Shown here: piece by piece, positions 1 through 64,000 of the stretch
Numbering within the stretch: position 1 is the first letter of the stretch
How the letters are laid out: each line of letters begins with the position of its first letter
Virus record (IMG/VR): IMGVR_UViG_3300044635_001202
Location: 1 to 64,000 of that record
Origin: a virus
Reading direction: 5' to 3' (one strand)
Length of the DNA stretch: 64,000 nucleotides
Made by a program: the position numbers and the translations under genes
The notes under the pieces: model-generated
The model's input: the letters and a program-made list of their open reading frames with translations, nothing else
Databases searched by the model: none
What the model was told of the DNA's origin: nothing

Positions 1-2
1 TT

Positions 3-470
3 GTTAGTACTAATGATTATTTGTTATATGATGAATATCCTAATACTAGTAATAATCAAACAACAAGCAATAGTTCATATATATTATGCAATATGTCTTG
101 TCTAGAAGCTCCTGATATGATAGGATCTCTAAATAAACTATTCTACCCCGAGAATACAACTATGCCAGTTAAATTGATTAATAATCCCAAAGTAGAGCAT
201 GTACAGAATCTGGGTGTTGCATCAGAGGATAAAATCTTGAATCTTATCAAGCAGTGTGCTTATTATATAAATATAGATAATTTGTATTATGTAGACGCAT
301 TAATGATGAAAAAACCAGTTATTAATTTGATATCTAATCAACTATTATCTGTTAAGAAACCAGATACTATTGATACTATAGATAGTTGTTCCTTTAGAGT
401 AGAAAATTTATCTATAGATAGTAATAAATTTATTTCCAATATCACAAAACAATTAGGATTATCTGTATGA
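3..470 (+). CDS. Glycosyltransferase-like protein, C-terminal part (5' end outside window)
   Basis: The reading frame is open to the left edge of the window, so the true start is not visible. A TTG at 21 is only an internal candidate. The visible part has the general pattern of the C-terminal Rossmann half of a GT-B glycosyltransferase: a hydrophobic strand, a 'NLGVASEDKILNLIKQC' helix, then 'YYVDALMMKKPVINL', which resembles the conserved segment where family 4 enzymes bind the sugar nucleotide. No complete catalytic set can be seen. It overlaps the next gene by 4 bp (ATGA), which points to translational coupling. If real, it would transfer a sugar to phage DNA, a virion protein or a host surface component. 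The family assignment is an inference from the pattern only. Confidence 0.5.
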   Translation, partial: VSTNDYLLYDEYPNTSNNQTTSNSSYILCNMSCLEAPDMIGSLNKLFYPENTTMPVKLINNPKVEHVQNLGVASEDKILNLIKQCAYYINIDNLYYVDALMMKKPVINLISNQLLSVKKPDTIDTIDSCSFRVENLSIDSNKFISNITKQLGLSV

Positions 471-919
471 ATTTAGGTATGATGTGCATTGTTTCAGACG
501 ATTCGTGTCATGGCATTGTTAGTGCTCTGAACGAATTAACATATCATCATGACGATATTAATCTACGAATGTTTACGTTTGGATACAATACAGAAAATAT
601 TTTAAAGAATTTTCCAGTATTGCCTATACACGAAGCTAAATACTGTTATGATACACTCATTACTTGGGATATTTTATCAATTGATTTGGCAATTAATTTT
701 CCAAATATTAAACATATTTTTTATATTCATAACGATAATGTAGCGTGGACGAAAAACTATAATATTAATTATGAATTATGGGAAAAGATTTTCGATAATC
801 CAAAAATAGATGTTATTACTTGTAATAAAGACATTGACACACTACTTCAATTAACATGGAAAAAACCTATCTATATAGAAGCATTAACTCCGGAAAACAT
901 ATACAATGTCATACGATAA
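467..919 (+). CDS. Small protein resembling the N-terminal half of a GT-B glycosyltransferase
   Basis: A 150-residue protein that starts on an ATGA overlap with the preceding gene. It opens with a hydrophobic strand and the phrase 'SDDSCHGIVSALNEL', similar to the N-terminal strand-loop-helix of GT-B enzymes. It continues with alternating strands and helices, including 'INFPNIKHIFYIHND'. It has no signal peptide or membrane segment. Standing directly after a protein that looks like a GT-B C-terminal half, it could be one half of a split enzyme or an independent single-domain protein. No catalytic residues can be named. It overlaps the following endonuclease gene by 14 bp. Confidence in the gene is high, in the function low. 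Confidence 0.55.
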   Translation: MNLGMMCIVSDDSCHGIVSALNELTYHHDDINLRMFTFGYNTENILKNFPVLPIHEAKYCYDTLITWDILSIDLAINFPNIKHIFYIHNDNVAWTKNYNINYELWEKIFDNPKIDVITCNKDIDTLLQLTWKKPIYIEALTPENIYNVIR

Positions 920-1697
920 TTTGTCCGATAATCAAAAACAAAAGATCTTAGAACAACAATACGATATTGGTAAATTAAGTTTTATAGATCTGGCTAAAAA
1001 ATACGAAACATATCCTAATAAATTGCGTCGTGATGCTATTAAGTTTGGAATTAAAATTAGAGACAAGAGCGAAGCGCAAAAAAACGCACTAGCGAATGGA
1101 TCTCATAAACATCCAACAAAGGGAAAAATACGCACAGAAGAAGAAAAACAAAAAATTGGTTTAGGAGTTTACGAATCTTGGCAAGCTCTTGACGAAAATG
1201 CTCTTAAAGAAAGACAAGAAAAAGCTAAAATAGCGTGGAGTAATAAATCTCACGACGAGAAACAAAATATACTACACAAAGCTAATATGGCTGTCAGAGA
1301 ATCTTCAAAAACCGGATCCAAGTTAGAGAATTTTTTATTATATAAACTACTAGAATGCGACTACAAAGTAGACTTCCATAAGGAACAAATTTTATCAAAT
1401 ACGAGATTGCAAATTGATCTGTTTCTGCCTACTATGTCCGTAGCGATAGAAGTAGATGGTCCTTCTCATTTTGAACCAGTATGGGGCGAGGATGTACTAA
1501 AGAAAAATCAAAAATACGATACTAAAAAGAATGGTTTAATCTTAGGTAAAGAGTTGGTCTTGATAAGAATTAAGCAAACAAAAGATTATTCTGACACAAG
1601 GGCGCGGATATTATTAGAAAAACTACTTGATGAATTACGAACTATAAAAAATAAATTTCCAGATAGAGACAAAAGATACATAGAAATAGAGGATTAA
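906..1697 (+). CDS. Free-standing homing endonuclease, HTH + NUMOD3-like + Vsr/DUF559-like nuclease
   Basis: 263 residues in three parts. Residues about 1-60 form a helix-turn-helix-like region ('SFIDLAKKYETYPNKLRRDA'). Residues about 65-130 carry a basic NUMOD3-like DNA-binding stretch around 'HKHPTKGKIRTEEEKQKI'. Residues about 138-235 form a PD-(D/E)XK nuclease core: an acidic residue in 'GSKLENFLLYKLLE', then 'LQIDLFLP' and 'VAIEVDGPSHF', which supply the D...ExD pair, followed by a strand 'ELVLIRIKQ'. This layout matches Vsr/DUF559-type mobile endonucleases of phages, which cut DNA and copy themselves into related genomes. The 14-bp overlap with the gene before it and the 6-bp gap to the recombination gene after it fit insertion between existing genes. 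The start at 906 has only a weak ribosome binding site. Confidence 0.75.
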   Translation: MSYDNLSDNQKQKILEQQYDIGKLSFIDLAKKYETYPNKLRRDAIKFGIKIRDKSEAQKNALANGSHKHPTKGKIRTEEEKQKIGLGVYESWQALDENALKERQEKAKIAWSNKSHDEKQNILHKANMAVRESSKTGSKLENFLLYKLLECDYKVDFHKEQILSNTRLQIDLFLPTMSVAIEVDGPSHFEPVWGEDVLKKNQKYDTKKNGLILGKELVLIRIKQTKDYSDTRARILLEKLLDELRTIKNKFPDRDKRYIEIED

Positions 1698-1703
1698 AAG
1701 ATA

Positions 1704-2435
1704 ATGATTAAAATCAAAAAAGAGGCTCCTGTAGAACCTGTTGAAACAACGACCGAAGCACCTTCGTCTCCTTTGTCATATAATGACGTTGGTTGGAATG
1801 ATTATGTTTTGAGCCTTCTCACAGACGAGGAAAAAATAGACGGAAATCCCACTGTCGATGGTTTGCGTCGAGTCTTTGAATTGGCCTTAAATTGTGTGGT
1901 AGTTCACTCTAATACAGATATTGTTCAATCTCCTACTCCGGAGAATGAAAAAAGAGCAACAGTAACTCACACCCTGACCTACGTATTAAATTCTGTGGTC
2001 TGTAGCGACGAAGATTTAAAAGTCAGGTCGGTAACTGGCTCTGCGGACGTTTATTGGGGCAATTGTGATAAAATCTACCGTAATCACCCTGTTGCTGTAG
2101 CAGAAACCAGAGCAGAAGGAAGAGCCCTAAGAAGAGGATTAAGATTAAGAAAAGTGGTGGCAGCAGAAGAACTATCATCTGCTATAGAAGACGATCCAAA
2201 TGGGGATAGTGTGAACAAAATTGCTCCTAATCAGTTAAATTTTATGGATACTTTAGGACAAAGATTAAATATTAATATCTTGCATCTCCTATCATCATTA
2301 GATATTATAGAGGATAATGTGCATAATATATCTCATACTGATGGTATTCGGGTTATCAGGGAACTGTCCCGTTATCAGCAAAATATGAATGATATACCGG
2401 AAAAACTTATGGGCTATGAATCTAACTGGAGATAG
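1704..2435 (+). CDS. Putative single-strand annealing / recombination protein (Rad52/Erf-like group)
   Basis: 243 residues. The central part has the pattern seen in a group of phage annealing-type proteins: 'NPTVDGLRRVFELAL', then strands with 'ATVTHTLTYVLNSVV', a 'SGSADVYWGN' type loop, and the best conserved segment 'HPVAVAETRAEGRALRRGLR' followed by 'VVAAEEL'. Such proteins pair complementary single strands in phage recombination. The N-terminal 30 residues are Pro/Thr/Glu-rich and probably disordered. The last 80 residues form a separate helical part. It is followed after 2 bp by a small zinc-ribbon protein often found beside such genes. The assignment rests on remembered motif patterns; a profile search would settle it. 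Confidence 0.5.
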   Translation: MIKIKKEAPVEPVETTTEAPSSPLSYNDVGWNDYVLSLLTDEEKIDGNPTVDGLRRVFELALNCVVVHSNTDIVQSPTPENEKRATVTHTLTYVLNSVVCSDEDLKVRSVTGSADVYWGNCDKIYRNHPVAVAETRAEGRALRRGLRLRKVVAAEELSSAIEDDPNGDSVNKIAPNQLNFMDTLGQRLNINILHLLSSLDIIEDNVHNISHTDGIRVIRELSRYQQNMNDIPEKLMGYESNWR

Positions 2436-2437
2436 TT

Positions 2438-2776
2438 ATGAAAGTGAATTATAAAGCAAATAATAAACTACAATTTGAAATAGAAGCAGAAGGACAAAAA
2501 GAAGTCTTTAAAGAATTAGCTAGTGTACAAGAAATTTTTGGCGAAGAACAATGTGGGGTATGCAAAGGAGCAGATCTAAAATTTGTTGTTCGCAATGTTG
2601 AGAGCAACGATTATTATGAAATGAGGTGTGGTTCTCAAGGATGTGGGGCTACACTAGCGTTTGGACAGCATAAAAAAGGTGGAACGTTATTTCCCAAAAG
2701 GAAAGACGATCAAAACAATTGGTTACCCAATAAAGGTTGGCACAAGTGGCAAAAAGAGAAAGACAAAGACGACTGA
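2438..2776 (+). CDS. Small zinc-ribbon protein, partner of the annealing protein
   Basis: 112 residues. A β-rich N-terminus ('LQFEIEAEGQKEVFKELAS') leads into a C4 zinc ribbon made by 'CGVCKG' and 'MRCGSQGCGATLAFG'. The C-terminus is basic ('HKKGGTLFPKRKD', 'NKGWHKW'). This arrangement recurs in phages next to Rad52-like annealing genes and suggests single-stranded DNA binding or recombinase loading, which is an inference. The start has GGAG 8 bp upstream and lies 2 bp after the previous stop, so the two are probably co-translated. The next gene appears to start inside its 3' end. Confidence 0.65.
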   Translation: MKVNYKANNKLQFEIEAEGQKEVFKELASVQEIFGEEQCGVCKGADLKFVVRNVESNDYYEMRCGSQGCGATLAFGQHKKGGTLFPKRKDDQNNWLPNKGWHKWQKEKDKDD

Positions 2777-3681
2777 TCGACTGGTGGATAGAAACTGGAA
2801 CTTTACAGTCTTTAATCGTACATACGATAGTATTATTGCTACTCTTACTGTATGTACCAGAACAAAAATATTGTAAAAAAATTGCTATTGATCTACAATT
2901 TTCCAATGATCAAATAGAAGATATTAATTTAGATCCGTTGGTATCTATTGAAGAACTAACGGATAAACAAAAAGGGGCAAAAGAAGTATCTGATGATACT
3001 ACTTTGGCTTCATATACAGAAATTCAAATAGAACCAGAACAGCTGTCTGTTGATGGAATAGAAATACCTGATAATGCATCTGTAAATGATACTCTTCCTA
3101 TCATAGATAATGCTACTTTGTTAGCAAGTATAAATAATAACTCCCAAGAAGATATTATTTCTCATGGATCAGGTTCCGGAAATATCCCTAGTGGTCATAA
3201 TGGAACAGACGAAATGGGTAGAAGACTTGGGGCTAATGGAGCAAAAACTGGTGATGTGCAAGCGTCTATTATATGGAATAACACAAACGATATTGATCTA
3301 TGGATAATGTGCAGAGCAAAAGATAAAGTTGATCCTATTAATTGGCAGAATCCTGTTGGTATGACAGGAGGTTGTTTAGATATAGATAGAAATGCTAACC
3401 CTAATTTGCTAACTATAGAACCTGTAGAAAATATTTTTTGGCCAAGAGGTCATGCTCCTTATGGCATGTATGATGTTTATCTTCATTATTTTAAACAGTG
3501 GGATAGAAGACAATCTAATACAAAAGTTCAGATTAGAATAATGTACGGTAATAAAATTATAGAAAAAACGCAAACACTAACACATCAAGGTCAACTAATC
3601 AAAATTCATTCTTTTAAAATTAATCAGAATACATTGCCTATAAAAACAGTTAAATCTCAAGATCTGTCGATTCTGGAATAG
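2737..3681 (+). CDS. Membrane-anchored DUF2135/YfaP-like protein
   Basis: 314 residues with a TTG start inside the previous gene (40-bp overlap); the in-frame GTG at 2746 is an alternative, and no ATG lies near the N-terminus. Residues about 26-41 form one hydrophobic membrane segment ('IVHTIVLLLLLLYVP') after a basic, N-in leader. A Ser/Asp/Asn-rich linker of about 110 residues follows. The C-terminal half matches the DUF2135/YfaP-type β-sandwich pattern: 'VQASIIWNNTNDIDLWIM', 'GGCLDIDRNANP', 'VENIFWPRGHAPYGMYDVYL'. These domains sit on the outer side of the membrane in bacteria and are common in Planctomycetes. It may alter the host envelope during infection. Its 3' end overlaps the convergent - strand gene by 32 bp. 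Confidence 0.6.
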   Translation: MAQVAKRERQRRLIDWWIETGTLQSLIVHTIVLLLLLLYVPEQKYCKKIAIDLQFSNDQIEDINLDPLVSIEELTDKQKGAKEVSDDTTLASYTEIQIEPEQLSVDGIEIPDNASVNDTLPIIDNATLLASINNNSQEDIISHGSGSGNIPSGHNGTDEMGRRLGANGAKTGDVQASIIWNNTNDIDLWIMCRAKDKVDPINWQNPVGMTGGCLDIDRNANPNLLTIEPVENIFWPRGHAPYGMYDVYLHYFKQWDRRQSNTKVQIRIMYGNKIIEKTQTLTHQGQLIKIHSFKINQNTLPIKTVKSQDLSILE

Positions 3682-4201
3682 GACCCCATTTTTCTACTGG
3701 GCATTTTTGATCAGCCCATAGTAGTTTATTCATATAGGTTTTTTCTCTAGATAATGCACATCCACACTTTAAACAGGTATTATTCTTATAAAACTCACAA
3801 CCATGACAAATTTTTAATCTTTCGTCTATTTGCGCCTGAGTACATTGTTTTCTGTTTTGGTTATCATTTTCGTATTGTTGTGGTCTAGGAGGTTTTGTTT
3901 CTAAGGCATTACCTCCAAATGGTTTATAAAACCACCAATCCTCTAAAATAGCTGTTGGTTGAGTATCTTTGGTTACGGATACGAATGTTTTTCCTCCGTC
4001 GTTTGAAACAGCAACTTCTGCTAATTTGACCTGATTTACGTCCGGATTCATAGCGGACACATCGGTTAAAACTGGACACATAGGCAATGAAGCTGGATGG
4101 TAATTTTTTTGATCAACTACATTACCACAATGTTGACATACATATAAATTAGGATTTAAATTTGATTGTTGAAAAGAACAAAAAATATTTACATCTGTCA
4201 T
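3650..4201 (-). CDS. Two-zinc-finger late protein of unknown function
   Basis: 183 residues and the last gene of the leftward late block. The N-terminus has Cys8, Cys22, Cys25 and Cys42, enough for one zinc site ('CQHCG'). The C-terminal 60 residues carry a second cluster with 'ERLKICHGCEFYKNNTC', 'CLKCGCAL' and 'QKCPVEKW', a cysteine pattern recurrent in small phage proteins. Between them is 'AEVAVSNDGGKTFV', which looks like a short β region. A good AAAGGAA site lies 6 bp before the start. It could be a structural or assembly protein or a nucleic-acid binding protein. The 3' ends of this gene and the convergent + strand gene overlap. Confidence 0.6.
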   Translation of the reverse strand: MTDVNIFCSFQQSNLNPNLYVCQHCGNVVDQKNYHPASLPMCPVLTDVSAMNPDVNQVKLAEVAVSNDGGKTFVSVTKDTQPTAILEDWWFYKPFGGNALETKPPRPQQYENDNQNRKQCTQAQIDERLKICHGCEFYKNNTCLKCGCALSREKTYMNKLLWADQKCPVEKWGPIPESTDLEI

Positions 4202-4213
4202 ATAAAATTCCTT

Positions 4214-6100
4214 TTATGATTCAGTACAGGGTTTCGTTGTTATCTTACAATAGTAAACATTTAATTTAACGGTCGTGGATCCAACAATTGCTTCTGGATT
4301 ATATTTTAAAGAGTATTTTACTATGGTTTTACCTGTGTCAAAATCAGGAGCTATAGTGCTATTATTATAGTTATTTATACAGGTTTGTAAAGATTCTGGA
4401 TCACATAAATTAGTATAGTTTGGTGCATTAACTCCACCATAATAATAACCTCCTGAATATGATCTAGTACAAGCCTCCCACCCTGGGGTCACTGTTTCAG
4501 GCATTTCTATCTCATATTCGTATGTATCTGTTGTACGAACTTCTTCTACTCTTTTCATAGTGCAATATTTGGGTTTAAAAGTGCATTTTTCAGCTTGATA
4601 TGATATATCTGTTCTACATTCTGATGTTCCTATATTAGTTTTAATATTTTCTGTGTATGAAGGACCAGCTGTCCAACAGCTATTGGTCTGATTTGCTCTG
4701 TCTCTATTATTGTTCATAAAATCTTTATCACAACATAATCCTGTAGTATAACTATTTGGTGGTTCATAACATCTATTTTCATCTCCATCTCCGTGCTCAC
4801 ATCCTCCATTCAAACAGGCATATTTAGAAGAAAATTCTTTTGCTCCCACAGGAACAAAACTGCCTGATTGACAGGTACCATTATAACAATACCATTTTAC
4901 AGACGGTGGGGTGAAGTCATCGTTAGGACATAGTGGAGGAGCATAATAATAGTAACCATAATAATATCCATAATAATAATCATTAGAATTATTTTGATTA
5001 CAACAATCGCTTCCAATATTAGAAAATGTTCCCCAGTTTAATCCGTTATTTCCTAATGAAGTATAATTAGCAAATGTACAATCATCATATTCAGAACATT
5101 TTAAACACGGTTGACATGTACAAGCACAATCTTCTTTTTCAAATCTCCATGATTTACGAAAGATTTGGGTGTCTATTTTTGTATAATGTTCTTTGGGTTC
5201 TTTTCCAGGACAGCATGATCCGACACAAGAACCATCACCGCTTTGTCCTACACATCTCTGAGGAGGGTCGCAATTAGTGACACATGTATAACACTTGTCA
5301 GGATAGGATGATACTGGAAAATTATTATAGAAATAATTACCATTATTATAATAATAATACCAGCTATAATAACTATAAAAACTTTCGCAAGATGTTTCGG
5401 GGTACTCTGGATATTCTTCAACACAAACGTACGGATCTTTAACTAATTCATACTCAACTGTATATGTTTTTTTTACAATAGCATATGAGTAGTCGCATCC
5501 AGCCGACCCGTCGTGATTCTCATTTTCTGCACAATTCCAACCTGTCGGTAATGCACAACATCTTTTCCTGTCTTCTCCGTTGATAGCTTGACAATTATCA
5601 TAAGATGAATATGTTCCATTCACACATCTCCGGGTCTTGCAGTTTACTAATCTCGGAAAAGTACAGTCTCCTCTTTCATCATCGCATTTTGGCCTTTGTT
5701 CTCCCGACCATCCCCACCAAAAACCCATACCCCATGTATTGCTAGTACAAGCATTAGAATAGTTTTGATAATAATCATTATATCCATAATTCCACCAGTA
5801 GTTATAAAAATTATTATATGACCAAGAATAATAATAATTAGATCCACAAACTCTTGGATAATTACATAGATATTCGTCTGGGGCTTCTACTTCACTATAT
5901 AAAAAGATTAAATCGTCACCTATTTTACCATAATATCCCCATGACCCTCCACTAAACCATGCGTTCAAAGTATTTCCACTACAAGCATTAAATGTGCTTT
6001 TTGTATTAGAACAAGTATCTGGATAACATTTTCTGGAAGATTGCCCAGATGTGTCGCAATCCTGTATGGCTCCATTAGTATCTATATATTGATATGTCAT
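4214..6100 (-). CDS. Tyr/Asn/Cys-rich late protein, probable surface or tail-tip adhesin
   Basis: About 628 residues. The ATG at 6100 is preferred over one at 6121 because GGGGAG stands 6 bp before it and it overlaps the stop of the previous gene as TAATG. More than 50 cysteines and long low-complexity stretches of Tyr, Asn, Gly and Trp are visible (for example 'YYYGYYYGYYYYAPP'). It has no membrane segment or enzyme motif. The C-terminal 100 residues look β-rich ('KTIVKYSLKYNPEAIVG'). Composition and position after the giant adhesin-like gene suggest a disulphide- or metal-stabilised virion surface protein. The function is unknown; the nearest relative I can see is the C-terminal third of the neighbouring 2526-aa protein. 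Confidence 0.6.
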   Translation of the reverse strand: MTYQYIDTNGAIQDCDTSGQSSRKCYPDTCSNTKSTFNACSGNTLNAWFSGGSWGYYGKIGDDLIFLYSEVEAPDEYLCNYPRVCGSNYYYSWSYNNFYNYWWNYGYNDYYQNYSNACTSNTWGMGFWWGWSGEQRPKCDDERGDCTFPRLVNCKTRRCVNGTYSSYDNCQAINGEDRKRCCALPTGWNCAENENHDGSAGCDYSYAIVKKTYTVEYELVKDPYVCVEEYPEYPETSCESFYSYYSWYYYYNNGNYFYNNFPVSSYPDKCYTCVTNCDPPQRCVGQSGDGSCVGSCCPGKEPKEHYTKIDTQIFRKSWRFEKEDCACTCQPCLKCSEYDDCTFANYTSLGNNGLNWGTFSNIGSDCCNQNNSNDYYYGYYYGYYYYAPPLCPNDDFTPPSVKWYCYNGTCQSGSFVPVGAKEFSSKYACLNGGCEHGDGDENRCYEPPNSYTTGLCCDKDFMNNNRDRANQTNSCWTAGPSYTENIKTNIGTSECRTDISYQAEKCTFKPKYCTMKRVEEVRTTDTYEYEIEMPETVTPGWEACTRSYSGGYYYGGVNAPNYTNLCDPESLQTCINNYNNSTIAPDFDTGKTIVKYSLKYNPEAIVGSTTVKLNVYYCKITTKPCTES

Positions 6101-9100
6101 TATATACTCCCCAAAACACAATTACTTTTTTTCACACTGGTTGTATCGCACATTAATAATTTTGAATTAAGTGGAGTATATTTTACAACAGGACACTTAA
6201 ATTTATTACTAGTATTTCTTGGTAGACAAATTTTATTTAAACGAGATGAACTACCGGATATCACGCCTGCTCCAGTGCCTGAAGATCCGCTACCTCCACC
6301 AGAACCAAAAAAAGCTATAATTAAATTATGATATACCTCAACTTTTATCGTGATATTAATAGATTCTTGTCCATAACAAGGACATTGTCCGGGAGGATTA
6401 TCCTGATCTTGTTTATTTTTATAACTGATTTCATAAGTTTTTTTACGAATTTTTACAGATTCTGTCAATTCTTTAGCTTTATCTTGAGGCACAAAAACCG
6501 TTTTAGTTTTTGTATAGGCTTTGCGCTCACGAGTATAATGAGAGTGTTGTGTTGGTGTTAAAGTTTCTATATTTGTTTTAGTTCTATAACAAGAAGTCTC
6601 CTGGTCTTGCCTATAATATGGGATAAAATACTGTCCTTCTTGTGGTGATATTAATGTACATTGACAACTAGATACGTGTCCTTGGTATATTGTTAAACGA
6701 TCTTCTAGATTAGAGCATGGAGAGTAGTCCGAACCACTTTTATTTTCACCATTACACTGATACTGACTCTGGAAACTACTAGCAGCACAATGTGATAAAT
6801 TACAAGGAGGTCTAGATACTTCTCCATTAGAAGCTGTACATGTTCCATAATTATACCACCATCCATAATAATAACAAAATCCACCATAATAATATCCACA
6901 ATAATTATAATAACCATTCCAATTATATCCATAATTCGACCCGTCTGTAATGCCATCGGAGGTATTACACGAAGCTCTACAACCTATTGACCACTCTCGA
7001 CTATTAGCAATTTGGGCTAGAGCTAATGATGATTGACATGAACACTGACAATAACAATTAGATCTAGCAGTCTGGTCTTGATATTGATTGCAGTTATTGT
7101 TGCATTCTGATTGTTGTCTATAAACTTGACAATTTTCATTATTAATTCTAGCTTGTTCCTCTATGTTTTTATTATATATCCCTACTGTATCAGCTGGGTC
7201 GTCATCTAATATGCTAATCGGTCCATCTAAAATAGATCTACTTACTTCGAATTCTTTAATATATTGAGGATCAACATTGGCACACGCATCTTCATATGTT
7301 CTTAGTTCTTGTTCTGTTGGCCCATCAATTTTTGCAAAACACGACGGGGCTACTGTACATAATCCGTCATTTAAATATCCTCCACATAATGGTACTGTTT
7401 TAACAGTATATTTTGTGCAATAGCCATCGTATTGTCCTAATTCACATATGCTTAAGTCTACAGAGTATGTACATGTTTTACCCCCTGTAGGAGAATCAGC
7501 TAAATCAGCATATTTAGGACAATGACACTCTTGTTCAGCAGCTTCTTGATAACTTAAAGTATGTCCACATGGCTTAGGTCCACAATATCTACAAGCTAAA
7601 TAATAATCTTCTGGTTTGCTTATATCTTTACATCCTACCAACGTATAATTTTCTTCCCAGTCTGGTCCAAAACGCTGGGACATTTCGTTATTAGCATCAG
7701 AGCAGCTAAAATCTTGTTGATTAAAAAAATTATCAGGAGGAGATCCTCCTGTCACTGGATCTCCATTGCTATTGCACGAAAAAGTCCCTTCTGCTATAGT
7801 ACGAGATACTGTAAAAGTTGCATTATTGTCTTTAGTTTTTAGTGTCAAATCATCGAAACAAGATTTGATACTAACATTTCCTTCTATGTCTTTATCTAAA
7901 GAAAATTGACATCTAAAATTATCCACCTCTAACCTGAATAAAAGTCCTGGAGCAATACAATTATCTGTACCTTTAATAGTAAAAGTTTTTGTAATACAAT
8001 ATTTTGTGTCCGCCTCTGGATCATATTCTTTCAAAGGAGGACTAATATTATTAGGATGGGAAACAATACTTCTGTATTTTTCTTCATTCGATAAAATAAC
8101 GGATAGAGGAGGAGTATTAATAATCGCATTACCAGGATCGAGAATAGATGGACTAAGATCTATAAAATTACCAGGAGTATATTCAGAACCTAAACTATAA
8201 TCTTTAGGAAAAATATATTCACATTTATCAGTAATTATATTACAAAAATAATTTACTAAAAATGATGTACCAACACTATTAAGAGTAGTAGATGTACATG
8301 GAATTGGTACCGTAGATGCGTTTCTAAAAAAGTGGAATCTAGGATTGGTAATATTATGTAAATATGGTAATATATTTTCTTTAAGTTTTAATACAAAATA
8401 CTCTGTTGTTGCTCGAATAGTACCTTTGGCATTTGTTGGTTGGCTGATAGAATCCAAACATTGTGGATTTGTATTAGGATCTGTAGCGCTTTGACAGTTA
8501 ACATCAACTTTGTAATCATTCCAAAAACTATAGCATCTATCTCTTTGTTGGGCCTGAGAGTTTGCACAGTTCCAGTCTCCTGGCTCACAGCAATAATCAA
8601 TATTTCCACAGTCTCCCGGAAAAGAAACAGAAACTACATCGAAATACTGACTATCTTGTGCTGTTAGTCCTAGTTTATCCCATAAATCTCCTATACTTAA
8701 ACTATATTCATCTTGACAGATATTTTTTTTATATCTTGATGAACATAAAGAAGCATCTCCTTGGCAAGTATATTTTAATTTTTTTAGTACCTTATAAACT
8801 TGATTAGATTTAAATATAATTCCTTTTTTTGTTAATAGTTGCCATTCTGTGTTATGAGGTATGTCTATCCAAAAGAAATTTTCATTATACGGTATCTGCA
8901 TAGAAAAATTCAAAGGTTTTGGTTGTAAAAAATCTTCGAAGAAAACAATACCGCCATTAGATTTAACAGGTTGGTGCTTCTCTAGACTAGAAAAAATATG
9001 AAGATCTAATAATGGAGAAAAATCTTTAGTTTTTAATAAATTAAAGTTTGTAGTATCTTTATTATAAGAGAGGGGAGCTATTTTAGTATTACATAATGTT

Positions 9101-12100
9101 AGAGCTCCACCTATACCAGCAACTAAAGACTTAGGAAACATTGAGTCTTTATTTATTGTTTCATGTTTATGATAGCACAATCTAGTTGTTTGTTTAAGAT
9201 CATTATTATTAGTATTAGCTATTACGGAATACGACCTTAAAGACACAGTACCTGTAATATATGCTGTATTACTATTGGTGCAACCGCTCTGATTTTGTTC
9301 TATTTTAACAATAGCGTATAGTCCTAAGTATGAGGATTTATTACTATAGAAAGTAAATTGATTATTGTTATTTACTCTTTGTCTTGATACCTCGCTACCA
9401 TTATAGTACAATACAACATCATATTTTTGTGTTTGTATACTATTAGCTCTATCGATATTAATTTCAATTCTTATAGGTCCTGTATATGTTCCAACATAAA
9501 TATAATCTTGCCTACCAGAAATAGAACCAGATGATATAATCATATCTCCTTGAGGATTAGGATTTCCTACTGGATATTGATTATTTTGGCCCAATACATG
9601 TAGTATTCGTTGATTGCTATATTTTTCTGCCCATATTCTAGTTAATGGAAAATAATAAGACTTATTATCTGGATCATATCCATTATAGAAAGCTAATGGA
9701 ACACCCCATGTAAAATATGTATTTGGATATACTGAAGTTCTTAAAGTGGAATTATTATATTTAGGTAATGCTTGTGTAGCATTTAGAGCTGCTTTACCAT
9801 ATGACATATTCCCCCATTTACCTACAGAAATGTAATCATCTCTCACTGTTTTATATGGTCTTAGAACAAGAATAGACGGAACATAATCATCCAGCTCTTC
9901 GTTAATCTTTCTAATTAATCCGGAAGAATAGTCGATACCTTGATCTATATTTTTGGACGGTAAATTTTGTCTGAGATATATAATATTATCTTGAATATAG
10001 TTTATAGTAGCCTCAAAATTTTTGTTTAAATTCAGCCGACTATATAAAACAACTTTCCATGTTTGATATGTTGGATTAACAATATCAAAATACGAAGTAG
10101 CTCTATTAGTTCCGTCTAAACTAGTAATTCTTATAGAATCGACTCCAACTTGTTCATAAATTAAATCATTAATAAATCTTCCGTGATCATTAACAAAATA
10201 ATCTAAATTAATGTATTCAAATGGCACTAAATCAAGAATTAAACTCTCTGTTGGAGTATATCTAATTTTACGCCATTTATCTGTAACTAAATATGCTCCT
10301 CCTTGTGTTGGAATACCTAAATACTTAGCATATGCTATATTTTCTTTTTGATAAACAGATAAATTTGTTTCATTAAATATAAAGTTGTATCCTTCTAAAT
10401 ATTCTTCATCATACATACTATATGCACTATAAAAATAGTTAGTAGCACTTTGAAATTTAATATCTAGATTATATCCTACCCAACCACCAATATTATCAGC
10501 TGCTGCAACAGTGAAAGATCTTTCATTGCACAAGAATGTGTAGTCAACATTATGCGCTCCGTTGCATGGAAAAATCCAATACGGATATTTTCCTGGTTCT
10601 ATAACATCTCCATTGATCACTAAATCATCATCAACAAATCCTTTTATATTTACATAAACTGGTAATGCTATATTATTCGGTATAGTAATAATTTTTTCAC
10701 CAGCTATTTGAGGATTACAGTAACCTCCCCAATTAACACTACTTCCATAAGATATGCTTTGTGTAGCAAGAACTGTTGTTCCTTGAGGTAAGACTGCCGT
10801 TTTATTTGAGTATCGACTATCATAAGTCCAACCAAAATTGGGATGGAAAAATCCCTTACTACCTACCATAGAGAATCCAGCACTAACAACCTGTTGTGTA
10901 TATGTATTTTGTATTGCATCTAGAGATACTCCCCACTGAATCTCTGGATCATCAGCCGTAGCTCCTCCGAATGTTACTTGTACACTAGCGGGACTTGCTG
11001 TAGACTTGGTAAGTATTAATTCGTCAGATCCTGTTTTAGTTGAAGTAACCGCCTTACCATTCCAGAGCAGAGAAAATTTACCTTTGCTAGCTTGTGTCGT
11101 TAGTTTTAGAGTAGCTGGATAAGGAATATCAAAATAGACTGTTCCATTCCCACATCCGGCTCTTGAGTATTTACAAGATTCATTGGAAGGAAAAATAGGA
11201 GCATGAGATTTGGGAAGTGGTGTTCCAGGTGATGGATGACCAGGTATAATGATTCCATTTTCTCCAACTAAATTGGATAATAATCCTCCATAGTACATAC
11301 CTGATGGTAAATAATATGTAGATGTATTAGGAATACCAACATTATTAAACTCATTAGATGCTTGTTGAATACCTATATTTGGATGTATAGATGTTAAGGA
11401 CTGACAATCACATTCTTGAGAATTGGTTTCTATAAAAGCAGGACAAGATGGCTTAGAAGCACTTCTTAAATAATTAAGATTAAAATTTTCTTTAATGCGT
11501 AATTGACTATTACTAGCTGTAGTAAATCCTATGCTTATAGCAGCTGGGCCGGTTTCAAATGTATCATAAACTCTATTTGCAGGACGATAGTTGTCGATAA
11601 AAAAGGGTTTATCATCGAATTGTTTCGTATTATTATATTTAGCAGAGCCTGAGAAGGTTATTTTTAAATTATATGAGATTATTCCACCAAAATTATTTTT
11701 AACAGCTATGGTGAAGAATGACGAGGAAGTTTTAAATAAGTAATCTATACTATGGTCGTTGTTGCATTTGTATGTTCCCGAAGCATATCTTCCGCAGTCG
11801 ATTATGGTTCCATTTACTAATAAATCATCGCTTACATTACCTGTGATTCTAACATAGTATGGACCAGAACCCAAACCATCTGGGATATTAACTGTTTGTT
11901 GTCCATAGGTTGATCCAGAGCAGTATCTCGCCTTGGGTAATTCTCCAGTATCTTCTTGAAATTCATGCTGGGTACCAGCTACTGTTCCCTTGGCTTGAGC
12001 ACCTGATCCTCCTCCTCCACTAAAACTAATAGACGGAGATTTAGTAAAACCCGAACCAGGATTAGTGATGATAACCCTAGTTACTTGTCCGCTAGAGGTT

Positions 12101-13680
12101 AATTCTGCTTCGGCAACACCTTCTGTTCCGCAACCAATCAAATATATCGTTGGTTGTGAATAATATCCTGTTCCACGATTTTGTAAATTGATATTTGTAA
12201 TAAGTCCATCTTCAGATACTTGTGCAACAGCTGTGGCTCCTGTTCCACCTCCACCAACTATGTAAACCTTTGGTGGAGTAAAGTAATTTTTACCTGGATT
12301 GATGATATTAATTTCTTGTAATGCTCCATCTCCAATAACAGCTATTCCTGTTGCTCCTCCTGCTCCCGAATCAGACGCGGATGGCTGTATACTTACGGTA
12401 GGAGGAGAGGTATAATCGGACCCTCCATTGATCATGGTAATAGAAATGACTCCACCTAAGTTAAGATTAAATTCATTATCACAAGCTTGTCCTAATTTAA
12501 TATCTGTATTAATTTTTACTCCACCAAAACCATGAAATTGTATATTAGAAATATTAGGATCAAATGTTCCGGACACTACAGGAGATAGGTTATAACCTAA
12601 AACTTTATCATTAAGAGTAAATGTATTTAGTCTATGAGTATCAGCCAAGACAGTACTATTATACTTTGTCATAATGGGATTAACAAAACCAGATGGAGCT
12701 GCTTTAAATAATAAGTCTCCAACACTATAAGCAACAGAATATCCTGCTCCAGGATTATTAGATGGAACAAAAAGTTGTTGATTTGAACTAATAGAGATAT
12801 TGGGTCCGGTATCGCTAGTAAAATTAGAAGTAAAAATTGTTGTAGAGTTTGGAGGAATTACAAGCTGCAAACCACATTTAGAAACTAGTTTATAAATTAA
12901 ATCACTTTTAGATTGAATATAATTATTGGTTCCAATATCATTATATGGTTTATCTGACATTAATTTTAAGAAAGGTAGTATTCTATAATATTCATCTCTA
13001 GGATATTGAATAGATTCTACCGTCCATCCTGGCTCAAACTTTTCACACTCGTCTATTCCTGCTCCTGTTAGAATCTCAGTAACCCAATCTATCTGAGGGC
13101 CAGAAGATAACAGCTTTGATAACCAGTCTACATCACACGTAATTTTAGCAGATGTCAATGATTGTTTAATTAATCGTGCGCTATTTTTTAAATTATCAGT
13201 AACATTTGGTGCTCCATTAATAATAGCAAAATCACCATCTGAAATATATAAATCGACACCAGGAACTAGTCTATTGTCATTTTCTCTATTTATATCCCAA
13301 TATCTATACCAAAATAAAATAGTTTCATTATAATTAGCACAAGGTTGAAAATTAACAACCCAATCTAAATTCATAAATAAGGGTCCAGTTACAGACCAAT
13401 TTTTTAAACCCTGTGTTTGCGGAATATATAAGAAATTAGCAACACCCAAACCATTCGGAGTGCTAGATTGACAAGTATTACTGGTATATTCTTTCCATAT
13501 GGACCCATCGATGGATTTTGGTTGAGTTGTATGAAAATAGGGCATCCATACGCCGCTATACGAAACATCGTACGGCTTTATATAATCTGCTAAATCATAG
13601 TTAAAAACAGTATTATCTATATTGTTTAATAATTCATATACTAATAAATTATTCTTAATATCACAATCACAGGCGGCCAT
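6100..13680 (-). CDS. Giant tail/adhesin-like protein (2526 aa) with β-repeats and Cys-rich C-terminus
   Basis: The start has AAAGGAA at correct spacing. Residues about 405-565 hold four tandem units of the known phage 'GxGY..PP.V.I.GGGG.GA.A.A' repeat, a β-structure frequent in tail proteins. Residues about 603-675 and 1007-1082 are two copies of one domain ('VSDDLLVNG'/'VDDDLVING', 'CNNDHSIDY'/'CNGAHNVDY'), which resembles a carbohydrate-binding β-sandwich. From about residue 1660 the protein becomes very Cys-rich, with a Tyr/Gly/Trp-rich stretch near 2250 and a Gly/Ser-rich stretch near 2450-2480. No protease, lyase or hydrolase motif is seen. The role inferred from length, repeats and position after the hub-like genes is a distal tail fibre or adhesin that contacts the host. 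Confidence 0.7.
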   Translation of the reverse strand: MAACDCDIKNNLLVYELLNNIDNTVFNYDLADYIKPYDVSYSGVWMPYFHTTQPKSIDGSIWKEYTSNTCQSSTPNGLGVANFLYIPQTQGLKNWSVTGPLFMNLDWVVNFQPCANYNETILFWYRYWDINRENDNRLVPGVDLYISDGDFAIINGAPNVTDNLKNSARLIKQSLTSAKITCDVDWLSKLLSSGPQIDWVTEILTGAGIDECEKFEPGWTVESIQYPRDEYYRILPFLKLMSDKPYNDIGTNNYIQSKSDLIYKLVSKCGLQLVIPPNSTTIFTSNFTSDTGPNISISSNQQLFVPSNNPGAGYSVAYSVGDLLFKAAPSGFVNPIMTKYNSTVLADTHRLNTFTLNDKVLGYNLSPVVSGTFDPNISNIQFHGFGGVKINTDIKLGQACDNEFNLNLGGVISITMINGGSDYTSPPTVSIQPSASDSGAGGATGIAVIGDGALQEINIINPGKNYFTPPKVYIVGGGGTGATAVAQVSEDGLITNINLQNRGTGYYSQPTIYLIGCGTEGVAEAELTSSGQVTRVIITNPGSGFTKSPSISFSGGGGSGAQAKGTVAGTQHEFQEDTGELPKARYCSGSTYGQQTVNIPDGLGSGPYYVRITGNVSDDLLVNGTIIDCGRYASGTYKCNNDHSIDYLFKTSSSFFTIAVKNNFGGIISYNLKITFSGSAKYNNTKQFDDKPFFIDNYRPANRVYDTFETGPAAISIGFTTASNSQLRIKENFNLNYLRSASKPSCPAFIETNSQECDCQSLTSIHPNIGIQQASNEFNNVGIPNTSTYYLPSGMYYGGLLSNLVGENGIIIPGHPSPGTPLPKSHAPIFPSNESCKYSRAGCGNGTVYFDIPYPATLKLTTQASKGKFSLLWNGKAVTSTKTGSDELILTKSTASPASVQVTFGGATADDPEIQWGVSLDAIQNTYTQQVVSAGFSMVGSKGFFHPNFGWTYDSRYSNKTAVLPQGTTVLATQSISYGSSVNWGGYCNPQIAGEKIITIPNNIALPVYVNIKGFVDDDLVINGDVIEPGKYPYWIFPCNGAHNVDYTFLCNERSFTVAAADNIGGWVGYNLDIKFQSATNYFYSAYSMYDEEYLEGYNFIFNETNLSVYQKENIAYAKYLGIPTQGGAYLVTDKWRKIRYTPTESLILDLVPFEYINLDYFVNDHGRFINDLIYEQVGVDSIRITSLDGTNRATSYFDIVNPTYQTWKVVLYSRLNLNKNFEATINYIQDNIIYLRQNLPSKNIDQGIDYSSGLIRKINEELDDYVPSILVLRPYKTVRDDYISVGKWGNMSYGKAALNATQALPKYNNSTLRTSVYPNTYFTWGVPLAFYNGYDPDNKSYYFPLTRIWAEKYSNQRILHVLGQNNQYPVGNPNPQGDMIISSGSISGRQDYIYVGTYTGPIRIEINIDRANSIQTQKYDVVLYYNGSEVSRQRVNNNNQFTFYSNKSSYLGLYAIVKIEQNQSGCTNSNTAYITGTVSLRSYSVIANTNNNDLKQTTRLCYHKHETINKDSMFPKSLVAGIGGALTLCNTKIAPLSYNKDTTNFNLLKTKDFSPLLDLHIFSSLEKHQPVKSNGGIVFFEDFLQPKPLNFSMQIPYNENFFWIDIPHNTEWQLLTKKGIIFKSNQVYKVLKKLKYTCQGDASLCSSRYKKNICQDEYSLSIGDLWDKLGLTAQDSQYFDVVSVSFPGDCGNIDYCCEPGDWNCANSQAQQRDRCYSFWNDYKVDVNCQSATDPNTNPQCLDSISQPTNAKGTIRATTEYFVLKLKENILPYLHNITNPRFHFFRNASTVPIPCTSTTLNSVGTSFLVNYFCNIITDKCEYIFPKDYSLGSEYTPGNFIDLSPSILDPGNAIINTPPLSVILSNEEKYRSIVSHPNNISPPLKEYDPEADTKYCITKTFTIKGTDNCIAPGLLFRLEVDNFRCQFSLDKDIEGNVSIKSCFDDLTLKTKDNNATFTVSRTIAEGTFSCNSNGDPVTGGSPPDNFFNQQDFSCSDANNEMSQRFGPDWEENYTLVGCKDISKPEDYYLACRYCGPKPCGHTLSYQEAAEQECHCPKYADLADSPTGGKTCTYSVDLSICELGQYDGYCTKYTVKTVPLCGGYLNDGLCTVAPSCFAKIDGPTEQELRTYEDACANVDPQYIKEFEVSRSILDGPISILDDDPADTVGIYNKNIEEQARINNENCQVYRQQSECNNNCNQYQDQTARSNCYCQCSCQSSLALAQIANSREWSIGCRASCNTSDGITDGSNYGYNWNGYYNYCGYYYGGFCYYYGWWYNYGTCTASNGEVSRPPCNLSHCAASSFQSQYQCNGENKSGSDYSPCSNLEDRLTIYQGHVSSCQCTLISPQEGQYFIPYYRQDQETSCYRTKTNIETLTPTQHSHYTRERKAYTKTKTVFVPQDKAKELTESVKIRKKTYEISYKNKQDQDNPPGQCPCYGQESINITIKVEVYHNLIIAFFGSGGGSGSSGTGAGVISGSSSRLNKICLPRNTSNKFKCPVVKYTPLNSKLLMCDTTSVKKSNCVLGSI

Positions 13681-13691
13681 ACTATTCCTTT

Positions 13692-16600
13692 TTAAGTGCA
13701 GCTATATGTACTAATAAGAGTCCATGAATTCCTTATATACATAAATACACCGGTCTGGTTTGGAGTAGTTAATGGGAAATTCAAAGGATTCCCATATTGA
13801 ACGGTTATTTCTTCTGGACTTTCTGGCAACCCGGTAACTGGATCGTAACCTTTAGCATATGCATTAAAAATCCTAGCAGAACCATTGCTTTGTATATATC
13901 CTAAAGCAATAATATTTTGACGAGATATTGGTTCATAAAAGCCAGAACCTTCATCATAATAACATAAAATTTTTGCGCCTCTTGGTGCTCCAAATGTTTC
14001 AGACGAATCTTTGACAAATACCATGCGCCTGAGACCATTGGGTAGTGGTGTTTTTCTGTCTACGGCATTTAAGAAGCCTCTAGCAGGAAATGGTGGTACA
14101 AGATCATCTTCTAATTGTATATCAACGAGCTTATATGGCTGTGGAGTAGTCCACACTTTTTTCGCATGATCCCATCTAAGGTCTACTGGTCCGACTGGCC
14201 ACGAATCCGGCCTTAAACCCCAACCCTGATAAAATTTATCTTCTCTCGTAGGCTCACTCCATCTTCCTTCATCATTCGACCATTCTTGATTTTTGCCGAG
14301 TATTGCCCCTTCTGTTCCTGTTTGTTGCTGTGTTAAAGATGAGATTCTCCAAGGCTGGCCATTACTAAAAAATCCTTTTGGCTCACCAGAAGCATTAGGA
14401 ACAGGATATCCCTCTGTGTCAAACCCCCAGCCAGCCATTATCAATGGACCTCGTAATCCTAAAAATCTATAATTCATCTGAGTAATACTAGTATTAGTAC
14501 GATTATTAACATTATCAAAAGATTTAGAATTAATATCTGCATCAGCAAAACTATTATTTTGATCAGAGTATTCTCTACCATTTTGATCTATATCCAAATT
14601 CTGATAAAATGATAAAGATTGTGGAGGTACTTGACTTCTACCAACAATGTCGATATGATGAGCTGTAAAGTCATTAAGCTGAGCATATTGATTACGTAAT
14701 TCTCCAACTGGCATAATGAGAGGATTTAAATTAACATAATTAATTCGTTTTCGTTTAAAATTATCTAGTAGAGCGCTCACAGCATTTGGATCTCTGATAA
14801 TGGACGAATCAGCTTCGTTCGATAAAATAAAGGGAGGTAATCTTCCATTACTAGCATCTGATGGTCCTGCTTCAGAACCAGCTACTTCACCACTACAAAA
14901 ATCACACCATAGAGATCTGGTATTTCCATCAGATAAAGTAAAAGAATATTGTTTGGTTCCGTTACAAAACGGACAACCACTTGTATAATATTTTTTTAGA
15001 GGAGTAGTAGAGTTGGACAACGTTGGATAAAAAGATATAGGCTGCAATAAACCATCCATACTCATAAATGCTTTGGAACTATAAGAATTTTCAAATTCTG
15101 ATGGTACTTCTCTAATATTTTGTAAAGTAACAGTGGTTAATTGACGAATACTGTCTCCCGTCCATATGTTAGTATTATCAAATCGATTAGCTAGAAATTT
15201 GGGCTGTTTAGTAGCTTTACGACTAAAAAATGGAGAAGAATAACCAACTAAAACATTCAATGGACTGTAAGATCTCAGTTTTGGTACAGATGCTCCTAGA
15301 TCAAAATTTGAAAGTGTTGGGCGACCAGCTATGGAACTTAGTTGTTCTCTAATAGCCGCATACTGTTGCCTTAGTTGTTTTTCAAATCTAATATTTTGTT
15401 CGCCTGCCTCTTTTAATCTATCTGCATTTTCTTTATTAAATAAACTAAATTTCTTTGTATATGTTCTAAATGTATACGTAGTTAATGGGCCGTTTTCGCT
15501 GATTTGTGTTTGTATATTATTGATTACTGGTCCTCCGAATGCATATGCAGCAGCTTTCAACTCATTTCCTAAATTAAACATTGGAGTGCCGTAATATGAT
15601 AACTGACCAGTTTCTCCCTTAAGTTGATAATTATTATCTTGTGTAGCTAGTTGAATAGCCACCATATCTAAAACTACCATACTTCCATAGTTCCATGGAA
15701 CAAGACTTGGGTCTACATTTACGTTAACTCCTCCGATTAGTGTTTCTAGTTTTCTTGATTTATGAGCTGAGTCGTCTCCTAAATACGAAAAAATATCGTC
15801 TATAAACATATCTGGAGAGCTAATCCATGGTCCGTATACAGCTCTATTATCTTTGACGGGAATAGCGGCAAATGCTGGCATAGCTGCTTTTGGAGCAATA
15901 GATAGGTTGTTATATTGTTTGTTTCCACTATCCTGTAAATAGTTTTCAGCAGTAAATCCGGCGCCATTGTTAACATATCTATTACTAATAGCTAGAATTT
16001 TTTTAGCTCTAATAGAAATTACAGCATTATTAGTAGCAGAATATTCTGGCAACATAAATTCTGCTATAGCAGCACTAACACTTAGTGCGTCTGGTGATAT
16101 CGGATTAATATCTATTTTATCTGTTTTTACAATAATTTTGGGAATAACAGAATTACCATTTTTAGCAAACACTAAATTTTCTTCAACATCTGCTTTAACA
16201 TATACTTTAGAAGCTAGGTCCGCTGGTATAGTTCTGGAGTTATAGCTGTCTGAAAAAGAATGTCTATATGGCACTACCTTATATTTATCTCCTGAAAACA
16301 TCAAAGATGGTTCCCAATAAAATGTTGGATTAGATGTTGACCAGTTATGAAAAACACCAGCGCTTCGATATGCATCAAATTTTGTAAAGTTATAAAAATT
16401 AAAATTTGTATTAAAATTAATGGTATTATTATATAAAGAATATTCAAATTCTCTATAATAATTATAGAGAGGTAAATTACTATAGCCTAATATGGTTTGT
16501 ATTAGTCCATTATCATTAATAAATTCATCAACATCTGATGTTCCTATTGTTAGAGTATCATCTATCACATTGCCTGGTTCTTCCCATGCTCCGTCTGTTG

Positions 16601-19079
16601 CTAGCTCAAAAGACGAATAAATTTTTTGACTACCTCCAGTTAAAGGAATATCATTTCCGTTTGGCAGAGTTCCTGTAACTTGATATGCTGTGTTAATATC
16701 TGTATATATTTGAGGAGAAGGAACACTAATCATAAATTGTTTACCATAATATTCATCAGCAATATTTTTCAAAAACTGTTGTAATTTAACGAATACTCCG
16801 TATGCTCTTTGATCAGTATAAATACTAGAAGCTGGTCCTGTAGGTACGCTTTGTCCTCCTGATTGTGAATTGCTATAAGCATTATAATGATTTTTTAATC
16901 CCATAGATATACTAGGTCCAAAATTAACTAAAAATCTTAATACTTTACGATATATATCTAGTTTAACAGCAGAAGGGGATATTCCGAGAGATACTGATTC
17001 AGCCGCGACGGCAGTTATAAATGCAATATAAGCGTCTGGTCCACTCATAGCTGCTCTGAACTCTAACTCAGAAATTCCAATAGGAGTTCGATCAGTTAAA
17101 TTATATCCTACTATATTTTCTATTTCTGCAGCGCTAAACTCTACAACAAATCCTAAACCAGATTTATTGCCAAATGGATTAATTTGAGGATTTCCTGTTT
17201 GTAAATTTATTTCATTATAATTGTGATAAATAGGTCTCACTAATTTAGTAAAAGGATCCGTACCAAAAAAAGGACAAATAGCATCAGATAAACTAGAAGG
17301 ATAACTCAATTCTGCGGGAGATATTTGAGTACCAACAACGTTAAGAGGTTTTTGATAATTACCTCTTAATATATTAGTAGCCCATGTATCCGTCGTATTA
17401 AAAGCTCCCGCAGCCCTTGCATCAACTCTGCCAGTAACTCCTAAAACAGTATTTACAACATATCCCATATCTAAATTTCTTAAACTATTAAGATCTGGAA
17501 ATCTATATTGTTGTGTAGCACTTGGTCCATAGTGTTGTACTTGAGCAAAAGTTTTAGTATATGGATTGTATTTGAGAGTACTTTGCGAAACAGCATATTT
17601 TACATTTTTTACCTGATATAATCTTTGTTGTTTACCTCCAATATATACTGATCTAACGGGTTTAGTATTATTAAATTCTTCTCCCTTATTTGTTGCAGTT
17701 ATGGTTGCTCCAGCGTCTGTTATACCATCGATAAAAGACTGTACAGCCGTATCTCCAGGTGTTCTTAGATTAGAATAAGTATTAACTTTGATAACAGGGT
17801 ATGTAAAATTACCTACACAGAATATTTCTAAACTAATAAAAACTTCTTGACCAGTATTATCTGCTATATTATTAACTAAACTTAAAATATCTAAATTAGT
17901 TTCGCTCATACGATATTCTGCTGGAATAAAACCATTATCTACTAAATTACTTATATCTAGCATAAAAGGACTTAAATAAACATTAACTCCGTCTACAGAC
18001 AATTGTTTAGGTTCTATAAGACCCATACGAAACCTATCTGTATTCTGCCAGTTATAAATAGTAGTAGTATTTTTTAATAAAGGCGGCTTACCAACAATTC
18101 TAGCATAAGGAGCATATCTGAATAATTTTCTATATCCTGCTTGATTAGGAATATTATTTACATATGCTTCTCCAGTACTTGTAAGTTCATATAATGCTGT
18201 TAAAATTTTCAAAACAGGTATACCTCGATCATTCTTCATAGATCTGCCATAAGAATATTCTGGCGTACGAGTTATTGGATCAAATAAAGCTCCGCTACTA
18301 CCACCTGTACCATTGAAATTAGAATTATCTTCTAAATATCCATAAATATTGATAAGATTAGGTATATTTTGATTCCCTATCAAACCTGTATAATCATTAC
18401 TGTATTCTAAACTAGGAAATCCAAGATATTGATTTTCGGAATACCAAGTAGAATCGGAGGCAACTTTAGAATGTATAGAACCAACATAATCTGATAAAAT
18501 CATATTAGTTTGAGATAGTAAATACGATGGAGATTCTATAATTACAGTATAGCTATCAGTACCCGAAGAAGAATTGCTTTTTTCCCAAGATTTAACAATA
18601 CCATTAAATGAAAAATCGTCATAAATAAAATAAACGGGTGTTCCTACAATATCTATACTCAAATTGGGATCAGGCATGTCCGCATAAAAACCAGGGTCAG
18701 GATCAGACCAATACCTAGAAACAATTGCTCCGTTTGATGCTACATAATATACCTTTGCTGGGATTAAGCTATTCCCATTCTCGTCCTTGCTAAAATTATT
18801 ATTTTGTCTAGCTGTTACATAGGCATTATCTTGTGTTGGTCTTGGAACTCTCGTGCCGTTAATATCAGTTAAAGAAGGATATTTACAAGAGTCATATACT
18901 AATTCAACAGTTAATCTACTGGATTCTGAGCCCCATGCCAAAGAAGCATTGAAAGATTTGATACTACATCCTAAAAACAGAGTTTGAGCATAAACCTTAG
19001 AGCAACATATTTTATAGTTGGTTGCTGGTCCTCCGTTTGTTCCTGATTTTGTAATTGTCGTATAGCACGGTGTTGTCAT
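13692..19079 (-). CDS. Large baseplate/tail-hub-like protein (1795 aa) with zinc ribbon
   Basis: The N-terminal 220 residues resemble tail hub proteins of the late-control-D/gp27 type: 'SFNASLAWGSESSRLTVEL', then 'GTPVYFIYDDFSFNGIVKSW' and 'YTVIIESPSYLLSQ'. These form the ring that closes the tail tube. A long central part has alternating strands and no visible enzyme motif. Near residues 1366-1400 a C4 zinc ribbon is evident ('GCPFCNG' and 'LWCDFCSG'). The C-terminus contains 'VFVKDSSETFGAPRG', a β-rich end. It lies between the 592-aa tail protein and the giant adhesin, consistent with a tail-tip complex. SD AGAGGA precedes the start. The hub assignment is moderate; the size is far above typical hubs. 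Confidence 0.6.
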   Translation of the reverse strand: MTTPCYTTITKSGTNGGPATNYKICCSKVYAQTLFLGCSIKSFNASLAWGSESSRLTVELVYDSCKYPSLTDINGTRVPRPTQDNAYVTARQNNNFSKDENGNSLIPAKVYYVASNGAIVSRYWSDPDPGFYADMPDPNLSIDIVGTPVYFIYDDFSFNGIVKSWEKSNSSSGTDSYTVIIESPSYLLSQTNMILSDYVGSIHSKVASDSTWYSENQYLGFPSLEYSNDYTGLIGNQNIPNLINIYGYLEDNSNFNGTGGSSGALFDPITRTPEYSYGRSMKNDRGIPVLKILTALYELTSTGEAYVNNIPNQAGYRKLFRYAPYARIVGKPPLLKNTTTIYNWQNTDRFRMGLIEPKQLSVDGVNVYLSPFMLDISNLVDNGFIPAEYRMSETNLDILSLVNNIADNTGQEVFISLEIFCVGNFTYPVIKVNTYSNLRTPGDTAVQSFIDGITDAGATITATNKGEEFNNTKPVRSVYIGGKQQRLYQVKNVKYAVSQSTLKYNPYTKTFAQVQHYGPSATQQYRFPDLNSLRNLDMGYVVNTVLGVTGRVDARAAGAFNTTDTWATNILRGNYQKPLNVVGTQISPAELSYPSSLSDAICPFFGTDPFTKLVRPIYHNYNEINLQTGNPQINPFGNKSGLGFVVEFSAAEIENIVGYNLTDRTPIGISELEFRAAMSGPDAYIAFITAVAAESVSLGISPSAVKLDIYRKVLRFLVNFGPSISMGLKNHYNAYSNSQSGGQSVPTGPASSIYTDQRAYGVFVKLQQFLKNIADEYYGKQFMISVPSPQIYTDINTAYQVTGTLPNGNDIPLTGGSQKIYSSFELATDGAWEEPGNVIDDTLTIGTSDVDEFINDNGLIQTILGYSNLPLYNYYREFEYSLYNNTINFNTNFNFYNFTKFDAYRSAGVFHNWSTSNPTFYWEPSLMFSGDKYKVVPYRHSFSDSYNSRTIPADLASKVYVKADVEENLVFAKNGNSVIPKIIVKTDKIDINPISPDALSVSAAIAEFMLPEYSATNNAVISIRAKKILAISNRYVNNGAGFTAENYLQDSGNKQYNNLSIAPKAAMPAFAAIPVKDNRAVYGPWISSPDMFIDDIFSYLGDDSAHKSRKLETLIGGVNVNVDPSLVPWNYGSMVVLDMVAIQLATQDNNYQLKGETGQLSYYGTPMFNLGNELKAAAYAFGGPVINNIQTQISENGPLTTYTFRTYTKKFSLFNKENADRLKEAGEQNIRFEKQLRQQYAAIREQLSSIAGRPTLSNFDLGASVPKLRSYSPLNVLVGYSSPFFSRKATKQPKFLANRFDNTNIWTGDSIRQLTTVTLQNIREVPSEFENSYSSKAFMSMDGLLQPISFYPTLSNSTTPLKKYYTSGCPFCNGTKQYSFTLSDGNTRSLWCDFCSGEVAGSEAGPSDASNGRLPPFILSNEADSSIIRDPNAVSALLDNFKRKRINYVNLNPLIMPVGELRNQYAQLNDFTAHHIDIVGRSQVPPQSLSFYQNLDIDQNGREYSDQNNSFADADINSKSFDNVNNRTNTSITQMNYRFLGLRGPLIMAGWGFDTEGYPVPNASGEPKGFFSNGQPWRISSLTQQQTGTEGAILGKNQEWSNDEGRWSEPTREDKFYQGWGLRPDSWPVGPVDLRWDHAKKVWTTPQPYKLVDIQLEDDLVPPFPARGFLNAVDRKTPLPNGLRRMVFVKDSSETFGAPRGAKILCYYDEGSGFYEPISRQNIIALGYIQSNGSARIFNAYAKGYDPVTGLPESPEEITVQYGNPLNFPLTTPNQTGVFMYIRNSWTLISTYSCT

Positions 19080-19098
19080 ATTGTCCTCTTACCTTGTG

Positions 19099-20877
19099 TT
19101 ATAAACATTCTCCAGTATTATATACCCATGTAATATCCCATGAAAATCTACCCTCAAAAGGATTCCAATTTCTACTATCACTAGTTTTGAATACTAATCC
19201 TTGATTGGCTATGGAATAAGATGACGTAGGTACTATACTAGCAAAAGCTTCGGCTGCTATGGGCCTAAAAGAATTGACTAATTGTTGTAGTTGCTGGAAA
19301 GAAGCATTACCGCTATAAACCACACACTGTGGAGATTGTGGATGAGCTTGAACATATCCTGTTGGGGCGGGATATAGAATCTCTACATTAACCCTTCTTT
19401 CGGATTTAGTAGTACCTACTTTTTCTAATATAGGACCCAATGGTCTGCCTAAAATAAAAGTTTCTGCTACTTGATCAGAAGGGGCTGAGTCTGTGACTGT
19501 AATACTGGAAGATAAAGATCCAGGAATAAATGACCCTGGTCTATTTGAATAAACAACATTGTATCCTACTGTTCCTGCGACTGGATTCATAGATTCGCTA
19601 TATTGAGCAGGAATAACATTTAATGGATTATTTGCAGATGGGCCAAAAAATATCTGATCTGTTGTGTTACTGCTGGAAGATGCTTTTGCTCCTCCTGGAA
19701 TAGCAGATAATGCTAAGGAAGCTCTTTGATAAAGATACGGTTTGACATGATTATTGTAACCACTAATTGCTACAGAAAACTTGTTGTTTGTTTGATTTTG
19801 ATTAGAAAATTTAGAGGGAAAATTAGGATTAATCACTCCTGTCATAGACTGATCAGGAAACATGGTAAAGCCGTTACCACCTACTGCCTCCAATCCCTTA
19901 ATAGTTCCATTCATAGTTACTGTTTTAATTAATTTATCATCTGTGTTAATTTCCCAAGTAAATTCTTCTGTATATTTAATTCCAGAAGTTAAAGCTAACC
20001 AGGTATCCACAATACCATACGATCCAGCAGATACATTTGATTCAATCGTACGAACGTGATTATATAAATACAATCCTGTAGTAGGAGGAGAAGACGGAGA
20101 AGAAAGAATTGTGATACCTGTTGGGGTACTAATACTAGTTGTTGAGTATGACTTATTAAGTCTATCTGCTACCCATCTAGCTGCTTCTATATATGCTGGA
20201 TTTTTATTAATAATAACAGAAGGATTTACAAGATCACTTCTATCTATACTTTTACCAACAGCACTGACTCGATGAGTGATTCTATGTTGTAGGATATTCT
20301 CTACTTGAACAGATACTGCTTTATTGTAGAGAATAGAGTCTGCTGGAGGAGAATTCAAATCTCTATTAGCTTGTGATGGTTTAAAATCTTTAAGAACAGC
20401 ATCTTTAACATAATTAACATAAGATATTTCTTCTAAAGGTTCTATAGACCATGAATCTTCAAATGACTGTATTAATCCTATCACTCCTGATGCAGGGTAG
20501 GCGCTTTCCAGCGTAATAGAATATGGTAGTAACACTGTCCAATTATCATTGCTTTTTTGGGCATTAATAGATTTTAAGTATACTCCACTATATGTACTAA
20601 TATTAGTATTATTGCAGAGAATGCTAAAATTTTGACCCTGATTACTATTGTTAGTAAAAAAATTCTGTATACCAGAATACGCAGTCATTAAAGAAGAAAT
20701 TCCACTCCCAATAATTGTTCCTTCTAGCTGAATAGAAGATACAAATGAAAGTATATTTCCATCATTATCTACATTTGTTGTTGTATCGACAGTTACCAGT
20801 GGTAGAGGCAATCTGTAAGCTGTACCAGATATTGTAGAAAATTTATTTCTACCATAATGTAAATCAATACTGCTCAT
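19099..20877 (-). CDS. Tail-tip structural protein (Dit/wedge-like, tentative)
   Basis: 592 residues, mostly predicted β, with no signal peptide or cysteine clusters. The N-terminus 'RLPLPLVTVDTTTNVDNDG' and the segment 'GVYLKSINAQKSNDNWTVLL' followed by 'YSITLESAYP' look like a distal-tail or wedge protein, in which a β-domain binds the tail end. The C-terminus ends 'NPFEGRFSWDITWVYNTGECL', a form typical of tail proteins that add a local coordinate frame. It lies directly before the hub-like gene with a 19-bp gap and an AGGA site. The specific role is an inference from synteny (after the tape measure and fibres, before the hub). Confidence 0.5.
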   Translation of the reverse strand: MSSIDLHYGRNKFSTISGTAYRLPLPLVTVDTTTNVDNDGNILSFVSSIQLEGTIIGSGISSLMTAYSGIQNFFTNNSNQGQNFSILCNNTNISTYSGVYLKSINAQKSNDNWTVLLPYSITLESAYPASGVIGLIQSFEDSWSIEPLEEISYVNYVKDAVLKDFKPSQANRDLNSPPADSILYNKAVSVQVENILQHRITHRVSAVGKSIDRSDLVNPSVIINKNPAYIEAARWVADRLNKSYSTTSISTPTGITILSSPSSPPTTGLYLYNHVRTIESNVSAGSYGIVDTWLALTSGIKYTEEFTWEINTDDKLIKTVTMNGTIKGLEAVGGNGFTMFPDQSMTGVINPNFPSKFSNQNQTNNKFSVAISGYNNHVKPYLYQRASLALSAIPGGAKASSSSNTTDQIFFGPSANNPLNVIPAQYSESMNPVAGTVGYNVVYSNRPGSFIPGSLSSSITVTDSAPSDQVAETFILGRPLGPILEKVGTTKSERRVNVEILYPAPTGYVQAHPQSPQCVVYSGNASFQQLQQLVNSFRPIAAEAFASIVPTSSYSIANQGLVFKTSDSRNWNPFEGRFSWDITWVYNTGECL

Positions 20878-20900
20878 AAATTAGTCCTAAGTTTATTATA

Positions 20901-22262
20901 TTATGGTACCGATGGACTATATGGTGCATAATGATGCTGTTCTAGAGCAGATCTCCAGTTGGTTCCATCAAATACAAACCATGAAGATTTAGTTCTATCT
21001 GTTATTCCATCACCATAATCTTGGTATAAAGTTGCTATCAATAACGCTGTACCTGTTCCACTATATACATTAAGATAATTATCAGATAAATTACTCTCTG
21101 TGTTTTGTATTACTAAGTCTGTTCCATTTGACAGCGTTGCTCCTGTCGTACTTAAGAACACATTACGATTTGCTCCATTAGGATCTAAGAATAGATATCT
21201 AAACTCACTAAAAGTATTAATGGTAAGGTTACCTAATAAACTAGCCGAATAAACCTCTCTTATAGTCTGAGAAGCACTAGATATGGTTATGGTATCAGCT
21301 GTGTTATTAGTTGTTATGTTTATGCCACCTCCGGGAATGAGGGTCACGGTACCCGTATTACTGTCTGCTACGACGCTACTCTGTCCACTTACAGCTAAAG
21401 TACTAAAACCAAGATTATTAGTATTGTTGGCTGTTAATCTAACTAATTTATTCGTTGCATCTAAACCAACAAGGGAGGCGTTGTTAGATGTATCAGTAGC
21501 GGCATTATGTATAACTGATCCAGCGATAGTTAGTATGTTAGAAGAAGTATTCCATGTAAAATTAGGATTGGTTATAAAGCCTGATGTTGCTGTGCTATAG
21601 AACATAACACTTCCGTTAGATGGGGCGCCAAATGCTGTAAAATCAGTATTGGTTCCTCCTTTATCTAATCCAACAACACCAGATATCCTTGATGAAGGGA
21701 GACTATTATTGGAGAGGTAGCTTAAAAAAGTATTAGATGGTATTCCATAAATTTTTTCATCTGATTCATTTTGTCCTAAAATATTAAATGTACTAGAGAA
21801 TGAACTTGTCCAATCCGGAATAGTTTGAACACGAAGGTCTCCTCCGACATCTAAAGTACATGTTGCTGCGGTACTACGATTGATGGATAGTCTATTGGTA
21901 GATACATTCCATAATAAAGTATCATTTGACACTGATGCTAAGCTATGATTTAAATTTGCATCATAATTAAAATAAACTAAATTTTTAGTATTATTGACAG
22001 TAGGGACTGAGGCTGTAGAGAAATTATTATTCGTGCCTCCATATTTTGTTTTTAAGGTTTCATCTGTTGTGCCAGGAAGACCTAATCCGATAAATCTTTT
22101 AACATCTCCATTAGCTAATTTTATATATAATCTACCATTATTAAAACCATTAGTCGATGTCCCTAAGGTGGAAATACCTAGTGCAATTTCTCCTTCTTCT
22201 AATTCTCCTCCAATAGGAGTGTTGCTTGTTGTTCTATTTGTTCTGTGTAAGTGTTTCGACAT
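20901..22262 (-). CDS. Tail fibre protein (453 aa)
   Basis: The start follows AGGAG at good spacing. The N-terminus 'IGGELEEGEIALGIST' and 'GRLYIKLANGDVKRFIGL' is the attachment-type domain common to many marine and freshwater phage fibres. The middle is built of Asn/Ser/Thr-rich β-repeats ('NILTIAGSVIHNAATDTSN', 'GGINITTNNTADTITIS'). The C-terminus 'TKSSWFVFDGTNWRSALEQ' looks like a folded tip of the type that presents a receptor-binding surface. No intramolecular chaperone or enzyme motif is seen. It follows the YadA-head-like fibre by 10 bp. The two probably belong to the same tail appendage. Confidence 0.7.
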   Translation of the reverse strand: MSKHLHRTNRTTSNTPIGGELEEGEIALGISTLGTSTNGFNNGRLYIKLANGDVKRFIGLGLPGTTDETLKTKYGGTNNNFSTASVPTVNNTKNLVYFNYDANLNHSLASVSNDTLLWNVSTNRLSINRSTAATCTLDVGGDLRVQTIPDWTSSFSSTFNILGQNESDEKIYGIPSNTFLSYLSNNSLPSSRISGVVGLDKGGTNTDFTAFGAPSNGSVMFYSTATSGFITNPNFTWNTSSNILTIAGSVIHNAATDTSNNASLVGLDATNKLVRLTANNTNNLGFSTLAVSGQSSVVADSNTGTVTLIPGGGINITTNNTADTITISSASQTIREVYSASLLGNLTINTFSEFRYLFLDPNGANRNVFLSTTGATLSNGTDLVIQNTESNLSDNYLNVYSGTGTALLIATLYQDYGDGITDRTKSSWFVFDGTNWRSALEQHHYAPYSPSVP

Positions 22263-22271
22263 GTTTTACTC

Positions 22272-25082
22272 CTAGGAATCTGAATTTCCGTTAAAGGCCC
22301 CAAAGCCAGCTAATGTGGATGTTCTATACTTTAATTTATTATCATTAGTATCAAATACTAAGTCTCTAACTAATTCAACATTTACTGTAGTAGGATATGT
22401 AGAAACAAACGTGTGCTCTGGCAATATTTGTGGACTAGCAACTGTCTGTTCAACATAAATACCTGATGAGGTGAATACTAATTTATTAGATTGAGCTACT
22501 CCATTATCATAAGCTACAATGAATTGATTGTCATTTTTTTCAATATAATTCAATGAATCTTTATATACTCTAAAAGTACCAGAAGCATCTATCGTTCTAA
22601 GAGGATTATTATTATTAATACCTATTCTATCTACATTACTATTAACTACTAATAAATCTGGACGTATTGAACCTTTGATATTAAATAAATTAGATAATGC
22701 TTGTTGATTATTGTTAATAACAAAAGTATTATTTCCTGTTGGAATAATAGTATTATTATTAGTAGTATATAAAATACCACTAGTTTGACTCCAGAACAAA
22801 CCAGTTGTTGATACAAAAGTGTTTCCGTCATAGGACACTAGTCCATTGACTGTTAAGTTATCCGTAAAATTTTGTTCAAAAATAGATGGAGACTGCCATG
22901 TGGCATTACCTGATGTGTCTGATACTAAGATATAATTACTACTTGTATTTGATCCAACTCGTAATGTTTCTGTATAAAGATGATTCATTTTACCAGAACC
23001 CAATACATCTAATACATATGGATCAGATGGTAAATTATTAATACCTACTTTATTATTTCTTAAAAATAAACCAGATTGAGCACTACTTCCGTAGAGACTA
23101 ATGTTTACAGGAGATAGTCCAGAGTTTATAGCTATATTACCACTATTAATAACAATAGAAGGATCATCAATACCTATCACAACACTATTGCTATCTACAA
23201 TATCTAAGTTATTTCCAATAATAATATTATTGGTACCGGTTGTTGCTACATTTTCTCCAAAAACAATATTGCCTGTTCCGAGAATATAATGCCCAGATCC
23301 AACCGCTGTGTTGTTCAATCCTATTGCATCAGTGTAGATACCAAGTACAGTATTATTAACTCCAGATGATATTATTAATGATCCGCATGTTATATTGTAA
23401 CCTATAGCAGTAATGTCTGACCCAAAAGAAATGCCGCTTTGAACAGTGTTGTTGAATCCTATAGCTATGCCAGAAATAGCATTTGTTACTGTGTTATTTT
23501 TTCCTAATGCGAATACTGATGCTCCGCTGGTATTGTTAGAATATCCACAATTAATAATATTGGAACCATTAAGAGTATTATCAGAACCGATATTGAATAG
23601 GTTTATCCCGGTTGCCCTAGTATTACTACCTAAAACATAAATATTTGTACCTGACGAGGGGGTGTTGCTTCCTGCTATAAAAGAATTATTTCCTTTAAAA
23701 GACCCGCTGTTAGATAGAATAATATTGTTTGTAGAATTTATATCTGAAATATTAGCTGATTGTCCAACTACTATATTATTAGATCCACTATTAACAATAA
23801 AATTACCTATAGATATATTATGTAATTCAGAAGTATTTGAATTAACTCCTAATGTAGTTCTAACTGGACTAACAGTAATAATATTTTTTTCTGCACCTAA
23901 ATAATCTACACTTAGAACAAGTTCTCCACTAGTTTGATTAATTAATGTTCCTAAGATTCTGGACCTAACTCTACCATAATTAATCTGTTGGCCATTACTA
24001 TCTCTACCAGCAAAATTAATAGTGGCTGGAAAATCTCCTACTTCAGAGCCGCTAAGAGGATTATGATATAGGGTTAGTGCTACTCCGGTGGCACAATTTG
24101 TGGAGCTTTCTAGCTTCATTGTGTCATTAGCGCACCTACCAACAATATGTAAAATGGTTGTTGGTGTTTGTGTATTTATGCCAAACTTACCAGATGATGC
24201 ATCAAAGTACAGCTGATTATTACCTGTTCCTTTAACTTGAAAATCATTATTAAATGCTTGTTTATTAAAGATCGTAGTATGTCCCGAATCGGCTGGTAAA
24301 ATAATATTGGCATTACCAGACGTTGCTCCTCCAACTAATAATAGTTTATTGTTTATGTCCCAATGTAAATCATTATCTCCTGCAAAATCGGTACTATTAT
24401 TTTTAAATTGAATATTTCCTTGACTACCATCAGGTAATCCGGCAGCATCAATATTAATATTTCGATTTAGCTGTACCCATCCAGAATTATTAGATATTAG
24501 CGATGTATACTGTGTGTTAGGATTTAGTGTAACAGATCCTGATCCATCTATCAGGTCTGATCCAGAAGGGGATATGATTAGGTTATTAAGAGAACCATTG
24601 AGTAGTCTGAAACCAACTACTAGGTTTTTGTTGCCAGATGCTAATGGCAGATAAGCTGTTATATTTGTTCCTGTTGGTTGTATCCCATAAACTGTTTGTA
24701 CTGGATCTACATAAAAATTAGAAGTTTTTGTTACATAATTATTACCTCCGTGATTAATTCTTTCAGCACTAATAATGGCTACTACAGATTTAGTACCAGC
24801 AGAAAAAATAACTTTGCTATTATTATTAGAAGATGAATATATGGCAGTTTCGTATGAATTATCCTCTCCTCTAACTAAAACATTTTCCCCTCCTATATTA
24901 ACAATATATCCTAAACCATACTCCCATTCTGTTAATGTATCATGTTTAATATAATATGGTATATATTTATTAAGTAATCCTGTTAAACTATTGTAGTATG
25001 GTAATGCAGTACCTAATAAGAAATTATTCGTACCAGTACTACTAGATGTATTACCTATATTATTATCATAATATATAACCAT
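22272..25082 (-). CDS. Fibre protein with YadA/hemagglutinin-head-like β-roll (936 aa)
   Basis: The N-terminal 100 residues form a distinct attachment domain with 'IPYYIKHDTLTEWEYGLGY' and 'KVIFSAGTKSVVAII', a form that recurs in phage fibres. Residues about 405-645 consist of many imperfect repeats of about 14-16 residues such as 'GSNTRATGINLFNIGSDN' and 'NNTVLGIYTDAIGLNNT'. These match the left-handed parallel β-roll of YadA/Hep_Hag heads, which trimerise and bind surfaces. The C-terminal part returns to fibre-type repeats ('NLFNIKGSIRPDLLVVN') and ends in a Gly/Asn-rich tip. It lies directly after the tape measure gene. The role is host recognition, inferred from architecture. Confidence 0.75.
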   Translation of the reverse strand: MVIYYDNNIGNTSSSTGTNNFLLGTALPYYNSLTGLLNKYIPYYIKHDTLTEWEYGLGYIVNIGGENVLVRGEDNSYETAIYSSSNNNSKVIFSAGTKSVVAIISAERINHGGNNYVTKTSNFYVDPVQTVYGIQPTGTNITAYLPLASGNKNLVVGFRLLNGSLNNLIISPSGSDLIDGSGSVTLNPNTQYTSLISNNSGWVQLNRNINIDAAGLPDGSQGNIQFKNNSTDFAGDNDLHWDINNKLLLVGGATSGNANIILPADSGHTTIFNKQAFNNDFQVKGTGNNQLYFDASSGKFGINTQTPTTILHIVGRCANDTMKLESSTNCATGVALTLYHNPLSGSEVGDFPATINFAGRDSNGQQINYGRVRSRILGTLINQTSGELVLSVDYLGAEKNIITVSPVRTTLGVNSNTSELHNISIGNFIVNSGSNNIVVGQSANISDINSTNNIILSNSGSFKGNNSFIAGSNTPSSGTNIYVLGSNTRATGINLFNIGSDNTLNGSNIINCGYSNNTSGASVFALGKNNTVTNAISGIAIGFNNTVQSGISFGSDITAIGYNITCGSLIISSGVNNTVLGIYTDAIGLNNTAVGSGHYILGTGNIVFGENVATTGTNNIIIGNNLDIVDSNSVVIGIDDPSIVINSGNIAINSGLSPVNISLYGSSAQSGLFLRNNKVGINNLPSDPYVLDVLGSGKMNHLYTETLRVGSNTSSNYILVSDTSGNATWQSPSIFEQNFTDNLTVNGLVSYDGNTFVSTTGLFWSQTSGILYTTNNNTIIPTGNNTFVINNNQQALSNLFNIKGSIRPDLLVVNSNVDRIGINNNNPLRTIDASGTFRVYKDSLNYIEKNDNQFIVAYDNGVAQSNKLVFTSSGIYVEQTVASPQILPEHTFVSTYPTTVNVELVRDLVFDTNDNKLKYRTSTLAGFGAFNGNSDS

Positions 25083-25099
25083 AATATTTTACCTTTGGA

Positions 25100-28000
25100 T
25101 TATGAAGAAGACCCTTCGCTAGTTCTACTACGAGCATCAAAAGCTGATTGAATAGCATTCTGAATGATACCACCAATTGGTCCTGACAGAAGATTTTGCA
25201 AGACATTTGCTCCATTAATTGTAACATTTATAGGTTGATCCTGAGTTAATTTAACATTAATTACTGGTGGCAATGCTGTTTGTAGGCGTTCGATAAATTG
25301 GTCTAATTTAGTCCCAAGAGCATTTATAGCAGCAATAGGGTTGTTGTTTGTATTATTAGATACACCACTAACACGATTGTCCGTATTACCGCCAGATAGA
25401 TTTTCTCTTATGCCGTTAAGCGTTGTTGACAAACCAGTCAATGAGGCATTAATACTTTCGGCCCCTAGTTGCAGAACGGAACTAAGTTGAGCGATATTCT
25501 GTTGTAATACATCTGTACCTGGAGTACCATCAGCCAAATATTTGACTCTTCCTCCACCAGAATAATATCCATTATTTATTCCTTGTAATAAGCCTAAATG
25601 TTTTTGTGCTGCATTTCGGTTAACAACAAACTCACCAGGAGTTAGCATTGCTGGTACAGTATCTGATCCTTGTGGTTGATAGTTAACCAACATGCCATTA
25701 CTAGCATAAACAACTCCTCCCTTGTTCATCATGGCTGCTGGAGGAACAAATTGTTGACCTCGTGTTGGATCTTGATTTTTAAATTCTGGGAAAGTATTAC
25801 CAATTTTTTGCCAAACTTGATCCATGATAGAGGCTTCTTGTGAAGCAGTTTGGAATTGGGTGTCTAGGATCGTGCCTAGGGTAATATTACCTCTTTGTGG
25901 TATTTTATAGTTTTTATCTTTATCTTTAAGTTGTGTTAAAGCCCCCTTTGTATTTTGTATTATAGTTTTTAGATAATTAAAGCGATTAGTCTGTTGAACA
26001 TATCTACCCTTAGCTGTATTATATCTTTGTGCTGGGTCTGCAATTTTTTGGAATTCTTGAATATAATTTTGAGCAATAGTGTCAGCTGATAAATCCTCTT
26101 TTATAGCGTCGTTATTAAGTTCTTCAAATAAATTAGGATTAGTATTAATTTGATTTACTATGAACATAGCTAATCTACTCAATCCTGCTTGATTTAAACC
26201 TCTTTGATCCTTATAGGCCTGTCTTCTGTCTGCTTGTTGTTTCTTATAATTAGCTTCTCGTTCAGCTAATATTTCTTTGTAACTCATACCTACTGGTCCG
26301 CCTCCCGGTCTATAGATAGGATTAACTATCCCTCCATCTGATAAATGATTTGTTATATCTTGTCCTTTATTAATAGCTTGTAATAATCCTAGGTTCTGTT
26401 GAGTTGCTTCTCTGTTAATAACAAATTCACCCGGAGTTAACATGGCGGGAACAGTATCGGTACCACGAGGCTGATAATTGACTAGTGTTCCTTGACTAGC
26501 ATAAATTAAACCTCCATTTGCTCTATTTTGTACTGGTGGTTTATTGGCTAGTTGAGCTAATAATTCTCGGGGAAAAATCTCTGTTCCAGCTTCTGCAAAA
26601 ATTCTCAATGCCGCCTCATCTACAGACTCTAGACTATGCATACTTAATTTACCACTAAATAATGATAATGATCTTGCTGTTCCCAATGACATATTCTGCA
26701 TCTCTTGTAGATGTATATCACCAAGAGTTGATCTTCCTATACCATCAGCCAGAGATTGATTAATATCAGTTCCATAAATAAATAATGATATAATATCTCT
26801 ATAACTAGACATTAGATCTATTAACTGACCATTAAATTTATCTGCTCCAAATGATACCGCACCTATGGGCAAATTCTGATCTACACAAAAATCTAATAAA
26901 TCTTTTAATGCAGAATCCTCTATTTTAGAAAGACCATTAAGATCTAATGCTCCCGTTCGGGCAATAATATTTTCTAAATCATCTTTTTGCTCAGGATTTC
27001 TCTGTATAATGGTCTTAATTTTAGCTAAATTAGAGGATACATAAGGATTAGTAAAATTACCAGATGATAATTCACTAAAAATACTACTAGCTGATGTTTG
27101 TTCCATATCTTCTAATTTTAATTTATCTTGACCAAATTGTTGTCCAAATTTGTCTGGATCTAATTGACTATAATACTCTTTTATCATTGGTGTTAAATCA
27201 ATGCCTGTAAGGAAACGACCCCCAATAGTTGGAGACGACAGATCTGTGGATGAACCACCTCCGGAATCTTCAAGAGCATTATCAACAAAATATTTGACTA
27301 ATGACATAGGGGGTTCTGTTAAACCCTTTGCAGAAATACGACTAGCCATGTGTTCTTTGAACAGGTTAGCGGAAGATTGGTCCAGAGAGTTTAGTGAATC
27401 AAAATTAAAATCAGTTATCCAAGCTAAACGATTAGCGCTTAATTGTTTAAATATTTCTTGAGCTACTGTTGGTGGTAAATTCTTAAGATTACCTAGATTT
27501 AGTGAACTATTATTCTCTAGTGAGGTAATAAAATCTTTATTCTTAAATAATGCTTTAACTTCATTAACAGTCAGAGCAGAAATTTTATCTACTCCATTTT
27601 TTACTCTAACTTCTGTGATGCCCTCTAATCTATCTACATCTTGATTTTGTCTAGCCTGTTTATTTTTTTCTATCTCTTGTTTTCTTTCTTGTTGTTTCTG
27701 CTGTGCTTTTGCTTTGGCTTGTGCTCTATTTTTTGCGGTAGCTGATGGTACGAACTGAGCATCTTCGAAATCAGCTACTCCTCCTGCTGCTAGATATACT
27801 GGTCCTCCATTACTATACCCAGTTGCTGTTCCACCACTATTAATAGATTTTAATAGAGGCAAATGTTTCTGAGTTGCTGCTCTATTAACCACAAACTCGC
27901 CGGGAGTTAACATGGCGGGTACTGTGTCTGTACCACGAGGCTGGTAGTTTACTAATGTTCCTGTTGAAGCATAAATTATTCCACCTCTAGCTTTAGCTAA

Positions 28001-31000
28001 TACGTCAATATTACTAGGCATTAAATTGTCTGAACCAGTATATTTAATAGCCGATTCGGCTGGCATAGTTTCAAAAAATCCTTCTTTAAATTTTGCTAAT
28101 AGCTTAGGATCTCTCTTGCCAACAGCCGACATAATTCTAGACAGTATTTCTCCATCTCTAGTAGTGTAATCTGTTTGAGAACCATAGATCCATTTTCGTG
28201 GAGCTAAACCAGTAGCTCTTTGCTCAAGGAAATCAAGACCACCAATAGCTGTTGGAACACTAGTTCTTATACCTTTTTGTGCTTCTCTACCCATAGCTCC
28301 AGGATCCATCATTCTCTCTAGCAACATCGGATTTTTTTGATCAGATAATATCTTTTGTACATCATCAAAATGATCGTATAACCATTTGGTAACATATCCA
28401 GCATTCAGCTCATAGTCTAAATCAAATCTTGATGGATCTAATGTTTCATCAAATTTAACAATCATGGGCTTGCCACGAGCATCTGCTCCTGTAAGCATAT
28501 TTCCTTTAATAATGCTTCTTGCGTGTTTTTCAGCTGCTTCCCTACTAGTGTAGGTGTACAATCCTTGACCTTGCCCATACCCCTTTGCAATACTACTTTT
28601 ACCACCTTCTTTTTGAAAACTTTTTAAAATAGAGTTTTCTAAACCAGTATTGCTAGCATGAAAAAGAGACATAGTTTTAGAAGCTTTTGGCACATCTAAT
28701 GGAGCACTCATAGCTGGTCTACTTCTTAAAGAGAATTCTTCCAAAGCTTCTTGACCAGCACTTTTCATATCTGGTCTTACAGAAGCATTATTATTAGGAC
28801 GTAGAGAGGGTATTCTTACAGTATTTTTTATAGAAGAACCAAGTAAATTACGACCTATCCTATCGGCACCAAAACCACCAACCATTGATCCTAATAATGA
28901 GGACTGCCAGTGCTCCTCGGTGGTATCTTTCATCTGTCTATTTGTTTCTGGAGCCAAAGCATTCAAATAATTTTCTTGAGCTTGATATGTAGCCGCTGAT
29001 GCTAAGCCAGCTAAAGCAAATCCACCAAAACCTGTAGTGGGTAATCCTAAAACTCCAGCACCCAAACCAGCTAAACCTGGAAGTACGGACTTAGCAGCTC
29101 CGTATATAAAAGCTTTTCCTTCTTCGGCCAACTTTTCACTATCAAAATTAGTAATAGGTTGTTGGGGCAGTGTTGAAGTTGGACCCTTTCCATGACGATT
29201 CATCATGGGGTTTAATGGTCTTGATGGATCAAATCCTTCGGCAGCATAAATTACTCCGCCTCTTGAGAGTGATTGTGGAGTTGCTGCTGGTTGCTGACCT
29301 TGATCAAAAGGATTAGCTTTTGGCTGTTGTTCTTTGGCTAGAATTGATTTTGATGCTTCGCTAATTCTTGGAAATCTTTTAAGTCGTATTCCTAGTTGAT
29401 TGTCAACACTAAATTGTCTTAGATAGTAATCAATTTTTGATTTATAATCTCTTTGTTTTTTAAGAGCTTCTATTATATCTTGTTTATCTGTAGTATCATT
29501 ATAAAGAATGCCAAGTTTATCAATAAATTCTGCTTTTTCTTCTTTTTCTATCTGCCTTTGTAAATATGCTGTTCGTTTAGCTTTACGAGCATTAAAATTA
29601 GTATCAGCAGAACCGTCTGGTTTAGTTGGGATTGTGCCTCCGTCAGCAGCATAAACAATTCCACCATTAGTAAAACCTTTAATGCTACTAATAACTTGAT
29701 TATTATTAATAGCTTGTAATAAAGGTAGGTTTGCCTGGGTTGATGCTCGGTTTACAACAAACTCTCCGGGAGTTAGCATAGCAGGAACAGTATCAGTTCC
29801 ACGAGGAGAATAAGGAATCATCATGCCATTATTAGCATAAATCATACCTCCTCTAGCTCTATGGACAAGACTGGGATCGTCTTTTAAGTCTCTTTCTGTT
29901 TGTTCATATACTCTTAGTCTTTGTGATAAATCTGGATAAGTTTTCTCTAAAGTTTTTTGTTTTACGGGACCAATACGACTTGGATTTCCTTTTATATCAT
30001 TTACAGGATATCTTTCTATAATCTTTTCAATAGCTGCTAGTTTTTCCGCAGCATCTTTATCTTCCGGTGATGCTGTTTTTTCTTTCCATTTTTCAACCTT
30101 TTCTTTCACTTCTGGTGTGGCTACACCTTTTCTAACATCATCACTCTCTTGTGCTGTAACTTGTTTTCCAGATACATCAGGTATAGATGCCTCGATCTCT
30201 TCTTCTGAAGCTTGTTTGCGGGTTGCTTGGTCTACATTTTTCTTATCCAGACTCGCATAGTATGCAAGTGCCGCTACGGCAACTGCTGCTGTAGCTGTTG
30301 TTTTATTAAATAAATATTTGCCTATGCCTGCTCCTTTACTTCCTTGAGCCGGATATGCTGTTTTATCTAATAATTGAATTAGATCATTTATGCCTTTGGA
30401 ATCTGGATGACCTTGCCCCAATATCCTCAGGTCTGTTATCGCTTTTTCGTATGCTTCTGTTGCTTTTGCTGAATTAGTTTTACCAGATAAAGCTGTTTGT
30501 AGAGTGTCTAAAATTTTAAGTCTTCTAGATGCAGGGTCAAGATTTGAATTAGCTTTAATCTTATTTATTAAATCAAATATATTACTTGCTCCTTCGTAAT
30601 TAATTCCTTTATTAGCAGCTCTGGTTGCAAAAATACCAGCCATACCAGCAGTAGATGCTGTTGCCAAATTAGCCATCTTAGTAGCACCCGCCGCTTGTCC
30701 AACACCTTCTATTAAAGAAAGAGAACTTAGTCCCGCTGATGTTGTATCTCCTCTTAAAAGATCTATAGGAATACTAGCCAAATCAAAAATATTACCTATA
30801 GCTGGTATCAATCCTAGTCCAGCAAGAGTCATAGATATATCATCTAAGAATTCAGTATCATCCCATGTTCCATATTTGCCGTCAAAGCCAGAAATTCTTT
30901 TATAATTATCTAATTCTTCGTGTAATGAAGAGACTATTCCTGGTACTGTTAATCTATGACTAAATAATTCTTTTGCTAATACAGGATCTTGTAATCTAAC

Positions 31001-34000
31001 TCTAGCAATAGCTTCATCAAATTTAGTGGTTGTTTTGAACTTGTTTGTTGACATCATGTCAAAGACTGTAACTGGACGAACAGTATCTCGTAGATCTAGT
31101 ATTAATTGGGGATATTTTTCCATAGCTTCTGTGATTGTAGCTATTTTATTAGCTCTATTTTCTCTTCTTATTTTTGCTTCGTAACCAGCTTTCATTTCTT
31201 GATCACGCATCATTTGTTCATCTGTACCTACTCCGACATTCTGGTCTATTTCTCCTCCAAATTGAGCATATACTACTCCTCCTCTGCTGTATGCTTTACC
31301 ACTATTAATTTGTTGTAATAACGGAAGATTACTTTGAGCTGCCTGTCTATTAATAACAAATTCGCCGGGCGTCAACATTGCTGGCACAGTATCTGTTCCT
31401 CTTGGCTGAAAATTAATCATACCACCAGATTGTGCAGCAACAGAGTTGACAACACCTCCTGTTTGGAATCCTTGTACAACTCTACCACCAAACCAATTTT
31501 GATCAGGTAACTCTCCAAATGTTTTTGCCAAACCTAAAGTAGTGTGGGCAATATTAGCTTGTGATCTGAGAGGTAAATTAGCTGCTAAACTAGCTTGAAA
31601 TGTATTAGATCTTGCAACATTATCGGGATTACCTACTTTATCGAATAAAAAGTCTTGACCAACCCATCCAGGATTACCCCCATACCATTCTTTAAGTACA
31701 TTAACTCTATCTACTAAATATTTAAGAGTAAATTGATCAAAATAAGGCAATCCGTTCGATCCTTTGAAACTAGAAATATCATTAACGAACTTGTCCATTA
31801 GATCTTTTCTAGTATTAACATCAGCAAATTCATTATATGGATTAAATAATAGTTTAATTAAACCCATAAGATCTGTTGGAATAGCATCTACCATCTGCTG
31901 TCTGCCTAAAGTACCATTTGGAGATACTGTTCTAACTAATCCATTCTGTATTTGTGCTCCTAATATATTTTGCCAATCTGGAGACAGTTGTAAACCAGAA
32001 AGTCTGGACATTAACATAGTTCCGCCAAGAGTTCTAAATAAACTCATGTAGTCAGAGCCTACCATATTAAATTGTGCTAATAATCCTGTATCTCCGGATG
32101 CTAATCCAGCAAAAGCTTTAGCTGCACCAGAAGCCACAGTATAGACCTCTTTAAGATATTGAAACTGATCAGGTCTTCTGATGCTGTTACTAATTGATGA
32201 TAAATAACCTCCAAAGTTTTCCATTACATTAGCAGCATATCCTGAGATATTCTTAGCTTGTCCAGCATTAATTTTTTGTAAATTAGGAACTTTACCGATA
32301 TAAGATGCTAACCATCCATTTCTAGTTCCTGGGACTCTTGCTCTTCCAAAAATTTGTAGAGCAGATTTTGACATTCTTCTTAAAGCTTCTGGTATATTTT
32401 GATCATCAACAGTAAGATTTTTAAATCCCTTATTGGCTATAGAATCAGCTTGATTACCAGCTCTGGCTCTTACTCTGTCTATTTGAGACAAAATATGCTC
32501 TCCCATTTCGATACCGAAAGGCTGATTAGATACTGGACTAACTAGGGTATCCAAACCAGGAAATACCATCTCTAAGCTTTTGATAAATGACGAATCTAAT
32601 TGTCCTATCATAGCCTTTTGTAAATTAGTTTTAGCAGCACCGTCGGGTTTTGTAGGATCTGTTAATATACTATTAATATATTTTTGTACATCAGCGTTTG
32701 GTAATGCTACAGCATTTAAAGCCTTATTAATATCTGCTGGTGTATATTTAGCGCCAGGAAATAAACCTATTCTACGCTTATCTAGTATTGCGGGATTAAT
32801 ACCTTCAAATAGGGTTCCTCCTGTGTTTGATGGCAAGAATAGCTTAGTAGCTGCTGGTTCGAATTGTTTATTAATTGGATCATATAATTTGCCTTCCCAT
32901 TCATCATATGCTATTTTTAAATCCATATTTGGATTACCGCCAAGTAACTGTTGCAATCCCCATGCAGCAGGAACTGGTACTGCCAGATTTTCCTCTGGTA
33001 GTCTTGTCATCTTAATATCGCCAGGATTAGCAGCAGCAAGCTGTGCTTCTAGTTGTTGTCTTAATACAGGGTCTAGATCATCTAATTTACCATTAATAAC
33101 ATAGGGGAAAGCTTTAGATCGTTGACGAATAGCTCCCAGATCATCAAGCTCTTTGATACGGATGCCTTGTGGTGGACCTGGGTCAACGAAAGGAAGAGCA
33201 TTTCCAGCAGCATCTGTTGCTTTTAGTCCAGCTCCACTAAACATCAAATCTCTATTTTTTGCTATAATAGGATTTGCTGCCAATTCTTCTATAGTTTTGT
33301 TGAGTGCCGGTACAGCTCCAGGATTAAAAATAGCCAAACTATTAGCTGTTCCAGTAATTCTTAGCTGATCGAAATATCTACTAATAACATCTGCTCCAGG
33401 AAAAATTTCTCCTACTGATCCATTATATAATTTAGATAATTGATTTTGAATTTCTAGTGTTTTTGCATCTACTTTTCCCTTATCGTCAAATGCTGGAGCT
33501 CTTAAAAAATTAGCAGTATTTTCATATTTCTGGTATGATTCGTCGTTAGAGTCTTTTAGTGCTCCCAACTTATCAAAAGCAATAACGTCTTTTTCCCAAT
33601 TTGACATAACCAAAGAGGTACCAGCCTCTCTTTTTTGTTCGAAATCAGTAGAAGCATACGGTGTTCCCATAGCAAAGTTAGGGAAATTAGTGGATACAAC
33701 GTCAGTTTCTCCTCCTCTTTTTGGTTTCCAAATTTTATACATATTTTTTCTTTCATCAGATAATGCCGGGCCTGCTCCAGCCTGTCTTTCTTTTGCAATA
33801 CCTAATGACTTACCTTTTACTATTGTTGTAGCAAATTTATCTCCATCTCCAGTAAAATCTGATGGAAAAGGCATAGATCCGAAATTATTAAGATCTAGAT
33901 TATATTTAGCTAATGACCAATCAATATTATTATCTTTTGCTTTTTTCTTATATTTTTCTAGCTCTAGTTCATTTAGCTTAATAGTACTCAAACTGTCTGA

Positions 34001-37000
34001 GCCATCAGTATGAAAAAAGCTCTTTTCATCTTTAATACCAGCAAATCTAGAAAGAGCTGCTTCAGCACGATCCCATATTTGGTAATCTACTTTTGTTGCT
34101 CCTTCTTCATCTGTATATTTCATTAATATTGGTCCCATACCCGGTACTACTCTGGTACCGGCATCTGGCTCTAGATCCTTAAGGTCTAGAGTTAATGTAT
34201 TATCATCTGCTTTTGGAGTTTGTTTAGGGCTATTCAAAAACGTGTATACTGTAGGAGCTTGATATAAAGCAGACTTTGCTTTTGTTAAACCTGCTATTGC
34301 AGCAGGTGTATTTAGATCAATAATTTCTGTAGTACTTTGTCTAGCTGATTTAGTAAAGATAGTTTCATCACCAAGATCATGTACGAAACCTCCTTTATCA
34401 TAATATCTAACTTTTCCTCCTTTACTATATTTATTACTATTTATAGATTCTAATAGTCCTCTATTTCTACTAGTAGCTTGTCTATTAACAACAAATTCTC
34501 CGGGAGTCAACATGGCGGGAACAGTGTCTGTTCCTTTGGCACTAAAATCAACCATTTGTCCTGCTGCTGCATAGATAATACCTCCTGAAGCTTTGCCTTG
34601 AGGCTGCAAAGGAGCTAGTCTATTAATACCAGCAGCTATATCTGCTAAATGGGCATTAACGAAAGTTAATTGTGTTTTAGATAAAGCTAAACTAAGTGCT
34701 TTTGCAGATCTGTCTGCAATATCTTGTGCAAGTGTTCCTTCTAAGTTTGCTAAGTATCTGTTAGCTTGTGCTTGTAATGCATTAGCTTCGTTATAATAAG
34801 CTAGTGCTGCGGAAACAGCCGGATCAACTTCTGGATTACGCAAACTATTTAAAACGTCCATAAACATTGGAGTTATGCCGATACCAGACTCTTGCAACAT
34901 ACTTTCTAATACATTTGCTCTAACATTAGATCCTTGTTTACTGTCTCCCAAGAAAGGCAATAAGTCTTGTAGTACTCCTAAAGTATCTTTTCTTTCATTG
35001 GCAAATGCTGCTTGTGCAGATTTCATAGCTTCAAAAACATTGGCTCCATTGTTTAAAGCTTCACGATAAGCTTTTTGCGCTCCTATACTATTATTAATAG
35101 TATTAATTTGACCATTCATATTCCGTTGTAGTCTAACAAATGACATATTAAGACCACTTAATTCTTCTGGAGTAGATGTTACAAGTTTTTCTATAAATGA
35201 AACCTTGCCCCCTATTCTTTGTTGAGCGTCTTGCATTTTTTGCATAGCATCTGATGCAAACTCAGTACTTTCCGCTAAGAGTTTTAAGCCACTAATATTT
35301 TCTCTTAAAGCGATACTTGTATCTTTCACGTTGTTACTAAGTCTAGCAAAATCAGGAACTCCAGCTGGACCTCTTTCTGCTACTTGTGCTCGTGAACTTT
35401 CTTGTCTTCTTCTTAGAGCATCTAAATCCAAAATAGAATTAAAAATTTCTCTAGGATCAACAGAACCTCCAGTAAAACTCTTAGTTTTATTTTGTAATCT
35501 TTGTCTGGACTGATCTAAATCAATAGTTTTTCCTAGTACTTTTGCTAATTCTACATTAGCATTAACTAAGATATCGTCAGCTCTACGCAATTTATCTCTA
35601 CGAGATATTTCCAGGTCAATAGTTTTATTAATATTGTTTCTATAAGAATCTAATGCAGCTCCAAAACTTTCTAAAGCTTTACTAACTATTCCCTGAACAT
35701 TCTGTGCGGTATCTAAAACTTTACTTAATGAAGCTACTTTATCTTGAATTTCAGAAAAAGACACCTTGTCTTCTCCAGATTTTCTTAATTCTCCTACTGC
35801 TCTACCAACTTGTTCTGCTATTTTTTCTGATAACTCAGGTGGCAATCCTAGATCTTTTAGAGCTTGTCTAAGATTAGCATCAATTTTCATGGAGATAACT
35901 TCGTCATTTGCTTCAGGATTTTGTGCCAATACTGAATTTACAGTTTTCATTACTGTAGATTCTGCTGTTTCTCCAACAGACAATAGAGATTGAACTATAT
36001 TAGATGAAGGTCCAAAAAAACCACCTGCTGTTGCACGAGCTTGTGATCCTTGAAAATCGTTATATGATCTTGGATTATTTAATACATTAGACAATCCTAA
36101 TTCTGTTGACTGTAAGGAAGCTTGTCCGTTTAAAGCTGCTATATTACCATCTATGCTTTGTTGCATTTGTTGCAAAGAGAACGATGTTGCTGCTATTGCC
36201 TGTTCCATGTTTCTAAACATACGAATTAAAGATCCTGTATATACAGCAGTAAATCTTTGTACGGATTTAGCTTCTTTGTCTCTGATGGTAATCAATACCT
36301 GCTGTCTTGTTTTTTCTTGAGCAGCTGCGTCTATTATGCGTTTTTTTTCTTTCTCTATGACAGCTCCGTCTAATCCGCTATTTTCTAGTTCAAGGATCCT
36401 CTGACGAATAACCGCGTCTGCATTAGCTAAAGACTCAGCAAAACTCTTGAAATTAGGATCATTAACAATATCTTGAAAAGATTCTCCTTTATAAGCTCTC
36501 TCTTTGAAGCTTTCAAGTAAAGAATCTGACAAAGCTTTACCAAGAGCCGCTTGTTCTTGTGCAAGTTGTGGTATAATTTTTTTATATTCATCAGCTAGTG
36601 ATCTTTCGTCGCTGCGAGAAGCATAATAAGCTTTTTTACCACCAAGTCTCTCAATCTCAGATCTTTTATCAAATCCTTCAGTATCTCCTGTGCCAAAATA
36701 TGGCATAGAGGTATATATGTAGTCTAATAGATTAGTAAAAGTAATAGTGGATTGTTTACTTACTCTGTCTAGAGCTGAAGCGAAAGCTTTCGAAGCAGAT
36801 TCTAGAGCACTGTTTAGTCTATCAAATCCTATATTATTTGCAGCTTTTCTTAATCTCTCAAATTCTTGCTCAACTCCCTTCATACTAAATTCAAGCTTTT
36901 GTTTCTGTAGATCAATATCAAATTGATTCATTGCGTTAACAACATCTTTAATGGTCGAGACAATCGTAAAAGCAGCTGCTCCAAGAGCAGTTAATCGAGC

Positions 37001-40000
37001 TGCAACTCTTGTTAATCCCGACCCGAATCTGCCTAATGTTGTATTAACGTTAGATAATCCTTTAGACATTTCATCCAATTGACTATATAGCATTAATCCT
37101 GTGCCTAATCCGGTTGTGGCTGTTTCTAAACCTGCTGCAAGACCGGCTGATTCTGCACTACTTTTCCTGTCTATACCTTGTGCTAATATGCCCCCAAACA
37201 TTTGAATACCAAAAGCTCCTGTCATCATAGCTTGAGAACCTATTCCAGTACGACCCGGACCAGATGCTCCTCTAGTTTCGTTAAGTGTGTCTCGACGAAT
37301 CCTTGCTTCTTGTTGAGCCATTCTTCTGGCTTCTTCTAAAATTCTATTTCTATCACCTCCGAAACGACCTTCTGCTGTTAGTTGTCTTGTTAATTCAGCT
37401 CTTCTTCTAGTTTCAAAAGCTCTATTCATTTGTTCAAATGTTCTTGGATCTCCCATAGCAGTATTAATATATTGTCTAAGATCATTACCGCTTAATCCTG
37501 CTGTTTGTGTTGGTGATAATCCAGCTCTTTGAGCTGCTCTTCCATATGAAACGCTTTCTGCTCGTCTCATAAAAGTATCATCAAGATCACGACCACTTGC
37601 TTGACGTCTTTGAATCATAGCTTGTAAGTTTTGCTGTGCATCATAATCTATTGTTTCTAATTGACCACCATTAACTCCAGCTAATTGTCTTTGAGCTCTG
37701 ACTTGAGCCGCTGCTTGCTGTCTGATATTAGCAAGTCTTGTTTCAGCTTCTATAACAGTTCTCATTGGTGCGCCAGAAACTCTTAATCTTAAAATATCTG
37801 CTTCATATGCTCTTGTAGCAGCTTCTACACTAATTTGTCCTCCTCTACGCAAGATATTGGCTGAGTCCGAAGACCTAACTCCTAATTCTTCTAGGGCATC
37901 TATCATCTGACCAAGACCTGTTACCACGCCGTCCGGAATGCGTAAATTCTCAAAAGAAGCTTGTGCTCCCGGTCTAGCTGGAACTCTTGGACCACCACCA
38001 AAGAAAAATCTTTGTACGGCACCTCCAGCAGCGAAATTCTGTACGGTTCCTACCGGACCTCCTTTGTTAAATCCTTTAATTTTATCTGCTCTATTAAGAG
38101 TATGTAATCTACTAGATCCTAAACTACTAGCAGCTTTTTTATTAATTACAAACTCACCCGGAGTTAATAAAGCAGGAACAGTGTCTTGAACGGATCCTCC
38201 AGTAGCATACTGCTGAACATTAGCCCAAAGATTATGTCTCCCCATTAAATCTACGTATTTTGCTGTATTTACTCTAAATTTAGAACGAGGAGAAAGCATG
38301 AATTCGTTTTCTTCATTGGGTTGTTTCATGAAGAACGTTTCGGTTTTGCCTGTTCTTGGATTAATATCTTGTTTGGTTACATTAATTTTACGATCTTTTA
38401 ATTGTTCGGCAACATCTACTCCTTGAGCATTCTTTTTTGTTTTTACAGTAAGCATAGCTGCCCAATTATCTTTTGCTCTTGGAGCATTATCTAAGAATGA
38501 TTTGGCAACTGCGTAGTTTTTACTTGTAGAAATGAATCCCGGAAGACTAAAAGTTTTACCAATAATTTTAGCTACTTCTGGAGCATAATATGCTTGTTTA
38601 GCATTAAATTTGGTTCCTTGTGGAATATCTGGATTTTTATTTAATCCAGTATCCATAGCAAATTTATCAAATGCATTACGAGATATTGAAGTATATAATT
38701 CCTCTGGTGCTTCTGTGCGAAGTTTACGTAAATTTCTAACATCTGAAGCTAATTGTTTTCTGTCCTCTTTATTTAATGATTTGCTATTAGACAAACCAAG
38801 ATTAATTGGAGTAGCGTCTGTGTAGTATCTTTCTAGTGTGTCTAAAGGTTTTGATAAGCCTCCAGAAGCAAATTTTTGAACTACTCCTCCAAGATTATAT
38901 CCTTTAACATTTTTAAGATAAGTAACAATATTATCCTCTACTGTTGATGGACCACTAATTGTTCTTTTTGCATCAGTGGGGATGTTTCCTGGTATATTAA
39001 AATATTTAGCTGCTCCCTTAAGTCCATTAGGAAAATCTAAACCTTGGCCTTTTAGAGCTGATGGTCCTCCTAATTGTTCGATCATTCTTTCAAAGATAAC
39101 TCCTTGGGCTGTAGCATCAGCATTAGTATTTTTTATACTTTTTCTATTACCATACCTATATGACGTAATTCCTTCTGTTGATCTAGCTTTGGCCGCTTTC
39201 ACATTTCTAACATCATCATCAACAAATACTGATCCTGGACTAAGTAATTCCGCTTTAAGTTTAGCTATTTGAGAACCAGAAACTCCTGGACCTCCCAATC
39301 CCTTGAATTGAGATAATGGAATAGGTAATCCTTGAGAAGATAACCACTGATGAACAAGGTCTAATGTTGATGATGGACGAGCTGTAATTAGTCTTAGACT
39401 ACTAAGTAATTCAGGTTTTTTAGAAACCATGCCAACTAATTCTCTACCTAATAAACTAAGCTTTGCTCCTTTAAGAGCGGCTGCTACTTTAGTTCTATCT
39501 CCAAACTCAGCAAACTTTGGAGTTTTTGGATCAGCCAACACTTTATCTGCTCCAAAAGCTAATGTTCTGTCAAAATCCAAATTCAATTCTCTACCAAGAC
39601 CAAGATTAGATAAAATATCAGCCACCATTACTTTTTTAGCAGCTTGTTTGGCAGTTTTGTTAACAGAGGAAGAAAAAGACTGGTCCAGAGAAGCTGCTGT
39701 ATCTGGATTCATAAGTCCACTAACAATCCTCACACTCACCGGAGATTTTAATAAATTAGAATTAATAGTCTTATTAATAGGAGCAAATGCGGATCCCATC
39801 ATACCAGCAGCGCCAAATACTAGTCCTTTGGATTCTGCTCTGGTGGTTTTAGCCTTTTGTGCTCCAGATAATCTATTTTGTTGTTTAGTAAATTCTGCAA
39901 AAATAGCTTTTTTACTTGCTTCCTGTTCTGGTGTTAATTTTTGTTTTTTAAGTAAAGTATATACATCTGTTGAAGATATTCCACCAGCAGCCGCAGCTTT

Positions 40001-42493
40001 TTGTGCTCCTAATACCCTGAGTATTTCCGAGGCAGTTGCTGGCTTGCCACCTGTAGCAGACACTGCTCCTGCTTCAGCGAATGCTCTTATAGAACCACCA
40101 TTGGCAAAAGTATTTCCTAAATCCTGAGCTAAAGATTTACGAATACCTGGTGTAGTAGTTCTTACTTTTGTTTTAAGAACTCCTTTGTCTAACAAGGTCT
40201 TAAAAACATCAGTTCCTGAAAATTTTCTAGGAATAGTTAAGGTTTGTTTTTCAGCTAATGGTGACCATAGATCTAATGAATCTAAAAATGGTTTAATATA
40301 ATTTGGCAAGATAAAATCTAGTTGAGAATCTTTTTGAATAAGTGAAGGAGCTGCTCTTAATCCGGATAAGAAAACATTTTTTAAAGGCAGTAATTGGTTT
40401 CTTCTAGATAATTTATTATAAAGTAACGAAGGAATACCTCCTCTACCAAATAGTTGTTCTGGTGATCTTGGATTAACATAATTAAGGATTTCAGAAAGAG
40501 CAACTCCTTTATTTGATCCGCCTCTTCTCCATTGTTCATTCCAAACTGCTGGGAGATACGGAGCAAAGTCAATTTGTCTTTCTGCTCCTAACGCTGCGTA
40601 AGACTGGCTGTATCCATAGGATCTTGCTAGTTTTGCTTGTTTTGGAGATAATGCTATTTTAGGACCTATATGAGTTCTATGAGTAGTTAACTCATTATTT
40701 GTTTGTGTTTCAGGGCTTCCTCCTACACTAAATTTCTGGACAGGTCCTCTGCCAATACTAGATCTCTGAATGGATATTGGTCCGCCAGCATTTCTATTCA
40801 AAGCCTGTAATTTACCAACGCCAATAGCTTCTACAGCTTTTTTACGAATTACAAATTCTCCTGGAGTCAATCTTGCTGGTACAGTGTCGCTGTTTCCGGA
40901 ACCGGGAACATAACCACCAGTAGCAAATCTTCTGGTTTGTGTAGCTGGAGTGCCTCTAAGTCCTCCAGCAAATCCAGTAGCAAATTGCGTAATACCACTA
41001 ATACCTTTGAATGCGGCCATCAAACCTACTAATGGTAGCACTCCTTTGGTTGCGTCAGCAACTTTTATTAAAGCACTAGCTAAATCCAAACCTAGTGTAA
41101 TCATTGTACGGAAACTATCTGTTTCTCCGATACTTCGTATTAGTGCTGCAAACTCTTCTCTCACTTTTTGAATTTGTACTGCTAATGCTAATTGTCCTTT
41201 AGCTGCGTCAGTCGCCAAAGATCCTTGTCCAGCTTGAGCAACCGCTAATGCTTCTTGAGCAGTGGCGAATTGTTGAATAAGTGGTAACACTTTACCTATT
41301 TGTCTAAAACCTCCAAGCTCTTCAACTATCTGTGAGAATTTTAAATCTCTTGGATCTAATCTTCCTAAGCCCTCTGCTAATCTTTGTACGGCTACGAATG
41401 GTCCTACGAACTTACCTTCAAGGTCTGTAAGTACAACTCCGAATTCTTTTAGAGCGTCTATAGTTTCTGCTCTTTGAATTCTAGTAAAAATAGTTCTTAA
41501 ACCTGTTGCAATAGTTTCTGCGCTTTCACGAGTAGTAGCTCTAATACTGGTAAAAATTGCTAAGAATTCATTTAAAGCATCTGTGCCTTCACTAACTCCG
41601 CGACTAGCTGATGCGAACACACCACCGGTTCTTTGAATAGCTGTAATAAGGTCAGAAGCTTCAACGGCAAATTTAGCAGCAACTGAGTTTATGGAGCCTA
41701 GTGCTCCTTCTAAATCCCCTGCGCTAATACCGAACTGTCTCATCAATGCGATACTACCTTCTACGGTATCATTTAATTGATCGAAAGATGGGGCCAAAGC
41801 ACTAAGAGCTAACGCTTTTAAAGCTTTGGATGTATCCTGTGCACTTAAACCAGCCTGAGCAAGCGTGACTGATACATTAGCTAGCTCTGATGAACTAACG
41901 CCAAGAGATGTAGCCAAACTAGTAATATTATTGGTAAGGCCCGTAAGTCCTGATCGACTCTCTTCTGTTACCTGTGATAATCTTGTTAATTGTTTATCAA
42001 ATTCTATATACGCTTTTAATCCACTATTAATAGCATTAGTAAACGAATAAATAATACCTGTCGTTGCAGCAAAAGCTGAGAATCTTCTAACAGCTAATCC
42101 TGCTTGTCTACCGAAATTAGTAATTTCACCAGTTGCTGTTTCTATAGTTGTTCCAATCGGTCTAGCAGCGTCTCCTATAGAAGCTAGTGTTCCTGGCATA
42201 TTGACTAAAGCTGGTGGCGGTCTAAGACTAGAAGCAGAAGTCATTGATGCTACTAATGCATTAATGGCATTGGCAGCACTGGTAGCATTAACAGTAGTAG
42301 TTTGTAATGTGGTGTTTAGTCTTACTAGTGCCGTATTAAGTGCTGTAGAATTACGTACCGCAGCAGGATTTACAACAATATTAACATTAGCATCAATAGT
42401 ACCTATTTGTCTTCTAATATTAGCTACAACAGCTCTAATATTAGCAGGACCTCTTAGGTTAAGTTGTGCAGTAAGGTTAAAAGTACTAGCCAT
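25100..42493 (-). CDS. Giant multidomain tape measure protein (5797 aa)
   Basis: Start ATG follows GGAG at 9 bp. Residues about 150-400 are the TP901/PhageMin-type core ('LATSLGVSSSELANVSVTLA', 'IRATTRESAETIATGLRTIF'). Long coiled-coil parts lie at about 1480-2620. Eight linkers of the type 'DTVPAMLTPGEFVVN' lie near residues 534, 1435, 2650, 3697, 4230, 4850, 5342 and 5607. Between them sit extra modules: HAD-like (about 965-1120), ART-like (about 1230-1420), hydrophobic pretoxin-like segments (about 3884-3935, 4061-4080, 4461-4505), polyvalent ART-like (about 4605-4820), and LRR-like (about 4930-5310). The protein sets tail length and is ejected on infection in known siphoviruses. By the rule of about 0.15 nm per residue the tail could approach 0.8-0.9 µm, less if inserted domains fold compactly. 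No lysozyme motif is seen. Confidence 0.93.
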   Translation of the reverse strand: MASTFNLTAQLNLRGPANIRAVVANIRRQIGTIDANVNIVVNPAAVRNSTALNTALVRLNTTLQTTTVNATSAANAINALVASMTSASSLRPPPALVNMPGTLASIGDAARPIGTTIETATGEITNFGRQAGLAVRRFSAFAATTGIIYSFTNAINSGLKAYIEFDKQLTRLSQVTEESRSGLTGLTNNITSLATSLGVSSSELANVSVTLAQAGLSAQDTSKALKALALSALAPSFDQLNDTVEGSIALMRQFGISAGDLEGALGSINSVAAKFAVEASDLITAIQRTGGVFASASRGVSEGTDALNEFLAIFTSIRATTRESAETIATGLRTIFTRIQRAETIDALKEFGVVLTDLEGKFVGPFVAVQRLAEGLGRLDPRDLKFSQIVEELGGFRQIGKVLPLIQQFATAQEALAVAQAGQGSLATDAAKGQLALAVQIQKVREEFAALIRSIGETDSFRTMITLGLDLASALIKVADATKGVLPLVGLMAAFKGISGITQFATGFAGGLRGTPATQTRRFATGGYVPGSGNSDTVPARLTPGEFVIRKKAVEAIGVGKLQALNRNAGGPISIQRSSIGRGPVQKFSVGGSPETQTNNELTTHRTHIGPKIALSPKQAKLARSYGYSQSYAALGAERQIDFAPYLPAVWNEQWRRGGSNKGVALSEILNYVNPRSPEQLFGRGGIPSLLYNKLSRRNQLLPLKNVFLSGLRAAPSLIQKDSQLDFILPNYIKPFLDSLDLWSPLAEKQTLTIPRKFSGTDVFKTLLDKGVLKTKVRTTTPGIRKSLAQDLGNTFANGGSIRAFAEAGAVSATGGKPATASEILRVLGAQKAAAAGGISSTDVYTLLKKQKLTPEQEASKKAIFAEFTKQQNRLSGAQKAKTTRAESKGLVFGAAGMMGSAFAPINKTINSNLLKSPVSVRIVSGLMNPDTAASLDQSFSSSVNKTAKQAAKKVMVADILSNLGLGRELNLDFDRTLAFGADKVLADPKTPKFAEFGDRTKVAAALKGAKLSLLGRELVGMVSKKPELLSSLRLITARPSSTLDLVHQWLSSQGLPIPLSQFKGLGGPGVSGSQIAKLKAELLSPGSVFVDDDVRNVKAAKARSTEGITSYRYGNRKSIKNTNADATAQGVIFERMIEQLGGPSALKGQGLDFPNGLKGAAKYFNIPGNIPTDAKRTISGPSTVEDNIVTYLKNVKGYNLGGVVQKFASGGLSKPLDTLERYYTDATPINLGLSNSKSLNKEDRKQLASDVRNLRKLRTEAPEELYTSISRNAFDKFAMDTGLNKNPDIPQGTKFNAKQAYYAPEVAKIIGKTFSLPGFISTSKNYAVAKSFLDNAPRAKDNWAAMLTVKTKKNAQGVDVAEQLKDRKINVTKQDINPRTGKTETFFMKQPNEENEFMLSPRSKFRVNTAKYVDLMGRHNLWANVQQYATGGSVQDTVPALLTPGEFVINKKAASSLGSSRLHTLNRADKIKGFNKGGPVGTVQNFAAGGAVQRFFFGGGPRVPARPGAQASFENLRIPDGVVTGLGQMIDALEELGVRSSDSANILRRGGQISVEAATRAYEADILRLRVSGAPMRTVIEAETRLANIRQQAAAQVRAQRQLAGVNGGQLETIDYDAQQNLQAMIQRRQASGRDLDDTFMRRAESVSYGRAAQRAGLSPTQTAGLSGNDLRQYINTAMGDPRTFEQMNRAFETRRRAELTRQLTAEGRFGGDRNRILEEARRMAQQEARIRRDTLNETRGASGPGRTGIGSQAMMTGAFGIQMFGGILAQGIDRKSSAESAGLAAGLETATTGLGTGLMLYSQLDEMSKGLSNVNTTLGRFGSGLTRVAARLTALGAAAFTIVSTIKDVVNAMNQFDIDLQKQKLEFSMKGVEQEFERLRKAANNIGFDRLNSALESASKAFASALDRVSKQSTITFTNLLDYIYTSMPYFGTGDTEGFDKRSEIERLGGKKAYYASRSDERSLADEYKKIIPQLAQEQAALGKALSDSLLESFKERAYKGESFQDIVNDPNFKSFAESLANADAVIRQRILELENSGLDGAVIEKEKKRIIDAAAQEKTRQQVLITIRDKEAKSVQRFTAVYTGSLIRMFRNMEQAIAATSFSLQQMQQSIDGNIAALNGQASLQSTELGLSNVLNNPRSYNDFQGSQARATAGGFFGPSSNIVQSLLSVGETAESTVMKTVNSVLAQNPEANDEVISMKIDANLRQALKDLGLPPELSEKIAEQVGRAVGELRKSGEDKVSFSEIQDKVASLSKVLDTAQNVQGIVSKALESFGAALDSYRNNINKTIDLEISRRDKLRRADDILVNANVELAKVLGKTIDLDQSRQRLQNKTKSFTGGSVDPREIFNSILDLDALRRRQESSRAQVAERGPAGVPDFARLSNNVKDTSIALRENISGLKLLAESTEFASDAMQKMQDAQQRIGGKVSFIEKLVTSTPEELSGLNMSFVRLQRNMNGQINTINNSIGAQKAYREALNNGANVFEAMKSAQAAFANERKDTLGVLQDLLPFLGDSKQGSNVRANVLESMLQESGIGITPMFMDVLNSLRNPEVDPAVSAALAYYNEANALQAQANRYLANLEGTLAQDIADRSAKALSLALSKTQLTFVNAHLADIAAGINRLAPLQPQGKASGGIIYAAAGQMVDFSAKGTDTVPAMLTPGEFVVNRQATSRNRGLLESINSNKYSKGGKVRYYDKGGFVHDLGDETIFTKSARQSTTEIIDLNTPAAIAGLTKAKSALYQAPTVYTFLNSPKQTPKADDNTLTLDLKDLEPDAGTRVVPGMGPILMKYTDEEGATKVDYQIWDRAEAALSRFAGIKDEKSFFHTDGSDSLSTIKLNELELEKYKKKAKDNNIDWSLAKYNLDLNNFGSMPFPSDFTGDGDKFATTIVKGKSLGIAKERQAGAGPALSDERKNMYKIWKPKRGGETDVVSTNFPNFAMGTPYASTDFEQKREAGTSLVMSNWEKDVIAFDKLGALKDSNDESYQKYENTANFLRAPAFDDKGKVDAKTLEIQNQLSKLYNGSVGEIFPGADVISRYFDQLRITGTANSLAIFNPGAVPALNKTIEELAANPIIAKNRDLMFSGAGLKATDAAGNALPFVDPGPPQGIRIKELDDLGAIRQRSKAFPYVINGKLDDLDPVLRQQLEAQLAAANPGDIKMTRLPEENLAVPVPAAWGLQQLLGGNPNMDLKIAYDEWEGKLYDPINKQFEPAATKLFLPSNTGGTLFEGINPAILDKRRIGLFPGAKYTPADINKALNAVALPNADVQKYINSILTDPTKPDGAAKTNLQKAMIGQLDSSFIKSLEMVFPGLDTLVSPVSNQPFGIEMGEHILSQIDRVRARAGNQADSIANKGFKNLTVDDQNIPEALRRMSKSALQIFGRARVPGTRNGWLASYIGKVPNLQKINAGQAKNISGYAANVMENFGGYLSSISNSIRRPDQFQYLKEVYTVASGAAKAFAGLASGDTGLLAQFNMVGSDYMSLFRTLGGTMLMSRLSGLQLSPDWQNILGAQIQNGLVRTVSPNGTLGRQQMVDAIPTDLMGLIKLLFNPYNEFADVNTRKDLMDKFVNDISSFKGSNGLPYFDQFTLKYLVDRVNVLKEWYGGNPGWVGQDFLFDKVGNPDNVARSNTFQASLAANLPLRSQANIAHTTLGLAKTFGELPDQNWFGGRVVQGFQTGGVVNSVAAQSGGMINFQPRGTDTVPAMLTPGEFVINRQAAQSNLPLLQQINSGKAYSRGGVVYAQFGGEIDQNVGVGTDEQMMRDQEMKAGYEAKIRRENRANKIATITEAMEKYPQLILDLRDTVRPVTVFDMMSTNKFKTTTKFDEAIARVRLQDPVLAKELFSHRLTVPGIVSSLHEELDNYKRISGFDGKYGTWDDTEFLDDISMTLAGLGLIPAIGNIFDLASIPIDLLRGDTTSAGLSSLSLIEGVGQAAGATKMANLATASTAGMAGIFATRAANKGINYEGASNIFDLINKIKANSNLDPASRRLKILDTLQTALSGKTNSAKATEAYEKAITDLRILGQGHPDSKGINDLIQLLDKTAYPAQGSKGAGIGKYLFNKTTATAAVAVAALAYYASLDKKNVDQATRKQASEEEIEASIPDVSGKQVTAQESDDVRKGVATPEVKEKVEKWKEKTASPEDKDAAEKLAAIEKIIERYPVNDIKGNPSRIGPVKQKTLEKTYPDLSQRLRVYEQTERDLKDDPSLVHRARGGMIYANNGMMIPYSPRGTDTVPAMLTPGEFVVNRASTQANLPLLQAINNNQVISSIKGFTNGGIVYAADGGTIPTKPDGSADTNFNARKAKRTAYLQRQIEKEEKAEFIDKLGILYNDTTDKQDIIEALKKQRDYKSKIDYYLRQFSVDNQLGIRLKRFPRISEASKSILAKEQQPKANPFDQGQQPAATPQSLSRGGVIYAAEGFDPSRPLNPMMNRHGKGPTSTLPQQPITNFDSEKLAEEGKAFIYGAAKSVLPGLAGLGAGVLGLPTTGFGGFALAGLASAATYQAQENYLNALAPETNRQMKDTTEEHWQSSLLGSMVGGFGADRIGRNLLGSSIKNTVRIPSLRPNNNASVRPDMKSAGQEALEEFSLRSRPAMSAPLDVPKASKTMSLFHASNTGLENSILKSFQKEGGKSSIAKGYGQGQGLYTYTSREAAEKHARSIIKGNMLTGADARGKPMIVKFDETLDPSRFDLDYELNAGYVTKWLYDHFDDVQKILSDQKNPMLLERMMDPGAMGREAQKGIRTSVPTAIGGLDFLEQRATGLAPRKWIYGSQTDYTTRDGEILSRIMSAVGKRDPKLLAKFKEGFFETMPAESAIKYTGSDNLMPSNIDVLAKARGGIIYASTGTLVNYQPRGTDTVPAMLTPGEFVVNRAATQKHLPLLKSINSGGTATGYSNGGPVYLAAGGVADFEDAQFVPSATAKNRAQAKAKAQQKQQERKQEIEKNKQARQNQDVDRLEGITEVRVKNGVDKISALTVNEVKALFKNKDFITSLENNSSLNLGNLKNLPPTVAQEIFKQLSANRLAWITDFNFDSLNSLDQSSANLFKEHMASRISAKGLTEPPMSLVKYFVDNALEDSGGGSSTDLSSPTIGGRFLTGIDLTPMIKEYYSQLDPDKFGQQFGQDKLKLEDMEQTSASSIFSELSSGNFTNPYVSSNLAKIKTIIQRNPEQKDDLENIIARTGALDLNGLSKIEDSALKDLLDFCVDQNLPIGAVSFGADKFNGQLIDLMSSYRDIISLFIYGTDINQSLADGIGRSTLGDIHLQEMQNMSLGTARSLSLFSGKLSMHSLESVDEAALRIFAEAGTEIFPRELLAQLANKPPVQNRANGGLIYASQGTLVNYQPRGTDTVPAMLTPGEFVINREATQQNLGLLQAINKGQDITNHLSDGGIVNPIYRPGGGPVGMSYKEILAEREANYKKQQADRRQAYKDQRGLNQAGLSRLAMFIVNQINTNPNLFEELNNDAIKEDLSADTIAQNYIQEFQKIADPAQRYNTAKGRYVQQTNRFNYLKTIIQNTKGALTQLKDKDKNYKIPQRGNITLGTILDTQFQTASQEASIMDQVWQKIGNTFPEFKNQDPTRGQQFVPPAAMMNKGGVVYASNGMLVNYQPQGSDTVPAMLTPGEFVVNRNAAQKHLGLLQGINNGYYSGGGRVKYLADGTPGTDVLQQNIAQLSSVLQLGAESINASLTGLSTTLNGIRENLSGGNTDNRVSGVSNNTNNNPIAAINALGTKLDQFIERLQTALPPVINVKLTQDQPINVTINGANVLQNLLSGPIGGIIQNAIQSAFDARSRTSEGSSS
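26560..27700 (-). other. Leucine-rich-repeat-like region inside the tape measure protein
   Basis: Residues about 4930-5310. Imperfect units of the form 'L.L..L..l...a...l' can be read: 'LNLGNLKNLPPTVAQEIF', 'ALDLNGLSKIEDSALKDLL', 'LSMHSLESVDEAALRIFAE'. The spacing of about 22-24 residues and the phrase 'LxLxGLxxLxxxAxxxL' resemble an LRR variety abundant in planctomycete proteins. The region is flanked by the sixth and seventh 'LTPGEF' linkers. Protein binding is the usual role of such repeats. The assignment is tentative because the repeats are degenerate. Confidence 0.4.
28020..28680 (-). other. Second ART-like (polyvalent-protein type) domain inside the tape measure protein
   Basis: Residues about 4605-4820. 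It starts with 'MSLFHASNTGLENSILKSF', then 'GYGQGQGLYTYTSREAAEKHA', followed by a helical C-terminal part. The His in the first strand, the 'GxGLYxT' turn and the following Ala/His helix match the H-Y-type ART-like domains found in large phage and plasmid polyvalent proteins. A Gly/Ala-rich hydrophobic stretch (about 4461-4505) stands directly before it, as is usual in those proteins. The third catalytic position cannot be named from sequence alone. Confidence 0.5.
38230..38810 (-). other. ADP-ribosyltransferase-like domain inside the tape measure protein
   Basis: Residues about 1230-1420. The sequence follows the R-S-E class of ADP-ribosyltransferases: a first strand 'ELYTSISRNAFDKFA', an STS motif in 'LPGFISTSKNYAVAKSF' (near residue 1321), and an ExE motif in 'NEENEFMLSPRSKFRV' (Glu1395 and Glu1397). 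In most family members an Arg follows the aromatic residue of the first strand. Here that position is Thr ('YTS'), so activity is uncertain. The domain would modify a host protein if delivered with the DNA, as T4 Alt does. It lies after the HAD-like domain in the same linker-bounded module. Confidence 0.65.
39130..39600 (-). other. HAD-phosphatase-like domain inside the tape measure protein
   Basis: Residues about 965-1120 of the tape measure. Motif I is 'NLDFDRTLAFG' (nucleophile Asp and acid/base Asp in DxDxT, near residue 973). Motif II is 'LRLITARPS' with the Thr. A Lys-containing helix follows ('GSQIAKLKAELL'). Motif IV is 'SVFVDDDVRNVKAAKA' (near residue 1092). All catalytic positions of the HAD family are present in order and spacing, and the pattern is closest to polynucleotide-phosphatase or 5'-nucleotidase-like members. 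The domain is in frame with the tape measure and has no start of its own. Substrate unknown. Confidence 0.75.
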
Positions 42494-42518
42494 GCTTAAT
42501 TACTCCATAAAAACAACA

Positions 42519-42548
42519 ACACCATGTAACTAAATAGAAACATGGTGT
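42519..42548 (-). terminator. Hairpin with T-rich tail before the tape measure gene
   Basis: A perfect 8-bp stem (ACACCATG / CATGGTGT) with a 14-nt loop. On the - strand it is followed by TGTTGTTTTTAT, then by the tape measure ribosome binding site and ATG. It can act as a weak intrinsic terminator or attenuator that lowers tape measure expression relative to the tube gene, as needed for a protein used in few copies per virion. The long loop makes it weaker than a standard terminator. Confidence 0.5.
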
Positions 42549-42582
42549 CATTATTATATAAGACAATAAATGAAGAATAATC

Positions 42583-43467
42583 TTAGGATTCTTTGACTGT
42601 GTTGTCAGCAACAGGTTGTTGAACAACGGGCTCTGGGTCTTTTGGTGCTTCATTAGTTTTCTTGTCTTCTTCTGTGGGGATAACTGGTTTTCCATCATCA
42701 TCAAAAAACGGTTGTGCATCAACTATGTATTCTCCAGTCTCGCTCATCTTATTACCAAATCTATCTACAAAATTTCCTTCTTCGTCTATGTATCTTCCTC
42801 TGTCATCAACAAGCCTACCATCAGCATCAATCAACCTACCCTTTTTGTCTATAAGTCTTAATTCACTATTAACAAACTTATATTTATGTAAAAATTTATT
42901 TTCTGGTAAATTCTTTTCAAAGTCATTATCCAATCCGTAGAGCATATTAGCCAAATTTTGAGCACCTAGCATAGCTACAGGGTCATCTGCTCTATTTAGG
43001 TAATCTTCTAAATTATTAAAATATTTATCATTAGTATCTTTATACACCACACATACGGATACAAGATAATTGAATCTTGCATTATCTGCTTGACCTTCTG
43101 CACTATGGTTGTCTAAAGATGTTCTAACACTGATCAGATCTCTGATATCTTCTCTAAGTTTTTTCATTCTCAAAGCTAATTCTCTAGCTTCTCTTAAAGA
43201 GATACCTCCTTTAGCTAACTTTTTCTCTCCTTCCAATAATTCTTTCTGTAATTCTGTAAACTTAGCCTGTTTTTCATCATTCCATAGTCCCTGGTCTTTG
43301 AGCAAGTCATCTAGCTTGGCTCTTACCACGCTCTTGGACTTAATAGCGTCTGTAAAGGCTTGATTATAAATTTTTTGAGCTTCTCTCTGATCATTTAAAG
43401 ATGGGCTTTTAGCAGTAAGCCAGATTTCTTTATTGTCTACAACGGCACTAAAAGTTCTAGTATTCAT
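42583..43467 (-). CDS. Tail assembly chaperone-like protein with short GxxIDxx repeats
   Basis: 294 residues immediately upstream of the tape measure gene, the usual place of the tail assembly chaperone. The middle is helical ('GISLREARELALRMKKL'). Residues about 205-250 hold six tandem 7-residue repeats of the type 'GRLIDAD', 'GRYIDEE', 'GNFVDRF'. The last 40 residues are Pro/Glu/Lys-rich and disordered. A TTTTTT run near 42710 might allow +1 slippage into another frame that reaches the tape measure start, but no canonical slippery heptamer is present. It starts on an ATGA overlap with the 102-aa gene. It appears related to the 341-aa protein upstream. Confidence 0.55.
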   Translation of the reverse strand: MNTRTFSAVVDNKEIWLTAKSPSLNDQREAQKIYNQAFTDAIKSKSVVRAKLDDLLKDQGLWNDEKQAKFTELQKELLEGEKKLAKGGISLREARELALRMKKLREDIRDLISVRTSLDNHSAEGQADNARFNYLVSVCVVYKDTNDKYFNNLEDYLNRADDPVAMLGAQNLANMLYGLDNDFEKNLPENKFLHKYKFVNSELRLIDKKGRLIDADGRLVDDRGRYIDEEGNFVDRFGNKMSETGEYIVDAQPFFDDDGKPVIPTEEDKKTNEAPKDPEPVVQQPVADNTVKES

Positions 43468-43772
43468 TCCTGATTCTCCTGGGGATTATTAACGTGAAAT
43501 TTATAGGTATATTTAGTTTGTAGTTTATCATTTAACACTTTTTTCAAATCATTAACCATGGCTCTAATTTGTTTATTGCCATGATCTAGAATTCTGTTCC
43601 GAGTATCTGTCCAAATATTTTCGTATTCTATTTCTCTTTCTGTGAGTGGTTGATCATAGTTTTTATTATGTCCCCACAAATTTCCAAAAGCATCCTCAAA
43701 TCTGGCCAAAGAGCCTATCATTGTGGTTTCAAGTTTTTTAGTTGCTAGATATAGTATATAGTCTTTATCCAT
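43464..43772 (-). CDS. Small late protein of unknown function (102 aa)
   Basis: Start after GAGGA at good spacing; it overlaps the chaperone-like gene by 4 bp (ATGA). The sequence is charged and mostly helical ('DILYL'-like start, then 'FEDAFGNLWGHNKN' and 'LTEREIEYENIWTDT'), with no cysteines or membrane segments. The 'NLWG' plus Glu/Arg-rich helices recall small tail-assembly partners. It sits between the two chaperone-like proteins, so a role in tail assembly is likely, but no family is recognised. Confidence 0.55.
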   Translation of the reverse strand: MDKDYILYLATKKLETTMIGSLARFEDAFGNLWGHNKNYDQPLTEREIEYENIWTDTRNRILDHGNKQIRAMVNDLKKVLNDKLQTKYTYKFHVNNPQENQE

Positions 43773-43774
43773 AA

Positions 43775-44800
43775 TTATCCTCTACTGTTTCTTTTTAGCA
43801 TTAGGTCTTGTTGAACATCCGGTAATCTAAACTCGTCTAATCCTTCTTGTGCCTTGGCTATGGCTCCAGCTCTTTGCTTGATTATACTTCTTGATTGTCC
43901 GGTATTCATACTATACACAGAATTTGCATCATTTGGGTCGCTAACTATAAAAATTTCTTTTGCATTCTTATGTTTATTCACTAAATCTTTAGCATTATTT
44001 TCTTTTTTCTTTTCTTCATTCTTTTTCTTCTGATCTATCATCCATCCATCTAACATATCATCATCATTGACTACTGATTCATCTGGACATTCTGGATGTT
44101 CATATATACGATCATACATTAAGCTAATATTAATTAGTGTTTTTTGTTCATCAGTATAGAGACATGCTGGGCCGGTAAAAAGGTGGTTTTTATTGCTATT
44201 CCAAATATTTTTCCAATATTCATGTTTTGCTATAGTCTTATACTGTTCAATAGAGATAAAGCTTTCACTAATATTAGTGCTAATAGCAAAAAATAATTTA
44301 GTATCTATATTTGCAGCATCAGAAAAAATTAACTGATTATTTAATCCGTACGTGTTATGTACTATTAGATATTCATTTTTTCTAATATTAGCGTAATCTT
44401 CTAGAGTTAAATAGTCTAAACTGTGTTTACGGTTTAGTAATTTATCTAAAAACTGTTTTTTCTCTGTTAAATCTTGTCTGATATTTTTGGTTTTTTCTGC
44501 TAATAATCTATTGGTATATAAATTATGTTTTAGTGTTTCTATTTTTTTTTCTGTATCTGTTAGCATAATATCGTCATCATTATCCCATAATCCTACATAT
44601 TTTAATATATTTAGAATATTTTCTTTTCTAAACCATGTGTCATATTTATTATCTTCTATAACAGATTCATAGAATAGTTCTGCTTCATACTTTTGATCAG
44701 CGTTCGGAGCATGTACTGTGTATCTGATATCATTAATAGTAATATATAATTTACCAGAAATAATTCTATGTACTAATAATGGAATATTATCCTTCTGCAT
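43775..44800 (-). CDS. Tail-assembly protein related to the chaperone-like protein (341 aa)
   Basis: The N-terminus is β-rich ('SGKLYITINDIRYTVHAP') and the middle is helical and highly charged. The segment 'LKYVGLWDNDDDIMLTD' and the later 'RKHSLDYLTLEDYA' match by position and key residues 'KDQGLWNDEKQAKFTE' and 'VRTSLDNHSAEGQA' of the 294-aa protein, so the two are probably diverged copies. The C-terminus is Lys/Glu/Asn-rich. It overlaps the preceding 52-aa gene by 14 bp. It shows no enzyme motif. Its location between tube and tape measure favours a tail assembly role. Confidence 0.55.
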   Translation of the reverse strand: MQKDNIPLLVHRIISGKLYITINDIRYTVHAPNADQKYEAELFYESVIEDNKYDTWFRKENILNILKYVGLWDNDDDIMLTDTEKKIETLKHNLYTNRLLAEKTKNIRQDLTEKKQFLDKLLNRKHSLDYLTLEDYANIRKNEYLIVHNTYGLNNQLIFSDAANIDTKLFFAISTNISESFISIEQYKTIAKHEYWKNIWNSNKNHLFTGPACLYTDEQKTLINISLMYDRIYEHPECPDESVVNDDDMLDGWMIDQKKKNEEKKKENNAKDLVNKHKNAKEIFIVSDPNDANSVYSMNTGQSRSIIKQRAGAIAKAQEGLDEFRLPDVQQDLMLKRNSRG

Positions 44801-44945
44801 GTCCTAGAGATTCTTTATGTTGATATTCCTGAATAATCTTATCTTTTTCTTTAAGCTTCATCTGAAGACCTTCTATAATCTTCTGAGCATTCGTGATATC
44901 AATATAGAGTTTTCCTATAATAGTAAATATATAATCTTGATCCAT
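44787..44945 (-). CDS. Small coiled-coil tail protein (52 aa)
   Basis: Start set at the ATG at 44945, which has AAGGAGG 6 bp upstream, the best ribosome binding site in the region. A longer frame from 44981 would run through the hairpin and lacks such a site. The sequence 'AQKIIEGLQMKLKEKDKII' is a short amphipathic coiled coil of the kind found in small phage tail or chaperone-associated proteins. It ends inside the start of the 341-aa gene, which suggests coupled translation. Confidence 0.6.
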   Translation of the reverse strand: MDQDYIFTIIGKLYIDITNAQKIIEGLQMKLKEKDKIIQEYQHKESLGHAEG

Positions 44946-44968
44946 TAGTGTCCTCCTTAATAGTTCCT

Positions 44969-44991
44969 GCGCCATAAACAACTTATGGCGC
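44969..44991 (-). promoter_or_regulatory. Perfect hairpin after the tail tube gene, before the strong SD of the next gene
   Basis: A perfect 9-bp inverted repeat (GCGCCATAA / TTATGGCGC) with a 5-nt loop. It lies 25-47 bp after the tube stop codon and about 10 bp before AAGGAGG of the 52-aa gene. It has no T-run on the - strand, so it is not a typical terminator. It may stabilise the 3' end of the abundant tube mRNA or serve as a processing site. Confidence 0.6.
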
Positions 44992-45015
44992 TTATGTCTC
45001 TCTGCCGATTACTTA

Positions 45016-46050
45016 TCAGGCAACACCACTGACCTTAAAGTCATTGAATGTTTGATAGCTATAAGTAATAGTAGAATTACCGCCACCAGTTTCACCACCA
45101 GTATAGTTAACGCTGGTTAGTTTATTTCTGGTACCTAAATCGAATACATAATCAACACTATTGGTGTTGGAGCTGCATACAAAAATCTTAATTTGTTTAG
45201 CTGTAAGATTACTTGCAGAAGCAGCTGTACAACCAGTTAGTGTTCCGAAATCGTCAGCGTCAACTTGATCTCCGCGAGTAGCTGTAATTTCAAATTCTGA
45301 TGTTACTTCTACTGGGAAATTAACATAACGATAGTAAGGAGATCTTCTACCAAGCTCGTTGATAGATTCTCTTCCAAGATTGCAACTTAGAGTAATACTA
45401 TTAATATGTAATTCGCCAACTGTGCTTGGAAGATTATTATCGCCTGTTGGTAAAATAGACAAGTCTTTATTGAAAGCACTACGTCTTGCAACCTTAGTGG
45501 TCTGTGAACCATTGTCTGTAACACCAGAGTTAAAGTTCTTGATACCAGAACCAGTAGTGAGACTCCACTTTTTATGATTACCAACCAAAGTTACATCTTC
45601 TGTAAAGTTTCCGTCTGTTACTAGGTTATAAGAAACACTAGAAACATACATACCTGTGCAAACCACATAATATGTAGCTGCTCCGGAAGTTCCAACGTCG
45701 GTGTCGTTATAAATACCTAGAGCAACGTCACATCTACGATCAGCAATTTGGGTAAGTCCAAGATTATTACCTGAACTGTTGGATCCGTCTGTGGCAGTAT
45801 TATATACGAGTCTTGTTCCGTCTAGTACTTTATTGAGTGTAACCTCGATATCTGGTACTTCTTCAACGTTGTCATAAAGTTCTAGTTGACCTAACTGGTA
45901 AACTTGTTCGAGATTAAAGTTGGTTGTAATACCAACACTTTGAATACCCTTTAATATAACTTCACTACCATAACTTGTAGACGAAGCATCAGATGTGCAT
46001 GGCTTCATTTTGACTGCTTGAACGGCATAGAATATACGATTGTTGGCCAT
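45016..46050 (-). CDS. Major tail tube protein
   Basis: 344 residues, β-rich. It carries the tube-protein signature 'GIQSVGITTNFNLEQVYQLG' followed by 'QLELYDNVEEVPDIEVTL' and 'VLDGTRLVY', in which the central strands form the ring lumen. An extra β-domain and a Gly/Ser/Thr-rich C-terminus ('NKLTSVNYTGGETGGG') probably decorate the outside. No sheath gene is found near it, so the tail is non-contractile. SD AAGGG precedes the start. A hairpin follows the stop. Expected to be one of the most abundant virion proteins. Confidence 0.85.
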   Translation of the reverse strand: MANNRIFYAVQAVKMKPCTSDASSTSYGSEVILKGIQSVGITTNFNLEQVYQLGQLELYDNVEEVPDIEVTLNKVLDGTRLVYNTATDGSNSSGNNLGLTQIADRRCDVALGIYNDTDVGTSGAATYYVVCTGMYVSSVSYNLVTDGNFTEDVTLVGNHKKWSLTTGSGIKNFNSGVTDNGSQTTKVARRSAFNKDLSILPTGDNNLPSTVGELHINSITLSCNLGRESINELGRRSPYYRYVNFPVEVTSEFEITATRGDQVDADDFGTLTGCTAASASNLTAKQIKIFVCSSNTNSVDYVFDLGTRNKLTSVNYTGGETGGGNSTITYSYQTFNDFKVSGVA

Positions 46051-46072
46051 AATTTTACCCTTGTTAGATTAT

Positions 46073-47026
46073 TTATAGGATGACTTCGACGGTCATTCTA
46101 AGCATACACCATATAAGATCAGAGACCGTATTTTTTTGCTGATCAATTAAATTAATGTCTTTAATATATAGTTTTTTCCAATGAAATGCTGAGTTATTAA
46201 TAATTTCGCTATAGTTTAATCCACTAGGATTAATTGATCCATTATATTTTAATGGATATGCATTATCAGAGATTAGTTTTTTAATATCGTACATCACGAT
46301 ATTATTGTCTTTTTGTAATCTTAAAATATCAACAATTTTATTATTATCATTTAGATTTTCTGAATAAACATGCAATAAAACATCTTGATTCCTATAAGAT
46401 TTTAGAGAACCAAGTTCGTATGGAATGTCGAAAGTATTTGGGGTTGGTTCTATTACAATACAAGGCATCTGTAGTCTATGTTCACCTAAAATATTACTAA
46501 GATTTGTTTTAGTAGTATCTGTTGGTTTATATGTAAGTTGTTGCAATAATTTCCATTCACTATCTACAGACTTGATAACTTGGCACCATCTGTAACTATA
46601 TGCCATATGAATTTTAGTAGCACTAGATAAAGGTTTATCAAAAATTACAGATCCGTTAGGATAATCCAAAGTATATGTAATTGCGCCAGAACCACTTGGA
46701 GCAGGATAGAGCGTGTTATTTACATAGATTCCGCTAATAGCATTAGGAGTAGAATTATTAAAAGAAACGCCCGACTCCCAGACCCAATCTCTTTTTGGTG
46801 TTTGCCAGATAGTATTAGTATCTTGTCCTACAGCATTGATTGGTTTCAATCTATCAAATGTAATATTATTATAAAGACCGGAGGTTTGCACATTAACATT
46901 GACAAATCCTCCAATATTTAACATATTATAATTAATATAAGATTTTAAATTATCTTCTATACTAGAAGTGTAAAAATTTTGATTTAGGCTGGTAACACCA
47001 TAAAAAGTATTATTACTAATATTCAT
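46073..47026 (-). CDS. Tail completion/terminator-region structural protein (317 aa)
   Basis: It overlaps the previous gene by 4 bp (ATGA). The sequence is β-rich with 'LKPINAVGQDTNTIWQTP', 'GIYVNNTLYPAPSG' and 'TYTLDYPNGSVIFDKPLS', a form that recurs in neck-region proteins of large phages. The C-terminal half has 'PCIVIEPTPNTFDIPYELG'. No metal-binding or enzyme motif is visible. Position between the connector and tube genes suggests a tail terminator or neck role. The exact function is unassigned. Confidence 0.5.
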   Translation of the reverse strand: MNISNNTFYGVTSLNQNFYTSSIEDNLKSYINYNMLNIGGFVNVNVQTSGLYNNITFDRLKPINAVGQDTNTIWQTPKRDWVWESGVSFNNSTPNAISGIYVNNTLYPAPSGSGAITYTLDYPNGSVIFDKPLSSATKIHMAYSYRWCQVIKSVDSEWKLLQQLTYKPTDTTKTNLSNILGEHRLQMPCIVIEPTPNTFDIPYELGSLKSYRNQDVLLHVYSENLNDNNKIVDILRLQKDNNIVMYDIKKLISDNAYPLKYNGSINPSGLNYSEIINNSAFHWKKLYIKDINLIDQQKNTVSDLIWCMLRMTVEVIL

Positions 47027-47679
47027 AATTGTTTCTCTATTTCCGTTTGTATGATACTAGTAATTTGTTGTTCTGTTATTTTACCAATACCTCTAGAAAG
47101 CCAGTTATTTGTAATAGACCCGGCAAATTCTCTTGGAACAAACCAGTCTGTATCTGATCTTATCATAAATCCCATACCCGAACGAGATTTGTTAGAATTA
47201 AGTTGACTAACATCATATTGTTTAACGATTCTTTTATTTCCTTCAAGCAATAACCATTTAGCCCAAGGTAAATAATATCCTTTATTATCATAAACCAATG
47301 CAGGTTCTGAGGATACTAAATTTTGTAATTCGTCTCTATCTAAAAAAGAACATTGAAAACCACCAGATACTGATAATTTATTAACTTGAATTGGTTTTGT
47401 TTCAACTTTAAGAGTATTTAATACTAAGTCTATAAATTTATCTATAGTATCTATATTTTCTATTCCAAATTCTAGTCTTAATTTGCCATTTTTTAAAGAC
47501 AAATACTCAGGCTCGTTAGTGACTCTTTGTTGAATTAAATTTCTAATATTAGCACGAATATTATTAATACTTTTATTTATAGCTACATCTAATATACTTT
47601 TAATATTATTTAGTATAGCTTCATAAATTTGATTATTACTTTCTAATAAATCTGCTGTGATTCTCATGGCTGAGTCCAA
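47023..47679 (-). CDS. Neck / head-tail connector protein (218 aa)
   Basis: The N-terminal 70 residues are helical ('ILDVAINKSINNIRANIRN'). The C-terminal half has the conserved-looking segments 'YYLPWAKWLLLEGNKRI', 'RSGMGFMIRSDTDWFVP' and 'REFAGSITNNWLSRGI', known to me from phage neck proteins with an HK97-gp10-like role. It overlaps the upstream zinc protein by 16 bp and ends in an ATGA with the next gene. Assigned by motif memory and synteny. Confidence 0.55.
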   Translation of the reverse strand: MDSAMRITADLLESNNQIYEAILNNIKSILDVAINKSINNIRANIRNLIQQRVTNEPEYLSLKNGKLRLEFGIENIDTIDKFIDLVLNTLKVETKPIQVNKLSVSGGFQCSFLDRDELQNLVSSEPALVYDNKGYYLPWAKWLLLEGNKRIVKQYDVSQLNSNKSRSGMGFMIRSDTDWFVPREFAGSITNNWLSRGIGKITEQQITSIIQTEIEKQL

Positions 47680-48179
47680 TTAGTTAATATATATTTTTTA
47701 TCTCCTAACCCAATTGGTGTTGGAAAACCTGCTTTTGAGTATGTTGCAGATACGAATGACTCTGTTTCTACTACCACCATGTTTTTACAAGATAATATAT
47801 TTGGTAATAAAGAAATATCACAAATAGTTTGTGCTGCAATATTTGGAATATTAACATGATTTGGTCCCCAGTTCAACCAATACTTACTATCTAAAATTAA
47901 AGCTAGATTAACTACTATATCAGATGTTGTTTGTGTTTTACCAAATCCTAAACAAGCTGGGCATACTGATCCATCAGCAAAACTAACAGGGCCTGTTCCA
48001 TTATATTTATTAAAAGATTTTTGATTTATAGGATCATAAATACAATTTGGACATAACTTATTATTTGTACCATCAAATATTAATTTACATGATGTGCTAA
48101 GACCCTCTTTGCTAATCAAATGATCTATCATGTCATTGTATATTTGTTTAAACTGTTTAGTAATAATATTATGAAACAT
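47664..48179 (-). CDS. Head-completion/neck protein with zinc ribbon (171 aa)
   Basis: The centre carries two CxxC pairs, 'LCPNCIYDP' and 'VCPACLGFGKTQ', a DnaJ-like C4 zinc site. 'KSFNKYNGTGPVSF' between them is a recurrent phage neck signature. The C-terminal part has 'LLPNILSCKNMVVVETESFV'. Such proteins join the head connector to the tail. It overlaps the next gene by 16 bp. The metal site looks complete. Confidence 0.6.
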   Translation of the reverse strand: MFHNIITKQFKQIYNDMIDHLISKEGLSTSCKLIFDGTNNKLCPNCIYDPINQKSFNKYNGTGPVSFADGSVCPACLGFGKTQTTSDIVVNLALILDSKYWLNWGPNHVNIPNIAAQTICDISLLPNILSCKNMVVVETESFVSATYSKAGFPTPIGLGDKKYILTNWTQP

Positions 48180-48182
48180 ATA

Positions 48183-48467
48183 TTAAAATTCTGTTAATGG
48201 TATTCTTTTCCAGTATGATGATGTCAAGCATATGTATATATAATCATTGTCCCATCTCAACTCTCCTGGTGTGCCTATTTCCGATGACGAATTAGGAGCT
48301 GCTGTTGGTAATATAATACTCAGACCTAAAGCATCTATAGAATTAACAACTTTAACATTTTCATCAGTAGATACTATAGTATTGGATATGCGAACAGTAT
48401 CCTGATCAGATTGAACAATAGCTACAATTTTTGTATCAGATGATACATTGATGATAGGATCTGGCAT
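48183..48467 (-). CDS. Small structural protein with 'GELRWDNDYIYIC' C-terminus (94 aa)
   Basis: Residues 1-55 are β-rich and Ser/Asp/Val-rich. The C-terminus 'IGTPGELRWDNDYIYIC' followed by 'YWKRIPL' is a motif often placed at the ends of phage fibre or minor structural proteins, where it forms a small folded tip. It has no cysteine cluster. The gaps to both neighbours are 3-5 bp, so it belongs to the neck operon. The function is unknown. Confidence 0.55.
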   Translation of the reverse strand: MPDPIINVSSDTKIVAIVQSDQDTVRISNTIVSTDENVKVVNSIDALGLSIILPTAAPNSSSEIGTPGELRWDNDYIYICLTSSYWKRIPLTEF

Positions 48468-48472
48468 AAACT

Positions 48473-48910
48473 CTACTCACACGAGGCGCATTCGTCTGGA
48501 TCGAATGATTTTGGAATAAAAACTTCTGGAATAATAATATTTGGATTAAGAATAGTAATAGTTCCTCTTAATAATTGAACAATCTGATCTCCAGCTCCTG
48601 GATATAATTCATTTGGAGCTTTAAGATCTAGATCATATAGAGCAGTAGAGAATGTGTATTCTGAGGTCGTTGATGACGGTAACTTAAATACTATTCTTCC
48701 AGTAGATGCTTGAACAACAAGATAATAAATAGCATCTTGATTATCTGACATATAAGTAATAACTGACGTATTTGGTCCATCAAGTGGTTGAACACTGATA
48801 CGAGCTTGCCAATTTGTTAAATTGATAGGGGTATTGTCTGAATTTTTATACTCAAATGTTTTTGTTAAACTACTACCTTTAGAGATGTCAAAATTATATT
48901 CAGATGCCAT
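48473..48910 (-). CDS. β-sandwich structural protein (BppU-N-like), paralogue of the gene at 57599
   Basis: 145 residues with 'FDISKGSSLTKTFEYKNSD', 'TPINLTNWQARISVQ' and 'FSTALYDLDLKAPNELY'. The same order occurs in the 135-aa protein encoded at 57599-58006 ('GTPINLTNWCARLTW', 'FNTAKYDLELRSPDDLY'), so the two are copies of one domain. The fold pattern resembles N-terminal domains that anchor fibres to baseplates or heads. The last residues contain 'DECASCE'. It lies between the connector gene and the 94-aa gene. Confidence 0.6.
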   Translation of the reverse strand: MASEYNFDISKGSSLTKTFEYKNSDNTPINLTNWQARISVQPLDGPNTSVITYMSDNQDAIYYLVVQASTGRIVFKLPSSTTSEYTFSTALYDLDLKAPNELYPGAGDQIVQLLRGTITILNPNIIIPEVFIPKSFDPDECASCE

Positions 48911-48927
48911 AATGATTGATATCCCTT

Positions 48928-49443
48928 TTAAGAGTAAAAATATCTAGATCTATCACTAGAGTCTTGTAAATATCTTGGATCAAATTTATTACCAACGAAT
49001 GGACTAAGAATAACAGCCACGGCTGCAGCATCTTTAACATCCCAATGAGATGTAAGTTCCTCGTACAAAGCGCATGGCCCCTTATCTAAGATTGTCTTCC
49101 ATCCGTTTAGACTACCAGCTACCGATAATTGAGCTGGACCTAAAGCTGCTCTCACTCCTTCTGTTGCGGCTTTGGTTCTGAAGGTGCTTTGGTCAACAAT
49201 ACATGCTGCTTTTAGAGATAATAATGCGATAAAAATTTCATCCTTATCTTCTGTTGGGTCGGGACTTATAGTTCCTGCACTTATATTTACGTCATATTGA
49301 TGTTCCAATACAACATCGAATTGAACATATTTAGCTGCTACAGTAATAGACTGTAATAGTCTTTCATCCGAGTACATAGGAGGATCTTCTAAATCATTAA
49401 TTAAAGTTCTAACAATAATAGGAATTTCAGTATTCCAACTCAT
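48928..49443 (-). CDS. Head-tail connector protein (171 aa)
   Basis: The helical pattern matches gp6-type or neck adaptor proteins: 'IPIIVRTLINDLEDPPMYSD' opens, then 'LLQSITVAAKYVQFDVVLE', 'TISPDPTEDKDEIFIALLSL', 'KAACIVDQSTFRTKAA' and 'LSVAGSLNGWKTILDKG'. It is the first gene of a transcription block preceded by the AGGTGTAT element about 39-47 bp upstream and AAAGGG as ribosome binding site. It would form the ring below the portal. Confidence 0.7.
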   Translation of the reverse strand: MSWNTEIPIIVRTLINDLEDPPMYSDERLLQSITVAAKYVQFDVVLEHQYDVNISAGTISPDPTEDKDEIFIALLSLKAACIVDQSTFRTKAATEGVRAALGPAQLSVAGSLNGWKTILDKGPCALYEELTSHWDVKDAAAVAVILSPFVGNKFDPRYLQDSSDRSRYFYS

Positions 49444-49482
49444 ATTTTGACCCTTTTATATAGAGAGTGTGCCTAGTCTTTA

Positions 49483-49490
49483 ATACACCT
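49483..49490 (-). promoter_or_regulatory. Candidate late promoter element AGGTGTAT (site C)
   Basis: On the - strand, TAAGGTGTATTAAAG lies about 39 bp before the connector start (49443) in an 80-bp intergenic gap. The octamer is identical to those at 54429-54436 and 58070-58077. Conserved position before the first gene of a block suggests promoter function. Confidence 0.5.
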
Positions 49491-49523
49491 TATAGTGAAA
49501 GGGATAGATTTTAAATTAAATGG

Positions 49524-49838
49524 CTAACTTAGAAGTTCCCATAATCCAGTATTCTCATTTAAAGTATGATCATCTCCAGGACAGGGTGGAACAAAAGCTC
49601 CTTCTGGAGCATTAATATCTTCTCTAAAAACATAACCTATCCCAGCATAATTTTTTCGGTATGGAACTCCACCTCCACTATGAACTCCACCAACTGTATT
49701 ATATGAAGTTCGTTTACAAGTTTTTCCTCTAAATTCTCCATAATGTTTTTCCCAATTAATACCATCTTCGTTTTCATTCTTACCAACTATAACTTCAGTA
49801 ACAATATTGTTTTCATCTAAAAATGCATAATGAGCCAT
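49524..49838 (-). CDS. Conserved phage structural protein, 'MAHYAFLDENN' family (104 aa)
   Basis: It opens with 'AHYAFLDENNIVTEVIVG' and has 'CKRTSYNTVGGVHSGG', 'VPYRKNYAGIGYVFRED' and 'FVPPCPGDD'. This small family is common in phages that infect aquatic bacteria and accompanies fibre genes. A second, GC-rich copy is encoded at 52558-52845. The AT-rich composition here is that of the genome average. The function is unknown; probably a capsid or fibre accessory protein. Confidence 0.7.
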   Translation of the reverse strand: MAHYAFLDENNIVTEVIVGKNENEDGINWEKHYGEFRGKTCKRTSYNTVGGVHSGGGVPYRKNYAGIGYVFREDINAPEGAFVPPCPGDDHTLNENTGLWELLS

Positions 49839-49852
49839 AATTATTCTCCTAT

Positions 49853-50770
49853 TTAAACTGTAAATGTAACCGTTCCTGTACCGGCTGTAATTGTAACAAT
49901 TGTATCTGCTCCAAAAGAAGCTGTAGTGTATGATAGTCCCGCTGAAAGAGTTATGTTTAATATGGCATCAAATCGCAATATCACAACACCGCTACCACCC
50001 ACTCCTCCAACTGAGAAATTAGTACCATCAGTTGCTCCACCACCACCTCCCCCTCCGGTATTAGCCGCACCTGCCGATCCCGCAGACGCAACATCCTGCG
50101 ACCCGTTGCCTCCACCAGTGCTACCACCAGAACCAGCAGAAGATGTTCCAACGTAGCCTCCAGAGCCACCGCCGGGACCGTATAGAACAGCCGATCCAGT
50201 GATGTCGCTAGACCTACCAATACCGCCCGAACCGCTAACGGTTGAAGTGGCGTCACCCCCTTGTCCACCAGAACCACCGCCACCACCACCAGCCCTTCCG
50301 TTTGATTGGCCAAGGCCACCGGAAAATCCTTGCGTCGTGATGTAGGACGCATTGCGAGTGCCTCCGTTGCTGTTGCCGGTCAGGAACAAATATCCGGCAC
50401 CTGTAGCAAGCGAGAAGCCAACGCTAGATGTCGAACCCGTTCCACCGCCTGCGGCAGTGATACCATCAAAAAAACTATTATTTCCGGGGAATGCTCCAAC
50501 AGAGCCACCGGCAGCAATCGTCACGGAGTATGATGTGTTAAGTAGAACGCCAAGGGTCTGATCCACCACGCCGCCACCACCACCTCCGGGTCCAGGGCGT
50601 CCGCCACCTCCCTGTGCAGTAACACCAGCCGCTCCACCACCAACCACCAACACACGAAGTAAAAAATTATCAGCAAATAAATCCCACGAATATCCATTCC
50701 ATCGGTATACTCTATTATTTTGACGAGAATATTGATTTACTGTTGGATTATTTGGAAAATTAAATGGCAT
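49853..50770 (-). CDS. Glycine-rich fibre/receptor-binding protein (305 aa)
   Basis: The N-terminus 'FNFPNNPTVNQ' plus 'VYRWNGYSWDLF' is a small attachment domain. Residues about 35-265 consist of Gly-rich stretches ('GGGGRPGPGGGGGG', 'GGAGGGGGGSGG') separated by short strands, as in polyglycine sandwiches of phage adhesins such as T-even gp38-type proteins. The C-terminus 'FGADTIVTITAGTGTVTF' is shared with the next gene. Its middle part (about 49980-50680) is notably GC-richer than its neighbours. The role is host binding, inferred. Confidence 0.7.
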   Translation of the reverse strand: MPFNFPNNPTVNQYSRQNNRVYRWNGYSWDLFADNFLLRVLVVGGGAAGVTAQGGGGRPGPGGGGGGVVDQTLGVLLNTSYSVTIAAGGSVGAFPGNNSFFDGITAAGGGTGSTSSVGFSLATGAGYLFLTGNSNGGTRNASYITTQGFSGGLGQSNGRAGGGGGGSGGQGGDATSTVSGSGGIGRSSDITGSAVLYGPGGGSGGYVGTSSAGSGGSTGGGNGSQDVASAGSAGAANTGGGGGGGATDGTNFSVGGVGGSGVVILRFDAILNITLSAGLSYTTASFGADTIVTITAGTGTVTFTV

Positions 50771-50773
50771 AAA

Positions 50774-51649
50774 TTAACTCCATGATACTGTTCCGGTTCC
50801 TGCTGTAAAGGTAACTATTGTATCAGATCCTACTGTGGTTGTTGTAAATGTTAATCCTACTCCTATATTAATTTTCATTTGGGAAGAATTCCAACGAACA
50901 ATAACAACGCCAGAACCACCAGTTGCTGGATTTGCATTTGTTCCACCTCCACCCCCACCTCCTCCTCCAGTATTGGCTGTCCCAGCTACGGCTGCAACGG
51001 ATGCTGCTGCATTTCCATTCCCTCCACCACCAATACCACCAGTGCCAGCAATAGCATTAGGATTAATTCCGTTAGAGTAACAACCACCACCAGCTCCTCC
51101 GCCATAGTATGATCCAGTAATTGTTGCTAACCGACCAGCACCACCATTACCAGATGCAGTAGATACAGCGTCACCACCTTGCGCCCCGGCTCCTCCTCCT
51201 CCTCCTGCGGCGGTAGCTGCCGCAAGACCAGTACCACCAGAAAATCCTTGCGTAGAGCAAAGAGATATTAGTCTCGTTATCGATGTGCTAGTGCCTCCAC
51301 TAGATGCTCCATATGCTATAGGCGTATTTTGACCAACGCCAGCACCTCCTCCTATTGCGACGATACTGCTAAACCGAGAAATAGAACCTTGGGTATTCGC
51401 TGCTCCCCCAGCTCCAATGGTTATCGTATATTCTGTTTGCAGTGAAATTCCAAGAAGCTGTTCAAGTACACCTCCGCCTCCACCACCACCAGCAGGAGTA
51501 TGTCCTGAGCGAATACCACCAGCTCCACCGCCTCCAACAACTAATAATCTTATTGTTCCAACAATAGACGAAGAACCAGATATTCCATATGGTCCGTATG
51601 GACTAGAAGATGCTAAAGATGATCCAAAACCATAAATACCATTATTCAT
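50774..51649 (-). CDS. Glycine-rich fibre/receptor-binding protein, paralogue (291 aa)
   Basis: Same plan as the previous gene: 'IRLLVVGGGGAGG', Gly-rich loops, 'LQTEYTITIGAGG', and 'SGVVIVRWNSSQ' before a C-terminus 'VGSDTIVTFTAGTGTVSW'. Codon use is closer to the genome average than in its paralogues. The N-terminus 'NNGIYGFGSSLASSSP' differs from the others, so it may attach to a different partner. It overlaps the following 127-aa gene by 4 bp. Confidence 0.7.
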   Translation of the reverse strand: MNNGIYGFGSSLASSSPYGPYGISGSSSIVGTIRLLVVGGGGAGGIRSGHTPAGGGGGGGVLEQLLGISLQTEYTITIGAGGAANTQGSISRFSSIVAIGGGAGVGQNTPIAYGASSGGTSTSITRLISLCSTQGFSGGTGLAAATAAGGGGGAGAQGGDAVSTASGNGGAGRLATITGSYYGGGAGGGCYSNGINPNAIAGTGGIGGGGNGNAAASVAAVAGTANTGGGGGGGGGTNANPATGGSGVVIVRWNSSQMKINIGVGLTFTTTTVGSDTIVTFTAGTGTVSWS

Positions 51650-52029
51650 AGATCAGCACCTAAAGCAGTAACGTGGGTGGCTTGACTAACGCTAGTAGTT
51701 ACTCTTAAAGTCCAAGAGGCGCTTGGTAATATAAGATTGTTATACTGGGTACTCACTCTACTTTGCTGAACAGTACTTGATCCAGTGGCGGCAGCTATAG
51801 TATATTCGTCAAAAAGATAATAAGTAGATCCATCATGTAAAAATAAACGAACTATAGCAGCAGAACTGGTAGCAGCATTTTTTACTACAACTTCTGCTAT
51901 TCGTGTTCCTGTAGATGCTCCAGTAATTAAAGTTCCAAAATTTGTTGGGGAAGTATAAGAACTTTCAGCAGTTGATATGCTGACATTTCCTATTCTAGGT
52001 GTTGCGGCAAATGAGGGACTAATAGCCAT
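51646..52029 (-). CDS. Conserved small β structural protein (127 aa)
   Basis: All-β sequence: 'IGNVSISTAESSYTSPTNF', 'GTRIAEVVVKNAATSSAAIV', 'STYYLFDEYTIAAATGS', ending 'SWTLRVTTSVSQATHVTA'. This family occurs widely in phages beside fibre genes. The jelly-roll-like pattern suggests a head or fibre decoration protein. No cysteines. Start on ATGA-type overlap with the glycine-rich gene. Specific function not recognised. Confidence 0.6.
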   Translation of the reverse strand: MAISPSFAATPRIGNVSISTAESSYTSPTNFGTLITGASTGTRIAEVVVKNAATSSAAIVRLFLHDGSTYYLFDEYTIAAATGSSTVQQSRVSTQYNNLILPSASWTLRVTTSVSQATHVTALGADL

Positions 52030-52040
52030 AATTTATTCTC

Positions 52041-52511
52041 CTATTTAAAGTTGTTCCATAGATAAAGATTAGCGGCATTTTGAGCATTATTAACGCCTGC
52101 GGTTGGTGGTCCTATTTCGGCATAATATGATCCTGTCCATTGATATAGTCTACTGGTATCAGATGCTAAATAATAAGAGTTGGTTGAACCAGTAGCTGGA
52201 AAGCTAGCTGTTGTAGCATAACTTATTATAACCGTACTATCAACTGTATAATTGCCAGAACTAGAGCTAATGCTAATTCCAGAACCAGCAGTTATATTGG
52301 TCACTGGTAATAGTCCACTAACTGAAGAGTTAAAATCTGTAATATTTGAAGATGAGTGAGTATGCCCACTAACACTAACATTAACACTATTAACTTGTAG
52401 TGAATTTATAAAATTACCACTAGTAACAGACAATAACCCACTAACAGAGGTATTAACTCCGCTAATGCTTATGTTTCGTGCTAGTAGTGAATTATTATAT
52501 GCTTTTGTCAT
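52041..52511 (-). CDS. Fibre-segment protein (156 aa)
   Basis: It has 'VSVSGHTHSSSNITDF' and 'SVSGLLPVTNITAGSGIS', repeat units shared with the 594-aa fibre encoded at 55532-57316, and 'YYLASDTSRLYQWTGSYYAE', a common tip-type segment. Probably a short fibre or accessory fibre part. Composition is AT-rich. The upstream side abuts the GC-rich island. Confidence 0.6.
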   Translation of the reverse strand: MTKAYNNSLLARNISISGVNTSVSGLLSVTSGNFINSLQVNSVNVSVSGHTHSSSNITDFNSSVSGLLPVTNITAGSGISISSSSGNYTVDSTVIISYATTASFPATGSTNSYYLASDTSRLYQWTGSYYAEIGPPTAGVNNAQNAANLYLWNNFK

Positions 52512-52557
52512 ATGTTATTATTTCTTAAGTTGTAATATCGTATGGTTTTGTGATATG

Positions 52558-52845
52558 TTATCTGTTTGCAAATGTGGTAATAGTTGGCGTGAATGTTGCC
52601 GTCGGGAATGGGTGCGGCGGCACGAATACGTCTGCCTGCGGATCGTAAGAAAACCCAATGCCAGCGAATTGTCTGCGAATGCTGCCGCTGTAGCTTGTCT
52701 GTATCCATCTTCCGCCAAGCAAAGACTGACAGAACGAGATGCCCTTGGCCTCGCTTTCGACGCCGTTGTCGAGCAGTTCCGCGTTGTTAACAACGATCAC
52801 CTGTGTGACGATGTTGTTGTCGTCGAGTTGTGCAAAATGTGCCAT
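52558..52845 (-). CDS. GC-rich copy of the 'MAHFAQLDDNN' family protein (95 aa)
   Basis: It opens 'AHFAQLDDNNIVTQVIVV' and has 'WIQTSYSGSIRRQFAGIGF' and 'DVFVPPHPFP', the same order as the 104-aa protein encoded at 49524. Its base composition is strongly GC-rich with C/G-ending codons, unlike the homologue. It overlaps the glycine-rich FN3 protein gene by 1 bp. Recent acquisition from another phage is likely. Confidence 0.7.
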   Translation of the reverse strand: MAHFAQLDDNNIVTQVIVVNNAELLDNGVESEAKGISFCQSLLGGRWIQTSYSGSIRRQFAGIGFSYDPQADVFVPPHPFPTATFTPTITTFANR

Positions 52846-54380
52846 TAGAATGTGATACTCCCGGTACCAGTGAATGTGTAGATGATGCTTCCCTCGCTGT
52901 TCGTAATCACAGGGCTACCAGTTGTCGCCGTTGCAGCGACTTGCGATTTGATAATCACAACGCCGCCTCCCCCAGCAGTACCTCCATCACCGCCCGCACC
53001 CTGCCCAGAGTTTGCCGTGCCAGCAGAGCCAACAGAGTTGCTGCCATTGACGGGCGTGACCTGATCCGCCCCCACCGAGATACCAGCGCCACCGCCGGAA
53101 AAATACCTCGTGCCTGAGTAGAGTACGCCGACGCTGGCTGCTGCCGCAAGCGTACTGTAAGAGCCAACACCGTCACCTCCAGCGCCAGCGGAGCCGCCGG
53201 ATGCGTTTCCGCCAGCACTAGCAGCACCACCACCACCGCCGGATGCTCCAGAACCATAAGGCCCAGCGCCGTTGCCTCCGTTGTAACCTTGACCGTTTGT
53301 GCCGCTGCCGCCAAGCGATCTGCTGTCTGTTGTGAAACCGGTTCCGCCGCCGCCGCTGCCTCCGTTTTTGCCTGAGCTATTGCCACCAAACGAACCACCA
53401 CCACCGCCACCAACAGCAACAGCTAACAGGCTAGCGAATGAGGAGTTTGAGCCGTTCGTTCCGGCAGTATTTGAGCCAACGCCCGCGCCGCCGCCGCCCA
53501 CCGTCACGATGTATTGTACGCCTGTTGCGTAGGCCACCGCAGACGAATAAACTACGCCGCCACCGCCGCCACCGCCGCCTACAGAAGTGGCACCGCCGCC
53601 ACCACCAGCGACAACGAGAACCTCAAGCATACTCCCCGGCGTCACTGCACTACTAGCCGTCGAATATGTTCCAGTACCCACGCCATTGACCCCAGCAACA
53701 CGAAACACATACGATGCTCCATTACTCAGTCCGGTAACAGCCACACTCGTTGAGGTAGAAGCTCCGTCAGAGAATGTTGTCCACGTTGAACCAGAATTTG
53801 ATGAATATTGTACTATATAATCTGTAATCGGCGTCTGACTTAAAACTGCTGGAGCTGTCCAGGATACTGTGGCCTGAGCGTTCCCCTGACTAGCCGTCAC
53901 TCCTGTCGGTGCCGGAGGAAGAAATAAATCCCATCTAGAATCATAACTAGAACCCCCACTACCCCCAGAAGAAACTCCAGAAGCCATAGTTAAATATTCT
54001 AAAACTGTTCCTGATGGAACACTATTATTAAGAGTAACATTAGATCCATCTGTTGCAGAAAAGTCTAGGTCTGATACTAGCTTAACTCCGTCTTGGAACA
54101 AATCTAAATACCCGACAGGATAGCCACCTGACACGGCAAAACTGGTCAATGTTCCTGTTGTGCTTATTATTCCTCTAACTCCAACAGACGAAGATGATGA
54201 ACCACCAACACTAGTTGATCCTATTCCACTAAGAGCTACCCAATTTGAAACTCCGTCTCCTATCTTAAGAATACTATTTGTTAAATCGTAGCCGGGCTCA
54301 CCACTAGCTAATACTGGATTGACCGAAGTCCATGCTGAAGATGTTCCTTTGCGAAATGTTATTAAATCATTAACAGCCAT
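52845..54380 (-). CDS. Mosaic fibre protein: attachment domain, FN3, glycine-rich tip (511 aa)
   Basis: Residues 1-50 are the 'W..NPVLASGEPGY...LKIGDG..NW..L' attachment domain common in phage fibres. About 155-250 is a fibronectin type III domain ('PPAPTGVTASQGNAQATVSW', 'SYVFRVAGVNGVG'). From 250 on it is a glycine-rich adhesin-like tip with 'MLEVLVVAGGGGG'. The 5' third is AT-rich like the genome; from about 53.9 kb toward its end it is GC-rich. The change lies at the start of or within FN3, a typical recombination border. It is preceded by the AGGTGTAT element. Confidence 0.75.
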   Translation of the reverse strand: MAVNDLITFRKGTSSAWTSVNPVLASGEPGYDLTNSILKIGDGVSNWVALSGIGSTSVGGSSSSSVGVRGIISTTGTLTSFAVSGGYPVGYLDLFQDGVKLVSDLDFSATDGSNVTLNNSVPSGTVLEYLTMASGVSSGGSGGSSYDSRWDLFLPPAPTGVTASQGNAQATVSWTAPAVLSQTPITDYIVQYSSNSGSTWTTFSDGASTSTSVAVTGLSNGASYVFRVAGVNGVGTGTYSTASSAVTPGSMLEVLVVAGGGGGATSVGGGGGGGGVVYSSAVAYATGVQYIVTVGGGGAGVGSNTAGTNGSNSSFASLLAVAVGGGGGGSFGGNSSGKNGGSGGGGTGFTTDSRSLGGSGTNGQGYNGGNGAGPYGSGASGGGGGAASAGGNASGGSAGAGGDGVGSYSTLAAAASVGVLYSGTRYFSGGGAGISVGADQVTPVNGSNSVGSAGTANSGQGAGGDGGTAGGGGVVIIKSQVAATATTGSPVITNSEGSIIYTFTGTGSITF

Positions 54381-54428
54381 TTTTACTTATATCCTGGATG
54401 TTCCGTAGAGCGATTATAATAATAATAT

Positions 54429-54436
54429 ATACACCT
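54429..54436 (-). promoter_or_regulatory. Candidate late promoter element AGGTGTAT (site B)
   Basis: On the - strand TTGAGGTGTATATATTAT lies about 48 bp before the start of the FN3/glycine-rich fibre gene, in a 95-bp gap. It is the same octamer as sites A and C and also has a TATAAT sequence shortly downstream. Confidence 0.5.
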
Positions 54437-54475
54437 CAAGGCAAGTTTAACAAAATATCAAACTGATTAATAATA

Positions 54476-55504
54476 TTATGGAATAAAATTATCATCAATT
54501 ATAGAATTTCCAGAAACATAACCATCATCATATGATACATTATTAGCTGTAAAATTAGAAATAATAGAAGATGCCGTTCCCGCACTCATTCCCTCAATAG
54601 TAGCTCCATTATTAACAAGATTAGCTAAGTGATGATCAATAGTTCCATGAGTTTCGAAAATTGTCAAACTTCCTTCGATCCCTTCTTCAACATCTCCAAG
54701 CACACTTTGATCCCATACTGATACTGATTCATTTGTTGATTCGTCTGTTAAATCATCTAAAATATCAGATTCTTCTATTTGTGCGACGTTTATTGTTTCT
54801 AGATCTTCATCTGATAATATTATATCTTGAACACGAAACATATCATTAGAGTTTTCATCTATTGACAATCCACCTACGGATGTCTCAAAGCTAGCTCTTG
54901 TTAAGCCATAAGTTTGTCCTGCCTCTCCGTATCCGTCCCATGTTCTTCCATCTTTTCCAACCCAAAAACCACCTGAATCAGCTACTTTTCTTAAGATCAT
55001 TGTTAGTGCGCCGCCAAGTTTTGTAATATTATATATTGTATTCCATTTCATCTCAAAGTTTAAATATGATAATGCTCCAGTACCAACTTTTATTATAGAA
55101 ATAGTGATTGGTCCAATAGTGGTATATGCAGTATTGTTGAAGGTTCTTGTAACATTATTATGAACGATTCTAAAACTTTCTATTGCTTTTGCCGTTTTCC
55201 AATTTTTAACAGTGTAGTATACCTTGAGCTTCATTAAGCGTGTTTCAACATCTAGCAAAAGTAATTCTGTGCCGCCAGACCCTACTTTATTATCTCCCCA
55301 TTTTGCTAAAAACTTTCCAGACGAGTAGTTATTTGGATTAAGAGTTTGGGCCTGTCTAATATACAGGTGTGGGTCACCCCACCCTCCCACATTCATAGCA
55401 GCTAATTTTTTAATATTGTCTTGTTGTCTAACTACGAGTCTATTTGTAGCACGACTAATGAATAATTTACCATTACTGTTACCGAAGCCAAAAAAAGCTC
55501 TCAT
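54476..55504 (-). CDS. Structural protein with a 'GWGDPH' (VWD-like) motif (342 aa)
   Basis: The N-terminus is short and basic. Near residue 40 stands 'NVGGWGDPHLYIRQ', in which GDPH is the hallmark opening of von Willebrand D-type domains. The rest of such a domain (Cys pairs) is missing, so this is only a hint. The middle is β-rich ('LMKLKVYYTVKNWKTAK') and has 'SGGFWVGKDGRTWDGYGEAG'. The C-terminal 120 residues are acidic and Ser/Asn-rich. It stands in the fibre block between two fibre genes. Function unknown. Confidence 0.5.
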   Translation of the reverse strand: MRAFFGFGNSNGKLFISRATNRLVVRQQDNIKKLAAMNVGGWGDPHLYIRQAQTLNPNNYSSGKFLAKWGDNKVGSGGTELLLLDVETRLMKLKVYYTVKNWKTAKAIESFRIVHNNVTRTFNNTAYTTIGPITISIIKVGTGALSYLNFEMKWNTIYNITKLGGALTMILRKVADSGGFWVGKDGRTWDGYGEAGQTYGLTRASFETSVGGLSIDENSNDMFRVQDIILSDEDLETINVAQIEESDILDDLTDESTNESVSVWDQSVLGDVEEGIEGSLTIFETHGTIDHHLANLVNNGATIEGMSAGTASSIISNFTANNVSYDDGYVSGNSIIDDNFIP

Positions 55505-55531
55505 TGTGTTTTCCTTTTTTTTATGAAAATA

Positions 55532-57316
55532 TTATGGTGTGCCGCCATCAATGACGCAGTAATATAGTGTTGTTGGATTAGCTGCGCTAACTCCGCTAAT
55601 GCTTGTTAGTCCGGCGAGAGTAGACGTTGTTGTTCCAAGAGATACTGATGTAGAGCCTATTGTAACCGAACTATTAAGAAGCTTATTATTAGCTATACTT
55701 CCAGCCAACATGGTATTTGTTACTGTACCAGTATCTGATGTATAAACACCGCTAGTTACTGTACTGGCATTACCACTTAAATTAGCGGTAATAGTTCCCG
55801 CACTAAAATTGCCGCTAGCATCACGGGATACAATAGCCAAAGTAGTATTGCTGTCTGTTGCTGTTGTTGCACTATTGCTAACTTTGCCACTTGAACTAAT
55901 TGTAGCTAGTTTGCTATCAGCAATAGCTGCGGAGCTGGATATGTCTCCATTTACAATACTATTAGATAGACTTAACTTACTGTATGCAATAGCAGCGGCA
56001 CTATTAATGTCTGCATCAACAATGGTGTTGTTAGCAATCATGGTACTAGTAACAGTACCAGTATCTGTTGTATAAACGCCATTTGTAACAGTACTAGCAT
56101 TGCCGTTCAATGATCCAATAAAATTACCACTAGTATAAATATCTCCACCAGTAAATTCCCACCTATTAGCTGATGTATTCCAAACAACTGACTTTGTGTC
56201 AGTCCCTGTATAAACTTCCATACCTCCGGTATTCAAGCCACTAGTATTAACTCTGATAATGTTATCACCAATTTCTACAGTAGTACTGTTAACTGTAGTA
56301 GTTGTCCCTTGAACAATAAGATCTCCACCAACTGTAATGTTTCCGGTGGTTGCTAAATTATTAATACCAACAATACTACGGGTACTATTAAGTACTAAAG
56401 CTCTGCTTGCAGAAGCTGTACCAGCAACAACTCCGGACAGATATGTTAGTTCAGCTAGTGTTGCTCTTGTAGAAGCGTCTGTTATATTATTCCAGGTGTG
56501 AGTATGTCCAACAAAAGATACTCCAGTAGTATCGATAAACATAGCATCATTAATAGAATCATAAGTTAAAGCAATACCAGTTCTTCCAATTACCTGAGTG
56601 GTAGCAACACTTCCAAGATCGGTAACTAAAGAACTTGGGATTCCAGTTACGCTAATAGTTTGAACACCAGCATTATTAACTATGCCAATGCCAGATCCTT
56701 GAGATAAACTCTTAACATTTAATAAACCACTTACCGAGGAATTAAAATCTCCAATATAAGAACTAGTTAATCCAGTAACTGAGATGGTTTCTACCTTACT
56801 AGTATCATCATAACTTGCTCTAATACCACTTACCCCAGTTATGGTAGCTCCTATAACATCTTTAACTGTATTAGCATCTAATCCATTAGTAGATATTGTG
56901 AATGTTCCATTGTTTCCACTTACAGCAATATTAGTGCCAGCCACAATATTTTTTACTGGTAATAAGCCACTAACACTACTATTAAAATCAGTAATTGCAG
57001 AAGATGAATGAGTATGGCCGGGAAGGGAAACTCCAGTAACAGATATGGTTAAGGCATTTGTTGAATCACTGTAAGACTTTTCAATATTAGAACCAGCGAC
57101 CAATAGATCATTAACTCTATCGTCTACCAATTCATTTAATTCAGAAGGTAAAACAGCTGCGTAAGCCAAAGAATTCCAGGCTGTTGTACCGTCTCCTATC
57201 TTGAATTTTTTATTGTCTGTTTCATAGCCTACTTCTCCAGCACTTAAAATAGGATTGACTGCGACCCAGTCTGTTGCTATACTTCTACGAAACTGAATTT
57301 TAGTTTGAACTGGCAT
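55532..57316 (-). CDS. Tail/head fibre protein with repeated β units (594 aa)
   Basis: It begins with the attachment domain 'IQFRRSIATDWVAVNPILS...FKIGDGTTAWNSL'. It continues with repeated units such as 'DFNSSVSGLLPVKNI' and 'GIRASYDDTSKVETISVTG', and later 'INSAAAIAYSKLSLSN' / 'SSSAAIADSKLATIS', typical of marine and freshwater phage fibres. No enzyme motif is visible. The C-terminus 'TTLYYCVIDGGTP' is a small tip. SD GGAG precedes the start. Its repeats are shared with the 156-aa protein at 52041, so one may derive from the other. Confidence 0.75.
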   Translation of the reverse strand: MPVQTKIQFRRSIATDWVAVNPILSAGEVGYETDNKKFKIGDGTTAWNSLAYAAVLPSELNELVDDRVNDLLVAGSNIEKSYSDSTNALTISVTGVSLPGHTHSSSAITDFNSSVSGLLPVKNIVAGTNIAVSGNNGTFTISTNGLDANTVKDVIGATITGVSGIRASYDDTSKVETISVTGLTSSYIGDFNSSVSGLLNVKSLSQGSGIGIVNNAGVQTISVTGIPSSLVTDLGSVATTQVIGRTGIALTYDSINDAMFIDTTGVSFVGHTHTWNNITDASTRATLAELTYLSGVVAGTASASRALVLNSTRSIVGINNLATTGNITVGGDLIVQGTTTTVNSTTVEIGDNIIRVNTSGLNTGGMEVYTGTDTKSVVWNTSANRWEFTGGDIYTSGNFIGSLNGNASTVTNGVYTTDTGTVTSTMIANNTIVDADINSAAAIAYSKLSLSNSIVNGDISSSAAIADSKLATISSSGKVSNSATTATDSNTTLAIVSRDASGNFSAGTITANLSGNASTVTSGVYTSDTGTVTNTMLAGSIANNKLLNSSVTIGSTSVSLGTTTSTLAGLTSISGVSAANPTTLYYCVIDGGTP

Positions 57317-57338
57317 TATAAATCTCCATTAAAATATT

Positions 57339-57602
57339 TTAGGGTGTTCCACAGTCGAATTGGTATGAGTCTAAGTAATCGTCTAATCCACTAATTCTAT
57401 AAACAGATAAATTTCCAATAATTTTATTCATAGGGTAGGAATCTGGTAGATCACTAAGTAGAATCTTTTCAGTATTGATAACATCAACATTATACGTTTC
57501 GTATCTTTCTATTTCTAGATTATTAATATTTTCAATATAACTAGTTTCTATCTCAATAATGTTATTCTCTGTATCTACAATTTCAACAATAAAATCACTC
57601 AT
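57339..57602 (-). CDS. Small acidic protein of unknown function (87 aa)
   Basis: Mostly β and acidic ('FIVEIVDTENNIIEIET', 'YNVDVINTEKILLSDLPD'), ending 'DYLDSYQFDCGTP'. The end 'GTP' is like that of the adjacent fibre. It overlaps the previous gene by 4 bp, so it is part of the fibre operon, perhaps a linker or chaperone for a fibre. No known family recognised. Confidence 0.5.
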   Translation of the reverse strand: MSDFIVEIVDTENNIIEIETSYIENINNLEIERYETYNVDVINTEKILLSDLPDSYPMNKIIGNLSVYRISGLDDYLDSYQFDCGTP

Positions 57603-58006
57603 ATGTTACAGTCTAAGTTGGAAGTATTTTGACTAAATCTCTTAACAACAGTAACTGTACCAAATACAATCCTAGTAATATATTTACCTCCACCACCAGC
57701 ATATAAATCATCTGGAGATCGTAGTTCCAGATCATATTTAGCCGTGTTGAAGATAAATCCATTAGTAGTTGAGGCGGGAATTAGCAAAGTAAGTTTTCCA
57801 TTTAAATCATCTATTGTAAATTTATATACACTATAGTCAGTATTTTCAGAATGAAACGCTTGGGTGGCATTCAAGTTAGTTCTCCAAGTAAGTCTAGCAC
57901 ACCAGTTTGTTAAATTGATGGGGGTTCCATTCTGGTTTTTGTATATCCAGGATATTTTAAATGATGTTCCCTGTTCTATAGCAAAGTCATATTTGGCTGC
58001 TGCCAT
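57599..58006 (-). CDS. β-sandwich structural protein (BppU-N-like), paralogue of the gene at 48473
   Basis: 135 residues: 'YDFAIEQGTSFKISWIYKN', 'GTPINLTNWCARLTW' and 'FNTAKYDLELRSPDDLY' match the 145-aa protein encoded at 48473-48910 in order and spacing. It is the first gene of the fibre block, downstream of the capsid terminator and of promoter element A. As it opens a fibre operon it may anchor these fibres to the virion. Confidence 0.6.
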   Translation of the reverse strand: MAAAKYDFAIEQGTSFKISWIYKNQNGTPINLTNWCARLTWRTNLNATQAFHSENTDYSVYKFTIDDLNGKLTLLIPASTTNGFIFNTAKYDLELRSPDDLYAGGGGKYITRIVFGTVTVVKRFSQNTSNLDCNI

Positions 58007-58069
58007 TAGTTTATGCCCTTAAGGATAGGATATTCTAAGCTATTAAAATAGAGTAGGATATAAAGTATT

Positions 58070-58077
58070 ATACACCT
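58070..58077 (-). promoter_or_regulatory. Candidate late promoter element AGGTGTAT (site A)
   Basis: On the - strand CTTAGGTGTATAATAC lies about 63 bp before the 57599-58006 gene and just after the capsid-gene terminator, as expected for a promoter that restarts transcription. It also contains TATAAT in the same stretch. Confidence 0.55.
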
Positions 58078-58147
58078 AAGTCTTCGTTGTCTGTTTAGCT
58101 TGTCTACAAAAACAAATCTGTATATTCTCGATAGTGGTGAAATAAAA

Positions 58148-58171
58148 AGAGCCACCGGTTAAGGCAGCTCT
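58148..58171 (-). terminator. Intrinsic terminator after the major capsid gene
   Basis: A 9-bp stem (AGAGCTGCC / GGTGGCTCT, two G-U pairs) with a 6-nt loop, followed on the - strand by TTTTTATT. It lies about 37 bp after the capsid stop. A perfect 12-bp palindrome AGTCTTAAGACT stands between them (58188-58199) and may add to it or bind a protein. Confidence 0.85.
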
Positions 58172-58208
58172 TCTTATTTTTAATAATAGTCTTAAGACTG
58201 TTATAGTA

Positions 58209-59222
58209 TTATAGAGAACCTAGTATAACTCTTCTATTGTCTAGAACAGCAAAGCCTTGTTCAGCCCAACCATAAAAGCCAGCTCTCTTTTGACGATGTA
58301 GTGTGTCATCTTCAAAAATTTGAACTTCTTCACGGACTGGCATTATAAAGCTATCTCTCTTACGAAGATCTAGGCCAACAACCACTTCGTTATCACTACC
58401 TGGAAGTGTGCCATTAAGAACACTGGAGTAGAAGAGTTGATACTCTTGACCTTCTCCTAGTTCGTCTAGATCATGAAGATTGATACCGAATACTCTGTTG
58501 ATGGCTCCATCACCAGCAGTGTAGATTTCTCTACGTGTAACTTCGTCAACTTGGTCAATACCCCAATTACGAATATCTTCCATTGACTCTGGAGAAACAT
58601 AAAGATCTGTTAACATGCCTCTATTGTTACTAGCAGAGTTACCTCCGCCGTTACGACGCATAACAGTCTTCATAAGACTTACTAGTCTCTTGGTGAACTG
58701 GCCAGAAGCAGCATCGCTATCATAGACAACAATGTTGCGATCAACGCCAGCAGCAAGCAATGTATGCCAGCCATCATCGTTCATCTTCTTGACGAAAGAA
58801 CTTTCAAGAACTTCCATTGCACGACCAACTACGTCCCAGCGAGCATCACGAGCATACTTTAGAAGATAATCGATACTAGCACCGATATCAAAAGTAGGAA
58901 CCATGACGTAATCGCCTTCAACATGGCGTTCTGGAACATAGCCGTGGTTAGGAACAGTATAGGCAACAAAGTCCTTTTCTGTACCTGGGGCTAGAAAATC
59001 TAGTGGGAATTCTGGAGTGGCACTTTGAGCTAAACGAATTGGCTCGAAGATACCGTCTAGAATATCTCCACTTAACAAACCCTTACGGAGAGGAAGTTCT
59101 AAGGCCTTTGCAAACTCAGCATTGGCAGCTAAAGATACCTCTCTGTTTGGAGAGCCAGAACGGATCAAAAGATCTGTAAGTTCTGGTGTTGGTTGGAAAG
59201 CTTTGCTATTAACTGATGACAT
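58209..59222 (-). CDS. Major capsid protein (HK97 fold)
   Basis: 337 residues with the typical order of this capsid group: 'GDILDGIFEPIRLAQSAT', then 'PEFPLDFLAPGTEKDFVAYT', 'VPERHVEGDYVMVPTFDIG', 'NNRGMLTDLYVSPESMEDI', and 'HRQKRAGFYGWAEQGFAVLD'. The N-terminal 20-50 residues are helical and may act as a delta-domain. It follows decoration and protease/scaffold genes and is followed by a strong terminator. Its codon use is GC-richer than the genome average, in line with high expression. Confidence 0.9.
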   Translation of the reverse strand: MSSVNSKAFQPTPELTDLLIRSGSPNREVSLAANAEFAKALELPLRKGLLSGDILDGIFEPIRLAQSATPEFPLDFLAPGTEKDFVAYTVPNHGYVPERHVEGDYVMVPTFDIGASIDYLLKYARDARWDVVGRAMEVLESSFVKKMNDDGWHTLLAAGVDRNIVVYDSDAASGQFTKRLVSLMKTVMRRNGGGNSASNNRGMLTDLYVSPESMEDIRNWGIDQVDEVTRREIYTAGDGAINRVFGINLHDLDELGEGQEYQLFYSSVLNGTLPGSDNEVVVGLDLRKRDSFIMPVREEVQIFEDDTLHRQKRAGFYGWAEQGFAVLDNRRVILGSL

Positions 59223-59247
59223 ATTATATCTCCCTTATTGATAAAAA

Positions 59248-59703
59248 TCAAGTAATATTGACTGAGACTTTAGCATAACCATCTGCACTTAAGCTGCTCA
59301 AGAACTGACCAATCTTCACAGCATTGGTGCTGGATGTTCCAACGAGACCACTGGCGCCAACATAAGCATCAGTACCAGCTGTTGGTGAAATGCCGCTTAC
59401 AAGACGATTTGTTGTTACCTGCCCTTGACGTAGAACAGTAACCTTGCCACCAACCTGAACCTCATCTCGGTGCCAGTTGATATGCTGTCTGGTTAGGTCA
59501 TAGTTAACAACGTCGTTCAAGAGAATGCCAAGAGGCTTGGCTCCGCTGGCAGCAGCAGCATAAGCTACTACAGCATTAGCGTCGTCCATGGCTACGCCAG
59601 AACCGCTAGTAACAGCAGATACAACGCCGCCTCTCTCGGCAGTGGTGTTCATGAAAAATGAAATATCTGTTAGTAATTCGATACGATCTGGTTTAAGAGC
59701 CAT
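59248..59703 (-). CDS. Capsid decoration/stabilisation protein (151 aa)
   Basis: All-β small protein between scaffold and capsid genes: 'RIELLTDISFFMNTTAERGG', 'GSGVAMDDANAVVAYAAAASG', 'VQVGGKVTVLRQGQVTTN'. Position and size fit a gpD-like head decoration protein that binds the capsid after expansion. No cysteines. The gap to the capsid gene is 25 bp. Confidence 0.7.
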   Translation of the reverse strand: MALKPDRIELLTDISFFMNTTAERGGVVSAVTSGSGVAMDDANAVVAYAAAASGAKPLGILLNDVVNYDLTRQHINWHRDEVQVGGKVTVLRQGQVTTNRLVSGISPTAGTDAYVGASGLVGTSSTNAVKIGQFLSSLSADGYAKVSVNIT

Positions 59704-59706
59704 GAG

Positions 59707-60387
59707 TTATTCTCCCTTATTAAGATTTTTACCTAGTCTAGCACAAACAAATTCAACAAGTTCTGCACGAGTATTTGAAACAGTTGATTCTGCTTCTCCA
59801 CCAACGCCTAGCTCAACTGTCTCTGTTGTTTCTACTTCTTCTAAGGCATCAACAACATCTTCAGCTTTTGCTGGTTTCTTTTTTGGTGTTTCCATCATCA
59901 TTTCAGCCTTTTTAACTTTCATACCAGCAAAAAGACTAGTCATAGTTTCAAATGCAGTATCGTCGATATTTTCGAATTTTTCTAATGTTGAAGCAACGGA
60001 CTCTTCGTCGAGACCGGCTTCTACTAAAGCTGCTTTACGCTTCATCATTTTTTCTTTCTTCATCATTTCAGCTTCTTTATCCTTGTAAGCTGCAATGACT
60101 TCATTAGCTGCGTTGAGTTCTGCTTTAACAGTATCAAGTTCTGTTTGCTTGTCTGTAAGAGCTGTTTGTAGTTCTGCAACTGTGATCTCTACTTCGTTCT
60201 TTGTGGCAGCTAGAGCTTCGTCAAACTCAGCTTTCATCTTTTTCATCTCTTCTTCTTTCTTAACTAATTCAGCATCTTTATTTTTCATAGCTGCCTCTAG
60301 TGTTTCATTGGATAGTGGAGTGTCCGAAGCAAGTGCATGAGCTTCAGGCACATTAAGATCGGTATTTGTTTCTACAGCTGCACTCAT
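59707..60387 (-). CDS. Nested scaffolding protein from an internal start (226 aa, in frame)
   Basis: ATG at 60387 (codon 274 of the protease-scaffold gene) has GGAG 9 bp upstream. The octamer AGGTGTAT lies at 60426-60433, 38 bp before it, the same distance as site C. The product would be the coiled-coil scaffold alone. Nested, in-frame scaffold genes are known from lambda (C/Nu3). The internal start is seen in sequence; its use is an inference. Confidence 0.55.
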   Translation of the reverse strand: MSAAVETNTDLNVPEAHALASDTPLSNETLEAAMKNKDAELVKKEEEMKKMKAEFDEALAATKNEVEITVAELQTALTDKQTELDTVKAELNAANEVIAAYKDKEAEMMKKEKMMKRKAALVEAGLDEESVASTLEKFENIDDTAFETMTSLFAGMKVKKAEMMMETPKKKPAKAEDVVDALEEVETTETVELGVGGEAESTVSNTRAELVEFVCARLGKNLNKGE

Positions 60388-61206
60388 AGTGATATTCTCC
60401 GCATTTAATTGGGGTTCGTTTACTAATACACCTGAATTCGATAAATCGTCATTTTTTTGTTCCAATAATTTATTTACTACATCTCTGGTAAAGATTATAC
60501 TATCTGGATTAGCTGGTTTGTCAACAAAACCTTTACCTGAAAAAGTAATATCTCTTAATACTCTGCCAATTTTGTAGTTAGAGTGTTCACCCTGACCTCC
60601 ATAAGCTCTTAAATATTTTGTTAGATAAGCAGTGTCTTCATTTCTTGCTAATATTTTATACTCTGCAGTTTCTTTATTAATTAGTCCATAATCGAAACCT
60701 TTGAAATAGCATTCCATGCTAACGTATTTTTTCCCAGATTCGATCTCATTAATCAAATTTTCTGCTCTAGCTTTAAGATCTGGATTACTGAAAGCTCTAT
60801 AAATTACAGATCCAGTTAAAATATGAAATTTATCTGGTAAGTCATTAATATCAATAATATTATTAATTGGAGATCCATCGTCATCGATAGGCCAATTAGA
60901 AGTAATATGTCCTATGATTAAATTTTCATTATGCTCTAAATTTGTTGGTTTGTCTTCCGGTGTATTACGAGCATTCCATACTTCTGTTTTATGAAAAATA
61001 TCGTCATTTTTATTCCATGCAGAACTTACTAAAATAGACTGAACATAGTACAAATCATTGTCATGTAATGATGCTATGGTTTTATTTTTAAGTTTATTGC
61101 TTTTAGAAACTTCACAAGGTTCCGCTAAGGAAGCATAAGAAACCGAAGCAGAAGCACATATTTTCTCAGCAATACCATCATGAATTTCTGCTGCAAAAAT
61201 TTGCAT
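59707..61206 (-). CDS. Prohead protease fused to scaffolding domain (499 aa)
   Basis: N-terminal half: U35-type serine protease pattern with His92 in 'NLEHNENLIIGHI', Ser163 in 'KYVSMECYFKGF', and the conserved later segment 'GRVLRDITFSGKGFVDKPA'. C-terminal half (about residue 274-499): Lys/Glu-rich coiled coil ('MKKMKAEFDEALAATKNEVE') that is a scaffold, ending in 'LVEFVCARLGKNLNKGE'. An internal ATG at codon 274 has its own ribosome binding site and a promoter-like octamer, so a separate scaffold protein may be made. It cleaves capsid and scaffold proteins during head maturation. Confidence 0.8.
   Translation of the reverse strand: MQIFAAEIHDGIAEKICASASVSYASLAEPCEVSKSNKLKNKTIASLHDNDLYYVQSILVSSAWNKNDDIFHKTEVWNARNTPEDKPTNLEHNENLIIGHITSNWPIDDDGSPINNIIDINDLPDKFHILTGSVIYRAFSNPDLKARAENLINEIESGKKYVSMECYFKGFDYGLINKETAEYKILARNEDTAYLTKYLRAYGGQGEHSNYKIGRVLRDITFSGKGFVDKPANPDSIIFTRDVVNKLLEQKNDDLSNSGVLVNEPQLNAENITMSAAVETNTDLNVPEAHALASDTPLSNETLEAAMKNKDAELVKKEEEMKKMKAEFDEALAATKNEVEITVAELQTALTDKQTELDTVKAELNAANEVIAAYKDKEAEMMKKEKMMKRKAALVEAGLDEESVASTLEKFENIDDTAFETMTSLFAGMKVKKAEMMMETPKKKPAKAEDVVDALEEVETTETVELGVGGEAESTVSNTRAELVEFVCARLGKNLNKGE
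60426..60433 (-). promoter_or_regulatory. Candidate internal promoter element AGGTGTAT (site D)
   Basis: On the - strand TTCAGGTGTATTAGTA lies inside the protease gene (codons for SGVLV), 38 bp before the nested scaffold ATG. Because it is coding DNA, a chance match cannot be excluded; the matching distance is what makes it notable. Confidence 0.35.
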
Positions 61207-61217
61207 AAATTACTTTC

Positions 61218-63398
61218 TTATGTTGATGGATAAAGCATAGAATAAAACGATGCTTTAGCCTGTTTTTGGTCTTCTACAGTTAAATCTCTGTTTAATTGTG
61301 ACGCTAGCTGTCTTAACCATACACTATAATGGTCTATAAAATTATTGTTTTTTACTAATAAATTATTTAATTCGGCTATAATTTTGTCAGAATCAATTAT
61401 GCAGAAAGGTTGTAAGTTGAATAGAATTTGCGTTTTTGTGCTTTCTAGTTCTCGTGCTTGCTCGTTAGACAAACTTCTTAGGTTTTTCTTATTATAAAAA
61501 TCTAATAAAATAGGATTGATAATTTCGCCAATTTTATCTTGTGCTTCAGATGCCCACAAGGAGATTGCTGCGCCTTTTTGTGGGGTAAAAGTTTTTGTTT
61601 TTCTGGGGGATGAATCCTTGGAAAGTTTTGGTCTGCCTTGTTGAGGTTCACCCGGCAAAGATTCTGGCGAATCTTTTGCCAACTTCGTTGGTGAAAGAGC
61701 TTGCTTCATTTCAAGTGCTGTTTTTTCTCCAGTTTTCTTCTTTTCTAGTTCCAAACCCACTTGAGATGGAGAGGCTACTCCTGTTTGTAATGCTATTTTC
61801 TTTAAACTATTATCTGGTGTCGGATCATACCACGGGCCTGCTTTGTTTACCATTCTTTCACCAGTTCTGTCTCTTTGTTCTCTATTGAGTCTAGATTTTT
61901 CCATATCTGGATCAAACCCAAAACGTGTTTGTAATAGTTCATCGCTAATAAGATTTCTATCTGCAAGCTGTACTAATAGTGCTTTCTCTGCATCTTCATT
62001 ACTAAGATCCATTCTATCAAATTCTACTTTAGCTGGATATCTAAAACCCATAGCTTTTTGTATTAATGCTATTTCTTTATCCCAAAATTCTGTAAGGATA
62101 TCTCTACCATATTGTAATCTTTGGGTTAATGTTTTGAGAGAAATAAAGTTATTTGTTGTTCCTGCTGCTCCGAAGGTTCCTGTTAATGTAGGAGGAATTC
62201 CAAGACCAGCATATACTGAATTAAGGTGAGGAATGTATTTGCCCTCTCCTAAAAATTGATGAACAGATGTTTTTGATTCTATAAGCTCTATATCTGGACC
62301 CCAGACAAGATCCATCGTTCCTCCTCCAACATTGTTTCCTAAAATCTGTGCTAGTTTAGCTGCGGCGGCTTTTGTGGGAGCAATTTTATGCTCTAGACTA
62401 CCTAGCTTAAAAATACGAATATTGCTTATAGCTCCGTCGAGAGCAGACATATCTGCTAACTTTAGTTTTTCAATAACAGTAATATCGTCCATGATAGAAT
62501 ATACCATAGGATATGCCCAGCTTTGCCAATCATCTTTTTTGTAATGAAATACAAGAGTTTTTTCTGCATCCAAAGGATATGCTTTTCTTGCTTTTGCTGC
62601 TTCTATAATTGGTAATGGTAAACCTTCCACTACTTTTTTCTCTTGTTCTGTTTTTGGATTATTAATAAGTTTACGTAAATTAGCTGGTAAAATTAATTCA
62701 TATCTTTTGTTCTGAACAAAAGAAGATAATGCTCCAGCTGATACTTCAACATACGCTGGATCAATAAAAGTATACTTCCAAGGAATTTCTCTTTTTTCTA
62801 CCGGAAGATCATCTATATCTGTTATCTGTAAATCTGGAGAAGCTACTGCTTTATATAGTTTTTCTGCTGCTTTTATACTTAATTTTCCTGTTTGTCTATT
62901 TATTACAATGTTTCCGGTTTTATATAGATTGTTTAAGAATCGTTCACTGCGATCTTTACCTCTAACTTTTTTAAACCACTGTCTGTAAAATCTTTCTATT
63001 CTTTTATTTTTATGAACTAATCTTATTCCTTGGCTAGCAAAATCACCCATAAGATCAATTACGTTTTTGACCAAACCTACTCTTTGATAGATATCCTCTG
63101 CTCTGATAAGAATATGTTTGATGTGTCTTGGAGTAGCTTCAGATGGTCTGAAAAAGTCATAGTCTGCTCTTGTTAATCCTGGTCTGCCTGATGTATTAGA
63201 GTCTAGATTAGAATAGTCTAATCCATATCTCCTCATAGCAGTAGACTTTTCAACTATATTGTATTCTGTAAGAGATTCTGATGATTTTTTAAGAGCATCT
63301 GTTTTACTCTGTAAATCTTCTCCCCATGTAACATAAGCATTTTCGTCTATGGGTGAGGCTGTTTGAATCGCTGAACTTTTTGGATATTTTTTGGCCAT
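61218..63398 (-). CDS. Portal protein
   Basis: 726 residues. The core has 'RAEDIYQRVGLVKNVIDLMG', 'FYRQWFKKVRGKDRSERFL', 'WKYTFIDPAYVEVSAG', 'LVFHYKKDDWQSWAYPMV', 'YIPHLNSVYAGLGIPPTLTG' and 'TLTQRLQYGRDILTEFWDKE', which follow the wing, stem and crown order of HK97/T4-type portals. The last 180 residues are Lys/Pro/Ser-rich and partly disordered, then helical. It lies between terminase and protease genes. It forms the dodecameric DNA gate of the head. Confidence 0.85.
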   Translation of the reverse strand: MAKKYPKSSAIQTASPIDENAYVTWGEDLQSKTDALKKSSESLTEYNIVEKSTAMRRYGLDYSNLDSNTSGRPGLTRADYDFFRPSEATPRHIKHILIRAEDIYQRVGLVKNVIDLMGDFASQGIRLVHKNKRIERFYRQWFKKVRGKDRSERFLNNLYKTGNIVINRQTGKLSIKAAEKLYKAVASPDLQITDIDDLPVEKREIPWKYTFIDPAYVEVSAGALSSFVQNKRYELILPANLRKLINNPKTEQEKKVVEGLPLPIIEAAKARKAYPLDAEKTLVFHYKKDDWQSWAYPMVYSIMDDITVIEKLKLADMSALDGAISNIRIFKLGSLEHKIAPTKAAAAKLAQILGNNVGGGTMDLVWGPDIELIESKTSVHQFLGEGKYIPHLNSVYAGLGIPPTLTGTFGAAGTTNNFISLKTLTQRLQYGRDILTEFWDKEIALIQKAMGFRYPAKVEFDRMDLSNEDAEKALLVQLADRNLISDELLQTRFGFDPDMEKSRLNREQRDRTGERMVNKAGPWYDPTPDNSLKKIALQTGVASPSQVGLELEKKKTGEKTALEMKQALSPTKLAKDSPESLPGEPQQGRPKLSKDSSPRKTKTFTPQKGAAISLWASEAQDKIGEIINPILLDFYNKKNLRSLSNEQARELESTKTQILFNLQPFCIIDSDKIIAELNNLLVKNNNFIDHYSVWLRQLASQLNRDLTVEDQKQAKASFYSMLYPST

Positions 63399-63452
63399 AT
63401 TTGTTATCTTATTGTGATTGTATTATAATTAGATTACAGTATTAGTTACACA

Positions 63453-63998
63453 TTATCTATATATTCCGGTATAAAAATCGTCATTAGCTCCGCTTGTAAA
63501 CCATTCTGGTCCTTTATACATTTTCCCTGACTGCTTAACTATTTTTGATCGATCTCCTCCAATAACCTCATAATCAATATTCGGCAATGCTCTGTTTATC
63601 TGTCTAGCTAGCATATTTGCAATAACTAAAGCACTATATCTATCTTTTCTTAATCGTCCTTTTTTACCGTTAGGCAATTTAACTTCTGGAGTATCCCATC
63701 TGTCTCTAGCTCCTGATCCGCTACTAGTCTGTGTCATAACAATTGTGGTCAATTCATTTTTAAGCTCTTCTATTTCTAATATGCATTCGCTAACACTATC
63801 ATAAATTGGATTTAAGTCTGCTGTCATAATATCTTTGCCTTCTTGATCTAGAGCTAGTCCCAAGGTTAATTGGTCAAATCTTGGAAATAGTAAAGCTTTA
63901 TCTTCAAAATCTTTTCTTAATCCATGATTGGCTTGTGCTGTCCAATCTGCTCTAGCGAACTGTATAAGCTCTATTAAATGTAAGCCGGGTTGACTGTC
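63453..63998 (-). CDS. terL: Terminase large subunit, C-terminal nuclease part (5' end outside window)
   Basis: The frame is open to the right edge, so only the last 180 or so residues are seen. A TTG at 63863 is an internal codon, not a likely start. The visible part reads through 'FPRFDQLTLGLALDQEGKD', 'IEELKNELTTIVMTQTSSG', 'RDRWDTPEVKLPNGKKGRL' and 'RKDRYSALVIANMLAR'. This is the end of the RNase-H-like nuclease domain in terminases, where the last Asp in 'RKDRYSAL' is the usual catalytic position. It cuts concatemeric DNA at packaging. It is followed by the portal gene. Confidence 0.75.
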   Translation of the reverse strand, partial: DSQPGLHLIELIQFARADWTAQANHGLRKDFEDKALLFPRFDQLTLGLALDQEGKDIMTADLNPIYDSVSECILEIEELKNELTTIVMTQTSSGSGARDRWDTPEVKLPNGKKGRLRKDRYSALVIANMLARQINRALPNIDYEVIGGDRSKIVKQSGKMYKGPEWFTSGANDDFYTGIYR

Positions 63999-64000
63999 TG

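Follow-up and report, generated by a model that had tools for sequence, protein, structure and literature searches.

What is a strongly GC-rich stretch doing in the middle of an adhesin gene of an AT-rich phage? The question arises from the window, by which we mean the whole stretch of 64,000 nucleotides analysed here (positions 1 to 64,000 of IMG/VR record IMGVR_UViG_3300044635_001202, which comprises 73,135 bp). We propose that the adhesin is modular, with a native AT-rich anchor, and that a GC-rich phage supplied its tip and the neighbouring small gene in a single cassette, a reading to which we assign a probability of about 90%. The cassette was probably gained during co-infection of a shared host; one crossover would then have occurred at or near the conserved FN3 domain or its linker, and the second where the small gene ends on its 3' side. 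The following features of the window are relevant.

49524-49838, minus strand: AT-rich paralogue of the small gene, phrog_7759 (PHROGs E 4.6e-22)
49853-50770, minus strand: second glycine-rich tip gene, partly GC-shifted (GC3 0.33, z 7.5; log-likelihood ratio 27.5)
52041-52511, minus strand: native downstream flank, gene 'MTKAY...' (85.5% nucleotide identity in L165)
52535-52603, no strand: left junction interval (homology ends and codon scan)
52558-52845, minus strand: small gene, 95 aa, phrog_7759 (PHROGs E 5e-28)
52588-53645, minus strand: foreign GC-rich segment, adhesin tip and most of the small gene (codon likelihood; relatives in GC-rich phages only)
52845-54380, minus strand: adhesin, 511 aa, with Mtd_N-like anchor, linker, FN3 and glycine-rich tip (Pfam)
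52947-53636, minus strand: Gly_rich_2 domain, presumed receptor-binding tip (Pfam, aa 249-478)
53649-53912, minus strand: FN3 domain, boundary module (Pfam, aa 157-244; GC3 0.32)
53961-54380, minus strand: native AT-rich anchor, aa 1-140 (kept in sister phages; GC3 0.21)

The adhesin matched Mtd_N (3.6e-9), fn3 (1.8e-13) and Gly_rich_2 (PF21722; 2.4e-6, with 28.1 bits above the curated cut-off of 24.3). Judging from the Mtd_N-like domain, the N-terminal anchor would attach the adhesin to the tail, followed by the FN3 linker and an exchangeable glycine-rich tip that would contact the receptor. By analogy with the tips described for Pam3 and S16, the Gly_rich_2 tip presumably binds the receptor and sets specificity. 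The adhesin stop codon and the ATG of the small gene share one base.

Composition and borders of the island

Across approximately 52.6-53.7 kb the GC content rises from 0.32-0.38 to 0.50-0.65. A preliminary description of this DNA had noted a strongly GC-rich stretch in an AT-rich genome, and both the GC scan and the codon-usage likelihood confirmed that it is real. The small gene has a GC3 of 0.61, where its amino acids with native codon usage would give 0.19 (z 11). For the adhesin gene the values are 0.40 versus 0.18, the excess being concentrated in the glycine-rich tip, where GC3 by blocks is 0.33-0.70 versus an expected 0.16-0.19. In a likelihood scan that compared native with GC-rich-phage codon usage per codon, the best donor-type segment extended from 53645 to 52588 with 143 nats; the remaining genes reached at most 13.8 nats, save 49853-50770 with 27.5. 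The island had been said to cover a complete small gene and the FN3/glycine-rich tip of the next gene. In the codon scan it comprises the glycine-rich tip and nearly all of the small gene, down to approximately 52588.

Such a rise could in principle be an artefact of composition, if the codons of glycine and alanine (GGN, GCN), together with strong expression, raised the GC without any transfer. The tip is indeed rich in both residues, so that the GC expected from amino acids alone is up to 0.45-0.55, and the capsid-region genes at 58209-59703 show a modest increase in GC3 (0.30-0.37). However, the GC3 of the island lies far above expectation (z 11-13), the protein of the small gene is not rich in glycine, and the glycine-rich paralogue at 50774-51649 stays at the native GC3 of 0.18. 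Moreover, the capsid-region genes gain only C, whereas the island gains C and also four-fold G (0.16-0.27 versus 0.01-0.02 in the capsid-region genes). The tip has C in 70% of its NNY codons and the small gene in 79%, compared with 14% in FN3 and 17-20% in the background. Glycine codons alone cannot account for the GC of the island, and homology and trees place it with GC-rich phages; we therefore give almost no weight to a purely compositional origin. As to the two genes at 58209-59703, one of which matches a major head protein family, their GC3 suggests codon choice linked to expression and not a transfer, because they have more C-ending codons and almost no four-fold G.

The codon scan set the right border at approximately 53642-53759 and the left border at 52564-52603. 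On the left side the homology to AT-rich sister phages begins at 52527-52535, and on the right side the anchor homology stops at 53962. Between them, homology to GC-rich phages runs from 53706-53825, inside FN3, down to 52600-52615 at 76-81% nucleotide identity. The change back to AT-rich DNA had been placed at 53.75-53.9 kb, close to the start of FN3. A composition switch exists on this side, but it coincides with the end of FN3, and in the codon scan it lies approximately 0.1-0.25 kb inside the earlier estimate. FN3 itself is intermediate (GC3 0.32 versus 0.53 in the tip, p 0.0004), with NNY codons of the AT type. Since FN3 domains are present in both the AT-rich and the GC-rich phage pool, FN3 or its glycine-rich linker may have been the shared recombination boundary. 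Alternatively, in view of its intermediate codon pattern, FN3 may be an older import that arrived separately.

An abrupt change in composition may also be produced during assembly, when contigs of AT-rich and GC-rich origin are fused. Both phage types do co-occur in samples, as the GC-rich L003 and the AT-rich L164 were both obtained from metagenome 3300044971. Nevertheless, a second contig (IMGVR_UViG_3300034062_004184, 27,866 bp), whose sampling is possibly not independent of the window's record, is identical to window positions 46848-60380 and crosses both borders without a mismatch. The same contig was the sole match in IMG/VR to an exact 38-base pattern of the island. The adhesin reading frame is continuous through the right border, and the search for a possible joining partner yielded no GC-rich contig with a high-identity island. 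The chimera that the preliminary description had kept in mind is thus ruled against at contig level, and we regard it as extremely improbable. Besides, the contig L083 (metagenome 3300045999) is identical to window positions 54077-62190 and breaks off within the conserved anchor, which would be expected of a sample whose strains vary behind it.

GC-rich relatives, direction and age of the transfer

For the tip and the small gene, close relatives were found only on contigs of 59-64% GC. At first, the GC-rich loci were gathered for their resemblance to the small gene, a choice that favours the clade of that gene, but a separate search with the tip, independent of the small gene, agreed in that the close tip carriers were GC-rich. 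The island thus has the kin in higher-GC phages that had been suspected, and its relatives are not of one composition throughout, with AT-rich flanks on the one hand and GC-rich island kin on the other. The carriers include a 40-kb phage (G003) whose terminase, portal and major head proteins belong to families of the siphophage kind, the related G021 and G022 (46 and 60 kb), and G006 and G020 (25 and 62 kb). Since these three types share strongly only adhesin-type segments, the cassette moves among GC-rich phages too. Strong DNA sharing between the window and GC-rich contigs is confined to 52600-53885, and searches of the GC-rich records, themselves incomplete, did not recover the terminase and capsid proteins of the window. 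Weak DNA matches of 66-67% link the GC-rich phage L328 (5449-5694 and 6696-7000) to the tail cluster of the window (49593-49838 and 51764-52070) and hint at older exchanges.

A cultured donor is lacking, because isolate phages gave no DNA match, the adhesin matches listed in isolates covered only the first 50 anchor residues or FN3, and the small gene matched over at most 72 residues. In bacterial genomes, relatives of the small gene (47-60%) occurred in metagenome-assembled genomes of several phyla and are uninformative on the host.

In trees whose bootstraps had not settled, the window copy of the tip was nested within the GC-rich clade (support 99/92), and that of the small gene fell into a GC-rich clade that was partly unresolved (98/83), whereas the paralogue at 49524 grouped with AT-rich phages (100/100). 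The transfer could nonetheless have run in reverse, with GC-rich phages acquiring the cassette from an AT-rich phage, given that the cassette moves freely and AT-rich phages also possess glycine-rich tips and phrog_7759. The nesting of both window genes within GC-rich clades speaks against this direction, as do the GC-rich copies, which are at donor-type GC3 (0.67-0.70, compared with 0.53 in the window tip). Moreover, change on the window branch runs from GC to AT, with 36 S>W versus 12 W>S changes at four-fold sites (p 0.0007). We therefore consider the reverse direction very unlikely and favour import into the AT-rich phage.

The imported tip is drifting towards AT. The import is recent enough to have kept much of its composition and is not brand new. 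The preliminary description had spoken of a fresh mosaic junction in the middle of a gene. Homology confirms that the junction lies inside the gene, but "fresh" is too strong, because the nearest known relative is only 76-81% identical and the GC3 of the tip has already fallen to 0.53. The distance to this relative also bounds what can be said of the actual donor and the date.

The adhesin slot in AT-rich sister phages

The window belongs to an uncultured group of AT-rich phages with contigs of up to 229 kb, whose terminases are 71-85% identical at the amino acid level; long terminase matches to isolates are approximately 24% identical. Within the window, positions 25100-42493 form a single open reading frame of 5797 residues. 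The part of this phage record that lies beyond the window contains two genes for sugar-nucleotide enzymes (L197:12169-13149 and 15069-15986), which by eye look like GDP-mannose dehydratase and GDP-fucose synthase.

The anchor (53961-54380) is kept in the AT-rich sisters with 79-87% nucleotide and 82-96% amino acid identity, and behind it they carry unrelated modules. The domain names given here were assigned partly by eye, Pfam having confirmed LamG, FN3 and Gly_rich_2 in the counterpart in L009.

L165 and L170: LamG domain
L163: LamG, FN3 and other tip, with a different downstream gene
L166: FN3 and other tip
L169 and L174: double FN3 and glycine-rich tip
L172: FN3 and another tip

On the other side, a counterpart of the gene at 52041-52511 (MTKAY/MSLSY) follows the slot directly or one to two genes later in most sisters; a match over the full gene was found in L165 only (85.5%), the others being partial. 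The flanks are therefore homologous among sister phages while the contents are not, which is the pattern of exchange. The inserted modules mostly have a GC3 of 0.4-0.77, the anchors one of 0.1-0.4. Among genes with the full anchor, 8 of 9 had a stretch of 100 codons with GC3 above 0.45, versus 2 of 39 among those with only a distant anchor (p 1e-6), the former count, taken from dereplicated rows, being slightly generous since L233 and L234 are near-duplicates. The idea that all adhesin tips of this phage group are GC-rich was rejected on the latter count.

Three separate modules of a single GC-rich phage (L009/G006) are shared with three slot alleles, namely the glycine-rich tip and small gene with the window (78% nucleotide identity), LamG with L165 (84%), and an FN3-tip with its partner gene with L163 and L166 (86-88%). 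An exchange of receptor-binding genes, as the preliminary description had assumed, is borne out by the flanks shared with AT-rich sisters, the island shared with GC-rich phages and the agreement of the trees. The same adhesin slot has received several imports, of which the window island is one, and it seems to serve repeatedly as an entry site for new host-recognition parts.

Diversification by a built-in system instead of import, through a diversity-generating retroelement or invertible segments, was also considered, as the anchor matches Mtd_N, a domain originally described in a phage tropism protein that is diversified by a retroelement. However, RVT_1 had no match in the 73-kb record, in contrast to the positive controls, long inverted repeats form just one pair, which spans 5.4 kb and is weak (75%), and most of the direct repeats reflect repeated glycine codons. 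Furthermore, the alleles differ by entire unrelated domains and not by point variants, so that a built-in system is hardly plausible here and import remains the preferred reading.

Two further observations concern the slot. In L163 (7818-8381), L166 (7650-8192) and L214 (2897-3439) a protein of 180-187 aa stands behind the tip in place of phrog_7759. Its HxD...H pattern suggests a 2OG-Fe(II) oxygenase-like protein, although the L214 copy is without a Pfam match, and its gene also moves between AT-rich and GC-rich phages (86-88% nucleotide identity). L172 carries two copies of one GC-rich FN3 tip module (7339-7622 and 8577-8860) at a distance of 1.24 kb, which suggests tip duplication inside one AT-rich genome.

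The small partner gene and comparable exchange systems

The AT-rich homologue of the small gene that had been reported at 49524 is indeed present; both proteins belong to phrog_7759 and are 38% identical. It pairs with 49853-50770 as a second unit of tip and small gene. This second tip gene is probably an older shared import, since 49483-51031 is 93% identical at the nucleotide level in L165.

We know of no function for phrog_7759. Among 70 distinct genes examined, 60 had a long open reading frame ending beside their start, and in all 60 of these testable loci it was glycine-rich, which puts the small gene in a chaperone-like position. The protein of the window comprises 95 aa versus 117-120 aa in the GC-rich relatives, its C-terminal part being absent. 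Placement in the known TFA family by sequence was unsupported, as Caudo_TAP (PF02413) matched 0 of 58 phrog_7759 members even at E 10, and none was found in 18 phage records, while the E. coli control was positive. Structural models for the family (mean pLDDT 83 and 90) gave no significant fold match in the PDB. Among the non-significant ones were Pam3 gp25 (7ypx_a; TM 0.47 by query length, E 4.9) and the Mu fibre chaperone (5yvq_B; TM 0.30 by query length, E 6.8), to which a full-length family member matched with E 1.6 and 9.2, respectively, likewise non-significant; these weak fold matches serve as a lead at most. A role of phrog_7759 as chaperone or cap for glycine-rich tips would fit this position, and we put the chances at about even. 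A wider proposal is that the slot behind the conserved 140-residue anchor is a specialised site where a group of large AT-rich phages repeatedly loads tips from a pool common to several unrelated GC-rich phages, and that phrog_7759 is an unrecognised chaperone or cap family obliged to travel with glycine-rich tips. This proposal is tentative, and we lean against it.

That unrelated phages exchange receptor-binding domains, and also fibres together with their chaperones, is already established (PMC10684548, PMC10579305). The Alteromonas phages A5, V22 and P24 share modules of tail fibre and cognate chaperone (PMC10579305). As in our case, distantly related phages there have a fibre and a small downstream gene in common that move together. 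However, A5 and V22 use DUF4376 chaperones and the fibres of A5, V22 and P24 end in knob and head domains (PMC10579305), whereas here a Gly_rich_2 tip is combined with phrog_7759, the contrast in composition is strong and one slot is refilled repeatedly. Similarly, a survey detected recent sharing across families or lifestyles only in receptor-binding proteins (PMC10684548). Our finding agrees with it in that receptor-binding domains were recently shared by unrelated phages; unlike that survey of protein families, it resolves a single slot to donor pool, direction and junctions. With regard to the small gene, the Pam3 chaperone gp25 embraces the glycine-rich tip of the fibre gp24 (PMC9608196, PDB 7YPX). 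Like Pam3 gp24/gp25 and the S16 gp38 adhesin, the window combines a glycine-rich receptor-binding tip with a separate small candidate chaperone, but phrog_7759 proteins have 95-120 aa compared with 162 aa in gp25 and lack a significant sequence or fold match to it. The locus described here is clearly a new case, unusual in its composition contrast, the recurrent use of the slot and the strict pairing with phrog_7759.

Exchanges of receptor-binding genes are usually seen as unexplained mosaicism, and here the foreign composition dates and orients one of them. The slot shows that the moving unit is the tip together with its partner gene, which offers a testable partner for glycine-rich tips. The transfer would imply an encounter within the same cells between phages of approximately 36% and 60% GC. 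By this route, host contact between uncultured phages may become readable from sequence alone.

Follow-up and report, generated by a model that had tools for sequence, protein, structure and literature searches.

A candidate late promoter nested in the protease-scaffold gene of an uncultured lineage of tailed phages

Head assembly needs much scaffold protein and little protease. In phage lambda, the scaffold gene Nu3 forms an in-frame 3' part of the protease gene C and has its own ribosome site; Nu3 is not known to have its own promoter, and the protease of lambda is of another fold. The late promoters of T4 are gp55 dependent and carry the motif TATAAATA. T4 likewise requires scaffold in large excess over protease, with about 580 gp22 to about 55 gp21 proteins (PMC9958956). 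In HSV-1, the promoter of the UL26.5 scaffold gene lies inside UL26, and the transcripts are 3' coterminal, as outlined in PMC2949831. For giant phages of the phiKZ/SPN3US type, the account given in PMC5694885 named no confirmed counterpart of the T4 scaffold at the time of that paper. The open papers that we searched described no phage whose protease gene contains a nested promoter.

We analyzed the first 64,000 positions (the window) of IMG/VR record IMGVR_UViG_3300044635_001202, which has a full length of 73,135 bases. On the minus strand, the portal gene is followed by a fused protease-scaffold gene, the cement gene, the major capsid gene, a terminator, and then more genes. The features of this region are as follows.

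61218..63398, minus strand, portal gene (phrog_2739), directly upstream of the protease-scaffold gene
59707..61206, minus strand, fused prohead protease-scaffold gene, 499 aa (open reading frame and AlphaFold2 model)
60502..61206, minus strand, protease domain, residues ~1 to 235 (structural alignment)
60452..60458, minus strand, conserved A-run (A7), 19 nt upstream of the core
60426..60433, minus strand, internal promoter-like octamer AGGTGTAT, core GGTGTA at 60432-60427 (codon conservation and motif rank)
60397..60400, minus strand, internal Shine-Dalgarno sequence GGAG, 9 nt before the ATG (codon conservation)
59707..60387, minus strand, nested scaffold gene from Met274, 226 aa, coiled coil and C-terminal helix (conserved ATG and modelled helices)
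59248..59703, minus strand, capsid cement protein gene (Pfam PF22758 and PF23982), putative member of the internal transcript
58209..59222, minus strand, major capsid protein gene (phrog_2522, distant to the major head protein of Bacillus phage G), putative member of the internal transcript
58138..58173, minus strand, terminator behind the major capsid gene (hairpin of -16 kcal/mol, z of -4.55)

Elsewhere on the minus strand, an unusually large open reading frame (25100-42493) encodes 5,797 aa, and 55532-57316 encodes a fibre-like protein that begins with an Mtd_N (major tropism determinant) domain. The G+C content is 0.48 to 0.50 at positions 50001 to 54000 and about 0.34 in the surroundings.

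The AlphaFold2 model of the 499-aa protein (moderate quality, mean pLDDT of 64) has a beta-rich domain at residues ~1 to 235, a disordered linker at residues 236 to 300 that lacks secondary structure, a long helix at residues 296 to 396, and a C-terminal helix at residues 474 to 490. The stretch that holds the promoter-like site falls in this linker, which is rich in gaps in the alignment and modelled with low confidence. With VIA-align 2, the protease domain aligned with T4 gp21 (5jbl) at Z 8.2 over 128 residues and with five herpesvirus proteases (VZV, PRV, KSHV, EBV, and HCMV) at Z 4.6 to 7.2, the highest being VZV (1vzv, Z 7.2) and PRV pUL26N (4v08, Z 6.7), all of these scores being moderate. 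Foldseek alone found nothing significant for this domain (best E value of 0.12), and a sequence search of the PDB with the protease-scaffold alignment gave no protease match; its hits were weak and fell mostly on the scaffold part. The modelled fold of the protease domain thus resembles the assemblin/gp21 type at moderate scores. A scaffold candidate is plain in this phage, though it belongs to a different group from phiKZ and SPN3US.

Relatives were collected from uncultured viral contigs in scans seeded with the protease-scaffold protein and the capsid protein. The best 80 matches of each scan gave at least 152 loci, and all 152 contain the fused gene. These loci encode 90 distinct protease-scaffold proteins, which were reduced to 68 representatives with <90% identity (mean pairwise identity of 57%, minimum of 45%). 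Three more scans with divergent members as seeds supplied a held-out sample of 67 new representatives with <88% identity to the first set, bringing the representatives of the window's clade to 135; these are relatives and not independent events. For dereplication, loci sharing ≥30% of 31-mers were removed, as were proteins that were >90% (first set) or >88% (held-out set) identical. The protease-scaffold protein matched no phage record. For the capsid protein, Bacillus phage G was the sole phage match (two records), distant and with a different gene arrangement. Genome bins containing relatives were mixed and did not point to a host.

A preliminary description of this DNA had placed the octamer AGGTGTAT 38 nt, and a GGAG 9 nt, before an in-frame ATG at codon 274, and the sequence bears this layout out in full, with the octamer at 60433-60426 (minus strand) and the ATG at 60387-60385. 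The window holds four copies of the octamer on the minus strand and one on the plus strand. Of those on the minus strand, three lie between genes, each ahead of a gene.

58077-58070, minus strand, intergenic octamer copy, 63 nt before the ATG at 58006 of gene 58006-57599 and after the terminator; a site is present in 83% of 70 relatives
54436-54429, minus strand, intergenic octamer copy, 48 nt before the ATG at 54380 of gene 54380-52845; a site is present in 30% of 10 relatives
49490-49483, minus strand, intergenic octamer copy, 39 nt before the ATG at 49443 of gene 49443-48928; a site is present in 14/14 relatives

The number of copies was dropped as evidence. Five copies in the window against 2.4 expected is not significant, since 7 of 100 shuffles reached five, and the whole records of 15 relatives showed no excess over a backward control. 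The signal beyond chance lies in placement and in codon-level conservation of the internal copy across the lineage.

Conservation at the codon level singled out the site. Among the 68 representatives, 115 alignment columns were conserved at degenerate residues, and 61 of these were four- or sixfold degenerate. Only two of the 61 used a single codon, Gly259 (GGT) and Val260 (GTA), which are the codons of the octamer; the other single-codon columns, Asn233 and Lys251, are at twofold-degenerate residues. Not one synonymous change in GGT GTA was found in the 135 representatives. The sole amino acid change at the core, Gly to Ser in locus L110, uses AGT and so keeps RGTGTA, and the AGTGTA form also occurs at intergenic sites. 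The third base is a purine in 67/68 at codon 258 and A or T in 68/68 at codon 261. The translation signals were held as tightly: Glu270 is GAG in 68/68, though these genes use GAA 3,625 times versus 765 for GAG; codon 269 ends in G in 67/67 (one gap) while coding for V, T, A, M, S, or P; and the internal ATG is present in 68/68 while neighbouring residues vary. The linker is therefore invariant at GGT GTA, at the G plus GAG, and at the ATG, and variable around them. In the held-out set, a first strict pattern matched 36/67 representatives. With the spacing relaxed, in-frame GGTGTA, GGAG, and ATG were found in 66/67, and inspection of the remaining sequence by eye (L299) located all three elements, giving 67/67, with 33 to 45 nt from core to ATG and a Shine-Dalgarno gap of 6 or 9 nt. 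On this conservation in the 68 representatives and the held-out set, there is a predicted in-frame scaffold start codon within the protease gene. The preliminary description had proposed that an octamer conserved no further than its codons demand would refute its reading; this comparison was made, and the octamer withstood it, with GGT GTA invariant in 135 representatives. Its octamer has to be trimmed, in that the core RGTGTA is conserved and the eighth base (T) is not. The conserved core is mostly preceded by a purine and followed by a codon with A or T in third position, and in some members of the family the eighth base of the octamer is not T but A, G, or C. Some internal sites are accordingly weaker (lowest matrix score of 5.6), because this base varies while intergenic sites favour T.

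The same motif marks the starts of other genes. With no motif assumed, 8-mers containing GTGTAT were among the most enriched in the intergenic DNA of 79 dereplicated loci. Intergenic RRGTGTAT stood on the strand of the next gene 81 times versus 7 times on the opposite strand, and of the 79 sites that share the strand of a gene and lie within 250 nt of it, 71 were 20 to 69 nt before its start. Such promoter-like sites precede orthologous genes in different genomes. In three large relatives, analyzed in pieces, GGTGTATA and TGGTGTAT were the most enriched words across 624 regions upstream of genes. In these pieces (L154 to L189, from G001, G011, and G009), TTGACA-containing words were also enriched upstream, which suggests a second class of promoters of the host type. 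Expectation-maximisation was applied to 149 regions upstream of genes from four families, with the internal site left out, and recovered RGTGTAT followed by A/T (RGTGTATWW) de novo in 76% of the regions. No strong -35 element appeared in the motif profiles, and a generic sigma-70 scan was discarded as giving no useful contrast (28 found versus 21.9 expected).

When the RGTGTATWW matrix was run over the coding sequences, the internal site ranked first of ~1,500 positions in 68/68. For a single gene taken alone, ~8% of synonymous recodings score as high as the real site, so the case for a promoter rests on the comparison. Counting sites with a matrix score of ≥9 within 100 nt upstream of a start, we found one at the internal Met274 in 93% of 68 sequences versus 0.2% of 1,237 random stretches of the same genes. 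Sites also preceded the portal gene (65% of 75) and the protease start (56% of 79, the window being without one). The T-rich block that precedes intergenic sites likewise peaks at the expected offset from the internal sites. A putative promoter for the scaffold is thus located within the protease coding region. No site was found before the cement gene (0/79 relatives) or the capsid gene (0/76), and since neither downstream gene has its own, the internal site would serve scaffold, cement, and capsid; it is the nearest promoter-like site of its kind for the three together. Behind the capsid gene, a hairpin with a T-run was present in 76/76 relatives, and in 67/76 the terminator was followed by GTGTAT no more than 180 nt past the capsid stop.

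Related words also occur inside other genes. In many relatives (56% of 79, e.g., L065, L020, and L132), though not in the window, GGTGTAT lies in the 3' end of the portal gene, 24 to 45 nt ahead of the protease start. An AGTGTA that is conserved and in frame within the portal gene, ~110 nt from the start of the protease gene on its upstream side, was rejected as a promoter, being probably coding. A AGTGTATAT-like match at 57832 (minus strand), inside gene 57599-58006, had 23 hits near the same place among 70 orthologues; these are mostly in frame and probably coding.

Genome-bin contigs (L412 and L413) with capsid proteins 66 to 68% identical led to a sister clade of at least 80 loci, from which 52 representatives were taken. 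All 52 have an internal in-frame GGAGA and ATG. GTGTAWW precedes the protease start in 49/52 and lies behind the capsid gene in 36/37, but GTGTA occurs 20 to 62 nt before the internal ATG in only 6/52, and the sequences inspected had no conserved layout there. A tree of 187 protease domains, built without a further outgroup, split cleanly into the two types (135 versus 52, support of 0.77); gain and loss of the internal promoter are not distinguishable on such a tree. The simplest account suggested by these sequences is an older internal ribosome site to which the promoter was added later.

The linker carries one more conserved element, an A-run of at least five bases in 128/135 representatives, which ends 18 to 22 nt before the core in 127 and 30 nt before it in one; seven have none. 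At the corresponding place of 109 intergenic sites it was never found, and it was therefore rejected as a general part of the promoter. Because the intergenic motif does not include it, part of the conservation at the internal site has another cause. The frame is A AAA AAN in most, and slipping back by one base (-1) at the run leads to an immediate stop in 79/134 sequences (41/67 and 38/67), the highest of 34 codon positions examined; L111 is missing from this count, its coding sequence being short at the start. The run could serve as a slippage site at which the protease ends prematurely or as a promoter element confined to this place, or it could be coding. A more elaborate proposal makes the linker a three-way switch, in which slippage of ribosomes or polymerase at A7 to A8 into the stop would yield a protease ending at the linker, the promoter and Shine-Dalgarno sequence would yield scaffold, and unslipped reading would yield the fusion; on this proposal, a transcriptionally separate scaffold gene would have evolved independently of herpesviruses on top of an older internal translation start. 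We regard it as unlikely.

The conserved internal Shine-Dalgarno sequence and ATG would also be expected if Met274 were reached by internal translation only, on a full-length mRNA as in lambda C/Nu3, with GGTGTA kept for a Gly-Val peptide or for some other coding reason, and the sister clade keeps both signals without the promoter motif in 52/52. However, constraint on the peptide fixes neither GGT and GTA nor the flanking R and W while residues change, the L110 residue becomes Ser with RGTGTA retained, and the motif is identical to that of intergenic sites behind terminators. Peptide-level conservation was rejected as the cause of the core, the codons themselves being invariant, and we consider translation alone to be quite improbable.

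A processing or stability site in the RNA, in place of a promoter, is in our judgment very improbable. Folding of 45 of the 135 sequences gave no more structure than shuffles (mean z of 0.31, 0/45 below -2), and RNA structure was set aside as a cause for lack of signal in these 45; moreover, the same core recurs after terminators and mostly 30 to 60 nt before genes, where upstream RNA is unexpected. Against this, nucleotide-level conservation alone does not tell DNA from RNA, and the conserved A-run upstream has no account in the promoter reading. Chance placement of an octamer ahead of an internal methionine would agree with the nonsignificant count in the window, but comparison already refutes it, the core being kept at the codon level in 135/135 representatives, and its probability is negligible.

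We favour, as highly probable on the sequence comparison, a late promoter in the disordered linker that drives a scaffold-cement-capsid mRNA, with transcripts from upstream making the fusion. RNA polymerase would start just downstream of RGTGTATWW, within the linker of the protease-scaffold gene. The mRNA begun there would encode scaffold (226 aa), cement, and major capsid protein and would stop at the terminator behind the capsid gene; we infer a single mRNA over these three genes. The protease-scaffold fusion would come from longer transcripts begun upstream, and scaffold and shell protein would be made in quantity, with little protease. Transcription from the site, a separate scaffold product, the stoichiometry, and recognition by a sigma factor are all predictions from sequence. 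The internal promoter for extra scaffold put forward in the preliminary description is supported by the comparison, but the unit appears wider, taking in cement and capsid. Its preference for a promoter over internal translation alone agrees with the first rank of the motif in 68/68; the internal translation start is equally conserved.

The site would be read, in the manner of T4 gp55, by the phage's own region-2-only sigma-like protein. A protein of 220 to 235 aa with a Sigma70_r2 match at an E value of 1e-3 was found in 7/7 records (six relatives and the window's own), and the match was above the curated cutoff in 3/7. In the window's record, it is encoded beyond the window at 68617-67955 on the minus strand (7956-8618, minus strand, of locus L153). 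Sigma region 4 occurred on separate proteins in 6/7 records, RNA polymerase beta in 0/7, and the sigma-like protein had no match in the PDB. By its domain, this protein is a candidate reader of the motif.

Like T4, this phage has a protease of the gp21 fold, a short -10-like motif without a clear -35 element, and a putative phage-encoded sigma-like protein with region 2 only, as gp55 is. Unlike T4, where protease and scaffold are separate genes, the two are fused here, and RGTGTATWW differs from TATAAATA. A candidate late-promoter motif is defined for a large uncultured phage lineage, and a region-2-only sigma factor is pointed to as its likely reader. The arrangement is also like lambda C/Nu3 in that a scaffold with a ribosome site of its own is nested in frame in the 3' end of the gene; it differs in the promoter-like site of the window's clade, and the sister clade does fit the lambda pattern, in which the internal start lacks a dedicated promoter. 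If the promoter is confirmed, the two sister clades, of which one has it and the other does not, would offer a setting in which to ask what a promoter adds to internal translation.

The likeness to herpesvirus UL26/UL26.5 is in a protease of the same fold fused to scaffold and in a shorter in-frame scaffold gene with a promoter, on the phage side a promoter-like site, within the protease coding region. The phage site differs in being a short bacterial-type motif with a Shine-Dalgarno sequence, and its transcript probably extends across the genes for cement and capsid. A common descent of the nested promoters is not borne out, since the promoter is missing from sister phages that carry the same fused gene. 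Because the promoter does not travel with the gene, the phage arrangement is analogous to UL26/UL26.5 and not a member of that type, and the sequences argue for an origin of the phage nested promoter independent of herpesviruses. If confirmed, a tailed phage lineage would meet the need for much scaffold and little protease as herpesviruses do, by a promoter within the protease gene.
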